From: Hysterangium stoloniferum
Taxonomy: Eukaryota; Basidiomycota; Agaricomycetes; Hysterangiales; Hysterangiaceae
Length of the DNA: 64,000 bases
NCBI GenBank assembly: GCA_015178975.1
Contig: WHVD01000020.1
Location: forward strand, 310,001 to 374,000
Direction: 5' to 3'
Below are positions 1-64,000 of this stretch, in pieces. Numbering within the stretch: the stretch's first letter is position 1; each line of letters begins with the position of its first letter. Both the position numbers and the translations under genes were made by a program. The notes under the pieces were generated by a model, which did not search any database, was not told the origin of the DNA, and worked only from the letters and a program-made list of their open reading frames with translations.

Positions 1-697
1 ACGACAACGCTTCAGAAAGCGTGGAGCGAGGTTCGGCCGTCGCAGGAGAATGCATGGGGAGTATATCTATAAAACGTCAGGGCCGTATAAACTTATCCTG
101 GAACCACCGTAAATAACGCAGCGGAAGTGTAGTTTTGATAACATATAGGATGTCTAGGCATGATCCATCGCAGAAATTTACGAGCAATCATACCACAATG
201 AGATGTTGCAAACAGGATATAGCGTAATCAGACCAAAAAGGGTGCAACTGTGGAAAGTTTGGTACTTGGTATTCCACTTGGAATGCAACGAGTGACTCAC
301 GGCATTTTGGGACTTCCTATTCGGCTAATTAGCAGCTGTGGATAATAAGGTGAGATGACCTAACTTAGCTAGTCGGAGATGTGATGACGGCAGTGCATCG
401 ACTACCCAATACTAATGACAAATTTGTGAGATTCGCGCATAGTCGAAAACTGATCACGGTGGATACTTAGATATTTAATTAGCTTTACTGAAGTGTCGAC
501 ATGTGCACCTATTATGTCCAATTAACTCTGATCTTGTGCCGACTGGTTTTGGGATGACGATCGTCGGGAATACTTCCTTCTACATGAGTCCGCAAAGCAA
601 AGGGGCAGTTAGCCCAGAGTGTCCCCTTAATCATAGCATATCAGTTTGTGGCTTAGTCTTCGACATTGTCGCACTGACTCGAGGAAAGAGTAGAACC
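1..697. repeat. F-box unit spacer
   Basis: This is the conserved flank that precedes each F-box copy. Landmarks are a stretch reading CTGGAACCACCGTAAATAA near 101 and a block around 585-625 containing AAAGCAAAGG, just before exon 1. No convincing gene is seen. Confidence 0.7.
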
Positions 698-1873
698 ATG
701 GGAAGGACTGAACAACAGCAATTAAAGCAGGGACACAATGGGAGGTACGATATGACCTTCTGTTTCCTTATTTCTTTTTACTTCGTGCACTCAGTTGATC
801 CTCCCAATTGTCTCCTCCAGTGGATATCACCCAAAGGCATATCAAGGGATTCAGAGCTTACGTTCTTCACCATTCACCAAACTCCCAATGGAGTTAATAA
901 TCATGATAGTAAGATTTTCAAAAAGGGATTTTTGAACGGCATATTCGTTGTCAACTGTATCTAAAGCCATCAGAGGCTGCATTCCCGCCATTTTCTTCCG
1001 CACCCCTTCAGCCAACCGGGCTCCCAGAACAATGATAAAATATGATGATTATTCTGATACGGAGAATATGTTCATTACGATCGGTATTAATGATGAGGTC
1101 ACCTGGTCTCGCAAAAAGCCCAAACATCTCTGCATTCAACTACTTGGCATCCCGGAAAATATCAACTATAGGAATTTCAGCCCTTTACCATCCAGTCTCA
1201 CCCACTTCATTCTTCAAGTTCATCACTATGACATTTCGTTGTTCTTCTACTATTTGAGGCGTCGAACGACCACACATCTGTTTATAAGGGCCATTGATGT
1301 TGGAATATGTGGTTCGGAACCCTAAGTACCCACATGTATCCATAGTAGTCCTTATCCATGGCTTTGGTTCTGTCCACCATGCGGTCAATCTGAGTCTGAG
1401 TTTGAGTATGAGTGGTGGTCTATTTGTCCACTAGGGTCACTATTCTGTGCCCCGATCCCCCTTCCCTTCTTTCATTCTAACAATTGATAGTTCAGAATGT
1501 CAGCTTTTCCGCGATATCCCCCTCTTTTACTGTCGACGACGTCAGGCTCTGGTACTTCCCCTGAAATCGTGGGATGTCTTGTAACAAGGCTTCGAGAGAT
1601 TACTCGACGGCCTAGATTCACTCCCTCAATTGCAAGTAGTCGGTCTATGCCCATATCGTTCCAGCCTAGACCGCAACCCCAGCTTTTCTTACACTGAAAT
1701 GAAGCGTTCCCTTGCGCGTCTCACTCACGGGCATGCATCTCAAGTGGTTGCAGTGCCTCTAGAATACATCACTGTAGCACAGTGGTATGACTGGCTACAG
1801 CCTGGTGGGGAGAGTGTGGGATGAAGCCCGTCGGCTTCTCAAGGAGAAACAGGAGTCCGTTGTTAAGGATTGA
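698..1873 (+). pseudogene. F-box-like gene copy A, degenerate
   Basis: Exon 1 (698-744) starts with the family's MGRTEQQ and ends in a GTACGA donor where intact copies have GTAAGA. In the body the F-box start is eroded, although the block for SKAIRGCIPAIFFRT (near 961-1000) is recognisable. About 20 bp after it is missing relative to the duplicate at 33924, and several frameshifts follow. A 185 bp LTR-like element interrupts it at 1298. The C-terminal end (WYDWLQP) is still visible near 1785-1800. Clearly non-coding as a whole. Confidence 0.85.
1298..1482 (+). mobile_element. 185 bp LTR-like element (solo LTR or mini-LTR)
   Basis: It begins TGTTGGAATATG and ends TTCTAACA. Flanking 5 bp target duplications ATTGA are at 1293-1297 and 1483-1487. 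The duplicate at 34539-34543 has the empty site with a single ATTGA, so it inserted after duplication or was absent from that copy. The interior has a short run of GAGT-rich repeats (1392-1412) and no coding capacity. Its 5' end resembles the element at 31404. Confidence 0.85.
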
Positions 1874-2909
1874 TATGTATAGTAGTTTATAGGCTCTGCG
1901 GGTGGGGTGTGTTGTAGGGATCACACAAGACGTTGCATGAAAATAGTGCCAAATGATATAGTGGCAGGTCGAAGGAAGTGCCCGTTTTAATACTGGGACA
2001 TTTGAAGTTGTCTTGCACTATTCCAGAGCGTGTATCTTTCTGGGGAATCTTGTAACATACAGTCTCTCGTTTACACGTTGACTCTCTGAACACGAATCGA
2101 AGAATGCTTCCTGCGGTGATGTCGAAAAAGAGGAAATACGTCAATACTTCGTCAGGAGGAAGAGTGTCGTTGACTGTCGTCAGTCCCTCCCGACCACAGA
2201 CCCTTGCATATTATCAACGACAACGCTTCAAAAAACATGGATGCGAGGTTCGGCCGTCGCAAGAGAATGGATAGGCTGTATATGTATAAAACGTCAGTAT
2301 GAACTTATCCTGGAACCACCGTAAATAAAGCAGCGGAAGTGTAGTTTTGATAACATATAGGATGTCTAAGCATGATCCACCTTGGAAATTTACGACCGAT
2401 CATACCACAATGAGATATTGCAAACTGGATATAGCGTAAGCGGACCAAAGAGGGTGCAACTGTGGAAAGATTGGTACTTAGTATTCAACTTGGAATACAA
2501 AGAGTAACTCACAGCATTTTGGAACTTCCTATTCAGCCAATTAGCAGCTGTGCATAATGAGGTGGGATGACCTAACTTAGCTAGTCGGAGATGTGATGAC
2601 GGCAGTGCATCGACTAACCAATACTAATGACAAATCTATGAGATTCGCGCATAGTTGAAATCTCATCACGGTGGATATTTAGATATTTAATTAGCTTTAC
2701 TCAAGTGTCAACATGTGCACCTATTATTTCTTAACCTGACTGAAAGTCCAATAAACTCTGATCTTGTGCCGGGATAACGATCGTCGGAAATACTTCCTTC
2801 CACATTACTCCGCAAAGCAAAGGGGGAGTTAGTCCAGAGTGACCCCTTAATCATAGCACATCAGTTTGTCTTCAACATTCTCGCACTAACTCTAGGAAAG
2901 AGTAAAACC
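1874..2909. repeat. F-box unit spacer between A and B
   Basis: The spacer comprises the 3' flank (GTGGGGTGTGTTG near 1901) and the 5' flank of the next unit. It repeats with moderate divergence after every F-box copy in the window. No gene is seen. Confidence 0.7.
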
Positions 2910-3911
2910 ATGGGAAGGGTTGAACAATAGGAATTAAAGCAGGGACACAACGGGAGGTAAGATATAACCTTCTGTTTCCTCATTTCGTTTTACTCCGTGC
3001 ACTCAAATATTGATCATCCTGATTGTTTCTACCAGTGGCTCTGAACCAAATTCACCCCAAGGGATTAAGAGCTTATGTTCCTCACCATTCGCCAAACTCC
3101 CAATGGAGGTAATAATCATGATAGTGGGATTTGCCTTAAGGGATTTTTGGACGGCATATTCGTTCTCACTTGTATCTAAAGCTATCAGAGGCTGCATTCC
3201 CGCCATTTTCTTCCGCACCATCGTCGTCTCCGGTCCATACCCTTCAGCCAACCGGGCTCCTAGATCAATGATAAAATATGATAATACGGAGAATATATTC
3301 ATTACGACGGCATTGATGATGAGGTCACCTGGTATCGCAAGAAGCCCAAACATCTCTGCATTCAACTACTTGGCATCCCAGAAGATATCAATTATGGGAA
3401 TTTCGGCACTTTACCGTACAGTCTCACCCACTTCATTCTTCAAGTTCATCACTATAACATTTCGTTGGTCTTCTACTCCCGGAGGCGTCGAACGATCACA
3501 CATCTGTTCATAAGGGCCATTGATAGTTCAGAATGTCAGCTTTTCCGCAATTTCCATTTCTTTTACTGTCGACGACTTGAGGCTCTGATACTTTCCGCGA
3601 ACTCATGCGATGTTTTGGAACAGGGCTTCGAGAGATTCCTCGACAGACTAGATGGAGTCCCTCAATTGCAAGTAGTCGGTCTATGCCCGTATCATTTCAA
3701 CCTAGACCGCACCCCCAGCGTTTCTTACACTGAAATGAAACGCTCCCTTGCGGGTCTCACTCACCGGAATGCATCTCGAGTGGTCGCAATGCCACCAGAA
3801 GACATCACTGTATCACAGTGGTATGACTGGTTACAGCCTGATGAGGAGTGTGTGTGGGATAAGGCCCGTCGGCTTCTCAAAGAGAAACCGGAGTCCGTTG
3901 TTAAGGATTGA
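2910..3911 (+). pseudogene. F-box-like gene copy B, frameshifted
   Basis: Exon 1 (ATG 2910) carries a premature TAG at 2928-2930 where the duplicate (35941) still has CAG, a C-to-T change. Exon 2 encodes a good F-box (LPMEVIIMIVGFALRDF onward), but about one base is lost near 3306 relative to copy F. That shifts the frame, which is carried on by an overlapping frame to the family C terminus (VWDKARRLLKEK). The frameshift is shared with copy B', so it predates the duplication. Confidence 0.88.
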
Positions 3912-4878
3912 TATGTATAGTTGTTTATAGGCTCTGCGGGTGGGGTGTGTTGTAGGGATCACACGAGATGTTGCATGGCAGAGCGTGTAGCGTTCTGGGA
4001 AATCTTATAACATACAGCCTCTCGCTTACAAAGTTGACTCTTTGAGCGCGATTTGAAAACATTCTTCCTGGGGTGCTGTCCAAACAGAGGGAATACGTCA
4101 ATACTTCTTCAGGAGTAAGAGTGTCGTTGACTGTCGTCAGTCCCTACTGATCATAGGCCATTAGATATTATCAACGACAACGACAGTTCAGAAAAGGTGG
4201 ATGCGATGTTCGGCCGTCGCAATTAAATGCATAGGCTGCATATTGAGCGCCAGATGAACTTCTCCTGGAACCACCGTAAATAACGCAGCTGATGTCTAGT
4301 TTTGATAACATATACGATGTCTAGGCATGATCCATCGGAAAAAATTACGAGCGATCATACCACAATGAGATATTGCAAACAGGATATAGCGTAATCCGAC
4401 CAAAAAGGGTGCAACTGGGAAGTTTGGTACTTGGTATTCAACTTGGAATGCGAAGAGTAACTGACGGCATTTTGGGACTTCCTATCCAGCTAATTAGTGG
4501 CTGCGGATAATAAGGTGGGATGACCTAACTTAGCTAGTCGGAGACGTGATGACGGCAGTGCATCGACTACCCAACACTAATTTCAAATCCATGAGATTCG
4601 CGCATAGTTGAAAACTGATCATGATGGATATTTAGATATTTAATTAGTTTCACTTAAATGTCGACATGTGCATCTATTATTTCCTAACCTGACTGAAAGT
4701 CCAATTAGCTCTGATCATTGCCGACTGGTTTTGGGTTCACAATCGTCGGAAATACTTCCTTCCACATTAGTCCGCAAAGCAAAGGGGGAACTAATCAGAG
4801 TAACCCCTTAATCATAACACATCAGTTTGTCGCTTAGTCTTCAACATTCTCGCACTAACTTGAGGAAAGAATAAAACT
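3912..4878. repeat. F-box unit spacer between B and C
   Basis: This is the same spacer type as 1874-2909. The tract near 4550-4580 (CAGTGCATCGACTACCCAA) recurs near 6155-6185 and marks the ends of the deletion that removed unit C from copy 2. No gene is seen. Confidence 0.7.
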
Positions 4879-5841
4879 ATGGGAAGGGTTGAACAACAGG
4901 AATTAAAGCAGGGACAAAATGGGAGGTAAGATATGACCTCCTGTCTTCTCATTTCTTGTACTTCTTGCACCCAGATATTCATCATCCGAACTGTTTTTGC
5001 CAGTGGTTCTGAAGCAAATCCACATCAAGGGATTGAGAGCTCATGTTCTTCACCATTCGCCAAACTCCCAATGGAGTTAATAATCATGATAGTGGGATTT
5101 GCCTTGACGGATTTTTGGACGGCACATTCGTTGTCAACTGTATCTAAAGCCATCAGAGGCTGCATTCCCGCCATTTTCTTCCGCACCATCGTCCTCTACC
5201 CTCTATGCCCTTCGGCCAACAGGATTCCCAAGGCAATTTCAGACTATTCTGATATGGAGAACATATTCATTACGATCGGCACTGACGATGATAAGCTCAT
5301 TTTGAATCACACGCAGCCCAAACATCTCTGCATTTGACTACTTGGCATGCCAGAAAATATCAACTATAGGAATTTCAGCCATTTACAGTCCAGTCTCATC
5401 CACTTAATTATTCAAATTCATCACGATGACATTTCTTTGTTCTTGTACTACTTGCACTCAAAAGATCACACATCTGTTTATAAGGGCCATTCATAGTTCA
5501 GAATGTCTGCTGCCCCTCGATGTCCACCGTGACCTCTTTCGCTGTCGAAAACTTGAGGCTCTGGTATTTCCCGCAGAATCGTGGGATGTCTTGGAAGAAG
5601 CCTTCGAGATCTTCCTCGACGCCTCGATGGGCTCCCTCGATTGCAAGTAGTCGGTCTATGCCGATGAAGCACTCCCTTAGGGGTCTCACTGACGGGAATT
5701 GCATCTCGAGTGGTCGCAGTGCCACCAGAAGACATCACTACATCAAAGTGGTATGACTCGTTACAGCCTGGTGGGGACAGTGTGTGGGATAAAGCCCGTC
5801 GGCTTCTCAAGGAGAAACAGGAGTCCGTTAATAAGGATTGA
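4879..5841 (+). pseudogene. F-box-like gene copy C, degenerate
   Basis: Exon 1 at 4879 and the F-box in exon 2 (LPMELIIMIVGFALTDFWTA) are readable. A TGA at about 5335-5337 replaces a CAA codon present in sister copies, and frameshifts follow around 5450 and 5640. The unit has no counterpart in copy 2. Confidence 0.85.
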
Positions 5842-6424
5842 TATGTACAACGGTTTATAAGTTCTGCGGGTGGGGTGTGTTGTTGGGATCACACGAGATG
5901 TTGGATGAAAATAGTATTAAATTATATCGTGGGAGTCGAAGGAAAGTGAATGATCATCCCACAATGAGATATTGCAAACAGGATATAGCGTAACGGACAA
6001 AAAAGGTTGCAACTGTGGAAGGTTTGGTATTTGGTATTCAACTTTGGAATGCACAGAGTAACTCACTTCATTTTGGGACTTCCTATCGATCTAATTAGTA
6101 GCTGTGGGTAATAAGGTGGGATGAACGTAACTTAGATAGTCTGAGACGTGATGACGGCAGTGCATCGACTACCCAATACTAATGACATATCTATGGATAT
6201 TTTGATATGGAATTAACTTGACTTAAAGGTCGACATGTGCATATTATATTAACCTGACTGAAAGTGCAATTAGCCCTACGGGTTTTTGGGATGACGATCG
6301 TCGGGAACACTTTCTTCCACTTTAGTCCGCTCCCCAAAGCAAAGGGGGAGTTAGTCCGCAGTGACCCCTCACTCATCCCACATCGCTTTGTGGCTTAGTC
6401 TTCGACATTCTCGCACTAACTCCC
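5842..6424. repeat. F-box unit spacer between C and D
   Basis: This is a shortened spacer: the stretch between the 3' flank (to about 5945) and the block that includes ATGAGATATTGCAAACAGG is deleted. No gene is seen. Confidence 0.65.
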
Positions 6425-7438
6425 ATGGGAAGGACTGAACAACAGCTATCAAAGGAAGGAGACGATGAGAGGTAAGATATGGCCTTCTGTTTCCTCATTT
6501 CTTTTACTTCGTGCACTCAGATATTGATCATCCCAATTGTTTCGACCAGTGGCTCTGAACCAGATTCAGATCAAGGGATTGAAAGCTCATGTTCTTCACC
6601 ATTCGGCAACCTCCCAATGGAGTTAATAATCGTGATAGTGGAATTTGCTTCCAGAGATTTTTGGACGGCATGTTCGTTGTCAGCTGTATCTAAAGCCATC
6701 AGAGGCTGCATTCCCGCCATTTTCTTCCGCACCACCATCATCTGCCCTCCATACCCTTTGGCCAACCGGGCTCCCAGGCCACTGATCAAATATGGTGGTG
6801 ATTGTTCTGATACGAAGAACATATTCATTGTGATGGGCACTGATAATGATAACCTCATCTTGTCTCAAACGAAGCCCAAACATCTCTGCATTCAACGACT
6901 CGCCATGGGCGACTTCATCTCTGGGAGTTCCAACCCTTTGCCATCCAGTCTCACCCACTTAATTGTCGGAGTCGATCACTATGACATTTCGTTGTTCTTC
7001 TACTACTTGAGGCCCGAGACGATCACACATATGTTTGTAAAGGTCATTCAGAATTCAGGACCTAAGCTTTCCAGCCATACCGCCGTCTTTCCCTCTCGAC
7101 GCCTTGAGGCTTTGGTCTATCCCGCGGAATCGTGCCATGTCTTGGAACGAGACTTCGAGAAATTCCTCGACGGCCTAGATGGACTCCCTCAATTGCAAGT
7201 AATCGGCCTATGCCCACATCATTTCATCCGAGACCGCGACCCCAGCGTTTCTTACACTGAAATGAAGCGCTCCCTTGCGGGTCTCACTCACCGGAATGCA
7301 TCTCGAGTGGTCGCAATGCCACTAGAAGCCGTCACTTTATCACAGTGGTATGACTGGTTACAGCCTGATGAGGAGAGGGTGTGGGATAAGGCCAGTCGGC
7401 TTCTCAAGGAGAAACAGGAGTCCGTTGTGAAGGATTGA
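6425..7438 (+). CDS. F-box-like protein, copy D (intact, one intron)
   Basis: Gene model: exon 1 at 6425-6471, intron 6472-6549 (GTAAGA...CCAG, 78 bp), exon 2 at 6550-7438, giving 311 aa. I chose this start because the MGRTEQQ exon is conserved in front of every copy and the splice restores frame. The alternative ATG at 6479 lies inside the intron. An F-box-like segment spans about residues 36-75 (LPMELI, LSAVSKAIRG, FFRT). The rest is a divergent, possibly leucine-rich substrate-binding region ending in WYDWLQP and a charged VWDKASRLLKEK tail. F-box proteins usually recruit substrates to SCF ubiquitin ligases; the target is unknown here. Of the five tandem copies A to E, this is the only one without disruption. 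Confidence 0.75.
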
Positions 7439-8400
7439 TATGTTTAGTGGTTTATGGTGGGGTGTGTTGTAGGGATCACACGAGACGGTGGACGAAAATA
7501 GTACCAAATTATATAGTGGCATGTCGAAGGACGAGCCAGTCAATTAATACAGAGACATTCGAAGTTGTCTTGCACTATGATTCCAGACCGTGTACCTTTC
7601 TGGGAAATCTTGTAACATACAGCCTCTCGCTTACAAGTTGACTCTCCCAGCGCGATTTGAAACACTCTTCCTGCAGTGCTGTCCAAAAAGAGGGAAAACG
7701 TCAATACTTGGTCAGGAGCAAGAGTGTTGTTGAGTGTCGTCAGTCCCTACCGACCACAGGCCCTTGGATATTATCAACGACAAGCTTCAGAAAAGTGAAG
7801 CTGTATATATACAACGTCACGACCCGTATGAACTTATCCTGGAACCACCGGAATAACGCAGGTAATGTCTAGTTTTGATAACATATACCATGTGTAGGCA
7901 TGATCCATCTCAGAAATTTACGTGCGATCAAACCACAATATGATATTGCAAACACGATATAGCGTAAGCGGGTGCAACTGTGGAAAGTTTGGTACTTGCT
8001 ATTCAACTTGGAATGCAGAGAGTAACTCACTTCATTTTGGGACTTCCTATCCAGCTAATTAGTAGCTGTGGGTAATAAGGTGGGAAGACGTAACTTATCT
8101 AGTCTGAGACGTGATGACGGCAGTGCATCGACTACCCAATACTAATGACATATCTATGGATATTTTGATATTTAATTAGCTTAACTTAAAGGTCGACTTG
8201 TGCATATTATTCCCTAACCTGGCTGAAAGTGCAATTAGCCCTGATCCTGTGCCGACTGGTTTTGGGATAACGATCGTCGGGAGCACTTCCTTCCACTTTA
8301 GTCCGCTCCCCAAAGCAAAGGGGGAGTTAGTCCGCAGTGACCCCTCACTCGTCCCACATCGCTTTGTGGCTTAGTCTTCGACATTCTCGCACTAACTCCC
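7439..8400. repeat. F-box unit spacer between D and E
   Basis: This spacer contains the left breakpoint of the copy 2 inversion (about 7577-7597). No gene is seen. Confidence 0.7.
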
Positions 8401-8945
8401 ATGGGAAGGACTGAACAACAGCTATGAAAGGAAGGACACGATGGGAGGTAATATATGACCTTCTGTTTCCTCATTTCTCTATACTTCGTGCACTCATATA
8501 TACATCATCCCAATTGTTTCTACCAGTGCCTCTGAAGCAGATTCACATCAAGGGATTGAAAGCTCATGTTCTTCACCATTCGCCAAACTCCCAATGGAGT
8601 TAATAATCGTGATAGTGGGATTTGCCTTGAGGGACTTTTGGACGGCATGTTCGTTGTCAAAAGCCATCAGAGGCTGCATTCCCGCCATTTTCTTCCACAC
8701 CATCGTCCTCTGCCCTCCATACCGTTCGGCCAACCAGACTCCCAAGGTAGTGCTAGACTATTCTGATATGGAGAACATATTCATTACGATTGGCACTGAT
8801 GATGATAAGCTCATTTTGTATGACACTCAGCCCAAACATCTCTGCATTCAATCACTCGGCATGTCAGACGAGGAGTCTCCGCCCTTTACAGTCCAGTCTC
8901 ACCCATTCAAGTTCATCTCTATAACATTTGGTTGTTCTTCTACCT

Positions 8946-9895
8946 CAAGGTGCAATCGGACTGACAGTAGTTGGGATGATCAATTTAGAGGTACAATTAG
9001 GGATTACTTATAGAATGTGAGAGAGAGTAGGAGTAACATTGCTAATATGAGAAAGAAATGGAATAGCTTCTAGAGATGTGTTCTATTTCATTAAGTCTTA
9101 TCCTTAAAGACAAATTGAGTAGTAGCAAGCAAGCATCAACTGTTTCAGTGTGAAGCTTTTCTCACAGTTAAACTATCAGTGTGGGATGCTGATGTTATTG
9201 AGCCAGAACCCCAAACCAATACTTGCATTGTGCAGGTGGTAGTTGTCAGGGTTAAAGGTGTCTTGTCTATTGTGACTATCACAGTTACAAGTGTCACTGT
9301 TGTGGGCTGGTAGGCACTCATGCACCCACAAGCATACATATGTATGTGGACCATTGCACTACTAAATGCAAGATATATCTTGTATTTAAAGTGAAGGAAA
9401 AATAATATAAAATATAGAAGAAAAAAAGAATCAAAGCAATACTCAATTCCCAATGGATTATTGTGCTGTTCACAGCCTATCCTTCACACTATGATTCCAT
9501 CAAGGCATATATGAAAGAGGAACTTAAGAAGGAAATGGAAAAGAAGGGTAAGGGGTTTGGGAAGGAAAGAAGGATTTTTAAAGGCACCATTGGTTAAAGA
9601 CATATCACAATGGAGCAACAAATTTAGCGTCCTAGATGGTCTGCCAGATAATTATGGCTCTCTACCCTGCTCAGACACATTCAAACTCACAAAACACTTC
9701 CAGTGCAATGTTTCTGATGTACTTTTCTTGGGCCCAGTGGGTGCAACTGAGCCTGCTGACATGCTTTGCTTTGGTTTAGCAAATCAAATTGAGTTCACAG
9801 ATGAACTAACTTCCACATTGGATGGTGATTGCACAGATAAACATGGATTATCAATTGCCAATGAGCTCATGCACTTGCATTTTAGCACCAAGCTT
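8946..9895 (+). mobile_element. 0.95 kb insertion in F-box copy E, origin unknown
   Basis: The sequence is absent from copy 2, where flanking F-box sequence is continuous. No clear target-site duplication is visible. About 9016-9474 shows LTR-like features: a GCACCCACAAG tract near 9328 also occurs in the solo LTR at 17666, and the stretch ends GTTCACA. The remainder carries a 128-codon frame (9557-9943) that runs into F-box sequence. The segment is very poor in CpG. It may be a decayed retroelement plus a captured gene piece. Confidence 0.6.
9557..9895 (+). pseudogene. Unrecognised coding fragment within the insert
   Basis: An open frame begins MGRKEGFLKAPLVKDIS and includes an acidic stretch (EFTDELTSTLDGDCTDKHG). 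I do not recognise the family. The frame continues past the insert end into F-box sequence read out of frame, so the last 16 residues or so are artificial. Low CpG content suggests an old, mutated transposon or gene fragment. Confidence 0.35.
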
Positions 9896-10353
9896 CAACT
9901 TGAATCCTGTGACGATCACACATCTGTTTATAAGGGCCATTGATAGTTCACAATGACAGCTTTCCCCCGATTTCCCCCTCTTTCACTGTCGAGAACTTGA
10001 GACTCTGGTATTTCCCGCGGAATCGTCCGACGTCTTGGAAGAAGACTTCGAGGAATTCCTCGACGGCCTAGATGGAATCCCTTGATTGCAAGCAGTCGGT
10101 ATATGCCCATATCAATTTACTCTAGACAACACCAGCAACCCCAGCTGTTCTTACACTGAAATGAAGCGCTCCCTTGTGGTTCTCACTCACCCGAATGCAT
10201 CTCGAGTGGTCGCAGTGCCTCTGGAAGACACCACTGTAGCACAGTGGTGTGACTGGTTACAGCCTGGTGAGGAGAGTGTGTGGGATAAGGCCCATCAGCT
10301 TCTCAAGGAGAAACAGGAGTATGTTGTGAAGGATTGATATGTTTAGTGGTTTA

Positions 10354-10580
10354 TTATTGAGACTGTCCTGGACTTTTACCGGAGCAGAGCTCAACTACGA
10401 CGTTCATGATAAGGAACTCCTGGCAAATCTTTCAGCTTTCAAAGTGTGGCGACACTACTTGGAAGGCTCGGGAACTCCGATTGCAGCAGGCTCGCTGGTC
10501 TGAATATCTATCCGCCTCCAATATGATTATCTGTTTTCGACCCAGCCATCTCGGTGGCAAACCTGACGCTTTAACTAGAT
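10354..10580 (+). pseudogene. Gypsy RNase H fragment
   Basis: Conceptual translation shows the Ty3/gypsy RNase H motif [10 protein letters not shown], followed by [16 protein letters not shown] deletion after 10483 removes the strand with VVTD and KNLEYF that the duplicate at 48832-49134 keeps. It is joined without a spacer to F-box 3' flank. Confidence 0.85.
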
Positions 10581-10726
10581 GATGGGACGTCTATCCTAAA
10601 GAGGGGAGCAATGACTATGCCACAGTAAACCCGCACAACCTGAAACCTATTTTCACGAATCAGCAACTTACCGCATCGGTCCACACAACTTTCCTCGTCC
10701 ATCCCATTGTCTGTGGAATTATCATT

Positions 10727-11605
10727 ATGGATATTGTGAAGTTACATCAAGATATTCTATCAGCAATTCTGCTAGACCTGATAACTAAAGCTCACCTTGA
10801 CAATCCCGTGGACCCCGATCAACCCTGGTGGTCTCTTGATCAGCATGGTTTCATTAGACTTGACGATTGGATCTATGTACCGGACTCCGACAGCCTCCAC
10901 CTCAGGATCCTTCAGTACAAACATGATCACCCACTTTCAGGACATTTTGGGTACAACAAAACTCTATCATTAATAAGAAGAGAATACACTTGGCCTGGAC
11001 TCTGTGGATTCGTTAAGCACTATTGTAAAACTTGCACTACTTGTCCCCACTCGAAATCTCAGCAACACAAGCCATACAGCCTTTTGAAATAACTCCCATT
11101 ACCGGAACACCCGTGGAATTCTATCTCTATTGATTTCATTGAACACCTACCAGATTCTGAAGGCTTTTCCGCCATTCTAGTCATTGTTGACAGATTCTCA
11201 AAACAAGGTATATTCATTGCTACTTATGATACAATTATGTCTGTGCAGTTAGTGGAACTTTTTATTATCCACGTATTTTCCAAGCATGGAGTTCTGTCCC
11301 ACGTAACTTCCGACCAAGGATCAGAGTTTGTGTCTCATTTCTTTAGATCCCTCAGGAAATCCTTGGACATGAAATTACATTTCACGTCTGGACATCACCT
11401 GGAAGGCGACGGACAAACTGAATGTGTCAATCAGACATTGGAACAATATCTCCATGTATATTGCAATTATCAACAGGACAATTGGAAATCCTTGTTACCA
11501 CTTGCAGAATTTGCTTACAACAATGCACCCTCGGCCACTACTGGCATTTCCCCGTTCTTTGCAAATAAAGGATATAATCCAAATATTACAGTACATCCAG
11601 AATGA
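10727..11605 (+). pseudogene. Gypsy integrase (zinc-binding plus catalytic core)
   Basis: The first part (10727-11092) has an H-H-C-C zinc-binding module (HPLSGHFGYNKT, then CKTCTTC). A TAA at 11090-11092 sits where the family has Gln. The catalytic part (about 11115-11605) contains the conserved SIDFIEHLP, VTSDQGSEF and DGQTECVNQTLEQYL blocks, that is, the D, D and E positions. The frame ends at a TGA after VHPE, where Arg (CGA) is usual. Confidence 0.88.
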
Positions 11606-12110
11606 AATCTCACCTCTGCTCATGCTCCCGCCACCCAACTTCAAGATTGGCGATCATGTGTTTGTCAAAGCTCAATTCTTCCAGACTACCTGTCCATCAA
11701 AAAAGCTTGCTGAAAAATATTTAGGTCCGTTTGAAATTATCACACAAGTAGGTTCAGTCTCTTGGACCCTACAGCTTCCGGATAGCATGTGCACGGTACA
11801 CCCAGTATTTCATGTTTCTATGTTAGAACCTTGTACTGCTAACACTATCCCAGATCGTGTGCAATTTCCACCCCCTCCGGTCATTATTGACGCAGAACCC
11901 GAGTTTGAAATCTCGCAAATTTTAGATTTGAAAATTGACAAGCATCGATGCACTTGTAAACTGCTTTACTTGGTCAAGTGGACGGGTTACGAGGGCACCG
12001 ATGAAGAAACCTCATGGATTTTGGCCACGGAACTCAGTAATGCCATGGAAATCATTACTGACTTTCATACAGCTTACCCACTCAAACCTGGACCACTATT
12101 GTCTCTCTGA
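11606..12110 (+). pseudogene. Gypsy integrase C terminus with chromodomain
   Basis: In a second frame the sequence resumes with FKIGDHVFVKAQFF and KYLGPFEI (GPY/F-type module). It ends with a chromodomain (about 11890-12070: EPEFEISQILD, LLYLVKWTGY, TSWI), which in chromoviruses directs integration to histone-marked chromatin. About 40 residues expected between the integrase core and this module are missing, so the frame switch reflects a deletion. Confidence 0.88.
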
Positions 12111-12303
12111 CTGCACTCCATGGACCCCATGTTACGTTTGGACTCAATTTCATTATTCCCTGTCGCCCTATGTCTCTCTTTGCTTTTACAGGTTCTGACA
12201 TGTTTTCAAGTTCTTAAGCGGATTTTCCACAGACTTTGATTCTTATGATTTTCATGCTTTACTTTTATATGTTCAAATTATTATCAAGTTTTATTTTATT
12301 TTT

Positions 12304-13273
12304 TCAGTCTACATTTATGGGGCTATCCTTTTTCCCCACCTCCTTTTTTCCCGCCTCAGCCATCTCCTCAGGTAGCACCACTATCTCTGTGGGCACCCCT
12401 TCCTCATCTGACCCAGCATCCTCAGAACTCCCGGCCTCCACCTCCTCATAAACAAAACTGGCATACTCCACTAGGAACTTGTAATGTTCCGAGCGGAGTG
12501 CACAGAGATCGGTGGCCATCACCACATGCACCTTGTTGCTCTTCCGGAGCAACTCGTTCTGGGCTTCAATGCCCTCGGCGATCCATCCCAAAACCTCCTC
12601 CAGGCCGGAATATCTGTCCGACCCAGTGTTGTCACATGCCCTGGACCCTGTAGGCTGCTCGTGAACAAGCGAGCACCTCACCTTGAGGTGTGTGCACTGA
12701 TAGCACCCCGGGCCCCAGCCAGACTTCCAATTGCACTCAGTGTTCCAGTCATTACAACTGGAACACTGCAGGTTGTTCCAAGCTGGTAGGCCGATCGGTA
12801 CCCTGCCTTCCTTGCCTTCTGTTGATATGGTTAGTTCCACGGTACACCCATGGACCCGAGGCTCACCTTCTGGGCACTCTCCAGCTCCCCCTCGGATTCC
12901 GATTTGACCTCTGTCAACTTGAGCTGAAAACACCAAGTCAGTCAAAAAAAAATGACAAGTTGAAAATGGGGACTTACCTTGCCCGTGACTACCGTGGCCC
13001 TCTCTGCAGCCACCCACGCATTCTCCGTGGCAACCCATGCACCCTCTTCCTTCCTCTTCTCTCTGCCACTCTTTCTGTGGCCAAGGCTGCCTGGTATTCC
13101 CTATCCAGGGCCTCCTCGACCTCCCTGGCTTTTTTTTTGGCCTCCTCTCATTGTCGACGTTGCTCCTCCCGCTGCACCAAAATTTGGGCAGTGGTGAGTG
13201 GCGCCCGATAGATATTGCCTGTGGAGGGCCCAGCGGTTGGCATTGGCTTGTGTGGTGTTGGTTTTGGACCCAT
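12304..13273 (-). pseudogene. Antisense Cys-rich gene in gypsy 3' region, copy 1
   Basis: This gene lies opposite to pol, between pol and the 3' LTR. Start at ATG 13273 with a TATA-like box upstream (TATATAGG complement, about 13323-13332). A zinc-binding-like cluster reads C-SS-C, then C, then C-YQ-C-THLKVR-C near 12690-12790. The tail is acidic. Two short introns visible in the better-preserved duplicate (46130-47110) are present. A frameshift in exon 1 is likely. Role in the element is unknown. Confidence 0.6.
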
Positions 13274-13466
13274 TTGGCGAAGATGGGGGAAGTAAAGAAG
13301 AAGAAATTTCATTTTTTTCAAATTTTTATATAGGCTCGTCGCATCTGAACCTTACCTTCCAGATCACCTGACTCTTTGACACATACGTGTAACCGACATG
13401 ACTTTTGACACATGCGCATACCTGACAAGAACTTTATTGAGGTCTAGAGCCTCTTTGGGACTTTGG

Positions 13467-14000
13467 CATAAAAGGACAGTACCAGAATTCCCGCCGGACT
13501 CCGGGCACTAATGCGCCCTATACACACCAATTGTCAGTTTACTGGAATTCCTGCCAGACTCCGTATGTCAGACTTGTCTACATTCAACTTCATTACATTG
13601 TGTTTCAGTCACTGGAATACCCACTGGACTCCGTCCCTGTCTATGTCCAACCTTGTCCCACACATCAGTCACCGAACCCCACTTGGAAAACCTGTCATCC
13701 CTCTAACAGAGTCCCATTCCCATTTTAGTCAAATGACCTGTCACAATTTGGACTCCAGTCCTGCTCCATTTCCCATTATGGTTTATGATTTGTCACGATT
13801 CGGACTCCACTCCATTCCATCCCATTCCTAACACCAAATTTGGTGTTTACTATTCTCATTTTATGTTTTGCTAGTTTCATTTCATTATTACTGGATTTGG
13901 TATGTTATTCATTCCACGGTCTATATAGTCTGGCAGATGTTGTACATACAATCCAGTCAGAAAATCAGCTTAGATTCCCCCCAGTAATCTAATACATTTT
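13467..14000 (+). mobile_element. Gypsy 3' LTR, 5' portion, copy 1
   Basis: The sequence CAGTACCAGAATTCCCGCC onward aligns with the start of the solo LTR at 22789. It continues with AACACCAAATTTGGTG and a shared downstream block. Imperfect repeats of about 100 bp around ACTGGAATNCC and GACTCCG are visible at 13480-13650. The 3' terminal part lies in the inverted segment 14129-14427. Confidence 0.7.
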
Positions 14001-14128
14001 CCACTCTAAACTCCTACTTGAATTACACCACTCACGCTAGTTGGAGCCCACAGGCTGCAGTGCATCTATCTCTCTTATCTATCTCAACTCACGACCTCTT
14101 GACCCACGATCATCAAATGAGGCTTCTG

Positions 14129-14427
14129 TATTCAGTTTAGTAGAATAAATTATGATTATTATTCAACTTAATCAAAGGAAATTTGATTCATGTCAAGAGT
14201 GCAGCACTGTCGAAGTTGGAACAGTACCAGGTAAGTTCCTTAACTGTTAGGGTATGTACATGGTGGGTTTCCAGAGAAACCCACAGAATATCCTGTAGGA
14301 TTTGGCTTCAGCTTATAGGCTGCACCCTCATGAGATCATGTTGTCCAATTTCAGACAGGCGGACAGGAATCCTGGGGAGTCCGGGCGGGGTTTGTGGGTC
14401 GAGGGGTCATAGGTCAGAGGAGTATAG
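14129..14427. repeat. 300 bp micro-inversion
   Basis: Relative to its flanks, this segment is reversed compared with the equivalent region in copy 2 (44993-45293). The rest of the block is inverted in copy 2, but this piece is not. The orientation in copy 2 is collinear with the solo LTR at 22789-24491, so the flip happened in copy 1. It contains the LTR 3' terminus (TGTTAGGG at about 14246 in this orientation) and about 115 bp of downstream flank. Confidence 0.8.
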
Positions 14428-14865
14428 ATTCACCCTGTCGATGAAGTAAGAGGCTAATACCAGTCGCGAAGGCTCACAGATGTTAATGTCAAAGAGGTAG
14501 ATTAATAATACAGATAACTAATATACAATGGAGAGATTTTCTGACTGAAGTCTTCACTCTTCTCATTGCTCTTTTATGCCTTTCTTTGTTAAACTATGAT
14601 TAAACTATGACCTACATATGAATGAAATAATATATGACATTGAAATGAGACAAGTTGAATGTAAGTTGAATGTATGTTGAATGAATTTGAGGGTGTCAAA
14701 GATGTCAAATAGAATGTCGAGTTGGAATTTTTGTCAAAGATAAATCAATGTGTCAAAGATGAGTCGAAGAGTTGTCAAAAGTTACCTTGACTATTTTGTG
14801 ACAATGTTGTGACTGTGACAGTTGTGACAATTCTTCAAAACATGAGACAATAGAAGTTGGGCCAT
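14428..14865. other. Low-complexity noncoding stretch
   Basis: There is no gene. Short direct repeats of GTTGAATGTA type (14650-14690) and GTCAAAGAT type (14695-14770) fill much of it. The start of the copia fragment follows directly. Confidence 0.5.
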
Positions 14866-15852
14866 GGTTGCCTTTTGGGTAGACGATGCAACAGCTGTAG
14901 GTGATGAAAAGCAATTCTTAGAACTCGAAAAGGCATTTAGTGAACAATTTGGAATTTCAAGCAAAGGAGATGCTCACTGGATCTTGGGAACAAGTATTCA
15001 TCAGGACACTGATTTGAAGTCAGTATTCATATCGTAAAAGGAATACATCGAAAACATCATGAGGAAATTCAACATACAGAATTCAAGACCAGTTTGGTCT
15101 CCTATCCCACTAGGAATTGACTTCCAATCTATTACACATCTGAAAACAGAAGAAGAATGTGAAGAAATGGTAAAACTCCTGTATCACGAACTTATAGGAA
15201 GTTTAATGTTCACTGCCATGGTATCACATCGCGATATTGTGTATTCTGTTAACAAATTGTCACAATATTCATCAAACCCAGTGAAAGCACATTGGAACTT
15301 AGTGAAACAAGTCCTCCAATACTTATATACCACCTGAGATTGTGATCTTCATTTGGAAGGAGGAGTGCTTTCTTTACACATGTACTCAGACATGGATTTC
15401 ACTGGCAATACAGAGGACAGGAAGTCAACCAGAGGATACACCATATTCTTAGGATCAGGGGCTGCATCTTGGTCTTCGAGAAAACAGTCGATGGTAGCCC
15501 TGTCTTCGATGGAAGCTGAATACATCACTTTATCCAAAGCAGCACACAAGGTTATGTGGACAAGACATTTTTTGGAGGAATTGGATATTATTTATGAAGA
15601 GCTGACAGTGATTTTTGAAGACAATCAAGGGACAATTGCATTCACTCATATCGATGCACTCTACAAAGAATGAAACATATTGAAGTCAAATATCATTTTA
15701 TTCAACACTTAATCGAGAATGGAATGATCCAACTTATCTATTGACACATGAAAGAAATGATCGTGGATATTTTGACAAAATCATTACTGCCATTGACTCA
15801 TTCTTATCATACATGCCGACTGGGTATTGACACTTCAACACTCAAGGAGGAG
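14866..15852 (+). pseudogene. Older copia fragment: RT C terminus and RNase H
   Basis: The sequence starts just before the reverse-transcriptase catalytic box (FWVDD) and runs through RNase H (SDMDFTG, EAEYI, EDNQG). Stops at about 15036 (TAA) and 15336 (TGA) align with CAA codons intact in the duplicate on the minus strand at 43730-44539. A frameshift follows DALYKE near 15672. It ends with the polypurine tract AAGGAGGAG before an LTR-like sequence at 15853. Confidence 0.87.
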
Positions 15853-16052
15853 TATTGAGATATGAGTGTTGAAGGTATAGGCACCAGAACGAGTGGAGCT
15901 GCACAAATGATAAGATAGGTGATGTGGCTTATGATGTGGCTTATGATGTATTGATCCACTTAGTGGATAAACTCTATCCACCTGTACCATTTATATATAC
16001 AAGAATTAGTGTAAAGAACAACAACAACTATTCACACTTGTATATCTTTAAG
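15853..16052 (+). mobile_element. Partial 3' LTR of older copia element
   Basis: This LTR-like sequence begins right after the polypurine tract (TATTGAGATATG; the canonical TG start is altered). It runs to about 16052, where sequence matching the solo LTR family at 31058 takes over. The tandem GATGTGGCTTAT repeats at 15921-15950 are conspicuous. Confidence 0.55.
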
Positions 16053-16385
16053 GTTTGACTGAGGTATGGGGCTGCAACTATGATACCTAAATAGGTTTTG
16101 GCTAGTATGAGAGTGAAATAATGGTATACGTGTTTTAAGGTATGGCATGACTTGGTATGGTCATATACGTTGGACATGGAATAGTGCAGACTGCAAAGCC
16201 AAAATGTGAACACATAGTTCTACTCTTTCCTAGAGTGATAATGTTGAAGACTAAGCCACAAACTGATGTGCTATGATGAAGAGGTCACCCTGGACTAACT
16301 CCCCCTTTGCTTTGTGAAAGGAAGTATTGCCGACAATTGTTGTTGAAATAGGCTCTAGCACACTACATCAAGCTTACATGACCAT
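16053..16385 (-). mobile_element. Broken solo copia LTR pieces around F-box G promoter
   Basis: 16053-16190 matches the reverse-oriented solo LTR at 31058-31333 (GGTATGGGGCTGCAACTATG). 16340-16385 matches its other end (TGTTGAAATAGGCTCTAGC). Between them lie F-box flank sequence and the empty site CTAAG at 16251-16255 for the solo LTR found at 42516 in copy 2. Confidence 0.5.
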
Positions 16386-16524
16386 ACTAAGTAGTAGGTA
16401 ATCTCACCGTGATGACATTTGTGGGTCACCAATATATTTCGTACTAGTCAGTAGCTTAGTAATCCTAATGCCTTTTACTCACATCCAGTGTACTGACATA
16501 TACCCCCCACTTTGCGTCAACACC
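16386..16524 (+). promoter_or_regulatory. Upstream block shared by F-box copies F and G
   Basis: The block from GTAATCTCACCGTGATGAC to exon 1 is nearly repeated before copy F (31795-31926) and before G' on the minus strand. The upstream region of copies A to E is different. It is presumably part of an alternative promoter or 5' UTR. No core motif is assigned. Confidence 0.4.
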
Positions 16525-17448
16525 ATGGGAAGGACTGAACAACAGCAATTAAAGCAAGGACATGATGGGAGGTAAGATGTGACCTTCTGTTTCCTCATTT
16601 CATTTTACTCTGTGCACTCAGAGATTCCTAATTGTTTCTACCAGTGACTCTGAACCAAATTCACCTCATTGCCTTGAGGGATTTTTGGATGGCATATTCC
16701 TTGTCACTTGTATCTAAAGCTATCAGAGGCTGCATTCCCACCATTGTTTCTGCACCATCATTGTCTCCACTCCATAACCTTCAGCCAACCGGGCTCCTAG
16801 ATCAATGATAAAAAATGATGATATGGAGAATATCTTCATTACGGCAGGCATTGATGATGAGGTCACCTGTATCGCAAGAAGCCCAAACATCGCTACATTC
16901 AACTACTTGGCATGCCAGAAGATATCACTTGTAGGAATATCAGCACTTTCCTGTCCAGTCTCACCCACTTCATTCTTCAAGTTCATCACTATGACATTTT
17001 GTTGTGCTACTACTTCTTGAGGCATTGAACGATCACACGTCTGTTCATAAGGGCCATTGATAGTTCAGAATGTCAGCTTTTCCACAATTTCCCCTACTTT
17101 TACTGTCAACAACTTCAGGCTCTGATACTTCCCACTAAATTGTGCAATGTCTTGGAACAGGGTTTCGAGAGATTCCTCAACAGGCTAGATGGACTCCCTC
17201 AATTATAAGCAGTCAGTCTATGCCCACATCAGTTCAACCTGGACCACAACCCCAGCATTTATTACACTGAAATGAAGTGCTCCCTGGTGGGTCTCACTCA
17301 CCGGAATGCATCTTGAGTGGTCGCAATGCCACTAGAAGACATCACTTTATCACAGTGGTATGAGTGGTTACAGCCTGATGAGAAGAGTGTGTGGGATAAG
17401 GCCCATCGGCTTCTCAAGGAGAAACAGGAGTCCATTGTTAAGGGTTGA
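16525..17448 (+). pseudogene. F-box-like gene copy G, CpG-depleted
   Basis: Exon 1 (MGRTEQQQLKQGHDG) and its GTAAGA donor are intact. Exon 2 has lost the segment encoding the start of the F-box (about 16665-16680 joins QG-type sequence directly to the ALRDF region) and carries several frameshifts. Many positions that are CG in copies B, D and F are TG or CA here (for example the GTCAACAACTT near 17105 versus GTCGACGACTT in B). The duplicate is at 41326-42235, minus strand. Confidence 0.85.
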
Positions 17449-17665
17449 TATGTCTAGTGGTTTATGGGCTCTGTGGTGGGGTGTGTTGTAAGGATCATGT
17501 GAGATGTTGCATGAAAATAGTGCCAAATTATATAGTAGCATGTCAAAGGAAGAGGCAGTCAATTAATACAGAGACATTCAAAGTTACCTTGCACTATGAT
17601 TCCAGAGCATGGAGCTTTCAGGGAAATCTTGTAACATACAGCGTCTCATTTACAAGTTGACTCTC

Positions 17666-18139
17666 TGTGAAGAGTGGTGGAAGTTCTGACTGTTCTATAT
17701 ACAAAGAAATGAGTAGAAAGGAAGGATATTGACCTATTCAGTGCAATATAAGAGAAAGTGAGAGAAAGAGCACGAGATGACGAAGGAGTCAATGAGTGCG
17801 ATGGTTCGAGTGGAGGCCTCGACTGTTATAGTTCGAGGCCAGAAGTGTTCAGTAGTTCAGATAATGCTACCTATGTGGTAGCTGACACGTTACCCTGATC
17901 ACTGCTTGTAGTAGACCTAGTTTGTGTCTTACGAGTGGTGGTTCTTGGGTTAAAGTGTGTCTGAGTTCTAATTGGTGCTGAGTGCACCCACAAGTATACA
18001 CAATGCTTTGAACTAATGAAATATGCAATATTCGAAGAATATGAAAGATAGAAAAATATGAATAGAATATGTAAAATATAAATAAAATAAAAGGAGTGTT
18101 TTACCACAATGAAACTGTGGTAAAAGCATACTCCTCACA
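17666..18139 (+). mobile_element. Solo LTR, 474 bp, copy 1 only
   Basis: It begins TGTGAAGAGTGG and ends ACTCCTCACA, with 5 bp target duplications CTCTC at 17661-17665 and 18140-18144. The duplicate at 41109-41113 has the empty site. The interior resembles the LTRs at 18360 (reverse orientation) and 42516, so they form one family. Confidence 0.88.
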
Positions 18140-18359
18140 CTCTCTGAGTGTGATTTGAAAAACTCCTTCCTGCGGTGCTGTCCAAAAGGAAGGAAAACGT
18201 CAATACTTGGTCAGGAGCAAAAGTGTCATTGACTGGTCCCTACTGATCACAAACCCTTGCATATTATGAATGACAACCCTTCAGAAACCGTGGATGCGAG
18301 GTTCAGCCGTCACAAGAGAATGCAGGGGCTGTATATCTATAAACCGTCAGAGCTGTATA

Positions 18360-19236
18360 TGTTGAAACAGTTGAATAACACTTTACAGAACACCCCTGTA
18401 AGTGTGATTGGAAAGTAAACACTAAGGAGACTTTCCCACACCCACAGTGGACTATACTACTAGGTGCTTATCTAAGCACCTATACAGCAGTTACTGACCT
18501 GAGGTGTGAAGGGTATGTGTATATCATGATTGGACTGTTGAATACTAGACATATTATAGTACCTTTTCTTTAATTCTTTATATCTTTCAAGCATACTGTT
18601 ATTTCTTAGTTTGAAGCTTTGTGTATATCTATGGGCGCTCTCGGCACCAAACGATAGACCTTTTTTTACCCAACAGACACCACCTCGTAACGACCCAGAA
18701 GTCGAATAGTGAGAGGCATTAAGGGTAATGACTCATCTACCTACAAGGGTAGTATTTTCTAACCTACTAATAAGCTCTGGACTTGAACTGTAAAGGTCGA
18801 GTCCCTCACTCAAGTCTTTGCGCTCATCGACACTGTGGTCGACTTGCACTTCTCTCATTCTATTCCAGATACTCTATCTTTTGCTGATTACCTTTCTTAC
18901 CTCTTGCTGCGAGTTGTACTGCAATGGTCAACTCTGTTATTCTCTTATTCAACTGTCACGAGCAACTGCACGGTTGCTCTAGTGACGTGTAGCGTGCTTC
19001 TCTACTAATACTGTCAGTCTAGTACCATACAGTATTGTACAGAACAGTCAATACTTATTAATAGTAGTTGAATAAACACTATTCCTCGTATATCGAGTGG
19101 TCAGAATCTATCAACTCTTCACATGAGGTAACTCACTCAATACTGCACCTACAGTGCTGGGAAAAATACTACAAATATCAGAAGAATATAAAGATCATAA
19201 TAGACTATGTTAGAGCTGTAGTATCATACTCTAACA
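18360..19236 (-). mobile_element. Solo LTR, 877 bp
   Basis: It has TGTTGAAACAG at the left end and CTCTAACA at the right end, with target duplications GTATA at 18355-18359 and 19237-19241. Similarity to the LTR at 17666 is in reverse orientation. It is present in both duplicates (40021-40893), so it predates the duplication. Confidence 0.88.
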
Positions 19237-19516
19237 GTATAAACGTATCCTGGAACCACCATAAATAACATGGCAGAAGTGTATTTTTGATAACATATAT
19301 GATGTCAAGGCATGATCCATTGCAGAAATTTACAAGCAATCATACCACAATAAGATGTTACAAATAGGATATAGCATAAGTGGACCAAAAAGGGTGCAAC
19401 TGTGGAAAGTTTGGTACTTGGTATTCCACTTGGGATGCAATGAGTAACTCATGGCATTTTGGGACTTCCTATTTAGCTAATTAGCAGCTGTTGGTAATAA
19501 GGTGGGATGACCTAAC

Positions 19517-20150
19517 TTAGCTAATATGCTATAGGTACATTCTCCAGTCGATTTTTTAATTCTTCATCTGACAAATTCATATATTCACATACTGTGGGTG
19601 GACAAATGACCCAGAACAATATGAGAGTTGCTGCCAACTGGATTCAATGGACAAACATGCTTATGGTAAAGGACTACTTACAACACTATCAGAGTTATTT
19701 ACCTAGCTTATTCATGCATGAAGATACATTCATCTACAAATTCAACCAGGTATGTAGATGCTCATTTAATGCTGTATTATTTGTCTCAGGCTGTAAGTGC
19801 AGTCTCTCCTTGTGTCCATTTTGGGAGACCGCTATATAGATAAGCACCATCAGAGTCCCATCTCATGCATTAAGTAATTAATCACTTTTCTTTTTCTTTG
19901 TTTTTTTAAAAAAAAATAATCTTGATTTCATCATGTGCTATCCTTTCAAACAGCATCACTGAATTAATAGTGAAGTACAGTTTCAGGTATACTCAAGTAG
20001 ATGAACAATAAAAAGGTGTCACCATCACTGCCGCCACCCAAAGCTTTGCCTGGAAAGACACCTGGTTGGCATTTATTGACCATCGGGATCAGCATCGGTC
20101 ATTGTCCTCCTCGAGTGCTGACAGTCCCTCATCTTTCCTATATTATATTA
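19517..20150. other. Sequence of unknown origin, no confident gene
   Basis: The longest plus-strand frame is 81 codons at 19594-19839 (MGGQMTQNNMRV onward), ending near a possible GTATGTAG donor. It could be a transposase or gene fragment, but I do not recognise it. The stretch 20001-20135 has a second open frame without a recognised domain. The same sequence is present inverted at 39110-39727. Confidence 0.4.
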
Positions 20151-20225
20151 TGTTTTTTTTTTGATTAACAAGAGCCAAACAGCGTGGGAAAGGCCGTTTC
20201 ATTACATAATACAAAGAGGCGCCGG
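20151..20225 (-). mobile_element. Possible poly(A)-ended retrosequence tail
   Basis: On the minus strand, a GC-balanced stretch (TTTCCCACGCTGTTTGGCTC) is followed by about ten A residues, reminiscent of the 3' end of a LINE-type retroelement or a processed transcript. In copy 2 the same tail at 39045-39112 is followed by a TA-repeat. No coding part is attached. Confidence 0.35.
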
Positions 20226-20253
20226 CGCGGGATAGTGTCTAAAGTATCCCGCG
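20226..20253. repeat. Perfect 9 bp inverted repeat at inversion breakpoint
   Basis: Arms CGCGGGATA (20226-20234) and TATCCCGCG (20245-20253) flank a 10 nt loop. The right breakpoint of the inversion in copy 2 falls inside the second arm, at about 20251. Confidence 0.85.
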
Positions 20254-21176
20254 GAGGCGGATGGAAGCAAAATTCCTTGAACTAAGTGTGTCCGTCGGCT
20301 CCATACCTTGAAACGACTCTTATCTCTTCGAAAATTACTCGGCACTGTTCGCAACGGAGAACAGACAGGGACATCGCATGATATGTGAGAATCCAAATAA
20401 ACGGCGGCTGGAGAGTTGTAGAAGGAAATGTCTGTTGAATACGCGTTTTGTCGAAACAGAACTGACACTAACATGGAAATACGGCGGTTTGTAACAGTAA
20501 CCGAAGATGGCCCTAAGGGTAAAGCTGTGAACCTAATGACGAAGGAAACTCTCGTCTAGTGCAGTCTGGGCGAGAGGTGTATAGCTCGATGGAGATGGAG
20601 AAGTGCCGCGTGGAAGCCGAATAGCATATTCACTTGAACACACTTCAATGATGCAGACGTACTCAGAATCACTTGTGCACACAATCGCACTCGGTACTAT
20701 CCACAGTATCAAGGTACGCGTCGTACGACTTTTGTGTAACGACTCCCTTTCGGGTTGAGAACGTGTCTTGAACCCACACGCACTAACAATAGGAAGGGTA
20801 CAAAGACTTATTTTCAACAATATCTAGAATAGGCGTCAAATACAATCTAGTACTCCTGTGAGTTCAACAGGGTACCAACCAAGCATGACACTCGAGAATA
20901 TGTAAAGCATCAACAGATCGGGATTATGAGTAATCAGCCGGGGATGAAAGTCGTCTGATCGATGATAAGCTTGGATACAATTTGAAATAGAAGGAACGAC
21001 CGTAGTGAAAGATGTCGTGAAATAAATGTGGAGTAGATCAACCAAAGCGAACAGGAAAGCCGATGGGGGTTGCCCAGGGGAGTCGTAGGGTCGTATAAAG
21101 GACGCCGATTCGGGGGATTGGAAGCCGGTATGAGACATCAAGGAGGCGAATGGAGTGATGAACGGGCTCACAATTG
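20254..21176. other. Region downstream of the PD-(D/E)XK-like gene
   Basis: There are only short minus-strand frames (20202-20474, 20533-20820, 20836-21180) with no recognised domain; the last starts inside the stop codon of the upstream gene. It may be 3' UTR or a separate decayed gene. The matching region in copy 2 (50944-52981) is nearly the same apart from the TIR transposon insertion. CpG content is normal here, unlike the transposons. Confidence 0.45.
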
Positions 21177-21728
21177 TCATAACTCATTACACATGGCCTT
21201 TATATTGGTCACTACCTCCCGGAATCGCTGTTCTCCGTCTGGGGCCAGTATATCGACATCCCACCACGCGGCGGGTGCTCTGTCGTTAACCCGTTTGGTA
21301 TTCCGCTCAATAGCTTCAGGCGTAATGGTTCCAGCCGCCGAGTCGTAGGTGTAGAGACAAAGTTGGGTTCCCAAGGCACTGACGCCGTACAATGTCGCGA
21401 TAACCGCTTGATCGGCGAGAGCTTCAAACCTCTCGCGCATCTGTTGGTCTGCTGCAGAGCGGCCAGAGATCGTCTTCAGGTGGCCAGAAGGTTTGATCTC
21501 GATGAAGAAAACAGGGTGCTTGTGGCGCTGGACAATGAAGATCGTTGTGAAATCAATCGATTGGGGATATGTAGGGCGCTTGTACTGAGGAACAATCATG
21601 AAATGCTCTGGACCTGGGAATAATTCCAAGAGGAGACCGTTGAATGGGCCGCAGTATTCAGTCTCATCAACTTCGCCAAGGGGAGTGATCGTGTCGAACT
21701 GTTCAACGATGTGCGACGGCCATGGCAT
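21177..21728 (-). CDS. Putative PD-(D/E)XK superfamily protein, copy 1
   Basis: A single-exon frame of 183 aa. The core looks like a restriction-endonuclease fold: a Glu-rich first helix (ETEY near residues 22-25), then D59 in SIDF and the E77-I-K79 pair in FFIEIK, the D...ExK signature. A helix with QMRERF (96-101) follows. I recall similar short proteins as numerous in Agaricomycetes, of unknown function. DNA cleavage is inferred only from the motif. The same protein is encoded at 52982-53533. ATG at 21728 is the first in frame, shortly after a pyrimidine-poor leader. No intron is needed. Confidence 0.6.
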   Translation of the reverse strand: MPWPSHIVEQFDTITPLGEVDETEYCGPFNGLLLELFPGPEHFMIVPQYKRPTYPQSIDFTTIFIVQRHKHPVFFIEIKPSGHLKTISGRSAADQQMRERFEALADQAVIATLYGVSALGTQLCLYTYDSAAGTITPEAIERNTKRVNDRAPAAWWDVDILAPDGEQRFREVVTNIKAMCNEL

Positions 21729-22591
21729 TGTTTCCTGTATAGTGTGAGTTGAATGGCATAGCGCTGCACTATTTTCGACCTTTTAATGCGGGCGGATTGA
21801 CGTTTGATAGTGTCCGTGGGATGGAGCCAAGATCGATGAGCACAGCCACTATTGAACGTGACATAACGTCACAGATGGTTATAGGAAAATGCCGCGCAGG
21901 GTGTCACACTGCCGCACAAGTTGGATCGGACAAATGTAATTTGTACGAGTTCTTTAGTGATCATAGGTCTCACCCAATGTCACTGTGACAATCTCCCCTA
22001 TTGTTCACTAGCGCTTCTCCCCTTCTCTTCGTTTCCCATCTCACAGGATGCTTGCAGCATCTGTGATAGTTCTTTTTATTTCCCACCCACCACCCCTCTT
22101 TCATATTCGCTAACTCTTAGTTTCTTTGTACCTTAACTAGTCTCATGTAGTGGCCCGCGCCTGCTGCCATGGATGCCTGTCTATCATCTGTGGTCACAGC
22201 CGGCTCCCGCTTTAGACCACAACATGATGTTGTTCACCAGACCAGAGTGAGATAAAGAGCCACAACAAAAGAACATGACCAGTGGTTCAAATAACCCTCT
22301 AATGTTTCTTTTTTCAAATTAAGTAGATACTTCATAAATTTTATATTGTAAATTATCAAAATAAAATTATATTTGACATTTGATTATCAAAACATGAGAA
22401 CTGTTACATCTAGTGAGTGTACAGTTTTCTGGTGAAAAATACCTTGTAGACCACTTTAATTGGGAGATCCTTAGTTTAGTCCTTCCTTGAGTAATATTAA
22501 TGCTCAAATAAACTTACTAAAGTCTAAAATAACAAAATGTAACTTGAAAATGATGTTTATTCTAGGTTTACACCAAAAATTTGTAGTCAGT
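21729..22591. other. Upstream region of the PD-(D/E)XK-like gene
   Basis: It is probably the promoter and 5' flank of the minus-strand gene. Pyrimidine-rich tracts are at 22000-22100 and AT-rich sequence at 22310-22400. No further gene is supported. Confidence 0.4.
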
Positions 22592-22788
22592 TTGACTTGG
22601 AGAGGACCCAGTGATTTATTTTTAATGGGTCACTTTTGGGCCAGTCCTTTTGATTTGGAGAGGGCCCAGGTGATTTATTTAATTTAATTTTAATGGGTCA
22701 CTTTAGGGCCAGTCAGTTTGACTTGGAGAGAGCCTGGGTTTTTATTTATTTATTTTTTATTTTAATTTAATTCACTTTGGGAGCCTAG
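22592..22788 (+). repeat. Tandem ~70 bp repeats, left arm of inverted array
   Basis: Three units share GTCAGTTTGACTTGGAGAGG, then a TTTATTT tract and TGGGTCACTTT. The reverse-complement units lie at 24492-24819, on the other side of the solo LTR, so together they form a large inverted repeat. Confidence 0.8.
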
Positions 22789-24491
22789 TGTCAGGACCAG
22801 AAAACCCACCAGACTCCTGAACCCTATCCTACCCTCTATATTGTATAGTTACAAACTGGAGTACCTGCTGGAACCTGTATGTCAACCTGTATATGCACCC
22901 AACTCTCTATCCCCACCAGGTTACAGTTACCAGACAACCTGCTGGGACCCAGACCCTGCCCTATATGCACCCAACCTGCTGTATGGAACTCAAAGTACAG
23001 TTACAACTGTGCTGCCAGGACCCATCCATCACACCTGTCTATGCCTGACACTGTGTCTCACATACCAGTCATCAGACTCTGCCAGACCCCTGCACATCAA
23101 ACCTGCCTATATCTGACTCTGTCTCACACACTAGTCACTGGACTCTGCCCAGACAATCTGTACCTGAGCCCTGTTCCCATTATGGTCTAATGACCTGTCA
23201 TGTTTTGATTCCCACTTCCATTCTGTTCCATCCCTAACACCTGGTTTGGTGTTTACTCATCCCATTTCATGATTACCTGTTTTCTCTTTGATTATTACCA
23301 GATTTGGTATTGCATACATTCCAGTCTTTATAGTCTGGCTGAATGTTGTACATACATACAATCCAGTTATGTCAGGGCTCTCCTGATCTAATATATTTTA
23401 TTTTATTTTATTTTTATTTTACTTTTTGTTAAGTCGCACATCACACATAGTCACATGAGCCACGAACAACTCTGAAGAGTCATTTGCAGCGGTGCATCAT
23501 GCATGGTCACATCATGAACAACAAACAACTTGAAAGAGTCATTCACTCGCAGCTGTATGTCACACATAGTGACACTCATGGTCACATGCCACAAACAACT
23601 CAAAGAGTTGTTCACAGCCACACATCATATATAGTGACATGCACAGTCACAAGAGCTGTGAACAGCTCAAAAGACCATTCATGGCTATGCAGTGACAATC
23701 ACGTGATATACATGTGTCTAACCTAAACTTTATTTATATTTTCTTCTAAGGTTTCAAACTTTACTTAATTTCTTAATAATAGCTTGATTTTAGTATAAAT
23801 ACCCAAGCTGTACATACAGTATGTAGCTAGACCCTAGTTTCAATATCTTAGGATTTCCACTACATACAAAAGTGTGATCTTCTCAAGTCATTAGAACTTC
23901 TATCTCTCTATTCCCTTACCTTATCCTCTCTTCTGTTCTCTCTTTGTGTTTTGGTATCCTTGTTAGTGTTGCCCTAACAGGTTAAAAAATTGACTTAGTT
24001 TCTGACTTAGATTCCAACTAAGATTCTTCCTAGTCACTTAGCATACATCCCACTCTATCCTCACCTCTCATCTCTGAAGAACATCACTGTCATCTCATTG
24101 GAGCCCATAGGCCTTCCAACTCACCTCCCAACCAATTGCCCTCCATGGACTTCCTGACCTATCAACTGTTTACCACCTGACCTCTCAACTGTTTGACTGA
24201 CTTGACCTATTGACCATTCCCAAGACCCCTCAGGTTTACCGTATCGACTCTTCAACCTCTCAACTGCTTGACTATCGACTACTCACAGACCACTTGGGTT
24301 TCCTGTATCAACTGTTCGACAACTCAACCTATCGACAACCCCAGACTCCTTGGGTTTCCCATCCACCTGTTTGAAATTGGACACCATGATCTCACAAGGG
24401 TGCAGCCTATAAGCTGAAGCCAAATCCTTCCCAGAATATCTGTGGGTTTCTCTGGAAACCTTCCATAAGCCTGCACACCTCTTATGTAACA
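22789..24491 (+). mobile_element. Long solo gypsy-type LTR (1.7 kb)
   Basis: It begins TGTCAGGACCAG and ends TTATGTAACA. The flanks are CCTAG (22784-22788) and CCCAG (24492-24496), a target duplication with one mismatch. Both ends and middle blocks align with the 3' LTR of the gypsy element at 13467. It contains a minisatellite at 23443-23705 and an internal CTAACAGG boundary near 23975. No open reading frame of interest. Confidence 0.7.
23443..23705 (+). repeat. Minisatellite, about four units of 56-70 bp
   Basis: The degenerate units share ATAGTSACAT, GGTCACAT and AACAACT-AAGAGT-ATTCA. They lie within the solo LTR and recur at 55472-55735 in copy 2. Confidence 0.7.
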
Positions 24492-24819
24492 CCCAGGTGA
24501 TTTTAGTTGTATTTTTTATTTTATTTTTATTCACTTTGGGGCAGGCCAGGTTGACTTGGAGAGGAACCCTGGCCCTAAAGTGACCCATTAAATTAAATTA
24601 AATCAATCACTCCAAGTCAAACTGACTGGCCTTAAAGTGACTACATTAAATGAAATAAATGACCCCAGCCTGGTCTTCAAGTCCAAATGACTGGCCCTAA
24701 AGTAACCCATTAAATTAAACTATATAAATCACCCAGGTCCTCTCCAAGTCAGACTGGCCTGCCCTAAAGTGAATTTAAATTAAATTAAATAAATAAATCA
24801 CTCCCCCCAAGTCAAACTG
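24492..24819 (-). repeat. Tandem ~75 bp repeats, right arm of inverted array
   Basis: About four reverse-oriented units (CTCCAAGTCAAACTG, GGCCCTAAAGTGACCCATTA). The copia element at 24820 inserted into the last unit (AACTG duplicated). Confidence 0.8.
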
Positions 24820-25170
24820 TGTTGAGATAGACTCGAGCACCCAAGTCTACGTCAAGTCTATATGACAACGCTAAGCAGTATAGCCCAACTCTGTGTCCAG
24901 TTAACACAAACATACCAAGCCATTGCGTGCCTTGGACACGTATACCTCTATTGTAGTTACTTTACCGTCGCATATCCGAAATCTATTTAGCTGGCACAGT
25001 AGCAGCCTCATACCTCAGTTGAACCACTCTTACGTGTCGACTGAGGTACATTATTATTCCTATAGTTTTAGTTACAGTCAACTCACTAAAACATGTGGTA
25101 GCATACTTTGTTACAGGTAACAAATATAGTCGAACCACTCTTACATGTTGACTGAGCATACTTTGTTACA
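24820..25170 (+). mobile_element. 5' LTR of copia copy 1
   Basis: The end of the LTR contains an internal 55 bp direct repeat bounded by two GCATACTTTGTTACA copies. In copy 2 one of these units has been lost (LTR 296 bp). Confidence 0.92.
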
Positions 25171-25187
25171 GGTTATGGGCCCCGAAC
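25171..25187 (+). promoter_or_regulatory. Primer-binding site, half-tRNA type
   Basis: GGTTATGGGCCC follows the LTR without a gap. It is complementary to the anticodon region of initiator tRNA-Met rather than to the 3' end of a tRNA, as known for Drosophila copia, which is primed by a cleaved tRNA-Met half. Copy 2 has one transition in it. Confidence 0.75.
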
Positions 25188-25341
25188 AAAGCTGCTAATT
25201 AAAAACATAACCAAGAATTAACCACGAAAATCTGACTGACACTGAACCCCAAACCCCGAAACTGAAACCATCGACCAACCCAGAACCTCTGACAAGATCT
25301 GACCGAACCCAAACCCTGAACTAACTACTACTCGTACCAAA

Positions 25342-28300
25342 ATGTCCACACAACCTGCACTATTCATGCTACCGTCGGAAGACCATTTTGATGGAAGCAA
25401 CTGGCTCACCTGGCACAACACCATTTGGTCTGCCACAGACGCATGAGGTGTCCAAGGATACCTGGATGGCACCATACAGATCCCTTCCCCCATCAACTCC
25501 AATATTGTGCCCACGCCAACAAGCTACTGGGGATCCAAGACCCCCTCACCTGAGGAATGGGAACAACGCAATGTGTATGCAAAGGCAATGATCAACCTAA
25601 ACATAAAGAATCCCATTGGTCACAGTATTCAACTCACAGACACCGCACATGAAGCATGGTCCACACTAAAAAAAATCCACAGTATGGTGTCTGACATAGG
25701 TTTGTTAAATGCCGATAATGAACTTCGTGCAATCAAACATACGGATGGCGCGGATATCTTAAACCATTTTGCGCGACTGCGGGAAGGATGGGCAAAGGTT
25801 AACGCACAAGGGGGAAAAATGGATGACTCAACGTTTCGCATTATCGTAATTGCCTCAATGCCCAAGGAGTGGGACCTAGTCATCACGACACTTCTCCCAT
25901 TAAAAACATCACATGAAGTAATCACAAATCTCACCTTATACAACACAACACTCGCCCGACACAGAAAACCAACGCCACAATCATCACAAGCCCTCGCAAC
26001 AACCAGACCCTACCGATTGACTGATATATGCTCCAACCTGAACTGCAAGCACGTAGGGCACACAGTCGACAAGTGTTTCAAACCCAGGGGAGGAATGGAA
26101 GGCCAGTACCCAGAATGGTGGAGAAAAAAAGGGGTGGCGACCAGCAGAAACCAGACTTCACAACAGACACTGCCAATTAGCACACTTCCGAAACTGACAG
26201 CAAATATGGTGGTAGTGCCATCTACCCCCTTTACTTCTGGATCTGGGGAATTCTGCACACTTATGACACAGGCAGACCCGGAGATATTGACCATTGTTAC
26301 CTATGCTGATTCGGCAGCAAGTGACAACTTCTTTACCAACATAAATGACTTTGCATCAGATGAGCCATATACGGGGAAGAACAGGTCGATGGCAAATAGT
26401 GGTAGTACTTTCCCGATACTTGGAAAGGGAACAGTCAATAAATGATGCATGTATGATGGACACATTATCAACCTCCCTTTCAGAGACACACTCCACTGCC
26501 CAACTCTATCCCATAATCTCGTGCCCATCGGAAGGCTTGATAACAATGGTTGCTGTGCATTTTTTGGGGGAGGAGGGGTCACCTTTATCAACCCAACTGG
26601 CCGCCCATTTATGTATGGGAAGGGAGAGGGGACAATGTATCAAATCGAGATCTTTCCACCAACTGGCCCTCTCCCAAATACCACAATGCCCCCTGAGATG
26701 GTAACACACCTGACAACTGCGAATGACACACTTGCCAGTGCTCTCACCACAAAATCCCATGACCGGCCCACCAATATCGACACCTGGCACCGGCGCCTTG
26801 GTCATGTCAACTATGATACTGTCCAACGTATGTCCAAGAGTGATATCATTTGTGGGATGGAAATAACCACCCTAGCGACTCGGCCAGGAATGTGCAAAGG
26901 GTGTATCATGGGGAAACACACCTGTCACCCATTTTACATGAATGACGAGTGGGAGACAGCGATTGGGGAGTGCATATATATCGACCTGTGGGGGCCGTCA
27001 CGAGTGCAATCTACCGGTGGCAGAAGTTACATGATGCCCTGCATCGACGGGTACAGTAATCATCATGAAGTTTTCTTCTTGTCCACCAAGGAAGCTGAAG
27101 CGACATTGTCAGCTTTTAAAAATTACACGGCACTAACTGAGCGTCAGACAGGAATGAAAGTGTGCACCATACGTATGGATGAAGGCACTGAATTTATCAA
27201 CTCACTGTGGACTGCATACCTCAGTGAACAAGGTATTATCCATGAGTCTACCACTGCCTATTCTTCTTCATCCAATGGCATCGTTGAACAGTGTCACTGC
27301 ACCATTATCGAAAGGGTTCACATTTGCCTGTATGAGAACAATTTTCCACCATCATTATGGTGCGAAATCACAGCAGCAATTGCATACACGATGGACTTCA
27401 TTCCCACCTCTAGGCACCCTGACGCGACCCCTTTTGAGCTGTGGTATGAACAAAAACCTGACATCTCTCACTTACAACCACTCGGATGTACCGCCTATGT
27501 GAAGATCCCAGTCGAAGCAGGAGGTGGGCTAAGTAAACTGGATCCATGCTCCATTAAAGGGATTCATATAGAATATTTTGGACGTGATGCCTACTGAATT
27601 TATGACCCAGAAACCCGACACATCTTCCGCTCTCACGACGTCTTCTTCGAAAAAACCCGTAGCCATGGAATGCTAACTGATGTATTGAGCGAGTGGGAGG
27701 CGATTAACACTGGCCATGCCACACTCGACACATCTACAAACGAGAAGTCAGATGAGACTCACAGGGGACTAGCACCAGCACATGACCACGTACCCCCAAC
27801 CAATACTTCTCCATCTGCACCCAAACCAACTGCTATCGAACTCGCATCACACTGCTCATTGCGTGTTTCTGTACCAACAAAGGCACTTCAGGACTCGATA
27901 AATTCCGAAAAAAATATACGAGATGCTAAGGCCGCCAGAGAGGCATGGGCGGACGACAAGACACGTGTCACTGACAGTGACCATGCCAGAGCTTTTCATA
28001 CAGATACCAAAACAATCCCAGAACTGACAAATGTTTGGCTTCCCAACACATTCCACGAGGTGATCACACGTCCCGATATATGGGGGGGGGCAATAGGTAA
28101 AGAACTAGAGGTAATGAAGAAGCATGGGGTCTGGACAGTAGTGGATTGCCCCAAGGATGTCAGATTGATAAAAACACGGTGGACCTTCGCAAACAAGTAT
28201 GATGGCAACGGAGAACCTGCCGTGCAAAAAGCATGTCTCATTGCCAAAGGCTTTACGCAAATCCCTGGCATCGATTTTTTCGAAACATATGCTTCAGTTG

Positions 28301-29610
28301 TAAGGTACAAATCACTACGGATGAACTTAGCCATCGCAGCTGCAACCGATATGGAAGTGTGGCAGATCGATTACATCACAGCATATCTCAATTCCACCCC
28401 ACAAGCCACTACATACATCGAACTACCCGATGGAGAGAAGGAGGAAGGGAAGGTTGGATGGTTATAAAAGACACTATATGGAACAATGGATGGGGCAAAC
28501 AATTGGTGGGGGACCTTAGATAAGGAAATGAGTGAGTTAGGCTACTACCACTCAAAAGCTGACCCGTCAGTGCATTCTCGGCACTCAAATGGCAACACCA
28601 CTATCACAAGTACCTATACCGATGACACAACTGGGATATCATCCTCGAAGGAAGAGGCTGAGTGGGTGAAGGAAGAATTAGGTCAGACCTATGAGACGAA
28701 AGACCTGGGGGATGCCAACCTTGTCTTGGGGATATGTATCAACAGGGATAGGGAGTGTGGAACAATAAGAATATCACAGCGCACATACCTCGAATGTGTT
28801 CTTGAGCATTTCAGAATGATGGAGTCGAACCCCCGCCCAACACCATTACCACCAGGTATCACGCTCATGAAGGAACAAGCCCCACAAATGACCAAGGACC
28901 ATATCTTCATTTCAAATAAGCCGTATCGTGAGCTGCTTGGGTCCCTCATGTACACACAGATTGCTACATGGCCAGACCTTTCCTACCCCATAACTACACT
29001 CAGCAAATTCACCTTGAATCCCGGGAAAGCACACTGGAATGTACTAACTCACGTATTGCGCTATGTCAAGGGGACACTCGACTATAGAATCACTTATGGC
29101 AGACCAGACAAGAATCTCACCCCGGTGGGATACATCAATGCTGACTACACTGGGGACATTGACATGTGCCGATCCTGTTCTGGATATGTTTTCATCCAGG
29201 CAGGGGGTCCTACCGCTTGGGGTTCAAAGTATCAACCAACAGTCGTGTTATCCACGACAGAGTCAGAATACATGGCACTCACACGAGGTATGAAACAGGC
29301 ATTATGGATGTACATGGCTATGGACAAAGTCGGGTTCCTGCAACAAAAGCCAGCTGTCTTATACAATGATAATTCCAGGGCAGTTCTTTTGACCAAAAAT
29401 ACAAAACACAATATGCATGTTAAGCACATCAACATAAGATACCACTATATATGGGAATGCGTTGAAGAAGGCGACATAGAAGTATATCACATACCTTCTA
29501 ACGAAAACCTTGCCAATATGTTCACGAAACCGTTGGTTAAGGTGCTTTTCAACAAACACTGCATTGCATTACGACTTTGCGAGAGCACACCGAGCCAGGG
29601 GGGGTGTTGA
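25342..29610 (+). pseudogene. copia gag-pol, copy 1, four in-frame stops
   Basis: A single frame starts at ATG 25342 (MSTQPALFMLPSEDHF). Gag ends with a zinc knuckle of spacing C-x4-C-x4-H-x4-C (about 26031-26076). Protease has DSAAS (about 26310). Integrase has the HRRLGHV/CKGC module and catalytic IDLWGP, MDEGTEF and NGIVEQ. Reverse transcriptase has YTDD (about 28617) and RNase H has ADYTGD, SEYMAL and NDNS. Stops: TGA 25444, 26443 and 27595, and TAA 28465. All fit CGA or CAA codons hit by C-to-T, and frame is retained throughout. A single transcript could not make full protein without reversion or readthrough. Confidence 0.92.
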
Positions 29611-29955
29611 GATAGACTCAAGCGCCCAAGTCTATGTCAAGTCTATATGACAATGCTAAGCAGTATAGCCCAACTCTGTGTCCAGTTAACACAAACATAC
29701 CAAGCCGTTGCATGCCTTGGACACGTATACCTCTATTGTAGTTACTTTACCGTCGCATATCCGAAATCTATTTAGCTGGCACAGTAGCAGCCTCATACCT
29801 CAGTTGAACCACTCTTACGTGTCAACTGAGGTATGTTATTGTTCCTATAGTTTTAGTTACAGTCAACTCACTAAAACATGTGGTAGCATACTTTGTTACA
29901 GGTAACAAATATAGTCAAACCACTCTTACATGTTGACTGAGCATACTTTGTTACA
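29605..29955 (+). mobile_element. 3' LTR of copia copy 1
   Basis: It is preceded by a run of seven G (polypurine tract). Same length as the 5' LTR, with a few transitions between them, mostly at CG versus TG or CA. Confidence 0.92.
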
Positions 29956-30003
29956 AACTGGCCTGCCCTAAAGTGAATAAATATTAAATAAAATAAAATA
30001 AAT

Positions 30004-30284
30004 GATTGAAATTGTAATCATTCCAATTATGGGACCCAAAAGAGCCCCATATTGTTATTTATTGTCACTACCTCCCCAAGTTGGGATTGGGTAATTTGCA
30101 TGCCTGCTGCCTTCCTTGGATGTGGTAGCTGTTTCTCAGGCTCCCTCTCCAGAATTGAACCCTTATTCCCCATTACCCATTGAAAGCATGGTAGGCCTCT
30201 ATCCTACCATTTAAACTTGATAGGGCAGATATTTGAATGAAGCGTCACTGGCACAAGGCCATGCAATTCGAGAAGTTATTATTA
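30004..30284 (-). pseudogene. 18S rRNA gene fragment, CpG-depleted, copy 1
   Basis: Read on the minus strand this matches a 5'-domain segment of eukaryotic 18S rRNA. Landmarks are CTTCATTCAAATATCTGCCC, GGTAGGATAGAGGCCTACCA, GAATAAGGGTTCAATTC, GAGAGGGAGCCTGAGAAAC and GACAATAAATAACAATATGG. Nearly every CpG expected from the conserved 18S sequence is TG or CA here (for example AATGGGTAATGGGG, and GGCATGCAAA for a CGCG). Two CpGs survive near the F-box-proximal end (30243-30272). The fragment is far too short to be functional. It sits between the repeat array and an F-box spacer. Confidence 0.9.
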
Positions 30285-31052
30285 ATTATATAGTGGCATG
30301 TCGAAGGAAGAGCGAGTCAATTAATACTGGGACATTCAAAGGTGTCTTGCAATATGATTCCAGAGCGTGTAGCTTTCTGAGACATCTTGTAACATACAGC
30401 CTCGCATTGACAAATTGACTCTTTGACCGCGATTCGAAAAACTCCTTCCTGCGGTGCTGTCCAAAAAGAGGAAATACGTCAATACTTCTTCAAGAGTAAG
30501 AGTGTCGTTGACTGTCGTCAGTCCCTACTGACCACAGGCCATTGGATATTATCAACGACAACGATACTTCAGAAAAGGTGGATGCGGGGTTTGGCCGTCG
30601 CAAGTGAATGCATGGCCTGTATATGTATCAAACGTGAGGCCCGTATGAACTTGTCCCCGAACAACCGTAAATAACGCAGCTGATGTGTAGTTTTGACAAC
30701 ATATACGATGTCCAGCCGTGATCCGTCGCGGAAATTTCCAAGCGATCATACCACAATGAGATATTGCAAACAAGATATAGCGTACTCGGACCAAAAAGGA
30801 CGCAACTTTGGAAGGTTTGGTACTTGGTATTCAACTTGGAATGCACACAGCATTTTGGGACTTCCTATCCAGATAATTAGGTGCTGGGGATAATGATGTG
30901 GGAAGACCTAACTTAGCTAGTCGGAGATGTGATGACGGCAGAGACTCAGTGCATCAACGACCCAATACTAATGACATATCTATGGATATTTAGATATTTA
31001 ATTAGCTGTACTTAAATGTCGACATGTGCATATATTATTTCCTAACCTGTGG
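30285..31052. repeat. Partial F-box unit spacer after the 18S relic
   Basis: The spacer begins within TATATAGTGGCATGTCGAAGG and continues through the usual landmarks to CTAACCTG near 31046. There is no F-box gene in front of it, so the upstream unit was replaced by the inserted block. Confidence 0.7.
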
Positions 31053-31057
31053 ACAAT

Positions 31058-31333
31058 TGTAACAAATACACTAAATACATCTTAGTAAGCTAGCGTAACT
31101 GAAAGTATGAAAGTAATAACGTACCTCAGTCGACACGAAAGAGAGGTTAGACTGAGGTATGGGGCTGCAACTATGATACCTAAATAGGTTTCGGCTAGTA
31201 TGAGAGTGAAATAATGGTACGTGTTTTAAGGTACAGCATGACTTGGTATGGTCGTATAAGCTGGACGTGGAATAGTGCTTAGTATTGTCGTGTAAGCTTG
31301 ACGTAGAGTAGTGCGCTACAGCCTATTTCAACA
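31058..31333 (-). mobile_element. Solo copia LTR, reverse orientation, copy 1
   Basis: It begins TGTAACAAAT and ends CTATTTCAACA, with target duplications ACAAT at 31053-31057 and 31334-31338. The central block (ACGTACCTCAGTCGACACG) is the diverged reverse complement of the copia LTR at 24820. It is shared with copy 2 (62922-63205). Confidence 0.85.
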
Positions 31334-31403
31334 ACAATTGTCGGCAATACTTCCTTTCACAAAGCAAAGGGGAAGTTAGTCCAGGGTGGCCTCTTGATCA
31401 TAG

Positions 31404-31702
31404 TGTTGGAATATGAGGTATCATCTATTAGTATGACCTCATACCTTGTATTGTGACTGCTATGGACTTCCGTGATAGTATTATTAGTTTAGTGACGGAG
31501 TTCCGAGTTCCTTGTGAGCACAGACCCATGCATTAACCATGTAATATAGTATATAGTTAGCCCCAGTTGAGGAGTAGAAACCTCAACTGGAAGCCTAGTT
31601 ATAGCATCGGTTTATTTCTACACCGCTCTATCTAAGTCGCATTCTCTGCCCTACATAGAGAGTCATTCAACTTGCTCCCCAGGCTTGCAGTTTACTCTAA
31701 TA
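31404..31702 (+). mobile_element. 299 bp solo LTR at duplication junction
   Basis: It begins TGTTGGAATATGAGG and ends TACTCTAATA, with target duplications CATAG at 31399-31403 and 31703-31707. The last two bases are TA rather than CA. The 5' end is shared with the 185 bp element at 1298. Confidence 0.8.
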
Positions 31703-31794
31703 CATAGCACATCAGTTTATGGCTTAGTCTTCAACATTCTCACATTAACTCGAGGAAAGAGTAGAACCATGTGTTCACATTTTGGCTTTGCAGT

Positions 31795-31926
31795 AGTAAT
31801 CTCACCGTAATGACACTTGTGGGTCACCAATATATTTCGTGCTAGTTTGGTACGGTAGCTTAGTAATCCTAACGCCTTTTACTCACATCCACAGTGTACC
31901 AACGTATACCCCTTTGAGTCAACACC
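31795..31926 (+). promoter_or_regulatory. Upstream block of F-box copy F
   Basis: The block is shared with copy G (16386-16524): GTGGGTCACCAATATATTTC, then a stretch ending AACACC before the ATG. Presumed promoter and 5' UTR. Confidence 0.4.
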
Positions 31927-32938
31927 ATGGGAAGGACTGAACAACAGGAATTAAAGCGAGGACACGATGGGAGGTAAGATATGACCTTCTGTTTCCGCAT
32001 TTCCTTTTACTCCGTGCACTCAAATATTGATCATCCCAATTGTTTCTACCAGTGGCTCTGAACCAGATTCACCTCAAGGGATTGAGAGATTATGTTCTTC
32101 ACCATTCACCAAACTCCCGATGGAGTTAATAATCATGATAGTGGGATTTGCCTTGAGGGATTTTTGGACGGCATATTCGTTGTCACTTGTATCAAAAGCT
32201 ATCAGAGGCTGCATTCCCGCCATTTTCTTCCGCACCGTCGTCGTCTCCGGTCCATACCCTTCAGCCAACCGGGCTCCTAGATCAATGATAAAATATGATA
32301 ATATGGAGAATATATTCATTACGATGTGCATTGATGACAAGGTCACCTGGTATCGCAACAAGCCCAAACATCTCTGCATTCAACTACTTGGCATGCCAGA
32401 AGATATCTTTTATGGGAATCATGGGAATTTCGGCACTTTACCGTACGGTCTCACCCACTTCATGCTTCAAGTTCATCACTATAACATTTCGTTGGTCTTC
32501 TACTCCTTGAAGTGTCGAACGATCACACATCTGTTCATAAGGGCCATTGATAGTTCAGAATGTCAGCTTTTCCGCTATTTCTCCTTCTCTGACTGTCGAC
32601 GACTTGAGGCTCTGATACTTTCCGCGAATTCGTGCGATGTCTTGGAACGGGACTTCAAGACATTCCTCGACAAACTAGATGGACTCCCTCAATTGCAAGT
32701 AGTCGGTCTATGCCCATATCATTTCAACCTAGACCACAACCCCAGCGTTTCTTACACTGAAATGAAACGCTTCCTTGCGGGTCTCACTCACCGGAATGCA
32801 TCTCGAGTGGTCGCAATGCCACCAGAAGACATCACTGCATCACAGTGGTATGACTGGTTACAGCCTGATGAGGAGAGTGTGTGGGATAAGGCCCGTCGGC
32901 TTCTCAAAGAGAAACAGGAGTCCGTTGTTAAGGATTGA
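31927..32938 (+). CDS. F-box-like protein, copy F (intact, one intron)
   Basis: Exon 1 31927-31973, intron 31974-32052 (GTAAGA...CCAG, 79 bp), exon 2 32053-32938; 310 aa, no disruption. The frame upstream of exon 2 has no ATG of its own, which supports the two-exon model. F-box at about residues 37-76 (LPMELIIMIVGFALRDF, LSLVSKAIRG, FFRT), then a region with repeated LTHF/LTHR-type strands and the conserved C terminus SQWYDWLQPDEES-VWDKARRLLKEK. Probable SCF substrate receptor. It lies at the junction of the two duplication copies, behind an upstream block shared only with copy G. Confidence 0.78.
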
Positions 32939-33923
32939 TATGTCTAGTGGTTTATAGGCTCTGCGGGTGGGGTGTGTTGTAAGGATCACGCGAGATGTTG
33001 CATGAAAATAGTGCCAAATTATATAGTAGCATGTCGAAGGAAGAGGCAGTCAATTAACACAGAGACATTCAAAGTTACCTTGCACTATGATTCCAGAGCG
33101 TGGAGCTTTCGGGGAAATCTGGTAACATACAGCCTCTCGTTTACAGGTTGACTCTTTGAGCGCGATTTGAAACATTCTTCCTGCGGTGCTGTCCAAAAGG
33201 AGGGAAAACGTCAATACTTCGTCAGGAGCAAAAGTGTCATTGACTGGTCCCTACCGATCACAGGCCCTTGCATATTATGAACGAGAACGCTTCAGAAAGC
33301 GTGGAGCGAGGTTCGGCCGTCGCAGGAGAATGCATGGGGAGTATATCTATTAAACGTCAGGGCCGTATACACTTATCCTGGAACCACCGTAAATAACGCA
33401 GCGGAAGTGTAGTTTTGATAACATATAGGATGTCTAGGCATGATCCATCGCAGAAATTTACGAGCAATCATACCACAATGAGATGTTGCAAACAGGATAT
33501 AGCGTAATCGGACCAAAAAGGGTGCAACTGTGGAAAGTTTGGTACTTGGTATTCCACTTGGAATGCAACGAGTGACTCACGGCATTTTGGGACTTCCTAT
33601 TCAGCTAATTAGCAGCTGTGGATAATAAGGTGAGATGACCTAACTTAGCTAGTCGGAGATGTGATGACGGCAGTGCATCGACTACCCAATACTAATGACA
33701 AATTTGTGAGATTCGCGCATAGTCGAAAACTGATCACGGTGGATACTTTAACTCTGATCTTGTGCCGACTGGTTTTGGGATGACGATCGTCGGGAATACT
33801 TCCTTCTACATGAGTCCGCAAAGCAAAGGGGCAGTTAGCCCAGAGTGTCCCCTTAATCATAGCATATCAGTTTGTGGCTTAGTCTTCGACATTGTCGCAC
33901 TGACTCGAGGAAAGAGTAGAACC
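32939..33923. repeat. F-box unit spacer between F and A'
   Basis: Usual spacer. 33281 onward matches base 1 of the window. About 53 bp present in copy 1 (467-522) is missing near 33749. No gene is seen. Confidence 0.7.
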
Positions 33924-34929
33924 ATGGGAAGGACTGAACAACAGCAATTAAAGCAGGGACACAATGGGAGGTACGATATGACCTTCTGTTTCCTCATTTC
34001 TTTTTACTTCGTGCACTCAGTTGATCCTCCCAATTGTCTCCTCCAGTGGATATCACCCAAAGGCATATTAAGGGATTCAGAGCTTACGTTCTTCACCATT
34101 CACCAAACTCCCAATGGAGTTAATAATCATGATAGTAAGATTTTCCAAAAGGGATTTTTGAACGGCATATTCGTTGTCAACTGTATCTAAAGCCATCAGA
34201 GGCTGCATTCCCGCCATTTTCTTCCGCACCATCGTCGTCTCCGCTCCATCCCCTTCAGCCAACCGGGCTCCCAGAACAATGATAAAATATGATGATTATT
34301 CTGATACGGAGAATATGTTCACTACGATCGGTATTAATGATGAGGTCACCTGGTCTCGCAAAAAGCCCAAACATCCTGCATTCAACTACTTGGCATCCCA
34401 GAAAATATCAACTATAGGAATTTCAGCCCTTTACCATCCAGTCTCACCCACTTCATTCTTCAAGTTCATCACTATGACATTTCGTTGTTCTTCTACTATT
34501 TGAGGCGTCGAACGACCACACATCTGTTTATAAGGGCCATTGATAGTTCAGAATGTCAGCTTTTCCGCGATATCCCCCTCTTTTACTGTCGACGACGTCA
34601 GGCTCTGGTACTTCCCCTGAAATCGTGGGATGTCTTGTAACAAGGCTTCGAGAGATTACTCGACGGCCTAGATTCACTCCCTCAATTGCAAGTAGTCGGT
34701 CTATGCCCATATCGTTCCAGCCTAGACCGCAACCCCAGCTTTTCTTACACTGAAATGAAGCGTTCCCTTGCGCGTCTCACTCACGGGCATGCATCTCAAG
34801 TGGTTGCAGTGCCTCGAGAATACATCACTGTAGCACAGTGGTATGACTGGCTACAGCCTGGTGGGGAGAGTGTGGGATGAAGCCCGTCGGCTTCTCAAGG
34901 AGAAACAGGAGTCCGTTGTTAAGGATTGA
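33924..34929 (+). pseudogene. F-box-like gene copy A'
   Basis: Counterpart of A (698-1873) without the 185 bp insertion and retaining the 20 bp after FFRT that A lacks. Still frameshifted around 34373 and 34640 and lacking a readable F-box start. Confidence 0.85.
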
Positions 34930-35940
34930 TATGTATAGTAGTTTATAGGCTCTGCGGGTGGGGTGTGTTGTAGGGATCACACAAGACGTTGCATGAAAAT
35001 AGTGCCAAATGATATAGTGGCAGGTCGAAGGAAGTGCCCGTTTTAATACTGGGACATTTGAAGTTGTCTTGCACTATTCCAGAGCGTGTATCTTTCTGGG
35101 GAATCTTGTAACATACAGTCTCTCGTTAACACGTTGACTCTCTGAACACGAATCGAAGAATGCTTCCTGCGGTGATGTCGAAAAAGAGGAAATACGTCAA
35201 TACTTCGTCAGGAGGCCCTCCCGACCACAGACCCTTGCATATTATCAACGACAACGCTTCAAAAAACATGGATGCGAGGTTCGGCCGTCGCAAGAGAATG
35301 GATAGGCTGTATATGTATAAAACGTCAGTATGAACTTATCCTGGAACCACCGTACATAAAGCAGCGGAAGTGTAGTTTTGATAACATATAGGATGTCTAA
35401 GCATGATCCACCTTGGAAATTTACGACCGATCATACCACAATGAGATATTGCAAACTGGATATAGCGTAAGCGGACCAAAGAGGGTGCAACTGTGGAAAG
35501 ATTGGTACTTAGTATTCAACTTGGAATACAAAGAGTAACTCACAGCATTTTGGAACTTCCTATTCAGCCAATTAGCAGCTGTGTATAATGAGGTGGGATG
35601 ACCTAACTTAGCTAGTCGGAGATGTGATGACGGTAGTGCATCGACTAACCAATACTAATGACAAATCTATGAGATTCGCGCATAGTTGAAATCTCATCAC
35701 GGTGGATATTTAGATATTTAATTAGCTTTACTTAAGTGTCAACATGTGCACCTATTATTTCTTAACCTGACTGAAAGTCCAATAAACTCTGATCCTGTGC
35801 CGGGATAACGATCGTCGGAAATACTTCCTTCCACATTACTCCGCAAAGCAAAGGGGGAGTTAGTCCAGAGTGACCCCTTAATCATAGCACATCAGTTTGT
35901 CTTCAACATTCTCGCACTAACTCTAAGAAAGAGTAAAACC
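34930..35940. repeat. F-box unit spacer between A' and B'
   Basis: Matches 1874-2909 apart from a deletion of about 40 bp near 35214. No gene is seen. Confidence 0.7.
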
Positions 35941-36942
35941 ATGGGAAGGGTTGAACAACAGGAATTAAAGCAGGGACACAACGGGAGGTAAGATATAACC
36001 TTCTGTTTCCTCATTTCGTTTTACTCCGTGCACTCAAATATTGATCATCCTGATTGTTTCTACCAGTGGCTCTGAACCAAATTCACCCCAAGGGATTGAG
36101 AGCTTATGTTCTTCACCATTCGCCAAACTCCCAATGGAGGTAATAATCATGATAGTGGGATTTGCCTTAAGGGATTTTTGGACGGCATATTCGTTGTCAC
36201 TTGTATCTAAAGCTATCAGAGGCTGCATTCCCGCCATTTTCTTCCGCACCATCGTCGTCTCCGGTCCATACCCTTCAGCCAACCGGGCTCTTAGATCAAT
36301 GATAAAATATGATAATGCGGAGAATATATTCATTACGACGGCATTGATGATGAGGTCACCTGGTATCGCAAGAAGCCCAAACATCTCTGCATTCAACTAC
36401 TTGGCATCCCAGAAGATATCAATTATGGGAATTTCGGCACTTTACCGTTCAGTCTCACCCACTTCATTCTTCAAGTTCATCACTATGACATTTCGTTGGT
36501 CTTCTACTCCCGGAGGCGTCGAACGATCACACATCTGTTCATAAGGGCCATTGATAGTTCAGAATGTCAGCTTTTCCGCAATTTCCCCTTCTTTTACTGT
36601 CGACGACTTGAGGCTCTGATACTTTCCGCGAACTCGTGCGATGTTTTGGAACAGGGCTTCGAGAGATTCCTCGACAGACTAGATGGAGTCCCTCAATTGC
36701 AAGTAGTCGGTCTATGCCCATATCATTTCAACCTAGACCGCACCCCCAGCGTTTCTTACACTGAAATGAAACGCTCCCTTGCGGGTCTGACTCACCGGAA
36801 TGCATCTCGAGTGGTCGCAATGCCACCAGAAGACATCACTGTATCACAGTGGTATGACTGGTTACAGCCTGATGAGGAGTGTGTGTGGGATAAGGCCCGT
36901 CGGCTTCTCAAAGAGAAACCGGAGTCCGTTGTTAAGGATTGA
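35941..36942 (+). pseudogene. F-box-like gene copy B'
   Basis: Exon 1 is open here (CAG where B has TAG). The single-base deletion at about 36337 that shifts the frame is the same as in B. Otherwise the two halves keep the family sequence. Confidence 0.87.
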
Positions 36943-37858
36943 TATGTATAGTTGTTTATAGGCTCTGCGGGTGGGGTGTGTTGTAGGGATCACACGAGAT
37001 GTTGCATGGCAGAGCGTGTAGCGTTCTGGGAAATCTTATAACATACAGCCTCTCGCTTACAAAGTTGACTCTTTGAGCGCGATTTGAAAACATTCTTCCT
37101 GGGGTGCTGTCCAAACAGAGGGAATACGTCAATACTTCTTCAGGAGTAAGAGTGTCGTTGACTGTCGTCAGTCCCTACTGATCATAGGCCATTAGATATT
37201 ATCAACGACAACGACAGTTCAGAAAAGGTGGATGCGATGTTCGGCCGTCGCAATTAAATGCATAGGCTGCATATTGAGCGCCAGATGAACTTCTCCTGGA
37301 ACCACCGTAAATAACGCAGCTGATGTCTAGTTTTGATAACATATACGATGTCTGGGCATGATCCATCGGAAAAAATTACGAGCGATCATACCACAATGAG
37401 ATATTGCAAACAGGATATAGCGTAATCCGACCAAAAAGGGTGCAACTGGGAAGTTTGGTACTTGGTATTCAACTTGGAATGCGAAGAGTAACTGACGGCA
37501 TTTTGGGACTTCCTATCCAGCTAATTAGTGGCTGCGGATAATAAGGTGGGATGACCTAACTTAGCTAGTCGGAGACGTGATAACGGCAGTGCATCGACTA
37601 CCCAATACTAATGACATATCTATGGATATTTTGATATGGAATTAACTTAAAGGTCGACATGTGCATATTATTTCCTAAACTGACTGAAAGTGCAATTAGC
37701 CCTGATCCTGTGACGTGTTTTGGGATAACGATCGTCGGGAACACTTTCTTCCACTTTCGTCCGCTCCACAAAGCAAAGGGGGAGTTAGTCCGCAGTAACC
37801 CCTCACTCATCCCACATCGCTTTGTGGCTTAGTCTTCGACATTCTCGCACCAACTCCC
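36943..37858. repeat. Spacer carrying the unit C deletion junction
   Basis: Up to about 37610 the sequence matches the B-C spacer of copy 1. After that it matches the C-D spacer (6165 onward). The junction lies within the shared CAGTGCATCGACTACCCAA tract, which fits homologous recombination between spacers. Confidence 0.8.
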
Positions 37859-38872
37859 ATGGGAAGGACTGAACAACAGCTATTAAAGCAAGGAGACGAT
37901 GGGAGGTAAGATATGGCCTTCTGTTTCCTCATTTCTTTTACTTCGTGCACTGGGATATTGATCATCCCAATTGTTTCTACCAGTGGCTCTGAACCAGATT
38001 CACATGAAGGGATTGAGAGCTCATGTTCTTCACCATTCGGCAACCTCCCATTGGAGTTAATAATCGTGATAGTGGAATTTGCTTCCAGGGATTTTTGGAC
38101 GGCATGTTCGTTGTCAGCTGTATCTAAAGCCATCAGAGGCTGCATTCCCGCCATTTTCTTCCGCACCACCATCATCTGCCCTCCATACCCTTCGGCCAAC
38201 CGGGCTCCCAGGCCACTGATCAAATATGGTGGTGATTGTTCTGATACGGAGAACATATTCATTGTGATGGGCGCTGATAATGACAACCTCATCTTGTCTC
38301 AAACGAAGCCCAAAAATCTCTGCATTCAACGACTCGCCATGGGCGACTTCATCTCTGGGAGTTTCAACCCTCTGCCATCCAGTCTCACCCACTTAATTGT
38401 CGGAGTCGATCACTATGACATTTCGTTGTTCTTCTACTACTTGAGGCCCGAGACGATCACACATATGTTTGTGAAGGTCATTCATAATTCAGGACCTAAG
38501 CTTTCCAGCCATACCGCCGTCTTTCCCTCTCGACGCCTTGAGGCTTTGGTCTATCCCGCGGAATCGTGCCATGTCTTGGAACGAGACTTCGAGAAATTCC
38601 TCGACGGCCTAGATGGACTCCCTCAATTGCAAGTAATCGGCCTATGCCCATATCATTTCATCCGAGACCGCGATCCCAGCGTTTCTTACACTGAAATGAA
38701 GCGCTCCCTTGCGAGTCTCACTCACCGGAATGCATCTCGAGTGGTCGCAATGCCACTAGAAGCCGTCACTTTATCACAGTGGTATGACTGGTTACAGCAT
38801 GATGGGGAGAGTGTGTGGGATAAGGCCCGTCGGCTTCTCAAGGAGAAACAGGAGTCCGTTGTGGAGGATTGA
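37859..38872 (+). CDS. F-box-like protein, copy D' (intact, one intron)
   Basis: Exon 1 37859-37905, intron 37906-37983 (78 bp), exon 2 37984-38872; 311 aa. Same architecture as D, with roughly a dozen amino acid differences spread over the protein (for example Met to Leu in the F-box start, LPLELI). Both remain open, so at least weak selection or a recent origin is possible. The inversion junction begins 137 bp after the stop codon. Confidence 0.75.
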
Positions 38873-39727
38873 TATGTTTAGTGGTTTATAGTGGGGTGTG
38901 TTGTAGGGATCACACGAGACGGTGCACGAAAATAGTACCAAATTATATAGTGGCATGTCGAAGGACGAGCCAGTCAATTAATACAGAGACATTCGAAGTT
39001 GTCTTGCAACGGGATACTTTAGACACTATCCCGCGCCGGCGCCTCTTTGTATTATGTAATGAGACGGCCTTTCCCACGCTGTTTGGCTCTTGTTTCAAAA
39101 AAAAAATATATATATAATATAGGAAAGATGAGGGACTGTCAGCACTTGAGGAGGACAATGACCGATGCTGATCCCGATGGTCAATAAATGCCAACCAGGT
39201 GTCTTTCCAGGCAAAGCTTTGGGTGGCGGCAGTGATGGTGACACCTTTTTATTGTTCATCTACTTGAGTATACCTGAAACTGTACTTCACTATTAATTCA
39301 GTGATGCTGTTTGAAAGGATAGCACATGATGAAATCAAGATTTTTTTTTTATAAAAAGCAAAGAAAAAGAAAAGTGATTAATTACTTAATGCATGAGATG
39401 GGACTCTGATGGTGCTTATCTATATAGCGGTCTCCCAAAATGGACACAAGGAGAGACTACACTTACAGCCTGAGGCAAATAATACAGCATTAAATGAGCA
39501 TCTACATACCTGGTTGAATTTAGATGAATGTATCTTCATGCATGAATAAGCTAGGTAAATAACTCTGATAGTGTTGTAAGTAGTCCTTTACCATAAGCAT
39601 GTTTGTCCATTGAATCCAGTTGGCAGCAACTCTCATATTGTTCTGGGTCATTTGTCCACCCACAGTATGTGAATATATGAATTTGTCAGATGAAGAATTA
39701 AAGAATTGACTGGAGAATGTACCTATA

Positions 39728-41325
39728 GCATACTAGCTAAGTTAGGTCATCCCACCTTATTACCAACAGCTGCTAATTAGCTAGATAGGAAGTCCCAAAA
39801 TGCCATGAGTTACTCATTGCATCCCAAGTGGGTTACCAAGTACCAAACTTTCCACAGTTGCACCCTTTTTGGTCCACTTATGCTATATCCTCTTTGTAAC
39901 ATCTTATTGTGGTATGATTGCTTGTAAATTTCTGCAATGGATCATGCCTTGACATCATATATGTTATCAAAAATACACTTCTGCCGTGTTATTTATGGTG
40001 GTTCCAGGATACGTTTATACTGTTAGAGTATGATACTACAGCTCTAACATAGTCTATTATGATCTTTATATTCTTCTGATATTTGTAGTATTTTTCCCAG
40101 CACTGTAGGTGCAGTATTGAGTGAGTTACCTCATGTGAAGAGTTGATAGATTCTGACCACTCGATATACGAGGAATAGTGTTTATTCAACTACTATTAAT
40201 AAGTATTGACTGTTCTGTACAATACTGTATGGTACTAGACTGACAGTATTAGTAGAGAAGCATGCTACACGTCACTAGAGCAACCGTGCAGTTGCTCGTG
40301 ACAGTTGAATAAGAGAATAACAGAGTTGACCGTTGCAGTACAACTCACAGCAAGAGGTAAGAAAGGTAATCAGCAAAAGATAGAGTATCTGGAATAGAAT
40401 GAGAGAAGTGCAAGTCGACCACAGTGTCAATGAGTGCAAAGACTTGAGGGACTTGATCTTTACAGTTCAAGTCCAGAGCTTATTAGTAGGTTAGAAAATA
40501 CTACCCTTGTAGGTAGATGAGACATTACCCTTAACGCCTCTCGCTATTTGACTTCTGGGTCGTTATGAGGTGGTGTCTGTTGGGTAAAAAAAGGTCTATC
40601 GTTTGGTGCCAAGAGTGCCCATAGATATACACAAAGCTTCAAACTAAGAAATAACAGTATGCTCGAAAGATATAAAGAATTAAAGAAAAGGTACTATAAT
40701 ATGTCTAGTATTCAACAGTCCAATCATGATATACACATACCCTTCACACCTCAGGTCAGTAACTGCTGTATAGGTGCTTAGATAAGCACCTAGTAGTATA
40801 GTCCACTGTGGGTGTGGGAAAGTCTCCTTAGTGTTTACTTTCCAATCACACTTACAGGGGTGTTCTGCAAAGTGTTATTCAACTGTTTCAACATATACAG
40901 CTCTGATGGTTTATAGATATACAGCCCCTGCATTCTCTTGTGACGGCTGAACCTCACATCCACGGTTTCGGAAGGGTTGTCATTCATAATATGCAAGGGC
41001 CTGTGATTGGTAGGGACCAGTCAATGACACTTTTGCTCCTGACCAAGTATTGATGTTTTCCCTCCTTTTGGACAGCACCGCAGGAAGGAGTTTTTCAAAT
41101 CACACTCAGAGAGTCAACTTGTAAATGAGACGCTGTATGTTACAAGATTTCCCTGAAAGCTCCATGCTCTGGAATCATAGTGCAAGGTAACTTTGAATGT
41201 CTCTGTATTAATTGACTGCCTCTTCCTTTGACATGCTACTATATAATTTGGCACTATTTTCATGCAACATCTCACATGATCCTTACAACACACTCCACCA
41301 CAGAGCCTATAAACCACTAGACATA
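39728..41325. repeat. Inverted F-box spacer with solo LTR
   Basis: Reverse complement of 17449-19516 without the LTR found at 17666. The empty site (GAGAG) is at 41109-41113. It carries the shared LTR at 40021. Confidence 0.7.
40021..40893 (+). mobile_element. Solo LTR, 873 bp, copy 2 counterpart of 18360
   Basis: TGTTAGAGTATG to GTTTCAACA, with target duplications TATAC at 40016-40020 and 40894-40898. Identical structure to the LTR at 18360, reversed by the block inversion. Confidence 0.88.
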
Positions 41326-42235
41326 TCAACCCTTAACAATGGACTCCTGTTTCTCCTTGAGAAGCCGATGGGCCTTATCCCACACACTCTTCTCATCAGG
41401 CTGTAACCACTCATACCACTGTGATAAAGTGATGTCTTCTAGTGGCATTGCGACCACTCAGGATGCATTCCGGTGAGTGAGACCCACCAGGGAGCACTTC
41501 ATTTCAGTGTAATAAATGCTGGGGTTGTGGTCTAGGACTGACTGCTTGCAATTGAGGGAGTCCATCTAGCCTGTTGAGGAATCTCTCGAAACCCTGTTCC
41601 AAGACATTGCACAATTTTGTGGGAAGTATCAGAGCCTGAAGTTGTTGACAGTAAAAGTAGGGGAAATTGTGGAAAAGCTGACATTCTGAACTATCAATGG
41701 CCCTTATGAACAGACATGTGATCGTTCAATGCCTCAAGAAGTAGTAGCACAACAAAATGTCATAGTGATGAACTTGAAGAATGAAGTGGGTGAGACTGGA
41801 CAGGAAAGTGCTGATATTCCTACAAGTGATATCTTCTGGCATGCCAAGTAGTTGAATGTAGAGATGTTTGGGCTTCTTGCGATTCAGGTGACCTCATCAT
41901 CAATGCCTGCCATAATGAAGATATTCTCCATATCATCATTTTTTATCATTGATCTAGGAGCCCGGTTGGCTGAAGGTTATGGAGTGGAGACAATGATGGT
42001 GCAGAAACAATGGTGGGAATGCAGCCTCTGATAGCTTTAGATACAAGTGACAAGGAATATGCCATCCAAAAATCCCTCAAGGCAATGAGGTGAATTTGGT
42101 TCAGAGTCACTGGTAGAAACAATTAGGATGATCAATCTCTGAGTGCACAGAGTAAAATGAAATGAGGAAACAGAAGGTCACATCTTACCTCCCATCATGT
42201 CCTTGCTTTAATTGCTGTTGTTCAGTCCTTCCCAT
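41326..42235 (-). pseudogene. F-box-like gene copy G'
   Basis: Counterpart of G on the minus strand, with the same loss of the F-box start and the same CpG-poor composition. Confidence 0.85.
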
Positions 42236-42515
42236 GGTGTTGACGCAAAGTGGGGGGTATATGTCAGTACACTGGATGTGAGTAAAAGGCATTAGGATTA
42301 CTAAGCTACTGTACTAAACTAGCACGAAATATATTGGTGACCCACAAATGTCATCACGGTGAGATTACTTACTACTTAGTATGGTCATGTAAGCTTGATG
42401 TAGTGTGCTAGAGCCTATTTCAACAACAATTGTCGGCAATACTTCCTTTCACAAAGCAAAGGGGGAGTTAGTCCAGGGTGGCCTCTTCATCATAGCACAT
42501 CAGTTTGTGGCTTAG

Positions 42516-43147
42516 TGTGAAGAGTGGTAGAAGTTCTAACCATTCTATATACGAAGAATATCGACCGTTGAAGTACGATACCACTATGTATTGACTGTCT
42601 AAGTCTAATACGGACCGAACACATATTGACTATGTAGTTCAATATGGTAGAGAGAAATAGCTATCTAAAGCAAGGTAGATAGCTAGAACGAATAAGCAGA
42701 ATCGACTGGTTAAGTGCGATTCTGGATAACTGCTCGAGTGCAAGTAGAGTAGTTAGAGAGTCGAATAATAGAGTAGTGTGGATGTAGTCCACGCAAGTTT
42801 GAGATAGGGATTGAGTTTCAATTGATACAGTTCGAAACTCAGTTTGAATGAGTAGCTAAAGCCCGTCTGTGACGGTCAAGATGATACACCAATCACAACT
42901 TACAGGATACAAATGGGTGTCTGGGTAAGTTGTGGTTGCGGTGTAAAAAGTGTCTGAGTTCTAAACTACTGGCGCTAGAATACATAAGTCTGGCATGTGT
43001 GCGCCCACAAGAGTCGATGTACCACATACATAGGTCGTCGAACTAATTATAGGTATAATGAAAGAGAGAAAATAGAAATAATAAAGGAAATATAGTAAGA
43101 GCACATCCGACTATATTTCCTGAGTGTATTTTGCCATACCTCTCACA
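42516..43147 (+). mobile_element. Solo LTR, 632 bp, copy 2 only
   Basis: TGTGAAGAGTGG to ACCTCTCACA, with target duplications CTTAG at 42511-42515 and 43148-43152. Copy 1 has the empty site at 16251-16255. Related to the LTR at 17666. Confidence 0.88.
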
Positions 43148-43552
43148 CTTAGTCTTCAACATTATCACTCTAGGAAAGAGTAGAACTATGTGTTCACATT
43201 TTGGCTTTGCAGTCTGCACTATTCCATGTCCAACGTATATGACCATACCAAGTCATGCCATACCTTAAAACACGTATACCATTATTTCACTCTCATACTA
43301 GCCAAAACCTATTTAGGTATCATAGTTGCAGCCCCATACCTCAGTCAAACCTTAAAGATATACAAGTGTGAATAGTTGTTGTTGTTCTTTACACTAATTC
43401 TTGTATATATAAATGGTACAGGTGGATAGAGTTTATCCACTAAGTGGATCAATACATCATAAGCCACATCATAAGCCACATCACCTATCTTATCATTTAT
43501 GCAGCTCCACTCGTTCTGGTGCCTATACCTTCAACACCCATATCTCAATACT

Positions 43553-44539
43553 CCTCCTTGAGTGTTGAAGTGTCAATACCCAGTCGGCATGTATGATAAG
43601 AATGAGTCAATGGCAGTAATGATTTTGTCAAAATATCCACGATCATTTCTTTCATGTGTCAATAGATAAGTTGGATCGTTCCATTCTCGATTAAGTGTTG
43701 AATAAAATGATATTTGACTTCAATATGTTTCATTCTTTGTAGAGTGCATCGATATGAGTGAATGCAATTGTCCCTTGATTGTCTTCAAAAATCACTGTCA
43801 GCTCTTCATAAATAATATCCAATTCCTCCAAAAAATGTCTTGTCCACATAACCTTGTGTGCTGCTTTGGATAAAGTGATGTATTCAGCTTCCATCGAAGA
43901 CAGGGCTACCATCGACTGTTTTCTCGAAGACCAAGATGCAGCCCCTGATCCTAAGAATATGGTGTATCCTCTGGTTGACTTCCTGTCCTCTGTATCGCCA
44001 GTGAAATCCACGTCTGAGTACATGTGTAAAGAAAGCACTCCTCCTTCCAAATGAAGATCACAATCTTGGGTGGTATATAAGTATTGGAGGACTTGTTTCA
44101 CTAAGTTCCAATGTGCTTTCACTGGGTTTGATGAATATTGTGACAATTTGTTAACAGAATACACAATATCGCGATGTGATACCATGGCAGTGAACATTAA
44201 ACTTCCTATAAGTTCGTGATACAGGAGTTTCACCATTTCTTCACATTCTTCTTATGTTTTCAGATGTGTAATAGATTGGAAGTCAATTCCTAGTGGGATA
44301 GGAGACCAAACTGGTCTTGAATTCTGTATGTTGAATTTCCTCATGATGTTTTCGATATATTCCTTTTGTGATATGAATACTGACTTCAAATCAGTGTCCT
44401 GATGAATACTTGTTCCCAAGATCCAGTGAGCATCTCCTTTGCTTGAAATTCCAAATTGTTCACTAAATGCCTTTTCGAGTTCTAAGAGTTGCTTTTCATC
44501 ACCTACAGCTGTTGCATCGTCTACCCAAAAGGCAACCAT
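43553..44539 (-). pseudogene. Older copia fragment, copy 2 counterpart
   Basis: Counterpart of 14866-15852. It has a TAA near 44251 not seen in copy 1 but keeps Gln codons at the two stop positions of copy 1, so the two copies decayed independently after duplication. It covers the end of reverse transcriptase (FWVDD) and RNase H (SDVDFTG, EAEYI, EDNQG). Confidence 0.86.
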
Positions 44540-46069
44540 GGCCCAACTTCTATTGTCTCATGTTTTGAAGAATTGTCACAACTGTCACAGTCACAAAATT
44601 GTCACAAAATTGTCAAGGTAACTTTTGACAACTCTTCGACTCATCTTTGACACATTGATTTATCTTTGACAAAAATTCCAACTCGACATTCTATTTGACA
44701 TCTTTGACACCCTCAAATTCATTCAACATACATTCAACATACATTCAACATGTCTCATTTCAATGTCATATATTATTTCATTCATATGTAGGTCATAGTT
44801 TAATCATAGTTTAACAAAGAAAGGCATAAAAGGGCAATGAGAAGAGTGAAGACTTCAGTCAGAAAATCTCTCCATTGTATATTAGTTATCTGTATTATTA
44901 ATCTACCTCTTCAACATTAACATCTGTGAGCCTTCGCGACTGGTATTAGCCTCTTACTTTATCGACAGGGTGAATCTATACTTCATCAAACGAGGCTTAT
45001 GTATTCAGTTTAGTAGAATAAATTATGATTATTATTCAACTTAATCAACGGAAATTTGATTCATGTCAAGAGTGCAGCACTGTCGAAGTTGGAACAGTAC
45101 CAGGTAAGTTCCTTAACTGTTAGGGTATGTACATGGTGGGTTTCCAGAGAAACCCACAGAATATCCTGTAGGACTTGGCTTCAGCTTATAGGCTGCACCC
45201 TCATGAGATCATGTTGTCCAATTTCAGACAGGCGGACAGGAATCCTGGGGAGTCCGGGCAGGGTTTGTGGGTCGAGGGGTCATAGGTCAGAGGTCGTGGG
45301 TTGAGAGGTCGTGAGTTGAGATAGATAAGAGAGATAGATGCACTGCAGCCTGTGGGCTCCAACTAGCGTGAGCGGTGTAATTCAAGTAGGAGTTTAGAGC
45401 AGAAAATGTATTAAATTACTGGGGGGAATCTAAGCTGATTTTCTGACTGGATTGTATGTACAACATCTGCCAGACTATATAGACTGTGGAATGAATGACA
45501 TACCAAATCCAGTAATAATGAAATGAAACTAGCAAAACATAAAATGAGAATAGTAAACACCAAATTTGGTGTTAGGAATAGGATGGAATGGAGTGGAGTC
45601 CGAATCGTGACAAATCATAAACCATAATGGGAAATGGAGCAGGACCGGAGTCCGAGTTGTGACAGGTCATTTGACTAAAACGGGAATGGGACTCTGTTAG
45701 AGGGATGACAGATTTTCCAAGTGGGGTTTGGTGACTGATGCTTGGGACAAGGTTGGACATAGACAGGGACGGAGTCCAGTGGGTATTCCAGTGACTGAAA
45801 CACAATGTAATGAAGTCGAATGTAGACAAGTCTGACATACGGAGTCTGGCAGGAATTCCAGTAAACTGACAATTGGTGTGTATAGGGCGCATTAGTGCCC
45901 GGAGTCTGGCGGGAATTCTGGTACCGTCCTTTTACGCCAAAGTCCCAAAGAGGCTCTAGACCTCAATAAGGTTCTTGTCAGGTACGCGCATGTGTCAAAA
46001 GTCATGTTGGTTACACATATGTGTCAAAGAGTCAGGTGATCTGGAAGGCAAGGTTCAGATGCAATGAGC

Positions 46070-46079
46070 CTATATAAAA
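46070..46079 (+). promoter_or_regulatory. TATA box of the gypsy antisense gene
   Basis: TATATAAAAC lies 60 bp before the ATG at 46130, within the gypsy 3' region and antisense to pol. Confidence 0.55.
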
Positions 46080-46129
46080 CTTTGAAAAAAATGAAATTTC
46101 TTCTTCTTTACTTCCCCCATCTTCGCCAA

Positions 46130-47110
46130 ATGGGTCCAAAACCAACACCACACAAGCCAATGCCAACCACTGGGCCCTCCACGGGCAATATCTATCGGGC
46201 GCCACTCACCACTGCCCAAATTTTGGTGCAGCGGGAGGAGCAACGTCGACAACGAGAGGAGGCCAAAAGAAAAGCCAGGGAGGTCGAGGAGGCCCTGGAT
46301 AGGGAACACCAGGCAGCCTTGGCCACGGAAAGAGTGGCAGAGAGAAGAGGAAGAGGGATGAGGAAGAGGGTGCATGGGTTGCCACGGAGAACGCGCGGGT
46401 GGCTGCAGAGAGGGCCACGGTAGTCACGGGCAAGGTAAGTCCCTGTTTTCAACTTGTCATTTTTTTTTTTGACTGACTTGGTGTTTTCAGCTCAAGGTGA
46501 CAGAGGTCAAATCAGAATCTGAGGGGGAGCTGGAGAGTGCCCAGAAGGTGAGCCTCGGGTCCATGGGTGTACCGTGGAACTAACCATATCAACAGAAGGC
46601 AAGGAAGGCAGGGTACCGATCCACCTACCAGCTTGGAACGACCTGCAGTGTTCTAGTTGTAATGACTGGAACACTGAGTGCAATTGGAAGTCTGGCTGGG
46701 GCCCGGGATGCTATCAGTGCACACACCTCAAGGTGAGGTGCTCGCTTGTTCACGAGCAGCCTACAGGGTCCAGGGCATGTGACAACCCTGGGTCGGACAG
46801 GTATTCTGGCCTGGAGGAGGTTTTGGGATGGATCACCGAGGGCATTGAAGTCCAGAATGAGTTGCTCTGGAAGAGCAACAAGGTGCATGTGGTGATGGCC
46901 ACCGATCTCTGTGCACTCCGCTCGGAACATTACAAGTTCCTAGTGGAGTATGCCAGTTTTGTTTATGAGGAGGTGGAGGCCAGGAGTTCTGAGGATGCTG
47001 GGTCAGATGAGGAAGGGGTGCCCACAGAGATAGCAGAGCTACCTGAGGAGATGGCTGAGGCGGGAAAAAAGGAGGTGGGGAAAAAGGATAGCCCCATAAA
47101 TGTAGACTGA
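46130..47110 (+). pseudogene. Antisense Cys-rich gene in gypsy 3' region, copy 2
   Basis: It starts MGPKPTPHKPMP. A basic coiled-coil-like stretch (REEQRRQREEAKRKAREVEE) is followed by a frame switch near 46350. Probable introns: 46435-46490 (GTAAGT...TTTTCAG, 56 bp) and 46548-46595 (GTGAGC...CTAAC...ACAG, 48 bp). The last exon has a Cys cluster, C-x2-C-x6-C then C-x2-C-x6-C, near 46640-46740, and an acidic end (EDAGSDEEG, PEEMAEAGKK). As spliced, the second junction does not keep frame, so the copy is probably mutated. A nucleic-acid-binding or Gag-like role is possible. Confidence 0.6.
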
Positions 47111-47303
47111 AAAAATAAAATAAAACTTGATAATAATTTGAACATATAAAAGTAAAGCATGAAAATCATAAGAATCAAAGTCTGTGGAAAATCCACTTAA
47201 GAACTTGAAAACATGTCAGAACCTGTAAAAACAAAGAGAGACATAGGGTGACAGGGAATAATGAAATTGAGTCCAAACGTAACATGGGGTCTGTGGAGTG
47301 CAG

Positions 47304-47817
47304 TCAGAGAGACAATAGTGGTCCAGGTTTGAGTGGGTAAGCTGTATGAAAGTCAGTAATGATTTCCATGGCATTACTGAGTTCTGTGGCCAAAATCCAT
47401 GAGGTTTCTTCATCGGTGCCCTCGTAACCTGTCCACTTGACCAAGTAAAGCAGTTTATAAGTGCATCGATGCTTGTCAATTTTCAAATCTAAAATTTGCG
47501 AGATTTCAAACTCGGGTTCTCTGTCAATAACGACCGGAGGGGGCGGAAATTGCACATGATCCGGGATAGTGTTAGCAGTACAAGGTTCTAACATAGAAAC
47601 ATGAAATACTGGGTGTACCGTGCACATGCTATCTGGAAGCTGTAGGGTCCAAGAGACTGAACCTACTTGTGTGATAATTTCAAATGGACCTAAATATTTT
47701 TCAGCAAGCTTTTTTGATGGACAGGTAGTCTGGAAGAATTGAGCTTTGACAAAAACATGATTGCCAATCTTGAAGTTGGGTGGCGGGAGCACGAGCAGAG
47801 GTGAGATTTCATTCTGG
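47304..47817 (-). pseudogene. Gypsy integrase C terminus with chromodomain, copy 2
   Basis: Counterpart of 11606-12110: GPY/F-like KYLGPFEI and chromodomain LLYLVKWTGY...TSWI. Open over its length but preceded by the same TGA and deletion as in copy 1. Confidence 0.87.
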
Positions 47818-48687
47818 ATGTACTGTAATATTTGGATTATATCCTTTATTTGCAAAGAACGGGGAAATGCCAGTAGTGGCCGAGGGTGCATTGTTGTAAG
47901 CAAATTCTGCAAGTGATAACAAGGATTTCCAATTGTCCTGTTGATAATTGCAATATACACGGAGATATTGTTCCAATGTCTGATTGACACATTCAGTTTG
48001 TCCGTCGCCTTCCAGGTGATGTCCAGACGTGAAATGTAATTTCATGTCCAAGGATTTCCTGAGGGATCTAAAGAAATGAGACACAAACTCTGATCCTTGG
48101 TCGGAAGTTACGTGGGACAGAACTCCATGCTTGGAAAATACGTGGATAATAAAAAGTTCCACTAACTGCACAGACATAATTGTATCATAAGTAGTGATGA
48201 ATATACCTTGTTTTGAGAATCTGTCAACAACGACTAGAATGGCGGAAAAGGCTTCAGAATCCGGTAGGTGTTCAATGAAATCCATAGAGATAGAATTCCA
48301 CGGGTGTTCCAGTAACGGGAGTTATTTCAAAAGGCTGTATGGCTTGTGTTGCTGAGATTTCGAGTGGGAACAAGTAGTGCAAGGTTTACAATAGTGCTTA
48401 ATGAATCCACAGAGTCCAGGCCAAGTGTATTCTCTTCTTATTAATGATAGAGTTTTGTTGTACCCAAAATGTCCTGAAAGTGGGTGATCATGTTTGTACT
48501 GAAGGATCCTGAGGTGGAGGCTGTCGGAGTCCAGTACATAGATCCAATCATCAAGTCTAATGAAACCATGCTGATCAAGAGACCACCGGGGTTGATCAGG
48601 GTCCATGGGATTGTCAAGGTGAGCTTTAGTTATCAGGTCTAGCAGAATTGCTGATAAAATATCTTGATGTAACTTCTCAATATCCAT
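47809..48687 (-). pseudogene. Gypsy integrase, copy 2
   Basis: Zinc-binding part 48322-48687 and catalytic core 47809-48285 (MDFIEHLPDSEAF, VTSDQGSEF, NQTLEQYL). The two are split by the same TAA as in copy 1. Confidence 0.87.
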
Positions 48688-48831
48688 AATGATAATTCCA
48701 CAGACAATGGGATGGACGAGGAAAGTTGTGTGGACCGATGTGGTAAGTTGCTGATTCGTGAAAATAGGTTTCAGGTTGTGCAGGTTTACTGTGACATAGT
48801 CATTGCTCCCCTCTTTAGGATAGACGTCCCA

Positions 48832-49134
48832 TCATCTAGTTAAAGTGTCAGGTTTGCCACTGAGATGGGTGGGTCGAAAATAGATAATCATATTGGAGGC
48901 GGATAGATATTCAGACCAGCAGGCCTGCTGACAGGTCAAAGGTTTTGTGGTAAAAAAGTATTCCAGGTTTTTTTGATCTGTTACAACATCAATCGGAGTT
49001 CCCGAGCCTTCCAAGTAGTGTCGCCACACTTTGAAAGCTGAAAAATTTGCCAGGAGTTCCTTATCATGAACGTTGTAGTTGAGCTCTGCTCCGGTAAAAG
49101 TCCAGGACAGTCTCAATAATAAACCACTAAACAT
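48832..49134 (-). pseudogene. Gypsy RNase H fragment fused to F-box flank
   Basis: The frame begins MFSGLL from F-box 3' flank and continues directly into RNase H ([34 protein letters not shown]). It ends at TGA after LTR, where CGA (Arg) is expected. It is an accidental chimeric frame of 100 codons. Confidence 0.8.
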
Positions 49135-49135
49135 A

Positions 49136-50136
49136 TCAATCCTTCACAACATACTCCTGTTTCTCCTTGAGAAGCTGATGGGCCTTATCCCACACACTCT
49201 CCTCACCAGGCTGTAACCAGTCACACCAGTGCTACAGTGGTGTCTTCCAGAGGCACTGCGACCACTCGAGATGCATTCGGGTGAGTGAGAACCACAAGGG
49301 AGCGCTTCATTTCAGTGTAAGAACAGCTGGGGTTGCTGGTGTTGTCTAGAGTAAATTGATATGGGCATATACCGACTGCTTGCAATCAAGGGATTCCATC
49401 TAGGCCGTCGAGGAATTCCTCGAAGTCTTCTTCCAAGACGTCCGACGATTCCGCGGGAAATACCAGAGTCTCAAGTTCTCGACAGTGAAATCGGGGGAAA
49501 TCGGGGGAAAGCTGTCATTGTGAACTATCAATGGCCCTTATAAACAGATGTGTGATCGTCACAGGATTCAAGTAGTAGAAGAACAACCAAATGTTGTAGA
49601 GATGAACTTGAATAATTAAGTGGGTGAGACTGGACTGTAAAGGGCGGAGACTCCTATAGAGGAGATCGTCTGACATGCCGAGTGATTGAATGCAGAGATG
49701 TTTGGGCTGAGTGTCATACAAAATGAGCTTATCATCATCAGTGCCAATCGTAATGAATATGTTCTCCATATCAGAATAGTCTAGCACTACCTTGGGAGTC
49801 TGGTTGGCCGAATGGTATGGAGGGCAGAGGACGATGGTGTGGAAGAAAATGGCGGGAATGCAGCCTCTGATGGCTTTTGACAACGAACATGCCGTCCAAA
49901 AGTCCCTCAAGGCAAATCCCACTATCACGATTATTAACTCCATTGGGAGTTTGGCGAATGGTGAAGAACATGAGCTTTCAATCCCTTGATGTGAATCTGC
50001 TTCAGAGCCACTGGTAGAAACAATTGGGATGATGTATATATGAGTGCACGAAGTATAGAGAAATGAGGAAACAGAAGGTCATATATTACCTCCCATCGTG
50101 TCCTTCCTTTAATAGCTGTTGTTCAGTCCTTCCCAT
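49136..50136 (-). pseudogene. F-box-like gene copy E'
   Basis: Exon 1 is open (ATG at 50136) and the body is continuous, without the 0.95 kb insert of copy 1. Disruptions are a 6 bp in-frame loss within LSxVSKAI, TGA after SSQ near 49515 where sisters have a Cys codon, and CCT TGA shared with E. Confidence 0.86.
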
Positions 50137-50943
50137 GGGAGTTAGTGCGAGAATGTCGAAGACTAAGCCACAAAGCGATGTGGGACGAGTGAGGGGTCAC
50201 TGCGGACTAACTCCCCCTTTGCTTTGGGGAGCGGACTAAAGTGGAAGGAAGTGCTCCCGACGATCGTTATCCCAAAACCAGTCGGCACAGGATCAGGGCT
50301 AATTGCACTTTCAGCCAGGTTAGGGAATAATATGCACATGTCGACCTTTAAGTTAAGCTAATTAAATATCAAAATATCCATAGATATGTCATTAGTATTG
50401 GGTAGTCGATGCACTGCCGTCATCACGTCTCAGACTAGATAAGTTACGTCTTCCCACCTTATTACCCACAGCTACTAATTAGCTGGATAGGAAGTCCCAA
50501 AATGAAGTGAGTTACTCTCTGCATTCCAAGTTGAATAGCAAGTACCAAACTTTCCACAGTTGCACCCGCTTACGCTATATCGTGTTTGCAATATCATATT
50601 GTGGTTTGATCGCACGTAAATTTCTGAGATGGATCATGCCTACACATGGTATATGTTATCAAAACTAGACATTACCTGCGTTATTCCGGTGGTTCCAGGA
50701 TAAGTTCATACGGGTCGTGACGTTGTATATATACAGCTTCACTTTTCTGAAGCTTGTCGTTGATAATATCCAAGGGGCTGTGGTCGGTAGGGACTGACGA
50801 CACTCAACAACACTCTTGCTCCTGACCAAGTATTGACGTTTTCCCTCTTTTTGGACAGCACTGCAGGAGGAGTGTTTCAAATCGCGCTGGGAGAGTCAAC
50901 TTGTAAGCGAGAGGCTGTATGTTACAAGATTTCCCAGAAAGGT
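50137..50943. repeat. Inverted F-box spacer up to the right inversion junction
   Basis: Reverse complement of about 7598-8400. The junction with direct-orientation sequence is at about 50943. Confidence 0.7.
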
Positions 50944-51814
50944 GCGAGGGCGGACGGAAGCAAAATTCCTTAAATTTGGCGAACTAAGTGTGTCCGTCGG
51001 CTCCATACCTTGAAACGACTCTTATCTCTTCGAAAATTACTCGGCACTGTTCGCAACGGAGAACAGACAGGGACATCGCATGATATGTGAGAATCCAAAT
51101 AAACGGCGGCTGGAGAGTTGTAGAAGGAAATGCCTGTTGAATACGCGTTTTGTCGAAACAGAACTGACACTAACATGGAAATACGGCGGTTTTTAACAGT
51201 AACCGAAGATGGCCCTAAGGGTAAAGCTGTGAACCTAATGACGAAGGAAACTCTTGTCTAGTGCAGTCTGGGCGAGAGGTGTATAGCTCGATGGAGATGG
51301 AGAAGTGCCGCGTGGAAGCCGAATAGCATATTCACTTGAACACACTTCAATGATGCAGACGTACTCAGAATCACTTGTGCACACAATCGCACTCGGTACT
51401 ATCCACAGTATCAAGGTACGCGTCGTACGACTTTTGTGTAACGACTCCCTTTCGGGTTGAGAACGTGTCTTGAACCCACACGCACTAACAATAGGAAGGG
51501 TACAAAGACTTATTTTCAACAATATCTAGAATAGGCGTCAAATACAATCTAGTACTCCTGTGAGTTCAACAGGGTACCAACCAAGCATGACACTCGAGAA
51601 TATGTAAAGCATCAACAGATCGGGATTATGAGTAATCAGCCGGGGATGAAAGTCGTCTGATCGATGATAAGCTTGGATACAATTTGAAATAGAAGGAACG
51701 ACCGTAGTGAAAGATGTCGTGAAATAAATGTGGAGTAGATCAACCAAAGCGAACAGGAAAGCCGATGGGGGTTGCCCAGGGGAGTCGTAGGGTCGTATAA
51801 AGGACGCCGATTCG

Positions 51815-52909
51815 AACGAGCACAGGCGCCCCCCACTATGACATTTCCCAAAAAAGGAATTCACCACAAACCCAAACAACCCATACCAAACAACACGTCC
51901 ACAAACACCACCTGAACCAAACAAACAACACGTCTACAAACACTACCTTCAACGATGTTCAGAAATTGTGCTAAACCCTGGTGCATGAAGAAGGTGGCTG
52001 GGGATAGTAAACACAAGGCAACGAGGAGAAATGGGTGTGGAGGAAGTGGAATGGGCCAAAGCAGCTGCAGGACAAGAAGACTGGAACTCTTATGATGCTG
52101 CCGTACGTGTGTTGATTCTGTCTGTGGCCTGTGCTGATGCCTGATTGGGTTTGGTCTGGTTTGCGGGATGTAGGGCCGATTATGCGCTCGTGCAGGACAA
52201 GTCATTCAAGCAATGGGTTAAGAAGTATGCTGCGGATGAGTCGTTGTTCTTCGCCGAGTGCGTAACTTTTTCTCTCCCCCGGCTCTCATAGTTGTTTGAC
52301 GTCCCTCCTTCGTCTAGTTTCTCCAAAGCCTTCGGCAAGCTTCTCGAACTTGGCGTTCCCTCCTTACAGTGGGTTTCCCCAGAACCCTGGGAATTGAAGA
52401 CTGTCGAGGAACAGTCTAAATGATGAAGATGCCTCAACCGGAAGTTTCGCCGCCCACAATTATCATACCTCATAATTCTAAGAATCTATAAATGCGTTTA
52501 GATAGATGTGGTCCATCGAACAGCTATACCTTTCCAATACCAGTAGAGATGTTGCGATTATATACTGTCATCTGATGGTGTTATGATAACTATATAATGT
52601 AGGACTTTGCGCAAGAGATGTCTTGTAAGTGCAGGGAGGACAATTGTCTTGGGTATTTAGGGATGATTATATACGGATAATCTATGAGTGGACGAGTGGC
52701 TCTATGGTAAACTGGGGTGGACACAGGGGATGACAGACGACAACATAATAAGAAGCGAGAGAGCGAACATACACAAGAAAGTTCGTGAGTGCAGAGGATC
52801 TTATCGATTATCCTATCATATGTGTAATCATTACCATTCTGAGGGTCATATCGTATTTGTAATCATTACCATTTTGGGAATGTCATAGTGGGGGGCGCCA
52901 GTGGTACTT
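51815..52909. mobile_element. 1.1 kb TIR transposon carrying host gene exons (Pack-type)
   Basis: Terminal inverted repeats share GGCGCCCCCCACTATGACAT (51825-51845 and 52879-52899, reversed), extending imperfectly to about 40 bp. The 8 bp duplications CCGATTCG are at 51807-51814 and 52910-52917. Copy 1 has the empty site with one CCGATTCG (21105-21112). Subterminal direct repeats occur on the left (51886-51912 and 51921-51947) and right (two GTAATCATTACCATT at 52823 and 52859). There is no transposase. The cargo is the end of a cytochrome c peroxidase gene. An 8 bp duplication fits hAT-like elements, but the superfamily is unproven. Confidence 0.85.
52018..52423 (+). pseudogene. Captured 3' exons of a cytochrome c peroxidase gene
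   Basis: Three exon pieces with both introns retained: about 52018-52102 ([12 protein letters not shown], then GTLMMLP), intron 52103-52173 (GTACGT...TAG), 52174-52257 (ADYALVQDKSFK, KYAADESLFFA), intron 52258-52317 (GTGCGT...TAG), 52318-52423 (FSKAFGKLLELGVP, ending KTVEEQSK, stop). This is the C-terminal roughly 90 residues of a mitochondrial heme peroxidase of the yeast CCP1 type. The catalytic heme region is absent. Retained introns show capture from genomic DNA, not from mRNA. Splice phases are consistent, so the donor gene was intact. Confidence 0.88.
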
Positions 52910-52981
52910 CCGATTCGGGGGATTGGAAGCCGGTATGAGACATCAAGGAGGCGAATGGAGTGATGAACGGGCTCACAATTG

Positions 52982-53533
52982 TCATAACTCATTACACATG
53001 GCCTTTATATTGGTCACTACCTCCCGGAATCGCTGTTCTCCGTCTGGGGCCAGTATATCGACATCCCACCACGCGGCGGGTGCTCTGTCGTTAACCCGTT
53101 TGGTATTCCGCTCAATAGCTTCAGGCGTAATGGTTCCAGCCGCCGAGTCGTAGGTGTAGAGACAAAGTTGGGTTCCCAAGGCACTGACGCCGTACAATGT
53201 CGCGATAACCGCTTGATCGGCGAGAGCTTCAAACCTCTCGCGCATCTGTTGGTCTGCTGCAGAGCGGCCAGAGATCGTCTTCAGGTGGCCAGAAGGTTTG
53301 ATCTCGATGAAGAAAACAGGGTGCTTGTGGCGCTGGACAATGAAGATCGTTGTGAAATCAATCGATTGGGGATATGTAGGGCGCTTGTACTGAGGAACAA
53401 TCATGAAATGCTCTGGACCTGGGAATAATTCCAAGAGGAGACCGTTGAATGGGCCGCAGTATTCAGTCTCATCAACTTCGCCAAGGGGAGTGATCGTGTC
53501 GAACTGTTCAACGATGTGCGACGGCCATGGCAT
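52982..53533 (-). CDS. Putative PD-(D/E)XK superfamily protein, copy 2
   Basis: The encoded protein is the same as that of 21177-21728 (183 aa; D59, E77-I-K79, QMRERF). The TIR transposon inserted 65 bp after the stop codon and left the frame untouched. Its downstream sequence therefore differs from copy 1. Confidence 0.6.
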   Translation of the reverse strand: MPWPSHIVEQFDTITPLGEVDETEYCGPFNGLLLELFPGPEHFMIVPQYKRPTYPQSIDFTTIFIVQRHKHPVFFIEIKPSGHLKTISGRSAADQQMRERFEALADQAVIATLYGVSALGTQLCLYTYDSAAGTITPEAIERNTKRVNDRAPAAWWDVDILAPDGEQRFREVVTNIKAMCNEL

Positions 53534-54396
53534 TGTTTCCTGTATAGTGTGAGTTGAATGGCATAGCGCTGCACTATTTTCGACCTTTTAATGCGGGCGG
53601 ATTGACGTTTGATAGTGTCCGTGGGATGGAGCCAAGATCGATGAGCACAGCCACTATTGAACGTGACATAACGTCACAGATGGTTATAGGAAAATGCCGC
53701 GCAGGGTGTCACACTGCCGCACAAGTTGGATCGGACAAATGTAATTTGTACGAGTTCTTTAGTGATCATAGGTCTCACCCAATGTCACTGTGACAATCTC
53801 CCCTATTGTTCACTAGCGCTTCTCCCCTTCTCTTCGTTTCCCATCTCACAGGATGCTTGCAGCATCTGTGATAGTTCTTTTTATTTCCCACCCACCACCC
53901 CTCTTTCATATTCGCTAACTCTTAGTTTCTTTGTACCTTAACTAGTCTCATGTAGTGGCCCGCGCCTGCTGCCATGGATGCCTGTCTATCATCTGTGGTC
54001 ACAGCCGGCTCCCGCTTTAGACCACAACATGATGTTGTTCACCAGACCAGAGTGAGATAAAGAGCCACAACAAAAGAACATGACCAGTGGTTCAAATAAC
54101 CCTCTAATGTTTCTTTTTTCAAATTAAGTAGATACTTCATAAATTTTATACTGTAAATTATCAAAATAAAATTATATTTGACATTTGATTATCAAAACAT
54201 GAGAACTGTTACATCTAGTGAGTGTACAGTTTTCTGGTGAAAAATATCTTGTAGACCACTTTAATTGGCAGATCCTTAGTTTAGTCCTTCCTTGAGTAAT
54301 ATTAATGCTCAAATAAACTTACTAAAGTCTAAAATAACAAAATGTAACTTGAAAATGATGTTTATTCTAGGTTTACACCAAAAATTTGTAGTCAGT

Positions 54397-54593
54397 TTGA
54401 CTTGGAGAGGACCCAGTGATTTATTTTTAATGGGTCACTTTTGGGCCAGTCCTTTTGATTTGGAGAGGGCCCAGGTGATTTATTTAATTTAATTTTAATG
54501 GGTCACTTTAGGGCCAGTCAGTTTGACTTGGAGAGAGCCTGGGTTTTTATTTATTTATTTTTTATTTTAATTTAATTCACTTTGGGAGCCTAG
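54397..54593 (+). repeat. Tandem ~70 bp repeats, left arm, copy 2
   Basis: Counterpart of 22592-22788 with few differences. Confidence 0.78.
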
Positions 54594-54634
54594 TGTCAGG
54601 ACCAGAAAACCCACCAGACTCCTGGACCCTATCC

Positions 54635-54853
54635 TGTTGGATATGGTTGGTTTGACAGCCTAGACTCAGCTTTAGAGCAGTGCGAATGTGTGACTGTCTC
54701 TCACAGTTTCTGTGTATATGGAATGTTAATGGCCATATAGAGTTGACTTCACTACTGAGTACCTAAAGGGTTGGTAGCTCAGTGGTAGAGCATCCAGTCT
54801 AGATTACAGATGGTCCCAGGTTCAATTCCTGGCCAGTCCAATATTTTCCAATA
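54635..54853 (+). mobile_element. 219 bp LTR-like element containing a tRNA-like sequence
   Basis: It begins TGTTGGATATGG and ends TTTTCCAATA. Target duplications TATCC are at 54630-54634 and 54854-54858, and copy 1 has the empty site at 22825-22829. The 5' end resembles the short LTRs at 1298 and 31404. The 3' third is a 73 nt tRNA-like sequence. Without an internal region it looks like a solo LTR of a miniature LTR element, or a SINE with an unusual 5 bp duplication and no poly(A) tail. Confidence 0.8.
54768..54840 (+). tRNA. tRNA-like sequence, probably a tRNA pseudogene
   Basis: Exactly 73 nt. The acceptor GGGTTGG pairs with CCAGTCC (two wobbles), followed by discriminator A. D arm GCTC/GAGC and T arm CCAGG/CCTGG with loop TTCAATT are perfect. 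A-box (TAGCTCAGTGGTAGAGC) and B-box (GGTTCAATTCC) promoter elements are good. The anticodon stem is imperfect (TCCAGT against ACAGA, needing a bulge and a mismatch); the best 7 nt loop CTAGATT would give anticodon AGA, which lacks the long variable arm expected of Ser. Pol III transcription is possible, decoding is doubtful. Confidence 0.6.
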
Positions 54854-56524
54854 TATCCTACCCTCTATATTGTATAGTTACAAACTGGAGTACCTGCTGG
54901 AACCTGTATGTCAACCTGTATATGCACCCAACTCTCTATCCCCACCAGGTTACAGTTACCAGACAACCTGCTGGGACTTAGACCCTGCCCTATATGCACC
55001 CAACCTGCTGTATGGAACTCAAAGTACAGTTACAACTGTGCTGCCAGGACCCATCCATCACACCTGTCTATGCCTGACACTGTGTCTCACATACCAGTCA
55101 TCAGACTCTGCCAGACCCCTGCACATCAAACCTGCCTATATCTGACTCTGTCTCACACACTAGTCACTGGACTCTGCCCAGACAATCTGTACCTGAGCCC
55201 TGTTCCCATTATGGTCTAATGACCTGTCATGTTTTGATTCCCACTTCCATTCTGCTCCATCCCTAACACCTGGTTTGGTGTTTACTCATCCCATTTCATG
55301 ATTACCTGTTTTCTCTTTGATTATTACCAGATTTGGTATTGCATACATTCCAGTCTTTATAGTCTGGCTGAATGTTGTACATACATACAATCCAGTTATG
55401 TCAGGGCTCTCCTGATCTAATATATTTTATTTTATTTTATTTTTATTTTACTTTTTGTTAAGTCGCACATCACACATAGTCACATGAGCCACGAACAACT
55501 CTGAAGAGTCATTTGCAGTGGTGCATCATGCATGGTCACATCATGAACAACAAACAACTTGAAAGAGTCATTCACTCGCAGCTGTGTGTCACACATAGTG
55601 ACACTCATGGTCACATGCCACAAACAACTCAAAGAGTTGTTCACAGCCACACATCATATATAGTGACATGCACAGTCACAAGAGCTGTGAACAGCTCAAA
55701 AGACCATTCATGGCTATGCAGTGACAATCACGTGATATACATACATGTGTCTAACCTAAACTTTATTTATATTTTCTTCTAAGGTTTCAAACTTTACTTA
55801 ATTTCTTAATAATAGCTTGATTTTAGTATAAATACCCAAGCTGTACATACAGTATGTAGCTAGACCCTAGTTTCAATATCTTAGGATTTCCACTACATAC
55901 AAAAGTGTGATCTTCTCAAGTCATTAGAACTTCTATCTCTCTATTCCCTTACCTTATCCTCTCTTCTGTTCTCTCTTTGTGTTTTGGTATCCTTGTTAGT
56001 GTTGCCCTAACAGGTTAAAAAATTGACTTAGTTTCTGACTTAGATTCCAACTAAGATTCTTCCTAGTCACTTAGCATACATCCCACTCTATCCTCACCTC
56101 TCATCTCTGAAGAACATCACTGTCATCTCATTGGAGCCCATAGGCCTTTCAACTCACCTCCCAACCAATTGCCCTCCATGGACTTCCTGATCTATCAACT
56201 GTTTACCACCTGACCTCTCAACTGTTTGACTGACTTGACCTATTGACCATTCCCAAGACCCCTCAGGTTTACCGTATCGACTCTTCAACCTCTCAACTGC
56301 TTGACTATCGACTACCCACAGACCACTTGGGTTTCCTGTATCAACTGTTCGACAACTCAACCTATCGACAACCCCAGACTCCTTGGGTTTCCCATCCACC
56401 TGTTTGAAATTGGACACCATGATCTCACAAGGGTGCAGCCTATAAGCTGAAGCCAAATCCTTCCCAGAATATCTGTGGGTTTCTCTGGAAACCTTCCATA
56501 AGCCTGCACACCTCTTATGTAACA

Positions 56525-56852
56525 CCCAGGTGATTTCAGTTGTATTTTTTATTTTATTTTTATTCACTTTGGGGCAGGCCAGGTTGACTTGGAGAGGAAC
56601 CCTGGCCCTAAAGTGACCCATTAAATTAAATTAAATCAATCACTCCAAGTCAAACTGACTGGCCTTAAAGTGACTACATTAAATGAAATAAATGACCCCA
56701 GCCTGGTCTTCAAGTCCAACTGACTGGCCCTAAAGTAACCCATTAAATTAAACTAAATAAATCACCCAGGTCCTCTCCAAGTCAGACTGGCCTGCCCTAA
56801 AGTGAATTTAAATTAAATTAAATAAATAAATCACTCCCCCCAAGTCAAACTG
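56525..56852 (-). repeat. Tandem ~75 bp repeats, right arm, copy 2
   Basis: Counterpart of 24492-24819. The copia element is at the same AACTG site. Confidence 0.78.
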
Positions 56853-59800
56853 TGTTGAGATAGACTCAAGCACCCAAGTCTATGTCAAGTCTATATGACA
56901 ACGCTAAGCAGTATAGCCCAACTCTGTGTCCAGTTAACACAAACATACCAAGCCATTGTGTGCCTTGGACACGTATACCTCTATTGTAGTTACTTTACCG
57001 TCGCATATCTGAAATCTATTTAGCTGGCACAGTAGCAGCCTCATACCTCAGTCGAACCACTCTTACGTGTCAACTGAGGTACATTATTATTCCTATAGTT
57101 TTAGTTACAGTCAACTCACTAAAACATGTGGTAGCATACTTTGTTACAGGTCATGGGCCCCGAACAAAGCTGCTAATTAAAAACATAACCAAGAATTAAC
57201 CACGAAAATCTGACTGACACTGAACCCCAAACCCCGAAACTGAAACCATCGACCAACCCAGAACCCCTGACAAGATCTGACCGAACCCAAACCCTGAACT
57301 AACTACTACTCGTACCAAAATGTCCACGCAACCTGCACTATTCATGCTACCGTCGGAAGACCGTTTCGATGGAAGCAACTGGCTCACCTGGCACAACACC
57401 ATTTGGTCTGCCACAGGCACATGAGGTGTCCAAGGATACCTGGATGGCACCATACAGATCCCTTCCCCCATCAACTCCAATATCGTGCCCACACCAACAA
57501 GCTACTGGGGATCCAAGACCCCCTCACCTGAGGAATGGGAACAATGCAATGCATATGCAAAGGCAATGATCGACCTAAATGTAAAGAATCCCATTGGTCA
57601 CAGTATTCAACTCACAGACACCGCACATGAAGCATGGTCCACACTAAAAAAAATCCACAGTATGGCGTCTGACATAGGTTTGTTAAATGCCGATAATGAA
57701 CTTCGTGCAATCAAACATATGGATGGCGTGGATATCTTAAACCATTTTGTGCGACTGCAGGAAGGATGGGCAAAGGTTAACGCACAAGGGGGGAAAATGG
57801 ATGACTCGACGTTTCGCATTATCGTAATTGCCTCAATGCCCAAGGAGTGGGACCTAGTCATCACAACACTTTTCCCATTAAAAACATCACATGAAGTAAT
57901 TGCAAATCTCACCTTATACAACACAACACTCGCCCGACACAGAAAACCAATGCCACAATCATCACAAGCCCTCGCAACAACCAGACCCTACCGATCGACT
58001 GATATCTGCTCCAACCCAAACTGCAAGCATGTAGGGCACACAGTTGACAAGTGTTTCAAACCCAGGGGAGGAATGGAAGGCCAGTACCCAGAATGGTGGA
58101 GAAAAAAAGGGGTGGCGACCAGCAGAAACCAGACTTCACAACAGACACTGCCAATTAGCACACTCCCGAAACTGACAGCAAATGTGGCGGTAGTGCCATC
58201 TACCCCCTTTACTTCTGGATCTGGGGAATTCTGCACACTTATGACACAGGCAGACCCGGCGATATTGACCATTGTTACCTATGCTGATTCGGCAGCAAGT
58301 GACAACTTCTTTACCAACATAAACGACTTTGCATCGGACGAGCCATATACGGGGAAGAACGGGTTGATGGCAAATAGTGGTAGTACTTTCCCAATACTTG
58401 GAAAGGGAACAGTCAATAAATGATGCATGTATGATGGACACATTATCAACCTCCCTTTCAGAGACACACTCCACTGCCCAACTCTATCCCATAATCTCGT
58501 GTCCATCGGAAGGCTTGATAACAACGGTTGCTGTGCATTTTTTAGGGGAGGAGGGGTCACCTTTATCAACCCAACTGGCCACCCATTTATGTATGGGAAG
58601 GGAGAGGGGACAATGTATCGAATCGAGATCTTTCCACCAACCAGCCCTCTCCCAAATACCACAATGCCCCCTGAGATGGTAACACACCTGACAACTGCGA
58701 ATGACACACTTGCAAGTGCTCTCACCACAAAATCCCATGACCGGCCCACCGATATCGACACCTGGCACTGGCGCCTTGGTCATGTCAACTACAATACTGT
58801 CCAACGTATGTCCAAGAGTGATATCATTTGTGGGATGGAAATAACCACCCTAGCGACTCGGCCAGGAATGTGCGAAGGGTGGATCATGGGGAAACACACC
58901 TGTCACCCATTTTACATGAATGACGAGTGGGAGACAGCGATTGGGGAGTGCATATATATCAACCTGTGGGGGCCATCACGAGTGCAATCTACCGGTGGCA
59001 GAAGTTACATGATGCCCTGCGGAGATGGGTACAGTAATCATCATGAAGTTTGCTTCTTGTCCACCAAGGAAGCTGAAGCGACATTGTCAGCTTTTAAAAA
59101 TTACACAACACTAACTGAGCGTCAGACAGGAATGAAAGTGTGCACCATACATACGGATGAAGGCACTGAATTTATCAACTCACTGTGGACTGCATACCTC
59201 AGTGAACAAGGTATTATCCATGAGTCTACCACTGCCTATTCTTCTTCGTCCAATGGTGTCGTCGAACAGTGTCACTGCACCATTATCGAAAGGGTTCACA
59301 TTTGCCTGTATGAGAACAATCTTCCACCATCATTATGGTGCGAAATCGCAGTGGCAATTGCATACACGATGGACTTCATTCCCACCTCTAGGCACCCTGA
59401 CAACCCCTTTTGAGCTGTGGTATGGACGAAAACCTGACATCTCTCACTTACGACCACTCGGATGTACCACCTATGTGAAGATCCTAGTCGAAGCAGGAGG
59501 TGGGCTAAGTAAACTGGATCCATGCTCCATTAAAGGGATTCATATAGGATATTTTGGACGTGATGCCTACTGAATTTATGACCCAGAAACCCGACACATC
59601 TTCCGCTCTCACGACGTCTTCTTCAAAGAAACCCATAGCCATGGAATGCTAACTGATGTATCGAGTGAGGGGGAGGCGATTAACACTGGCCATGCCACAC
59701 TCGACACATCTACAAACGAGAAGTCAGATGAGACTCACAGGGGACTAGCACCAGCACATGACCACGTACCCCCAACCAATACTTCTCCATCTGCACCCAA

Positions 59801-61819
59801 ACCAACCACTATCGAACTCGCACCACACTGCTCATTGCGTGTTTCTGTACCAACAAAGGCGCTTCAGGACTCGATAAATTCCGAAAAAAATATACGAGAT
59901 GCTAAGGCCGCCAGAGAGGCATGGGCAGATGACAAGACATGTGTCACTGACAGTGACCATGCCAGAGCTTTTCATACAGATACCAAAACGATCCCAGAAC
60001 CGACAAATGTTTGGCTTCCCAACACATACCACAAGGTGATGACACGTCCCGATATATGGGGGGGGCAATAGGTAAAGAACTAGAGGTAATGAAGAAGCAT
60101 GGGGTCTGGACAGTAGTGGATTGCCCCAAGGATGTCAGATTGATAAAAACATGGTGGACCTTCACAAACAAGTATGATGGCAACGGAGAACTTGCCATGC
60201 AAAAAGCATGTCTCATTGCCAAAGGCTTTACGCAAATCCCTGGCATCGATTTTTTCGAAACATATGCTTCAGTTGTAAGGTACAAATCACTACAGATGAA
60301 CTTAGCCATCACAGCTGCAACCGATATGGAAGCGTGGCAGATCGATTACATCACAGCATATCTCAATTCCACCCCACAAGCCACTACATACATCAAACTA
60401 CCCGATGGAGAGAAGGAGGAAGGGAAGGTTGGATGGTTATAAAAGACACTATATGGAACAATGGATGGGGCAAACAATTGGTGGGGGACCTTAGATAAGG
60501 AAATGAGTGAGTTAGGCTACTACCGCTCAAAAGCTGACCCATCAGTGCATTCTCGGCACTCAAATGGCAACACCACTATCACAAGTACCTATTCCGATGA
60601 CACAACTGGGATATCATCCTCAAAGGAAAAGGCTGAGTGGGTGAAGGAAGAATTAGGTCAGACCTATGAGACGAAAGACCTGGGGGATGCCAACCTTGTC
60701 TTGGGGATATGTATCAACAGGGATAGGGAGTGTGGAACAATAAGAATATCACAGTGCACATACCTCGAATGTGTTCTTGAGCATTTTGGAATGATGGAGT
60801 CGAACCCCCACCCAACACCATTACCACCAGGTATCACGCTCATGAAGGAACAAGCCCCACAAACGACCGAGGACCATATCTTCATTTCAAATAAGCCGTA
60901 TCGTGAGCTGCTTGGGTCCCTCATGTACACACAGATTGCTACACAGCCGGACCTTTCCTACCCCATAACTACACTCAGCAAATTCACCTTGAATCCCAGG
61001 AAAGCACACTGGAATGTACTAACTCACGTATTGCGCTATGTCAAGGGGACACTCGACTATGGAATCACTTATGGCAGACCAGACAAGAATCTCACCCCAG
61101 TGGGATACATCAATGCTGACTATGCTGGGGACATTGACACGCACTGATCCTGTTCTGGATATGTTTTCATCCAGGCAGGGGGTCCTACCGCTTGGGGTTC
61201 AAAGTATCAACCAACAGTCGTGTTATCCATGACAGAGTCAGAATACATGGCACTCACACGAGGTATGAAACAGGCATTAGAGATGTACGTGGCTATAGAC
61301 AAAGTCGGGTTCCCGCAACAAAAGCCAGCTGTCTTGTACAATGATAATTCTGGGGCAGTTCTTTTGACCAAAAATACAAAACACAATATGCATGTTAAGC
61401 ACATCAACAAACGATACCACTATATATGGGAATGTGTTGAAGAAGGTGACATAGAAGTATATCACATACCTTCTAATGAAAACCTTGCTGATATGTTCAC
61501 GAAACCGTTGGTTAAGGTGCTTTTCAACAAACACTGCATTGCATTACAACTTTGCGAGAGCACACCGAGCCAGGGGGAGTGTTGAGATAGACTCGAGCGC
61601 CCAAGTCTACGTCAAGTCTATATGACAATGCTAAGCAGTATAGCCCAACTCTGTGTCCAGTTAACACAAACATACCAAGCTGTTGCATGCCTTGGACACA
61701 TATACCTCTATTGTAGTTACTTTACCATCGCATATCCAAAATCTATTTAGCTGGCACAGTAGCAGCCTCATACCTCAGTTGAACCACTCTTACGTGTTGA
61801 CTGAGCATACTTTGTTACA
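56853..61819 (+). mobile_element. Ty1/copia retrotransposon, copy 2
   Basis: Same insertion site as copy 1 (AACTG at 56848-56852 and 61820-61824). The LTRs are shortened by internal deletions to 296 bp (56853-57148) and 240 bp (61580-61819), each explained by recombination between short repeats inside the LTR. The primer-binding site has one T-to-C difference. Confidence 0.94.
57320..61585 (+). pseudogene. copia gag-pol, copy 2, stops and frameshifts
   Basis: It carries the four stops of copy 1 and adds a 2 bp deletion near 59400, one G lost in the G-run at 60057-60065, and TGA at 61145-61147 for an Arg codon. The first integrase catalytic Asp is Asn (INLWGP, about 58958). The reverse transcriptase box is YSDD. 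Differences from copy 1 are mostly transitions at CG, TG and CA. Confidence 0.92.
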
Positions 61820-61868
61820 AACTGGCCTGCCCTAAAGTGAATAAATATTAAATAAAATAAAATAAATG

Positions 61869-62148
61869 ATTTAAATTGTAATCATTCCAATTATGGGACC
61901 CAAAAGAGCCCCATATTGTTATTTATTGTCACTACCTCCCCAAGTTGGGATTGGGTAATTTGCATGCCTGCTGCCTTCCTTGGATGTGGTAGCTGTTTCT
62001 CAGGCTCCCTCTCCAGAATTGAACCCTTATTCCCCATTACCCATTGAAAGCATGGTAGGCCTCTATCCTACCATCTAAACTCAATAGGGCAGATATTTGA
62101 ATGAAGCGTCACTGGCACAAGGCCATGCAATTCGAGAAGTTATTATTA
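61869..62148 (-). pseudogene. 18S rRNA gene fragment, CpG-depleted, copy 2
   Basis: Same fragment as 30004-30284, with a handful of differences. At its edge GATTTAAATTG is kept, as in true 18S, where copy 1 has GATTGAAATTG. Confidence 0.9.
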
Positions 62149-62916
62149 ATTATATAGTGGCATGTCGAAGGAAGAGCGAGTCAATTAATACTGGGACATT
62201 CAAAGGTGTCTTGCAATATGATTCCAGAGCGTGTAGCTTTCTGAGACATCTTGTAACATACAGCCTCGCGTTGACAAGTTGACTCTTTGACCGCGATTCG
62301 AAAAACTCCTTCCTGCGGTGCTGTCCAAAAAGAGGAAATACGTCAATACTTCTTCAAGAGTAAGAGTGTCGTTGACTGTCGTCAATCCCTACTGACCACA
62401 GGCCATTGGATATTATCAACGACAACGATACTTCAGAAAAGGTGGATGCGGGGTTCGGCCGTCGCAAGTGAATGCATGGCCTGTATATGTATCAAACGTG
62501 AGGCCCGTATGAACTTGTCCCCGAACAACCGTAAATAACGCAGCTGATGTGTAGTTTTGACAACATATACGATGTCCAGCCGTGATCCGTCGCGGAAATT
62601 TCCAAGCGATCATACCACAATGAGATATTGCAAACAAGATATAGCGTACTCGGACCAAAAAGGACGCAACTTTGGAAGGTTTGGTACTTGGTATTCAACT
62701 TGGAATGCACACAGCATTTTGGGACTTCCTATCCAGATAATTAGGTGCTGGGGATAATGATGTGGGAAGACCTAACTTAGCTAGTCGGAGATGTGATGAC
62801 GGCAGAGACTCAGTGCATCAACGACCCAATACTAATGACATATCTATGGATATTTAGATATTTAATTAGCTGTACTTAAATGTCGACATGTGCATCTATT
62901 ATTTCCTAACCTGTGG
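62149..62916. repeat. Partial F-box unit spacer, copy 2
   Basis: Counterpart of 30285-31052, nearly the same sequence. No gene is seen. Confidence 0.7.
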
Positions 62917-62921
62917 ACAAT

Positions 62922-63205
62922 TGTAACAAATACACTAGATACATCTTAGTAAGCTAGCGTAACTGAAAGTATGAAAGTAATAACGTACCTCAGTCGACAC
63001 GAAAGAGAGGTTAGACTGAGGTATGGGGCTGCAACTATGATACCTAAATAGGTTTCGGCTAGTATGAGAGTGAAATAATGGTACGTGTTTTAAGGTACGG
63101 CATGACTTGGTATGGTCGTATAAGCTGGACGTGGAATAGTGCGGTACTACTTAGTATTGTCGTGTAAGCTTGACGTAGAGTAGTGCGCTAGAGCCTATTT
63201 CAACA
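62922..63205 (-). mobile_element. Solo copia LTR, reverse orientation, copy 2
   Basis: Counterpart of 31058-31333, with target duplications ACAAT at 62917-62921 and 63206-63210. It has about 8 bp more in the centre (GTACTACTTAG). Confidence 0.85.
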
Positions 63206-63261
63206 ACAATTGTCGGCAATACTTCCTTTCACAAAGCAAAGGGGAAGTTAGTCCAGGGTGG

Positions 63262-63727
63262 AGTATATACATAATCTGTAAGAGTCGAGTCATGTACGTG
63301 CACGTGACCACCCACATTCACCCACATGGATAACGGATAACCCCCTGTTAACTGAGCAAGCGCTCGCAACAAATTGTGTGACCCATGTGACAGAACGTGT
63401 AACCGATCATAGCAAGGATGCTTCTCCTTCTTGCCTCCTGCTTCCATTCTCAACCAATGTCCTCCAGCTCAATCAACCTGCTAAGCCTTCTCAAAGTGGC
63501 GGGAGATGTCATTACCAGAGCCTATTGAACAAAAGTGAGTGTATAAATATTTATGCCTTGGAGTGCGGACAACAGCTAAATTGACTGTTAATTCTGTCAG
63601 TACTTCTCTACTGGTATTATTGATGTATCCGGCAACTTTATTTCCATCATTAATGCTAGCGGAAACACCTGAAGACGCTCCTCCTCGACTCGCTCTTTTG
63701 ACACGACAGATGATGGGTAAGCAGTGA
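63262..63727 (+). other. Unique sequence after the duplication, possible 5' part of a gene
   Basis: Similarity to copy 1 stops at 63261. The stretch has normal CpG content and several splice-like signals (GTGAGT at 63535, GTAAGC at 63717). An ATG at about 63507 (MSLPEPIEQ) could be the start of the gene whose later exon is at 63728-64000. The exon structure cannot be fixed by eye. Confidence 0.35.
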
Positions 63728-64000
63728 GCTCTGTGGCAGACGGGTTCTGCTCTTCGAGCGCACTGGATCTGGCCGTTTTCATCCACCCACACCTCCCAGA
63801 GTTTAGGCTTTTCACCGAAATCACATCTTCTATTCCGCCCCATTCCGCCGCCTAGGCCTTCACCCAGCTATCCAGGCATAAGCACGCCTGCAGTGATAGC
63901 TAAGGGGAAGAGTGGCAGAGATTTGATCGTCTGCATTGATGGTACCTCCAATTGTAGTGGAGTCATGCTTGATGAAAGTAAGTCATTGTATAACAGCATG
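63728..64000 (+). CDS. DUF2235-type hydrolase-like gene, 5' exon, cut by window end
   Basis: An open frame without stops leads into a Pro-rich linker (IPPPRPSPSYPGI) and then RDLIVCIDGTSN. This matches the N-terminal strand and nucleophile-region motif of DUF2235 (Tle1-like alpha/beta hydrolase) proteins, which are common in basidiomycetes. Right after TSN the usual G-x-N-T-N-V block is missing and CSGVMLDES follows, so an intron probably begins there or the gene is broken. The catalytic Ser and the rest lie beyond the window. Confidence 0.5.

Follow-up and report, generated by a model that had tools for sequence, protein, structure and literature searches.

The question raised by this locus is whether a short segment bounded by inverted repeats has taken up part of a host gene and, if so, what kind of mobile element it is, where the gene piece came from and how recently the element moved. 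The segment lies in the window, i.e., the whole 64,000-nt stretch of Hysterangium stoloniferum DNA that was analyzed, and an earlier note had described it as a Pack-type TIR transposon that captured the 3′ exons of a cytochrome c peroxidase gene. Our analysis bore out that description and further specified the superfamily as Mutator (MULE). The element is very probably a Pack-MULE in which a peroxidase gene piece was captured once and was then moved, most likely by a transposase acting in trans.

Structure and insertion site of the element

The complete element occupies 51815-52909 on the plus strand (1,095 bp) and has imperfect inverted ends, as established from end-to-end matches in other copies, a target-site duplication and an empty site. 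An 8-bp sequence, CCGATTCG, abuts both ends (51807-51814 and 52910-52917), and a sister duplicate of the surrounding region carries it once, cleanly, at 21105-21112, which shows that this second site was not occupied by the element. Flanks of the window copy were 99.64% identical to the sister duplicate on the left (834 bp) and 99.77% identical on the right (1,726 bp), so the local duplication is young; the window copy inserted after it. As a separate observation, positions 1-63261 of the window contain many related repeats of about 77-99% identity. Positions 20279-31389 recur in direct order at 50981-63261, with an offset of 30.7 kb before the element and 31.8 kb after it, and other parts are repeated in inverted order.

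The inverted repeats start 10 bp outward of the 20-mer GGCGCCCCCCACTATGACAT (AACGAGCACA / AAGTACCACT, with the shared core next). Comparison with the reverse complement of the 3′ end placed the 5′ terminal inverted repeat at 51815-51853; element positions 7-39 were 94% identical to the reverse complement of 1058-1089, and identity was lower in the outermost bases. When up to two mismatches were allowed, the 20-mer was found at 54 places in the 111-Mb genome and its reversed control at none, and a longer pattern from the 3′ end was found at 27 places as opposed to none for its control. The ends mapped from other copies coincided with 51815 and 52909. Only 3 of 20,000 random pairs of window flanks matched over at least 8 bp. 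A chance origin of the repeats was rejected on the 20-mer and flank-pair counts, and the 8-bp duplication likewise stood as a non-random feature of the mapped ends. The ends, the duplication and the empty site that the earlier note had combined into a complete, non-autonomous TIR element were thus all confirmed.

The captured peroxidase gene piece and its donor

The element opens with the head of its parent MULE (51815-52019; element 1-205), whose limit is set by matches in C79, C334, C549, C221, C290 and C15 that end at element position 204-205, where divergence begins. Inspection of the reading frame showed that the head retains the start of a transposase gene (an ATG, 21 codons and two bases; 51955-52019); these first 21 codons alone are left, and the element has no transposase gene of its own. 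The captured 3′ part of a host cytochrome c peroxidase gene follows (52020-52761; element 206-947, 742 bp) and aligned to positions 62020-62783 of another contig, C551, with 696 of 764 columns (91%) identical. It begins within the exon encoding NEEKW and consists of exon piece 1 (52020-52102; reading frame and GT..AG boundary), intron 1 (GTACGT...TAG; 52103-52173), exon 2 (52174-52257), intron 2 (GTGCGT...TAG; 52258-52317), exon 3 with the stop codon at 52421-52423 (52318-52423) and 338 bp of 3′ flank (52424-52761). From intron 1 to exon 3 these parts were placed by sequence and donor alignment, and the 3′ flank by donor alignment. Junction comparison identified a 3-nt filler, AGC, at 52762-52764 and, together with family matches, the tail of the parent at 52765-52909 (element 951-1095), which includes the 3′ terminal inverted repeat. 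The three exon pieces and two introns in consistent splice phases, as first described, were upheld on reading the sequence; the captured piece had been put at 52018-52423, where the peroxidase exons and introns indeed lie, and its true extent of 52020-52761 reaches beyond the stop codon into the 3′ flank.

At the donor locus, the joined C-terminal exon pieces matched yeast cytochrome c peroxidase chains (best E 5.6e-34), and more peroxidase-like open pieces were present upstream. With the upstream half of the donor query, C551 was the sole place in the genome at the search sensitivity used, and the 8,001 bp fetched around it contained no inverted repeat of the family. The cargo is a host-gene fragment with its donor outside the element. 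Because both this donor and family members with other cargo exist, the outcome that would have spoken against capture, namely a peroxidase piece in every member and no donor gene, was not what we found.

The 5′ junction is blunt (a slash marks the junction): the parent reads ...CACAAGGC/TTGTG, the donor ...TTTTG/AACGAGG and the element ...CACAAGGC/AACGAGG. At the 3′ junction, the donor reads ...GCGAGAG/CAGAGG, the parent ...GTTT/GAACATAC and the element ...GCGAGAG-AGC-GAACATAC, and the AGCGA formed there repeats an AGCGA slightly upstream. The window included, all seven copies displayed at the 5′ side and all eight displayed at the 3′ side had identical junctions; the display omits C307 and C294, both of which align end to end, and C27, which is identical to the window copy throughout. 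Since the displayed copies have both junctions in common, the simplest reading is one capture followed by movement, and the retention of introns and 3′ flank places capture at the DNA level. We propose that, in a single event, the 742-bp genomic peroxidase piece took the place of the transposase gene body in a parent MULE, possibly through template switching or through end joining within that parent, with which the blunt 5′ junction and the 3-nt filler would be consistent.

A search with the cargo returned 12 places, comprising the donor and at least 11 element copies: C113 (the window copy), C27, C441, C518 (twice), C462, C307, C294, C484, C533 and C46. Copy counts are lower bounds, the whole-element search having returned 75 rows from the best 40 of 65 candidate places; a second family search covered the best 40 of 41. 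By flank comparison, these copies fall into six sites. The C462, C307, C294 and C484 copies share one (flanks 98.8-100% alike) and C533 and C46 another (99.3-99.7%); C113, C27 and C441 each represent a separate site, and the two C518 copies abut. Surroundings of the C441 and C518 copies have a 374-bp repeat in common, away from the junctions. In an alignment of 10 of the 11 copies, which omits the retrotransposon-split C46 copy, pairwise differences ranged from 0 to 38 over 704-1,095 positions. The C27 copy differed from the window copy at none of 1,095 bp; it has a 9-bp duplication, and its 1,500-bp flanks match neither the window nor the flanks of any other copy. Together with the empty sister site, this supports the recent movement that had been proposed. 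The chimera would have reached its six known sites by mobilization, most likely with transposase supplied in trans by related MULEs, with target duplications of 9 bp, or of 8 bp in the window copy.

Two of the copies showed further rearrangement. On C46 (L020 3061-7377), a copia-type LTR retrotransposon with an open frame of 1,439 residues is nested in the peroxidase copy; the C533 copy, which has the same flanks, is without it. On C518 (L024 1797-3679), the two copies adjoin in inverted orientation, the full copy beginning where the other breaks at element position 294, and the remainder of the broken copy is absent on the far side.

MULE relatives and a second capture

Both the head (element 1-205) and the tail (951-1095) matched the ends of a 4,203-bp element on C79, which is bounded by a flush 9-bp duplication, GATTTTTGT. 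C334 matched element 1-204 and 951-1034, C549 the head only (1-205) and C535 the tail only (951-1017). All four hold degraded MULE-related transposase sequence. Transposase pieces of C79 and C334 aligned at 42-67%, and those of C549 at 76-92%, to ORFs on C66, C431, C78 and C309; the C431, C78 and C309 ORFs scored above the cut-off for PF10551 (MULE), C431 in a second scan as well, and the same family also scored in 3 of 14 control genomes. The C334 piece itself reached E 0.0092 and 16.8 bits, under the cut-off of 27.6. No match to PF10551 was found for the C79 pieces and none to any Pfam family for the two pieces of C66, and no hAT domain was detected among the pieces scanned. Within the element's own family, then, these comparisons weakly suggest a MULE affiliation. 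The transposase sequences also contain D...D and CWWH motifs and a CxC...CxxH stretch, which we take to be typical of MULEs.

The family searches turned up members with other cargo and members with transposase sequence, both of which the earlier note had proposed to look for; no intact autonomous transposase copy was identified among the family copies inspected. A 725-bp repeat interrupts the transposase gene of C79 and is absent from C535, and the transposase matches of C334, C535 and C549 contain stop codons, some of them perhaps in introns. This repeat of about 725 bp (L021 about 4014-4738; L027 2220-2942) interrupts both the C79 MULE and the Pack element on C221, and a query holding it gave 3150 first-look candidate places in the genome, the best 40 of which were scored.

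Target-site duplications were compared across 18 elements in 19 rows (L024 was entered with two left ends), all of them copies with both ends inside a fetched stretch. Flush 9-bp duplications were found in eight (L002, L003, L021, L025, L029, L031, L032 and L033), and in L005-L008, which represent a single insertion in four copies, the 9-bp duplication is offset by 2 bp. The 8-bp duplication of the window copy is thus one base below the family's usual 9 bp (12 of 18 elements). In five elements a convincing duplication was absent: L024 with either left end, L026, L035, L028 (5 bp) and L020 (4 bp). The excerpt of a published account gives 8-11 bp for MULE target duplications and states that MULE inverted repeats are commonly hundreds of bp long (PMC6446971). 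The duplications of this family, 8 bp in the window and mostly 9 bp elsewhere, fall inside that range.

Other cargo was found in the elements on C221, C496 and C290 and in a rearranged element on C13 (L027 1825-4255, L045, L046 and L026) in a search that scored the best 40 of 216 candidate places. In the C496 element, the parent head is followed by 542 bp derived from a GH79 glycosidase gene and then by a TMEM14 gene region of about 680 bp, after which comes the parent tail; the first and third joints each have a 1-nt gap, and the two gene pieces overlap by 3 nt. The donors are C112 for GH79 and C410 for TMEM14, one stretch of the C410 donor being missing from the copy. The GH79 assignment is based on matches of the captured piece to PDB beta-glucuronidase (E 1.8e-4 to 5e-4) and on a PF16862 match just downstream of that piece in the C112 donor (E 6.1e-13); the captured GH79 pieces gave no Pfam match. 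The TMEM14 assignment is based on PF03647 (E 4.1e-10) within the captured stretch of the C410 donor. No family inverted repeat was present in the donor stretches fetched for C112 and C410 (3,480 and 3,501 bp). The GH79-TMEM14 element breaks off the parent head and tail at other positions than the peroxidase element does, so this capture was an independent event. Pieces of a Tc1/mariner-type transposase (HTH, DDE_3) were also noted on C13 (L026 1755-2646), within the rearranged copy of the GH79-TMEM14 Pack element.

A C8/C35-type subfamily of about 1.2 kb has only its ends in common with the peroxidase element (about element 1-114 and the 58 bp of 1038-1095), the interior being different. Its members (L025, L028, L031-L033, L036 and L037) are numerous, and L028, L032 and L036 have an extra 490-500 bp or so at the same internal point. 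We considered this interior as a third capture and did not count it: it gave 34 rows at 24 scored places, most of them on family-end stretches. Matches to the interior at C223:683325, C223:531726 and C539:281537 have no listed family end, so a donor may lie there, and a peptide from it matched no Pfam family. The family head stands alone on C15 (L050), which showed no match to the three donors.

Alternative explanations and comparison with known systems

The same element could have arisen by tandem insertion, two elements flanking the gene having moved as a unit and later lost their inner ends. This route has been proposed for plant Pack-TYPE elements (PMC8903248, from its excerpt), and two copies do abut on C518. 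We consider it rather unlikely, given that no family end lies in the 8,001 bp at C551, that head and tail meet the gene piece within 0-3 nt and leave no inner-end remnants, and that the GH79-TMEM14 element, in which sequences from two contigs meet with 1-3 nt at every joint, would require several rounds. Membership in hAT or another TIR superfamily that makes 8-bp duplications would recall the histone H3 transduplications of Dothideomycetes and would fit the window duplication of exactly 8 bp. It is nevertheless highly improbable in view of the 9-bp duplications of 12 of the 18 elements (eight flush and four, all copies of a single insertion, with a 2-bp offset) and of relatives with the same ends that carry MULE-related sequence and, among the pieces scanned, no hAT domain. 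A retrocopy, or an ordinary segmental duplication, that came to lie between repeats by accident is an explanation of negligible probability for the peroxidase piece: sequence identity alone would agree with it, whereas the piece still has its introns and 3′ flank, the same head and tail junctions recur at different sites, and target duplications lie outside the ends.

A functional role of the cargo as a chimeric or regulatory gene, e.g., through transcripts acting on the host peroxidase gene, would be in keeping with its placement, in sense orientation, after the transposase start that is retained, and is very unlikely on two counts. The frame that starts at 51955 enters the peroxidase piece in the wrong reading frame and closes after 46 residues. 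In addition, the window copy differs from the donor at 17 of 275 exon, 11 of 129 intron and 22 of 338 3′-flank positions, and across ten copies divergence from the donor was 6.2-8.4% in exons, 8.5-10.9% in introns and 6.1-7.7% in the 3′ flank; these counts are small, and the region borders used for them are 1-2 bases off the feature coordinates. Exon divergence near that of introns and 3′ flank has the appearance of neutral decay. Most probably the cargo is carried along as a passenger and has no peroxidase function.

A Pack-MULE with a captured and then mobilized gene piece, the reading we prefer, has its classic counterparts in plants, where MULEs with captured genes are well known and Pack-MULEs keep introns and hold several genes per element. 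Like those of rice and maize, the present element is non-autonomous, encloses host gene sequence between Mutator ends and belongs to a family with duplications within 8-11 bp; unlike them, it has a fungal host, short inverted repeats of about 33-39 bp and the retained start of its parent's transposase gene. Among fungi, a hAT case in Pyrenophora tritici-repentis is called the first fungal transduplication in the excerpt of PMC3538342, which also describes a Tc1/mariner case, and for a hAT element of Pseudocercospora fijiensis, the intronless histone H3 cargo was attributed to capture of a transcript or retrocopy (PMC6710886, excerpt). In all of these, a TIR element of a fungus has multiplied a host gene or a fragment of one; the superfamilies (hAT, Tc1/mariner) differ from that found here, and the peroxidase element, unlike the P. 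fijiensis pieces, keeps its introns. With such transduplications on record (PMC3538342, PMC6710886), the earlier remark that gene capture by TIR elements is little described in fungi holds for MULEs and does not hold for TIR elements generally.

The nearest fungal hint of a Pack-MULE may be that of Rhizophagus irregularis, in which, according to the excerpted text, high-copy genes lie near MULEs, MULE-driven expansion was proposed and plant Pack-MULEs were compared (PMC8647823). A fungal Pack-MULE with a defined donor was not found among the matches listed in the open-access literature, and the excerpt of a Tremella paper (PMC13066641) contained neither "captur" nor "MULE". We lean toward regarding the present case as a fungal, probably basidiomycete, MULE family with at least two independent captures, three intron-bearing genes, one fusion and very recent movement, for which we found no earlier description. 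It would place a Pack-MULE family in a kingdom little explored for such elements.

In plants, cut-and-paste transposons that capture genes contribute to exon shuffling; the mechanism of capture is still debated. Donors, a parent-like element, junctions and multi-copy products share one 111 Mb genome here, so models of capture can be compared directly. For animal Pack-TIRs, an excerpted study explained multi-copy members by transposition after template switching and reported microhomology (median 2 bp) at one or more breakpoints in 67.6% (PMC8277862). The hosts differ, and in both systems a fragment was captured within a TIR element; compared with the animal cases, the peroxidase element lacks microhomology (one blunt junction, one 3-nt filler), and the GH79-TMEM14 joint has 3 nt. 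Helitrons, which also capture genes, are rolling-circle elements without inverted repeats or target duplications. Those described in the excerpted account from Pleurotus ostreatus (PMC4289320) resemble the present family in being basidiomycete mobile elements that carry gene fragments.
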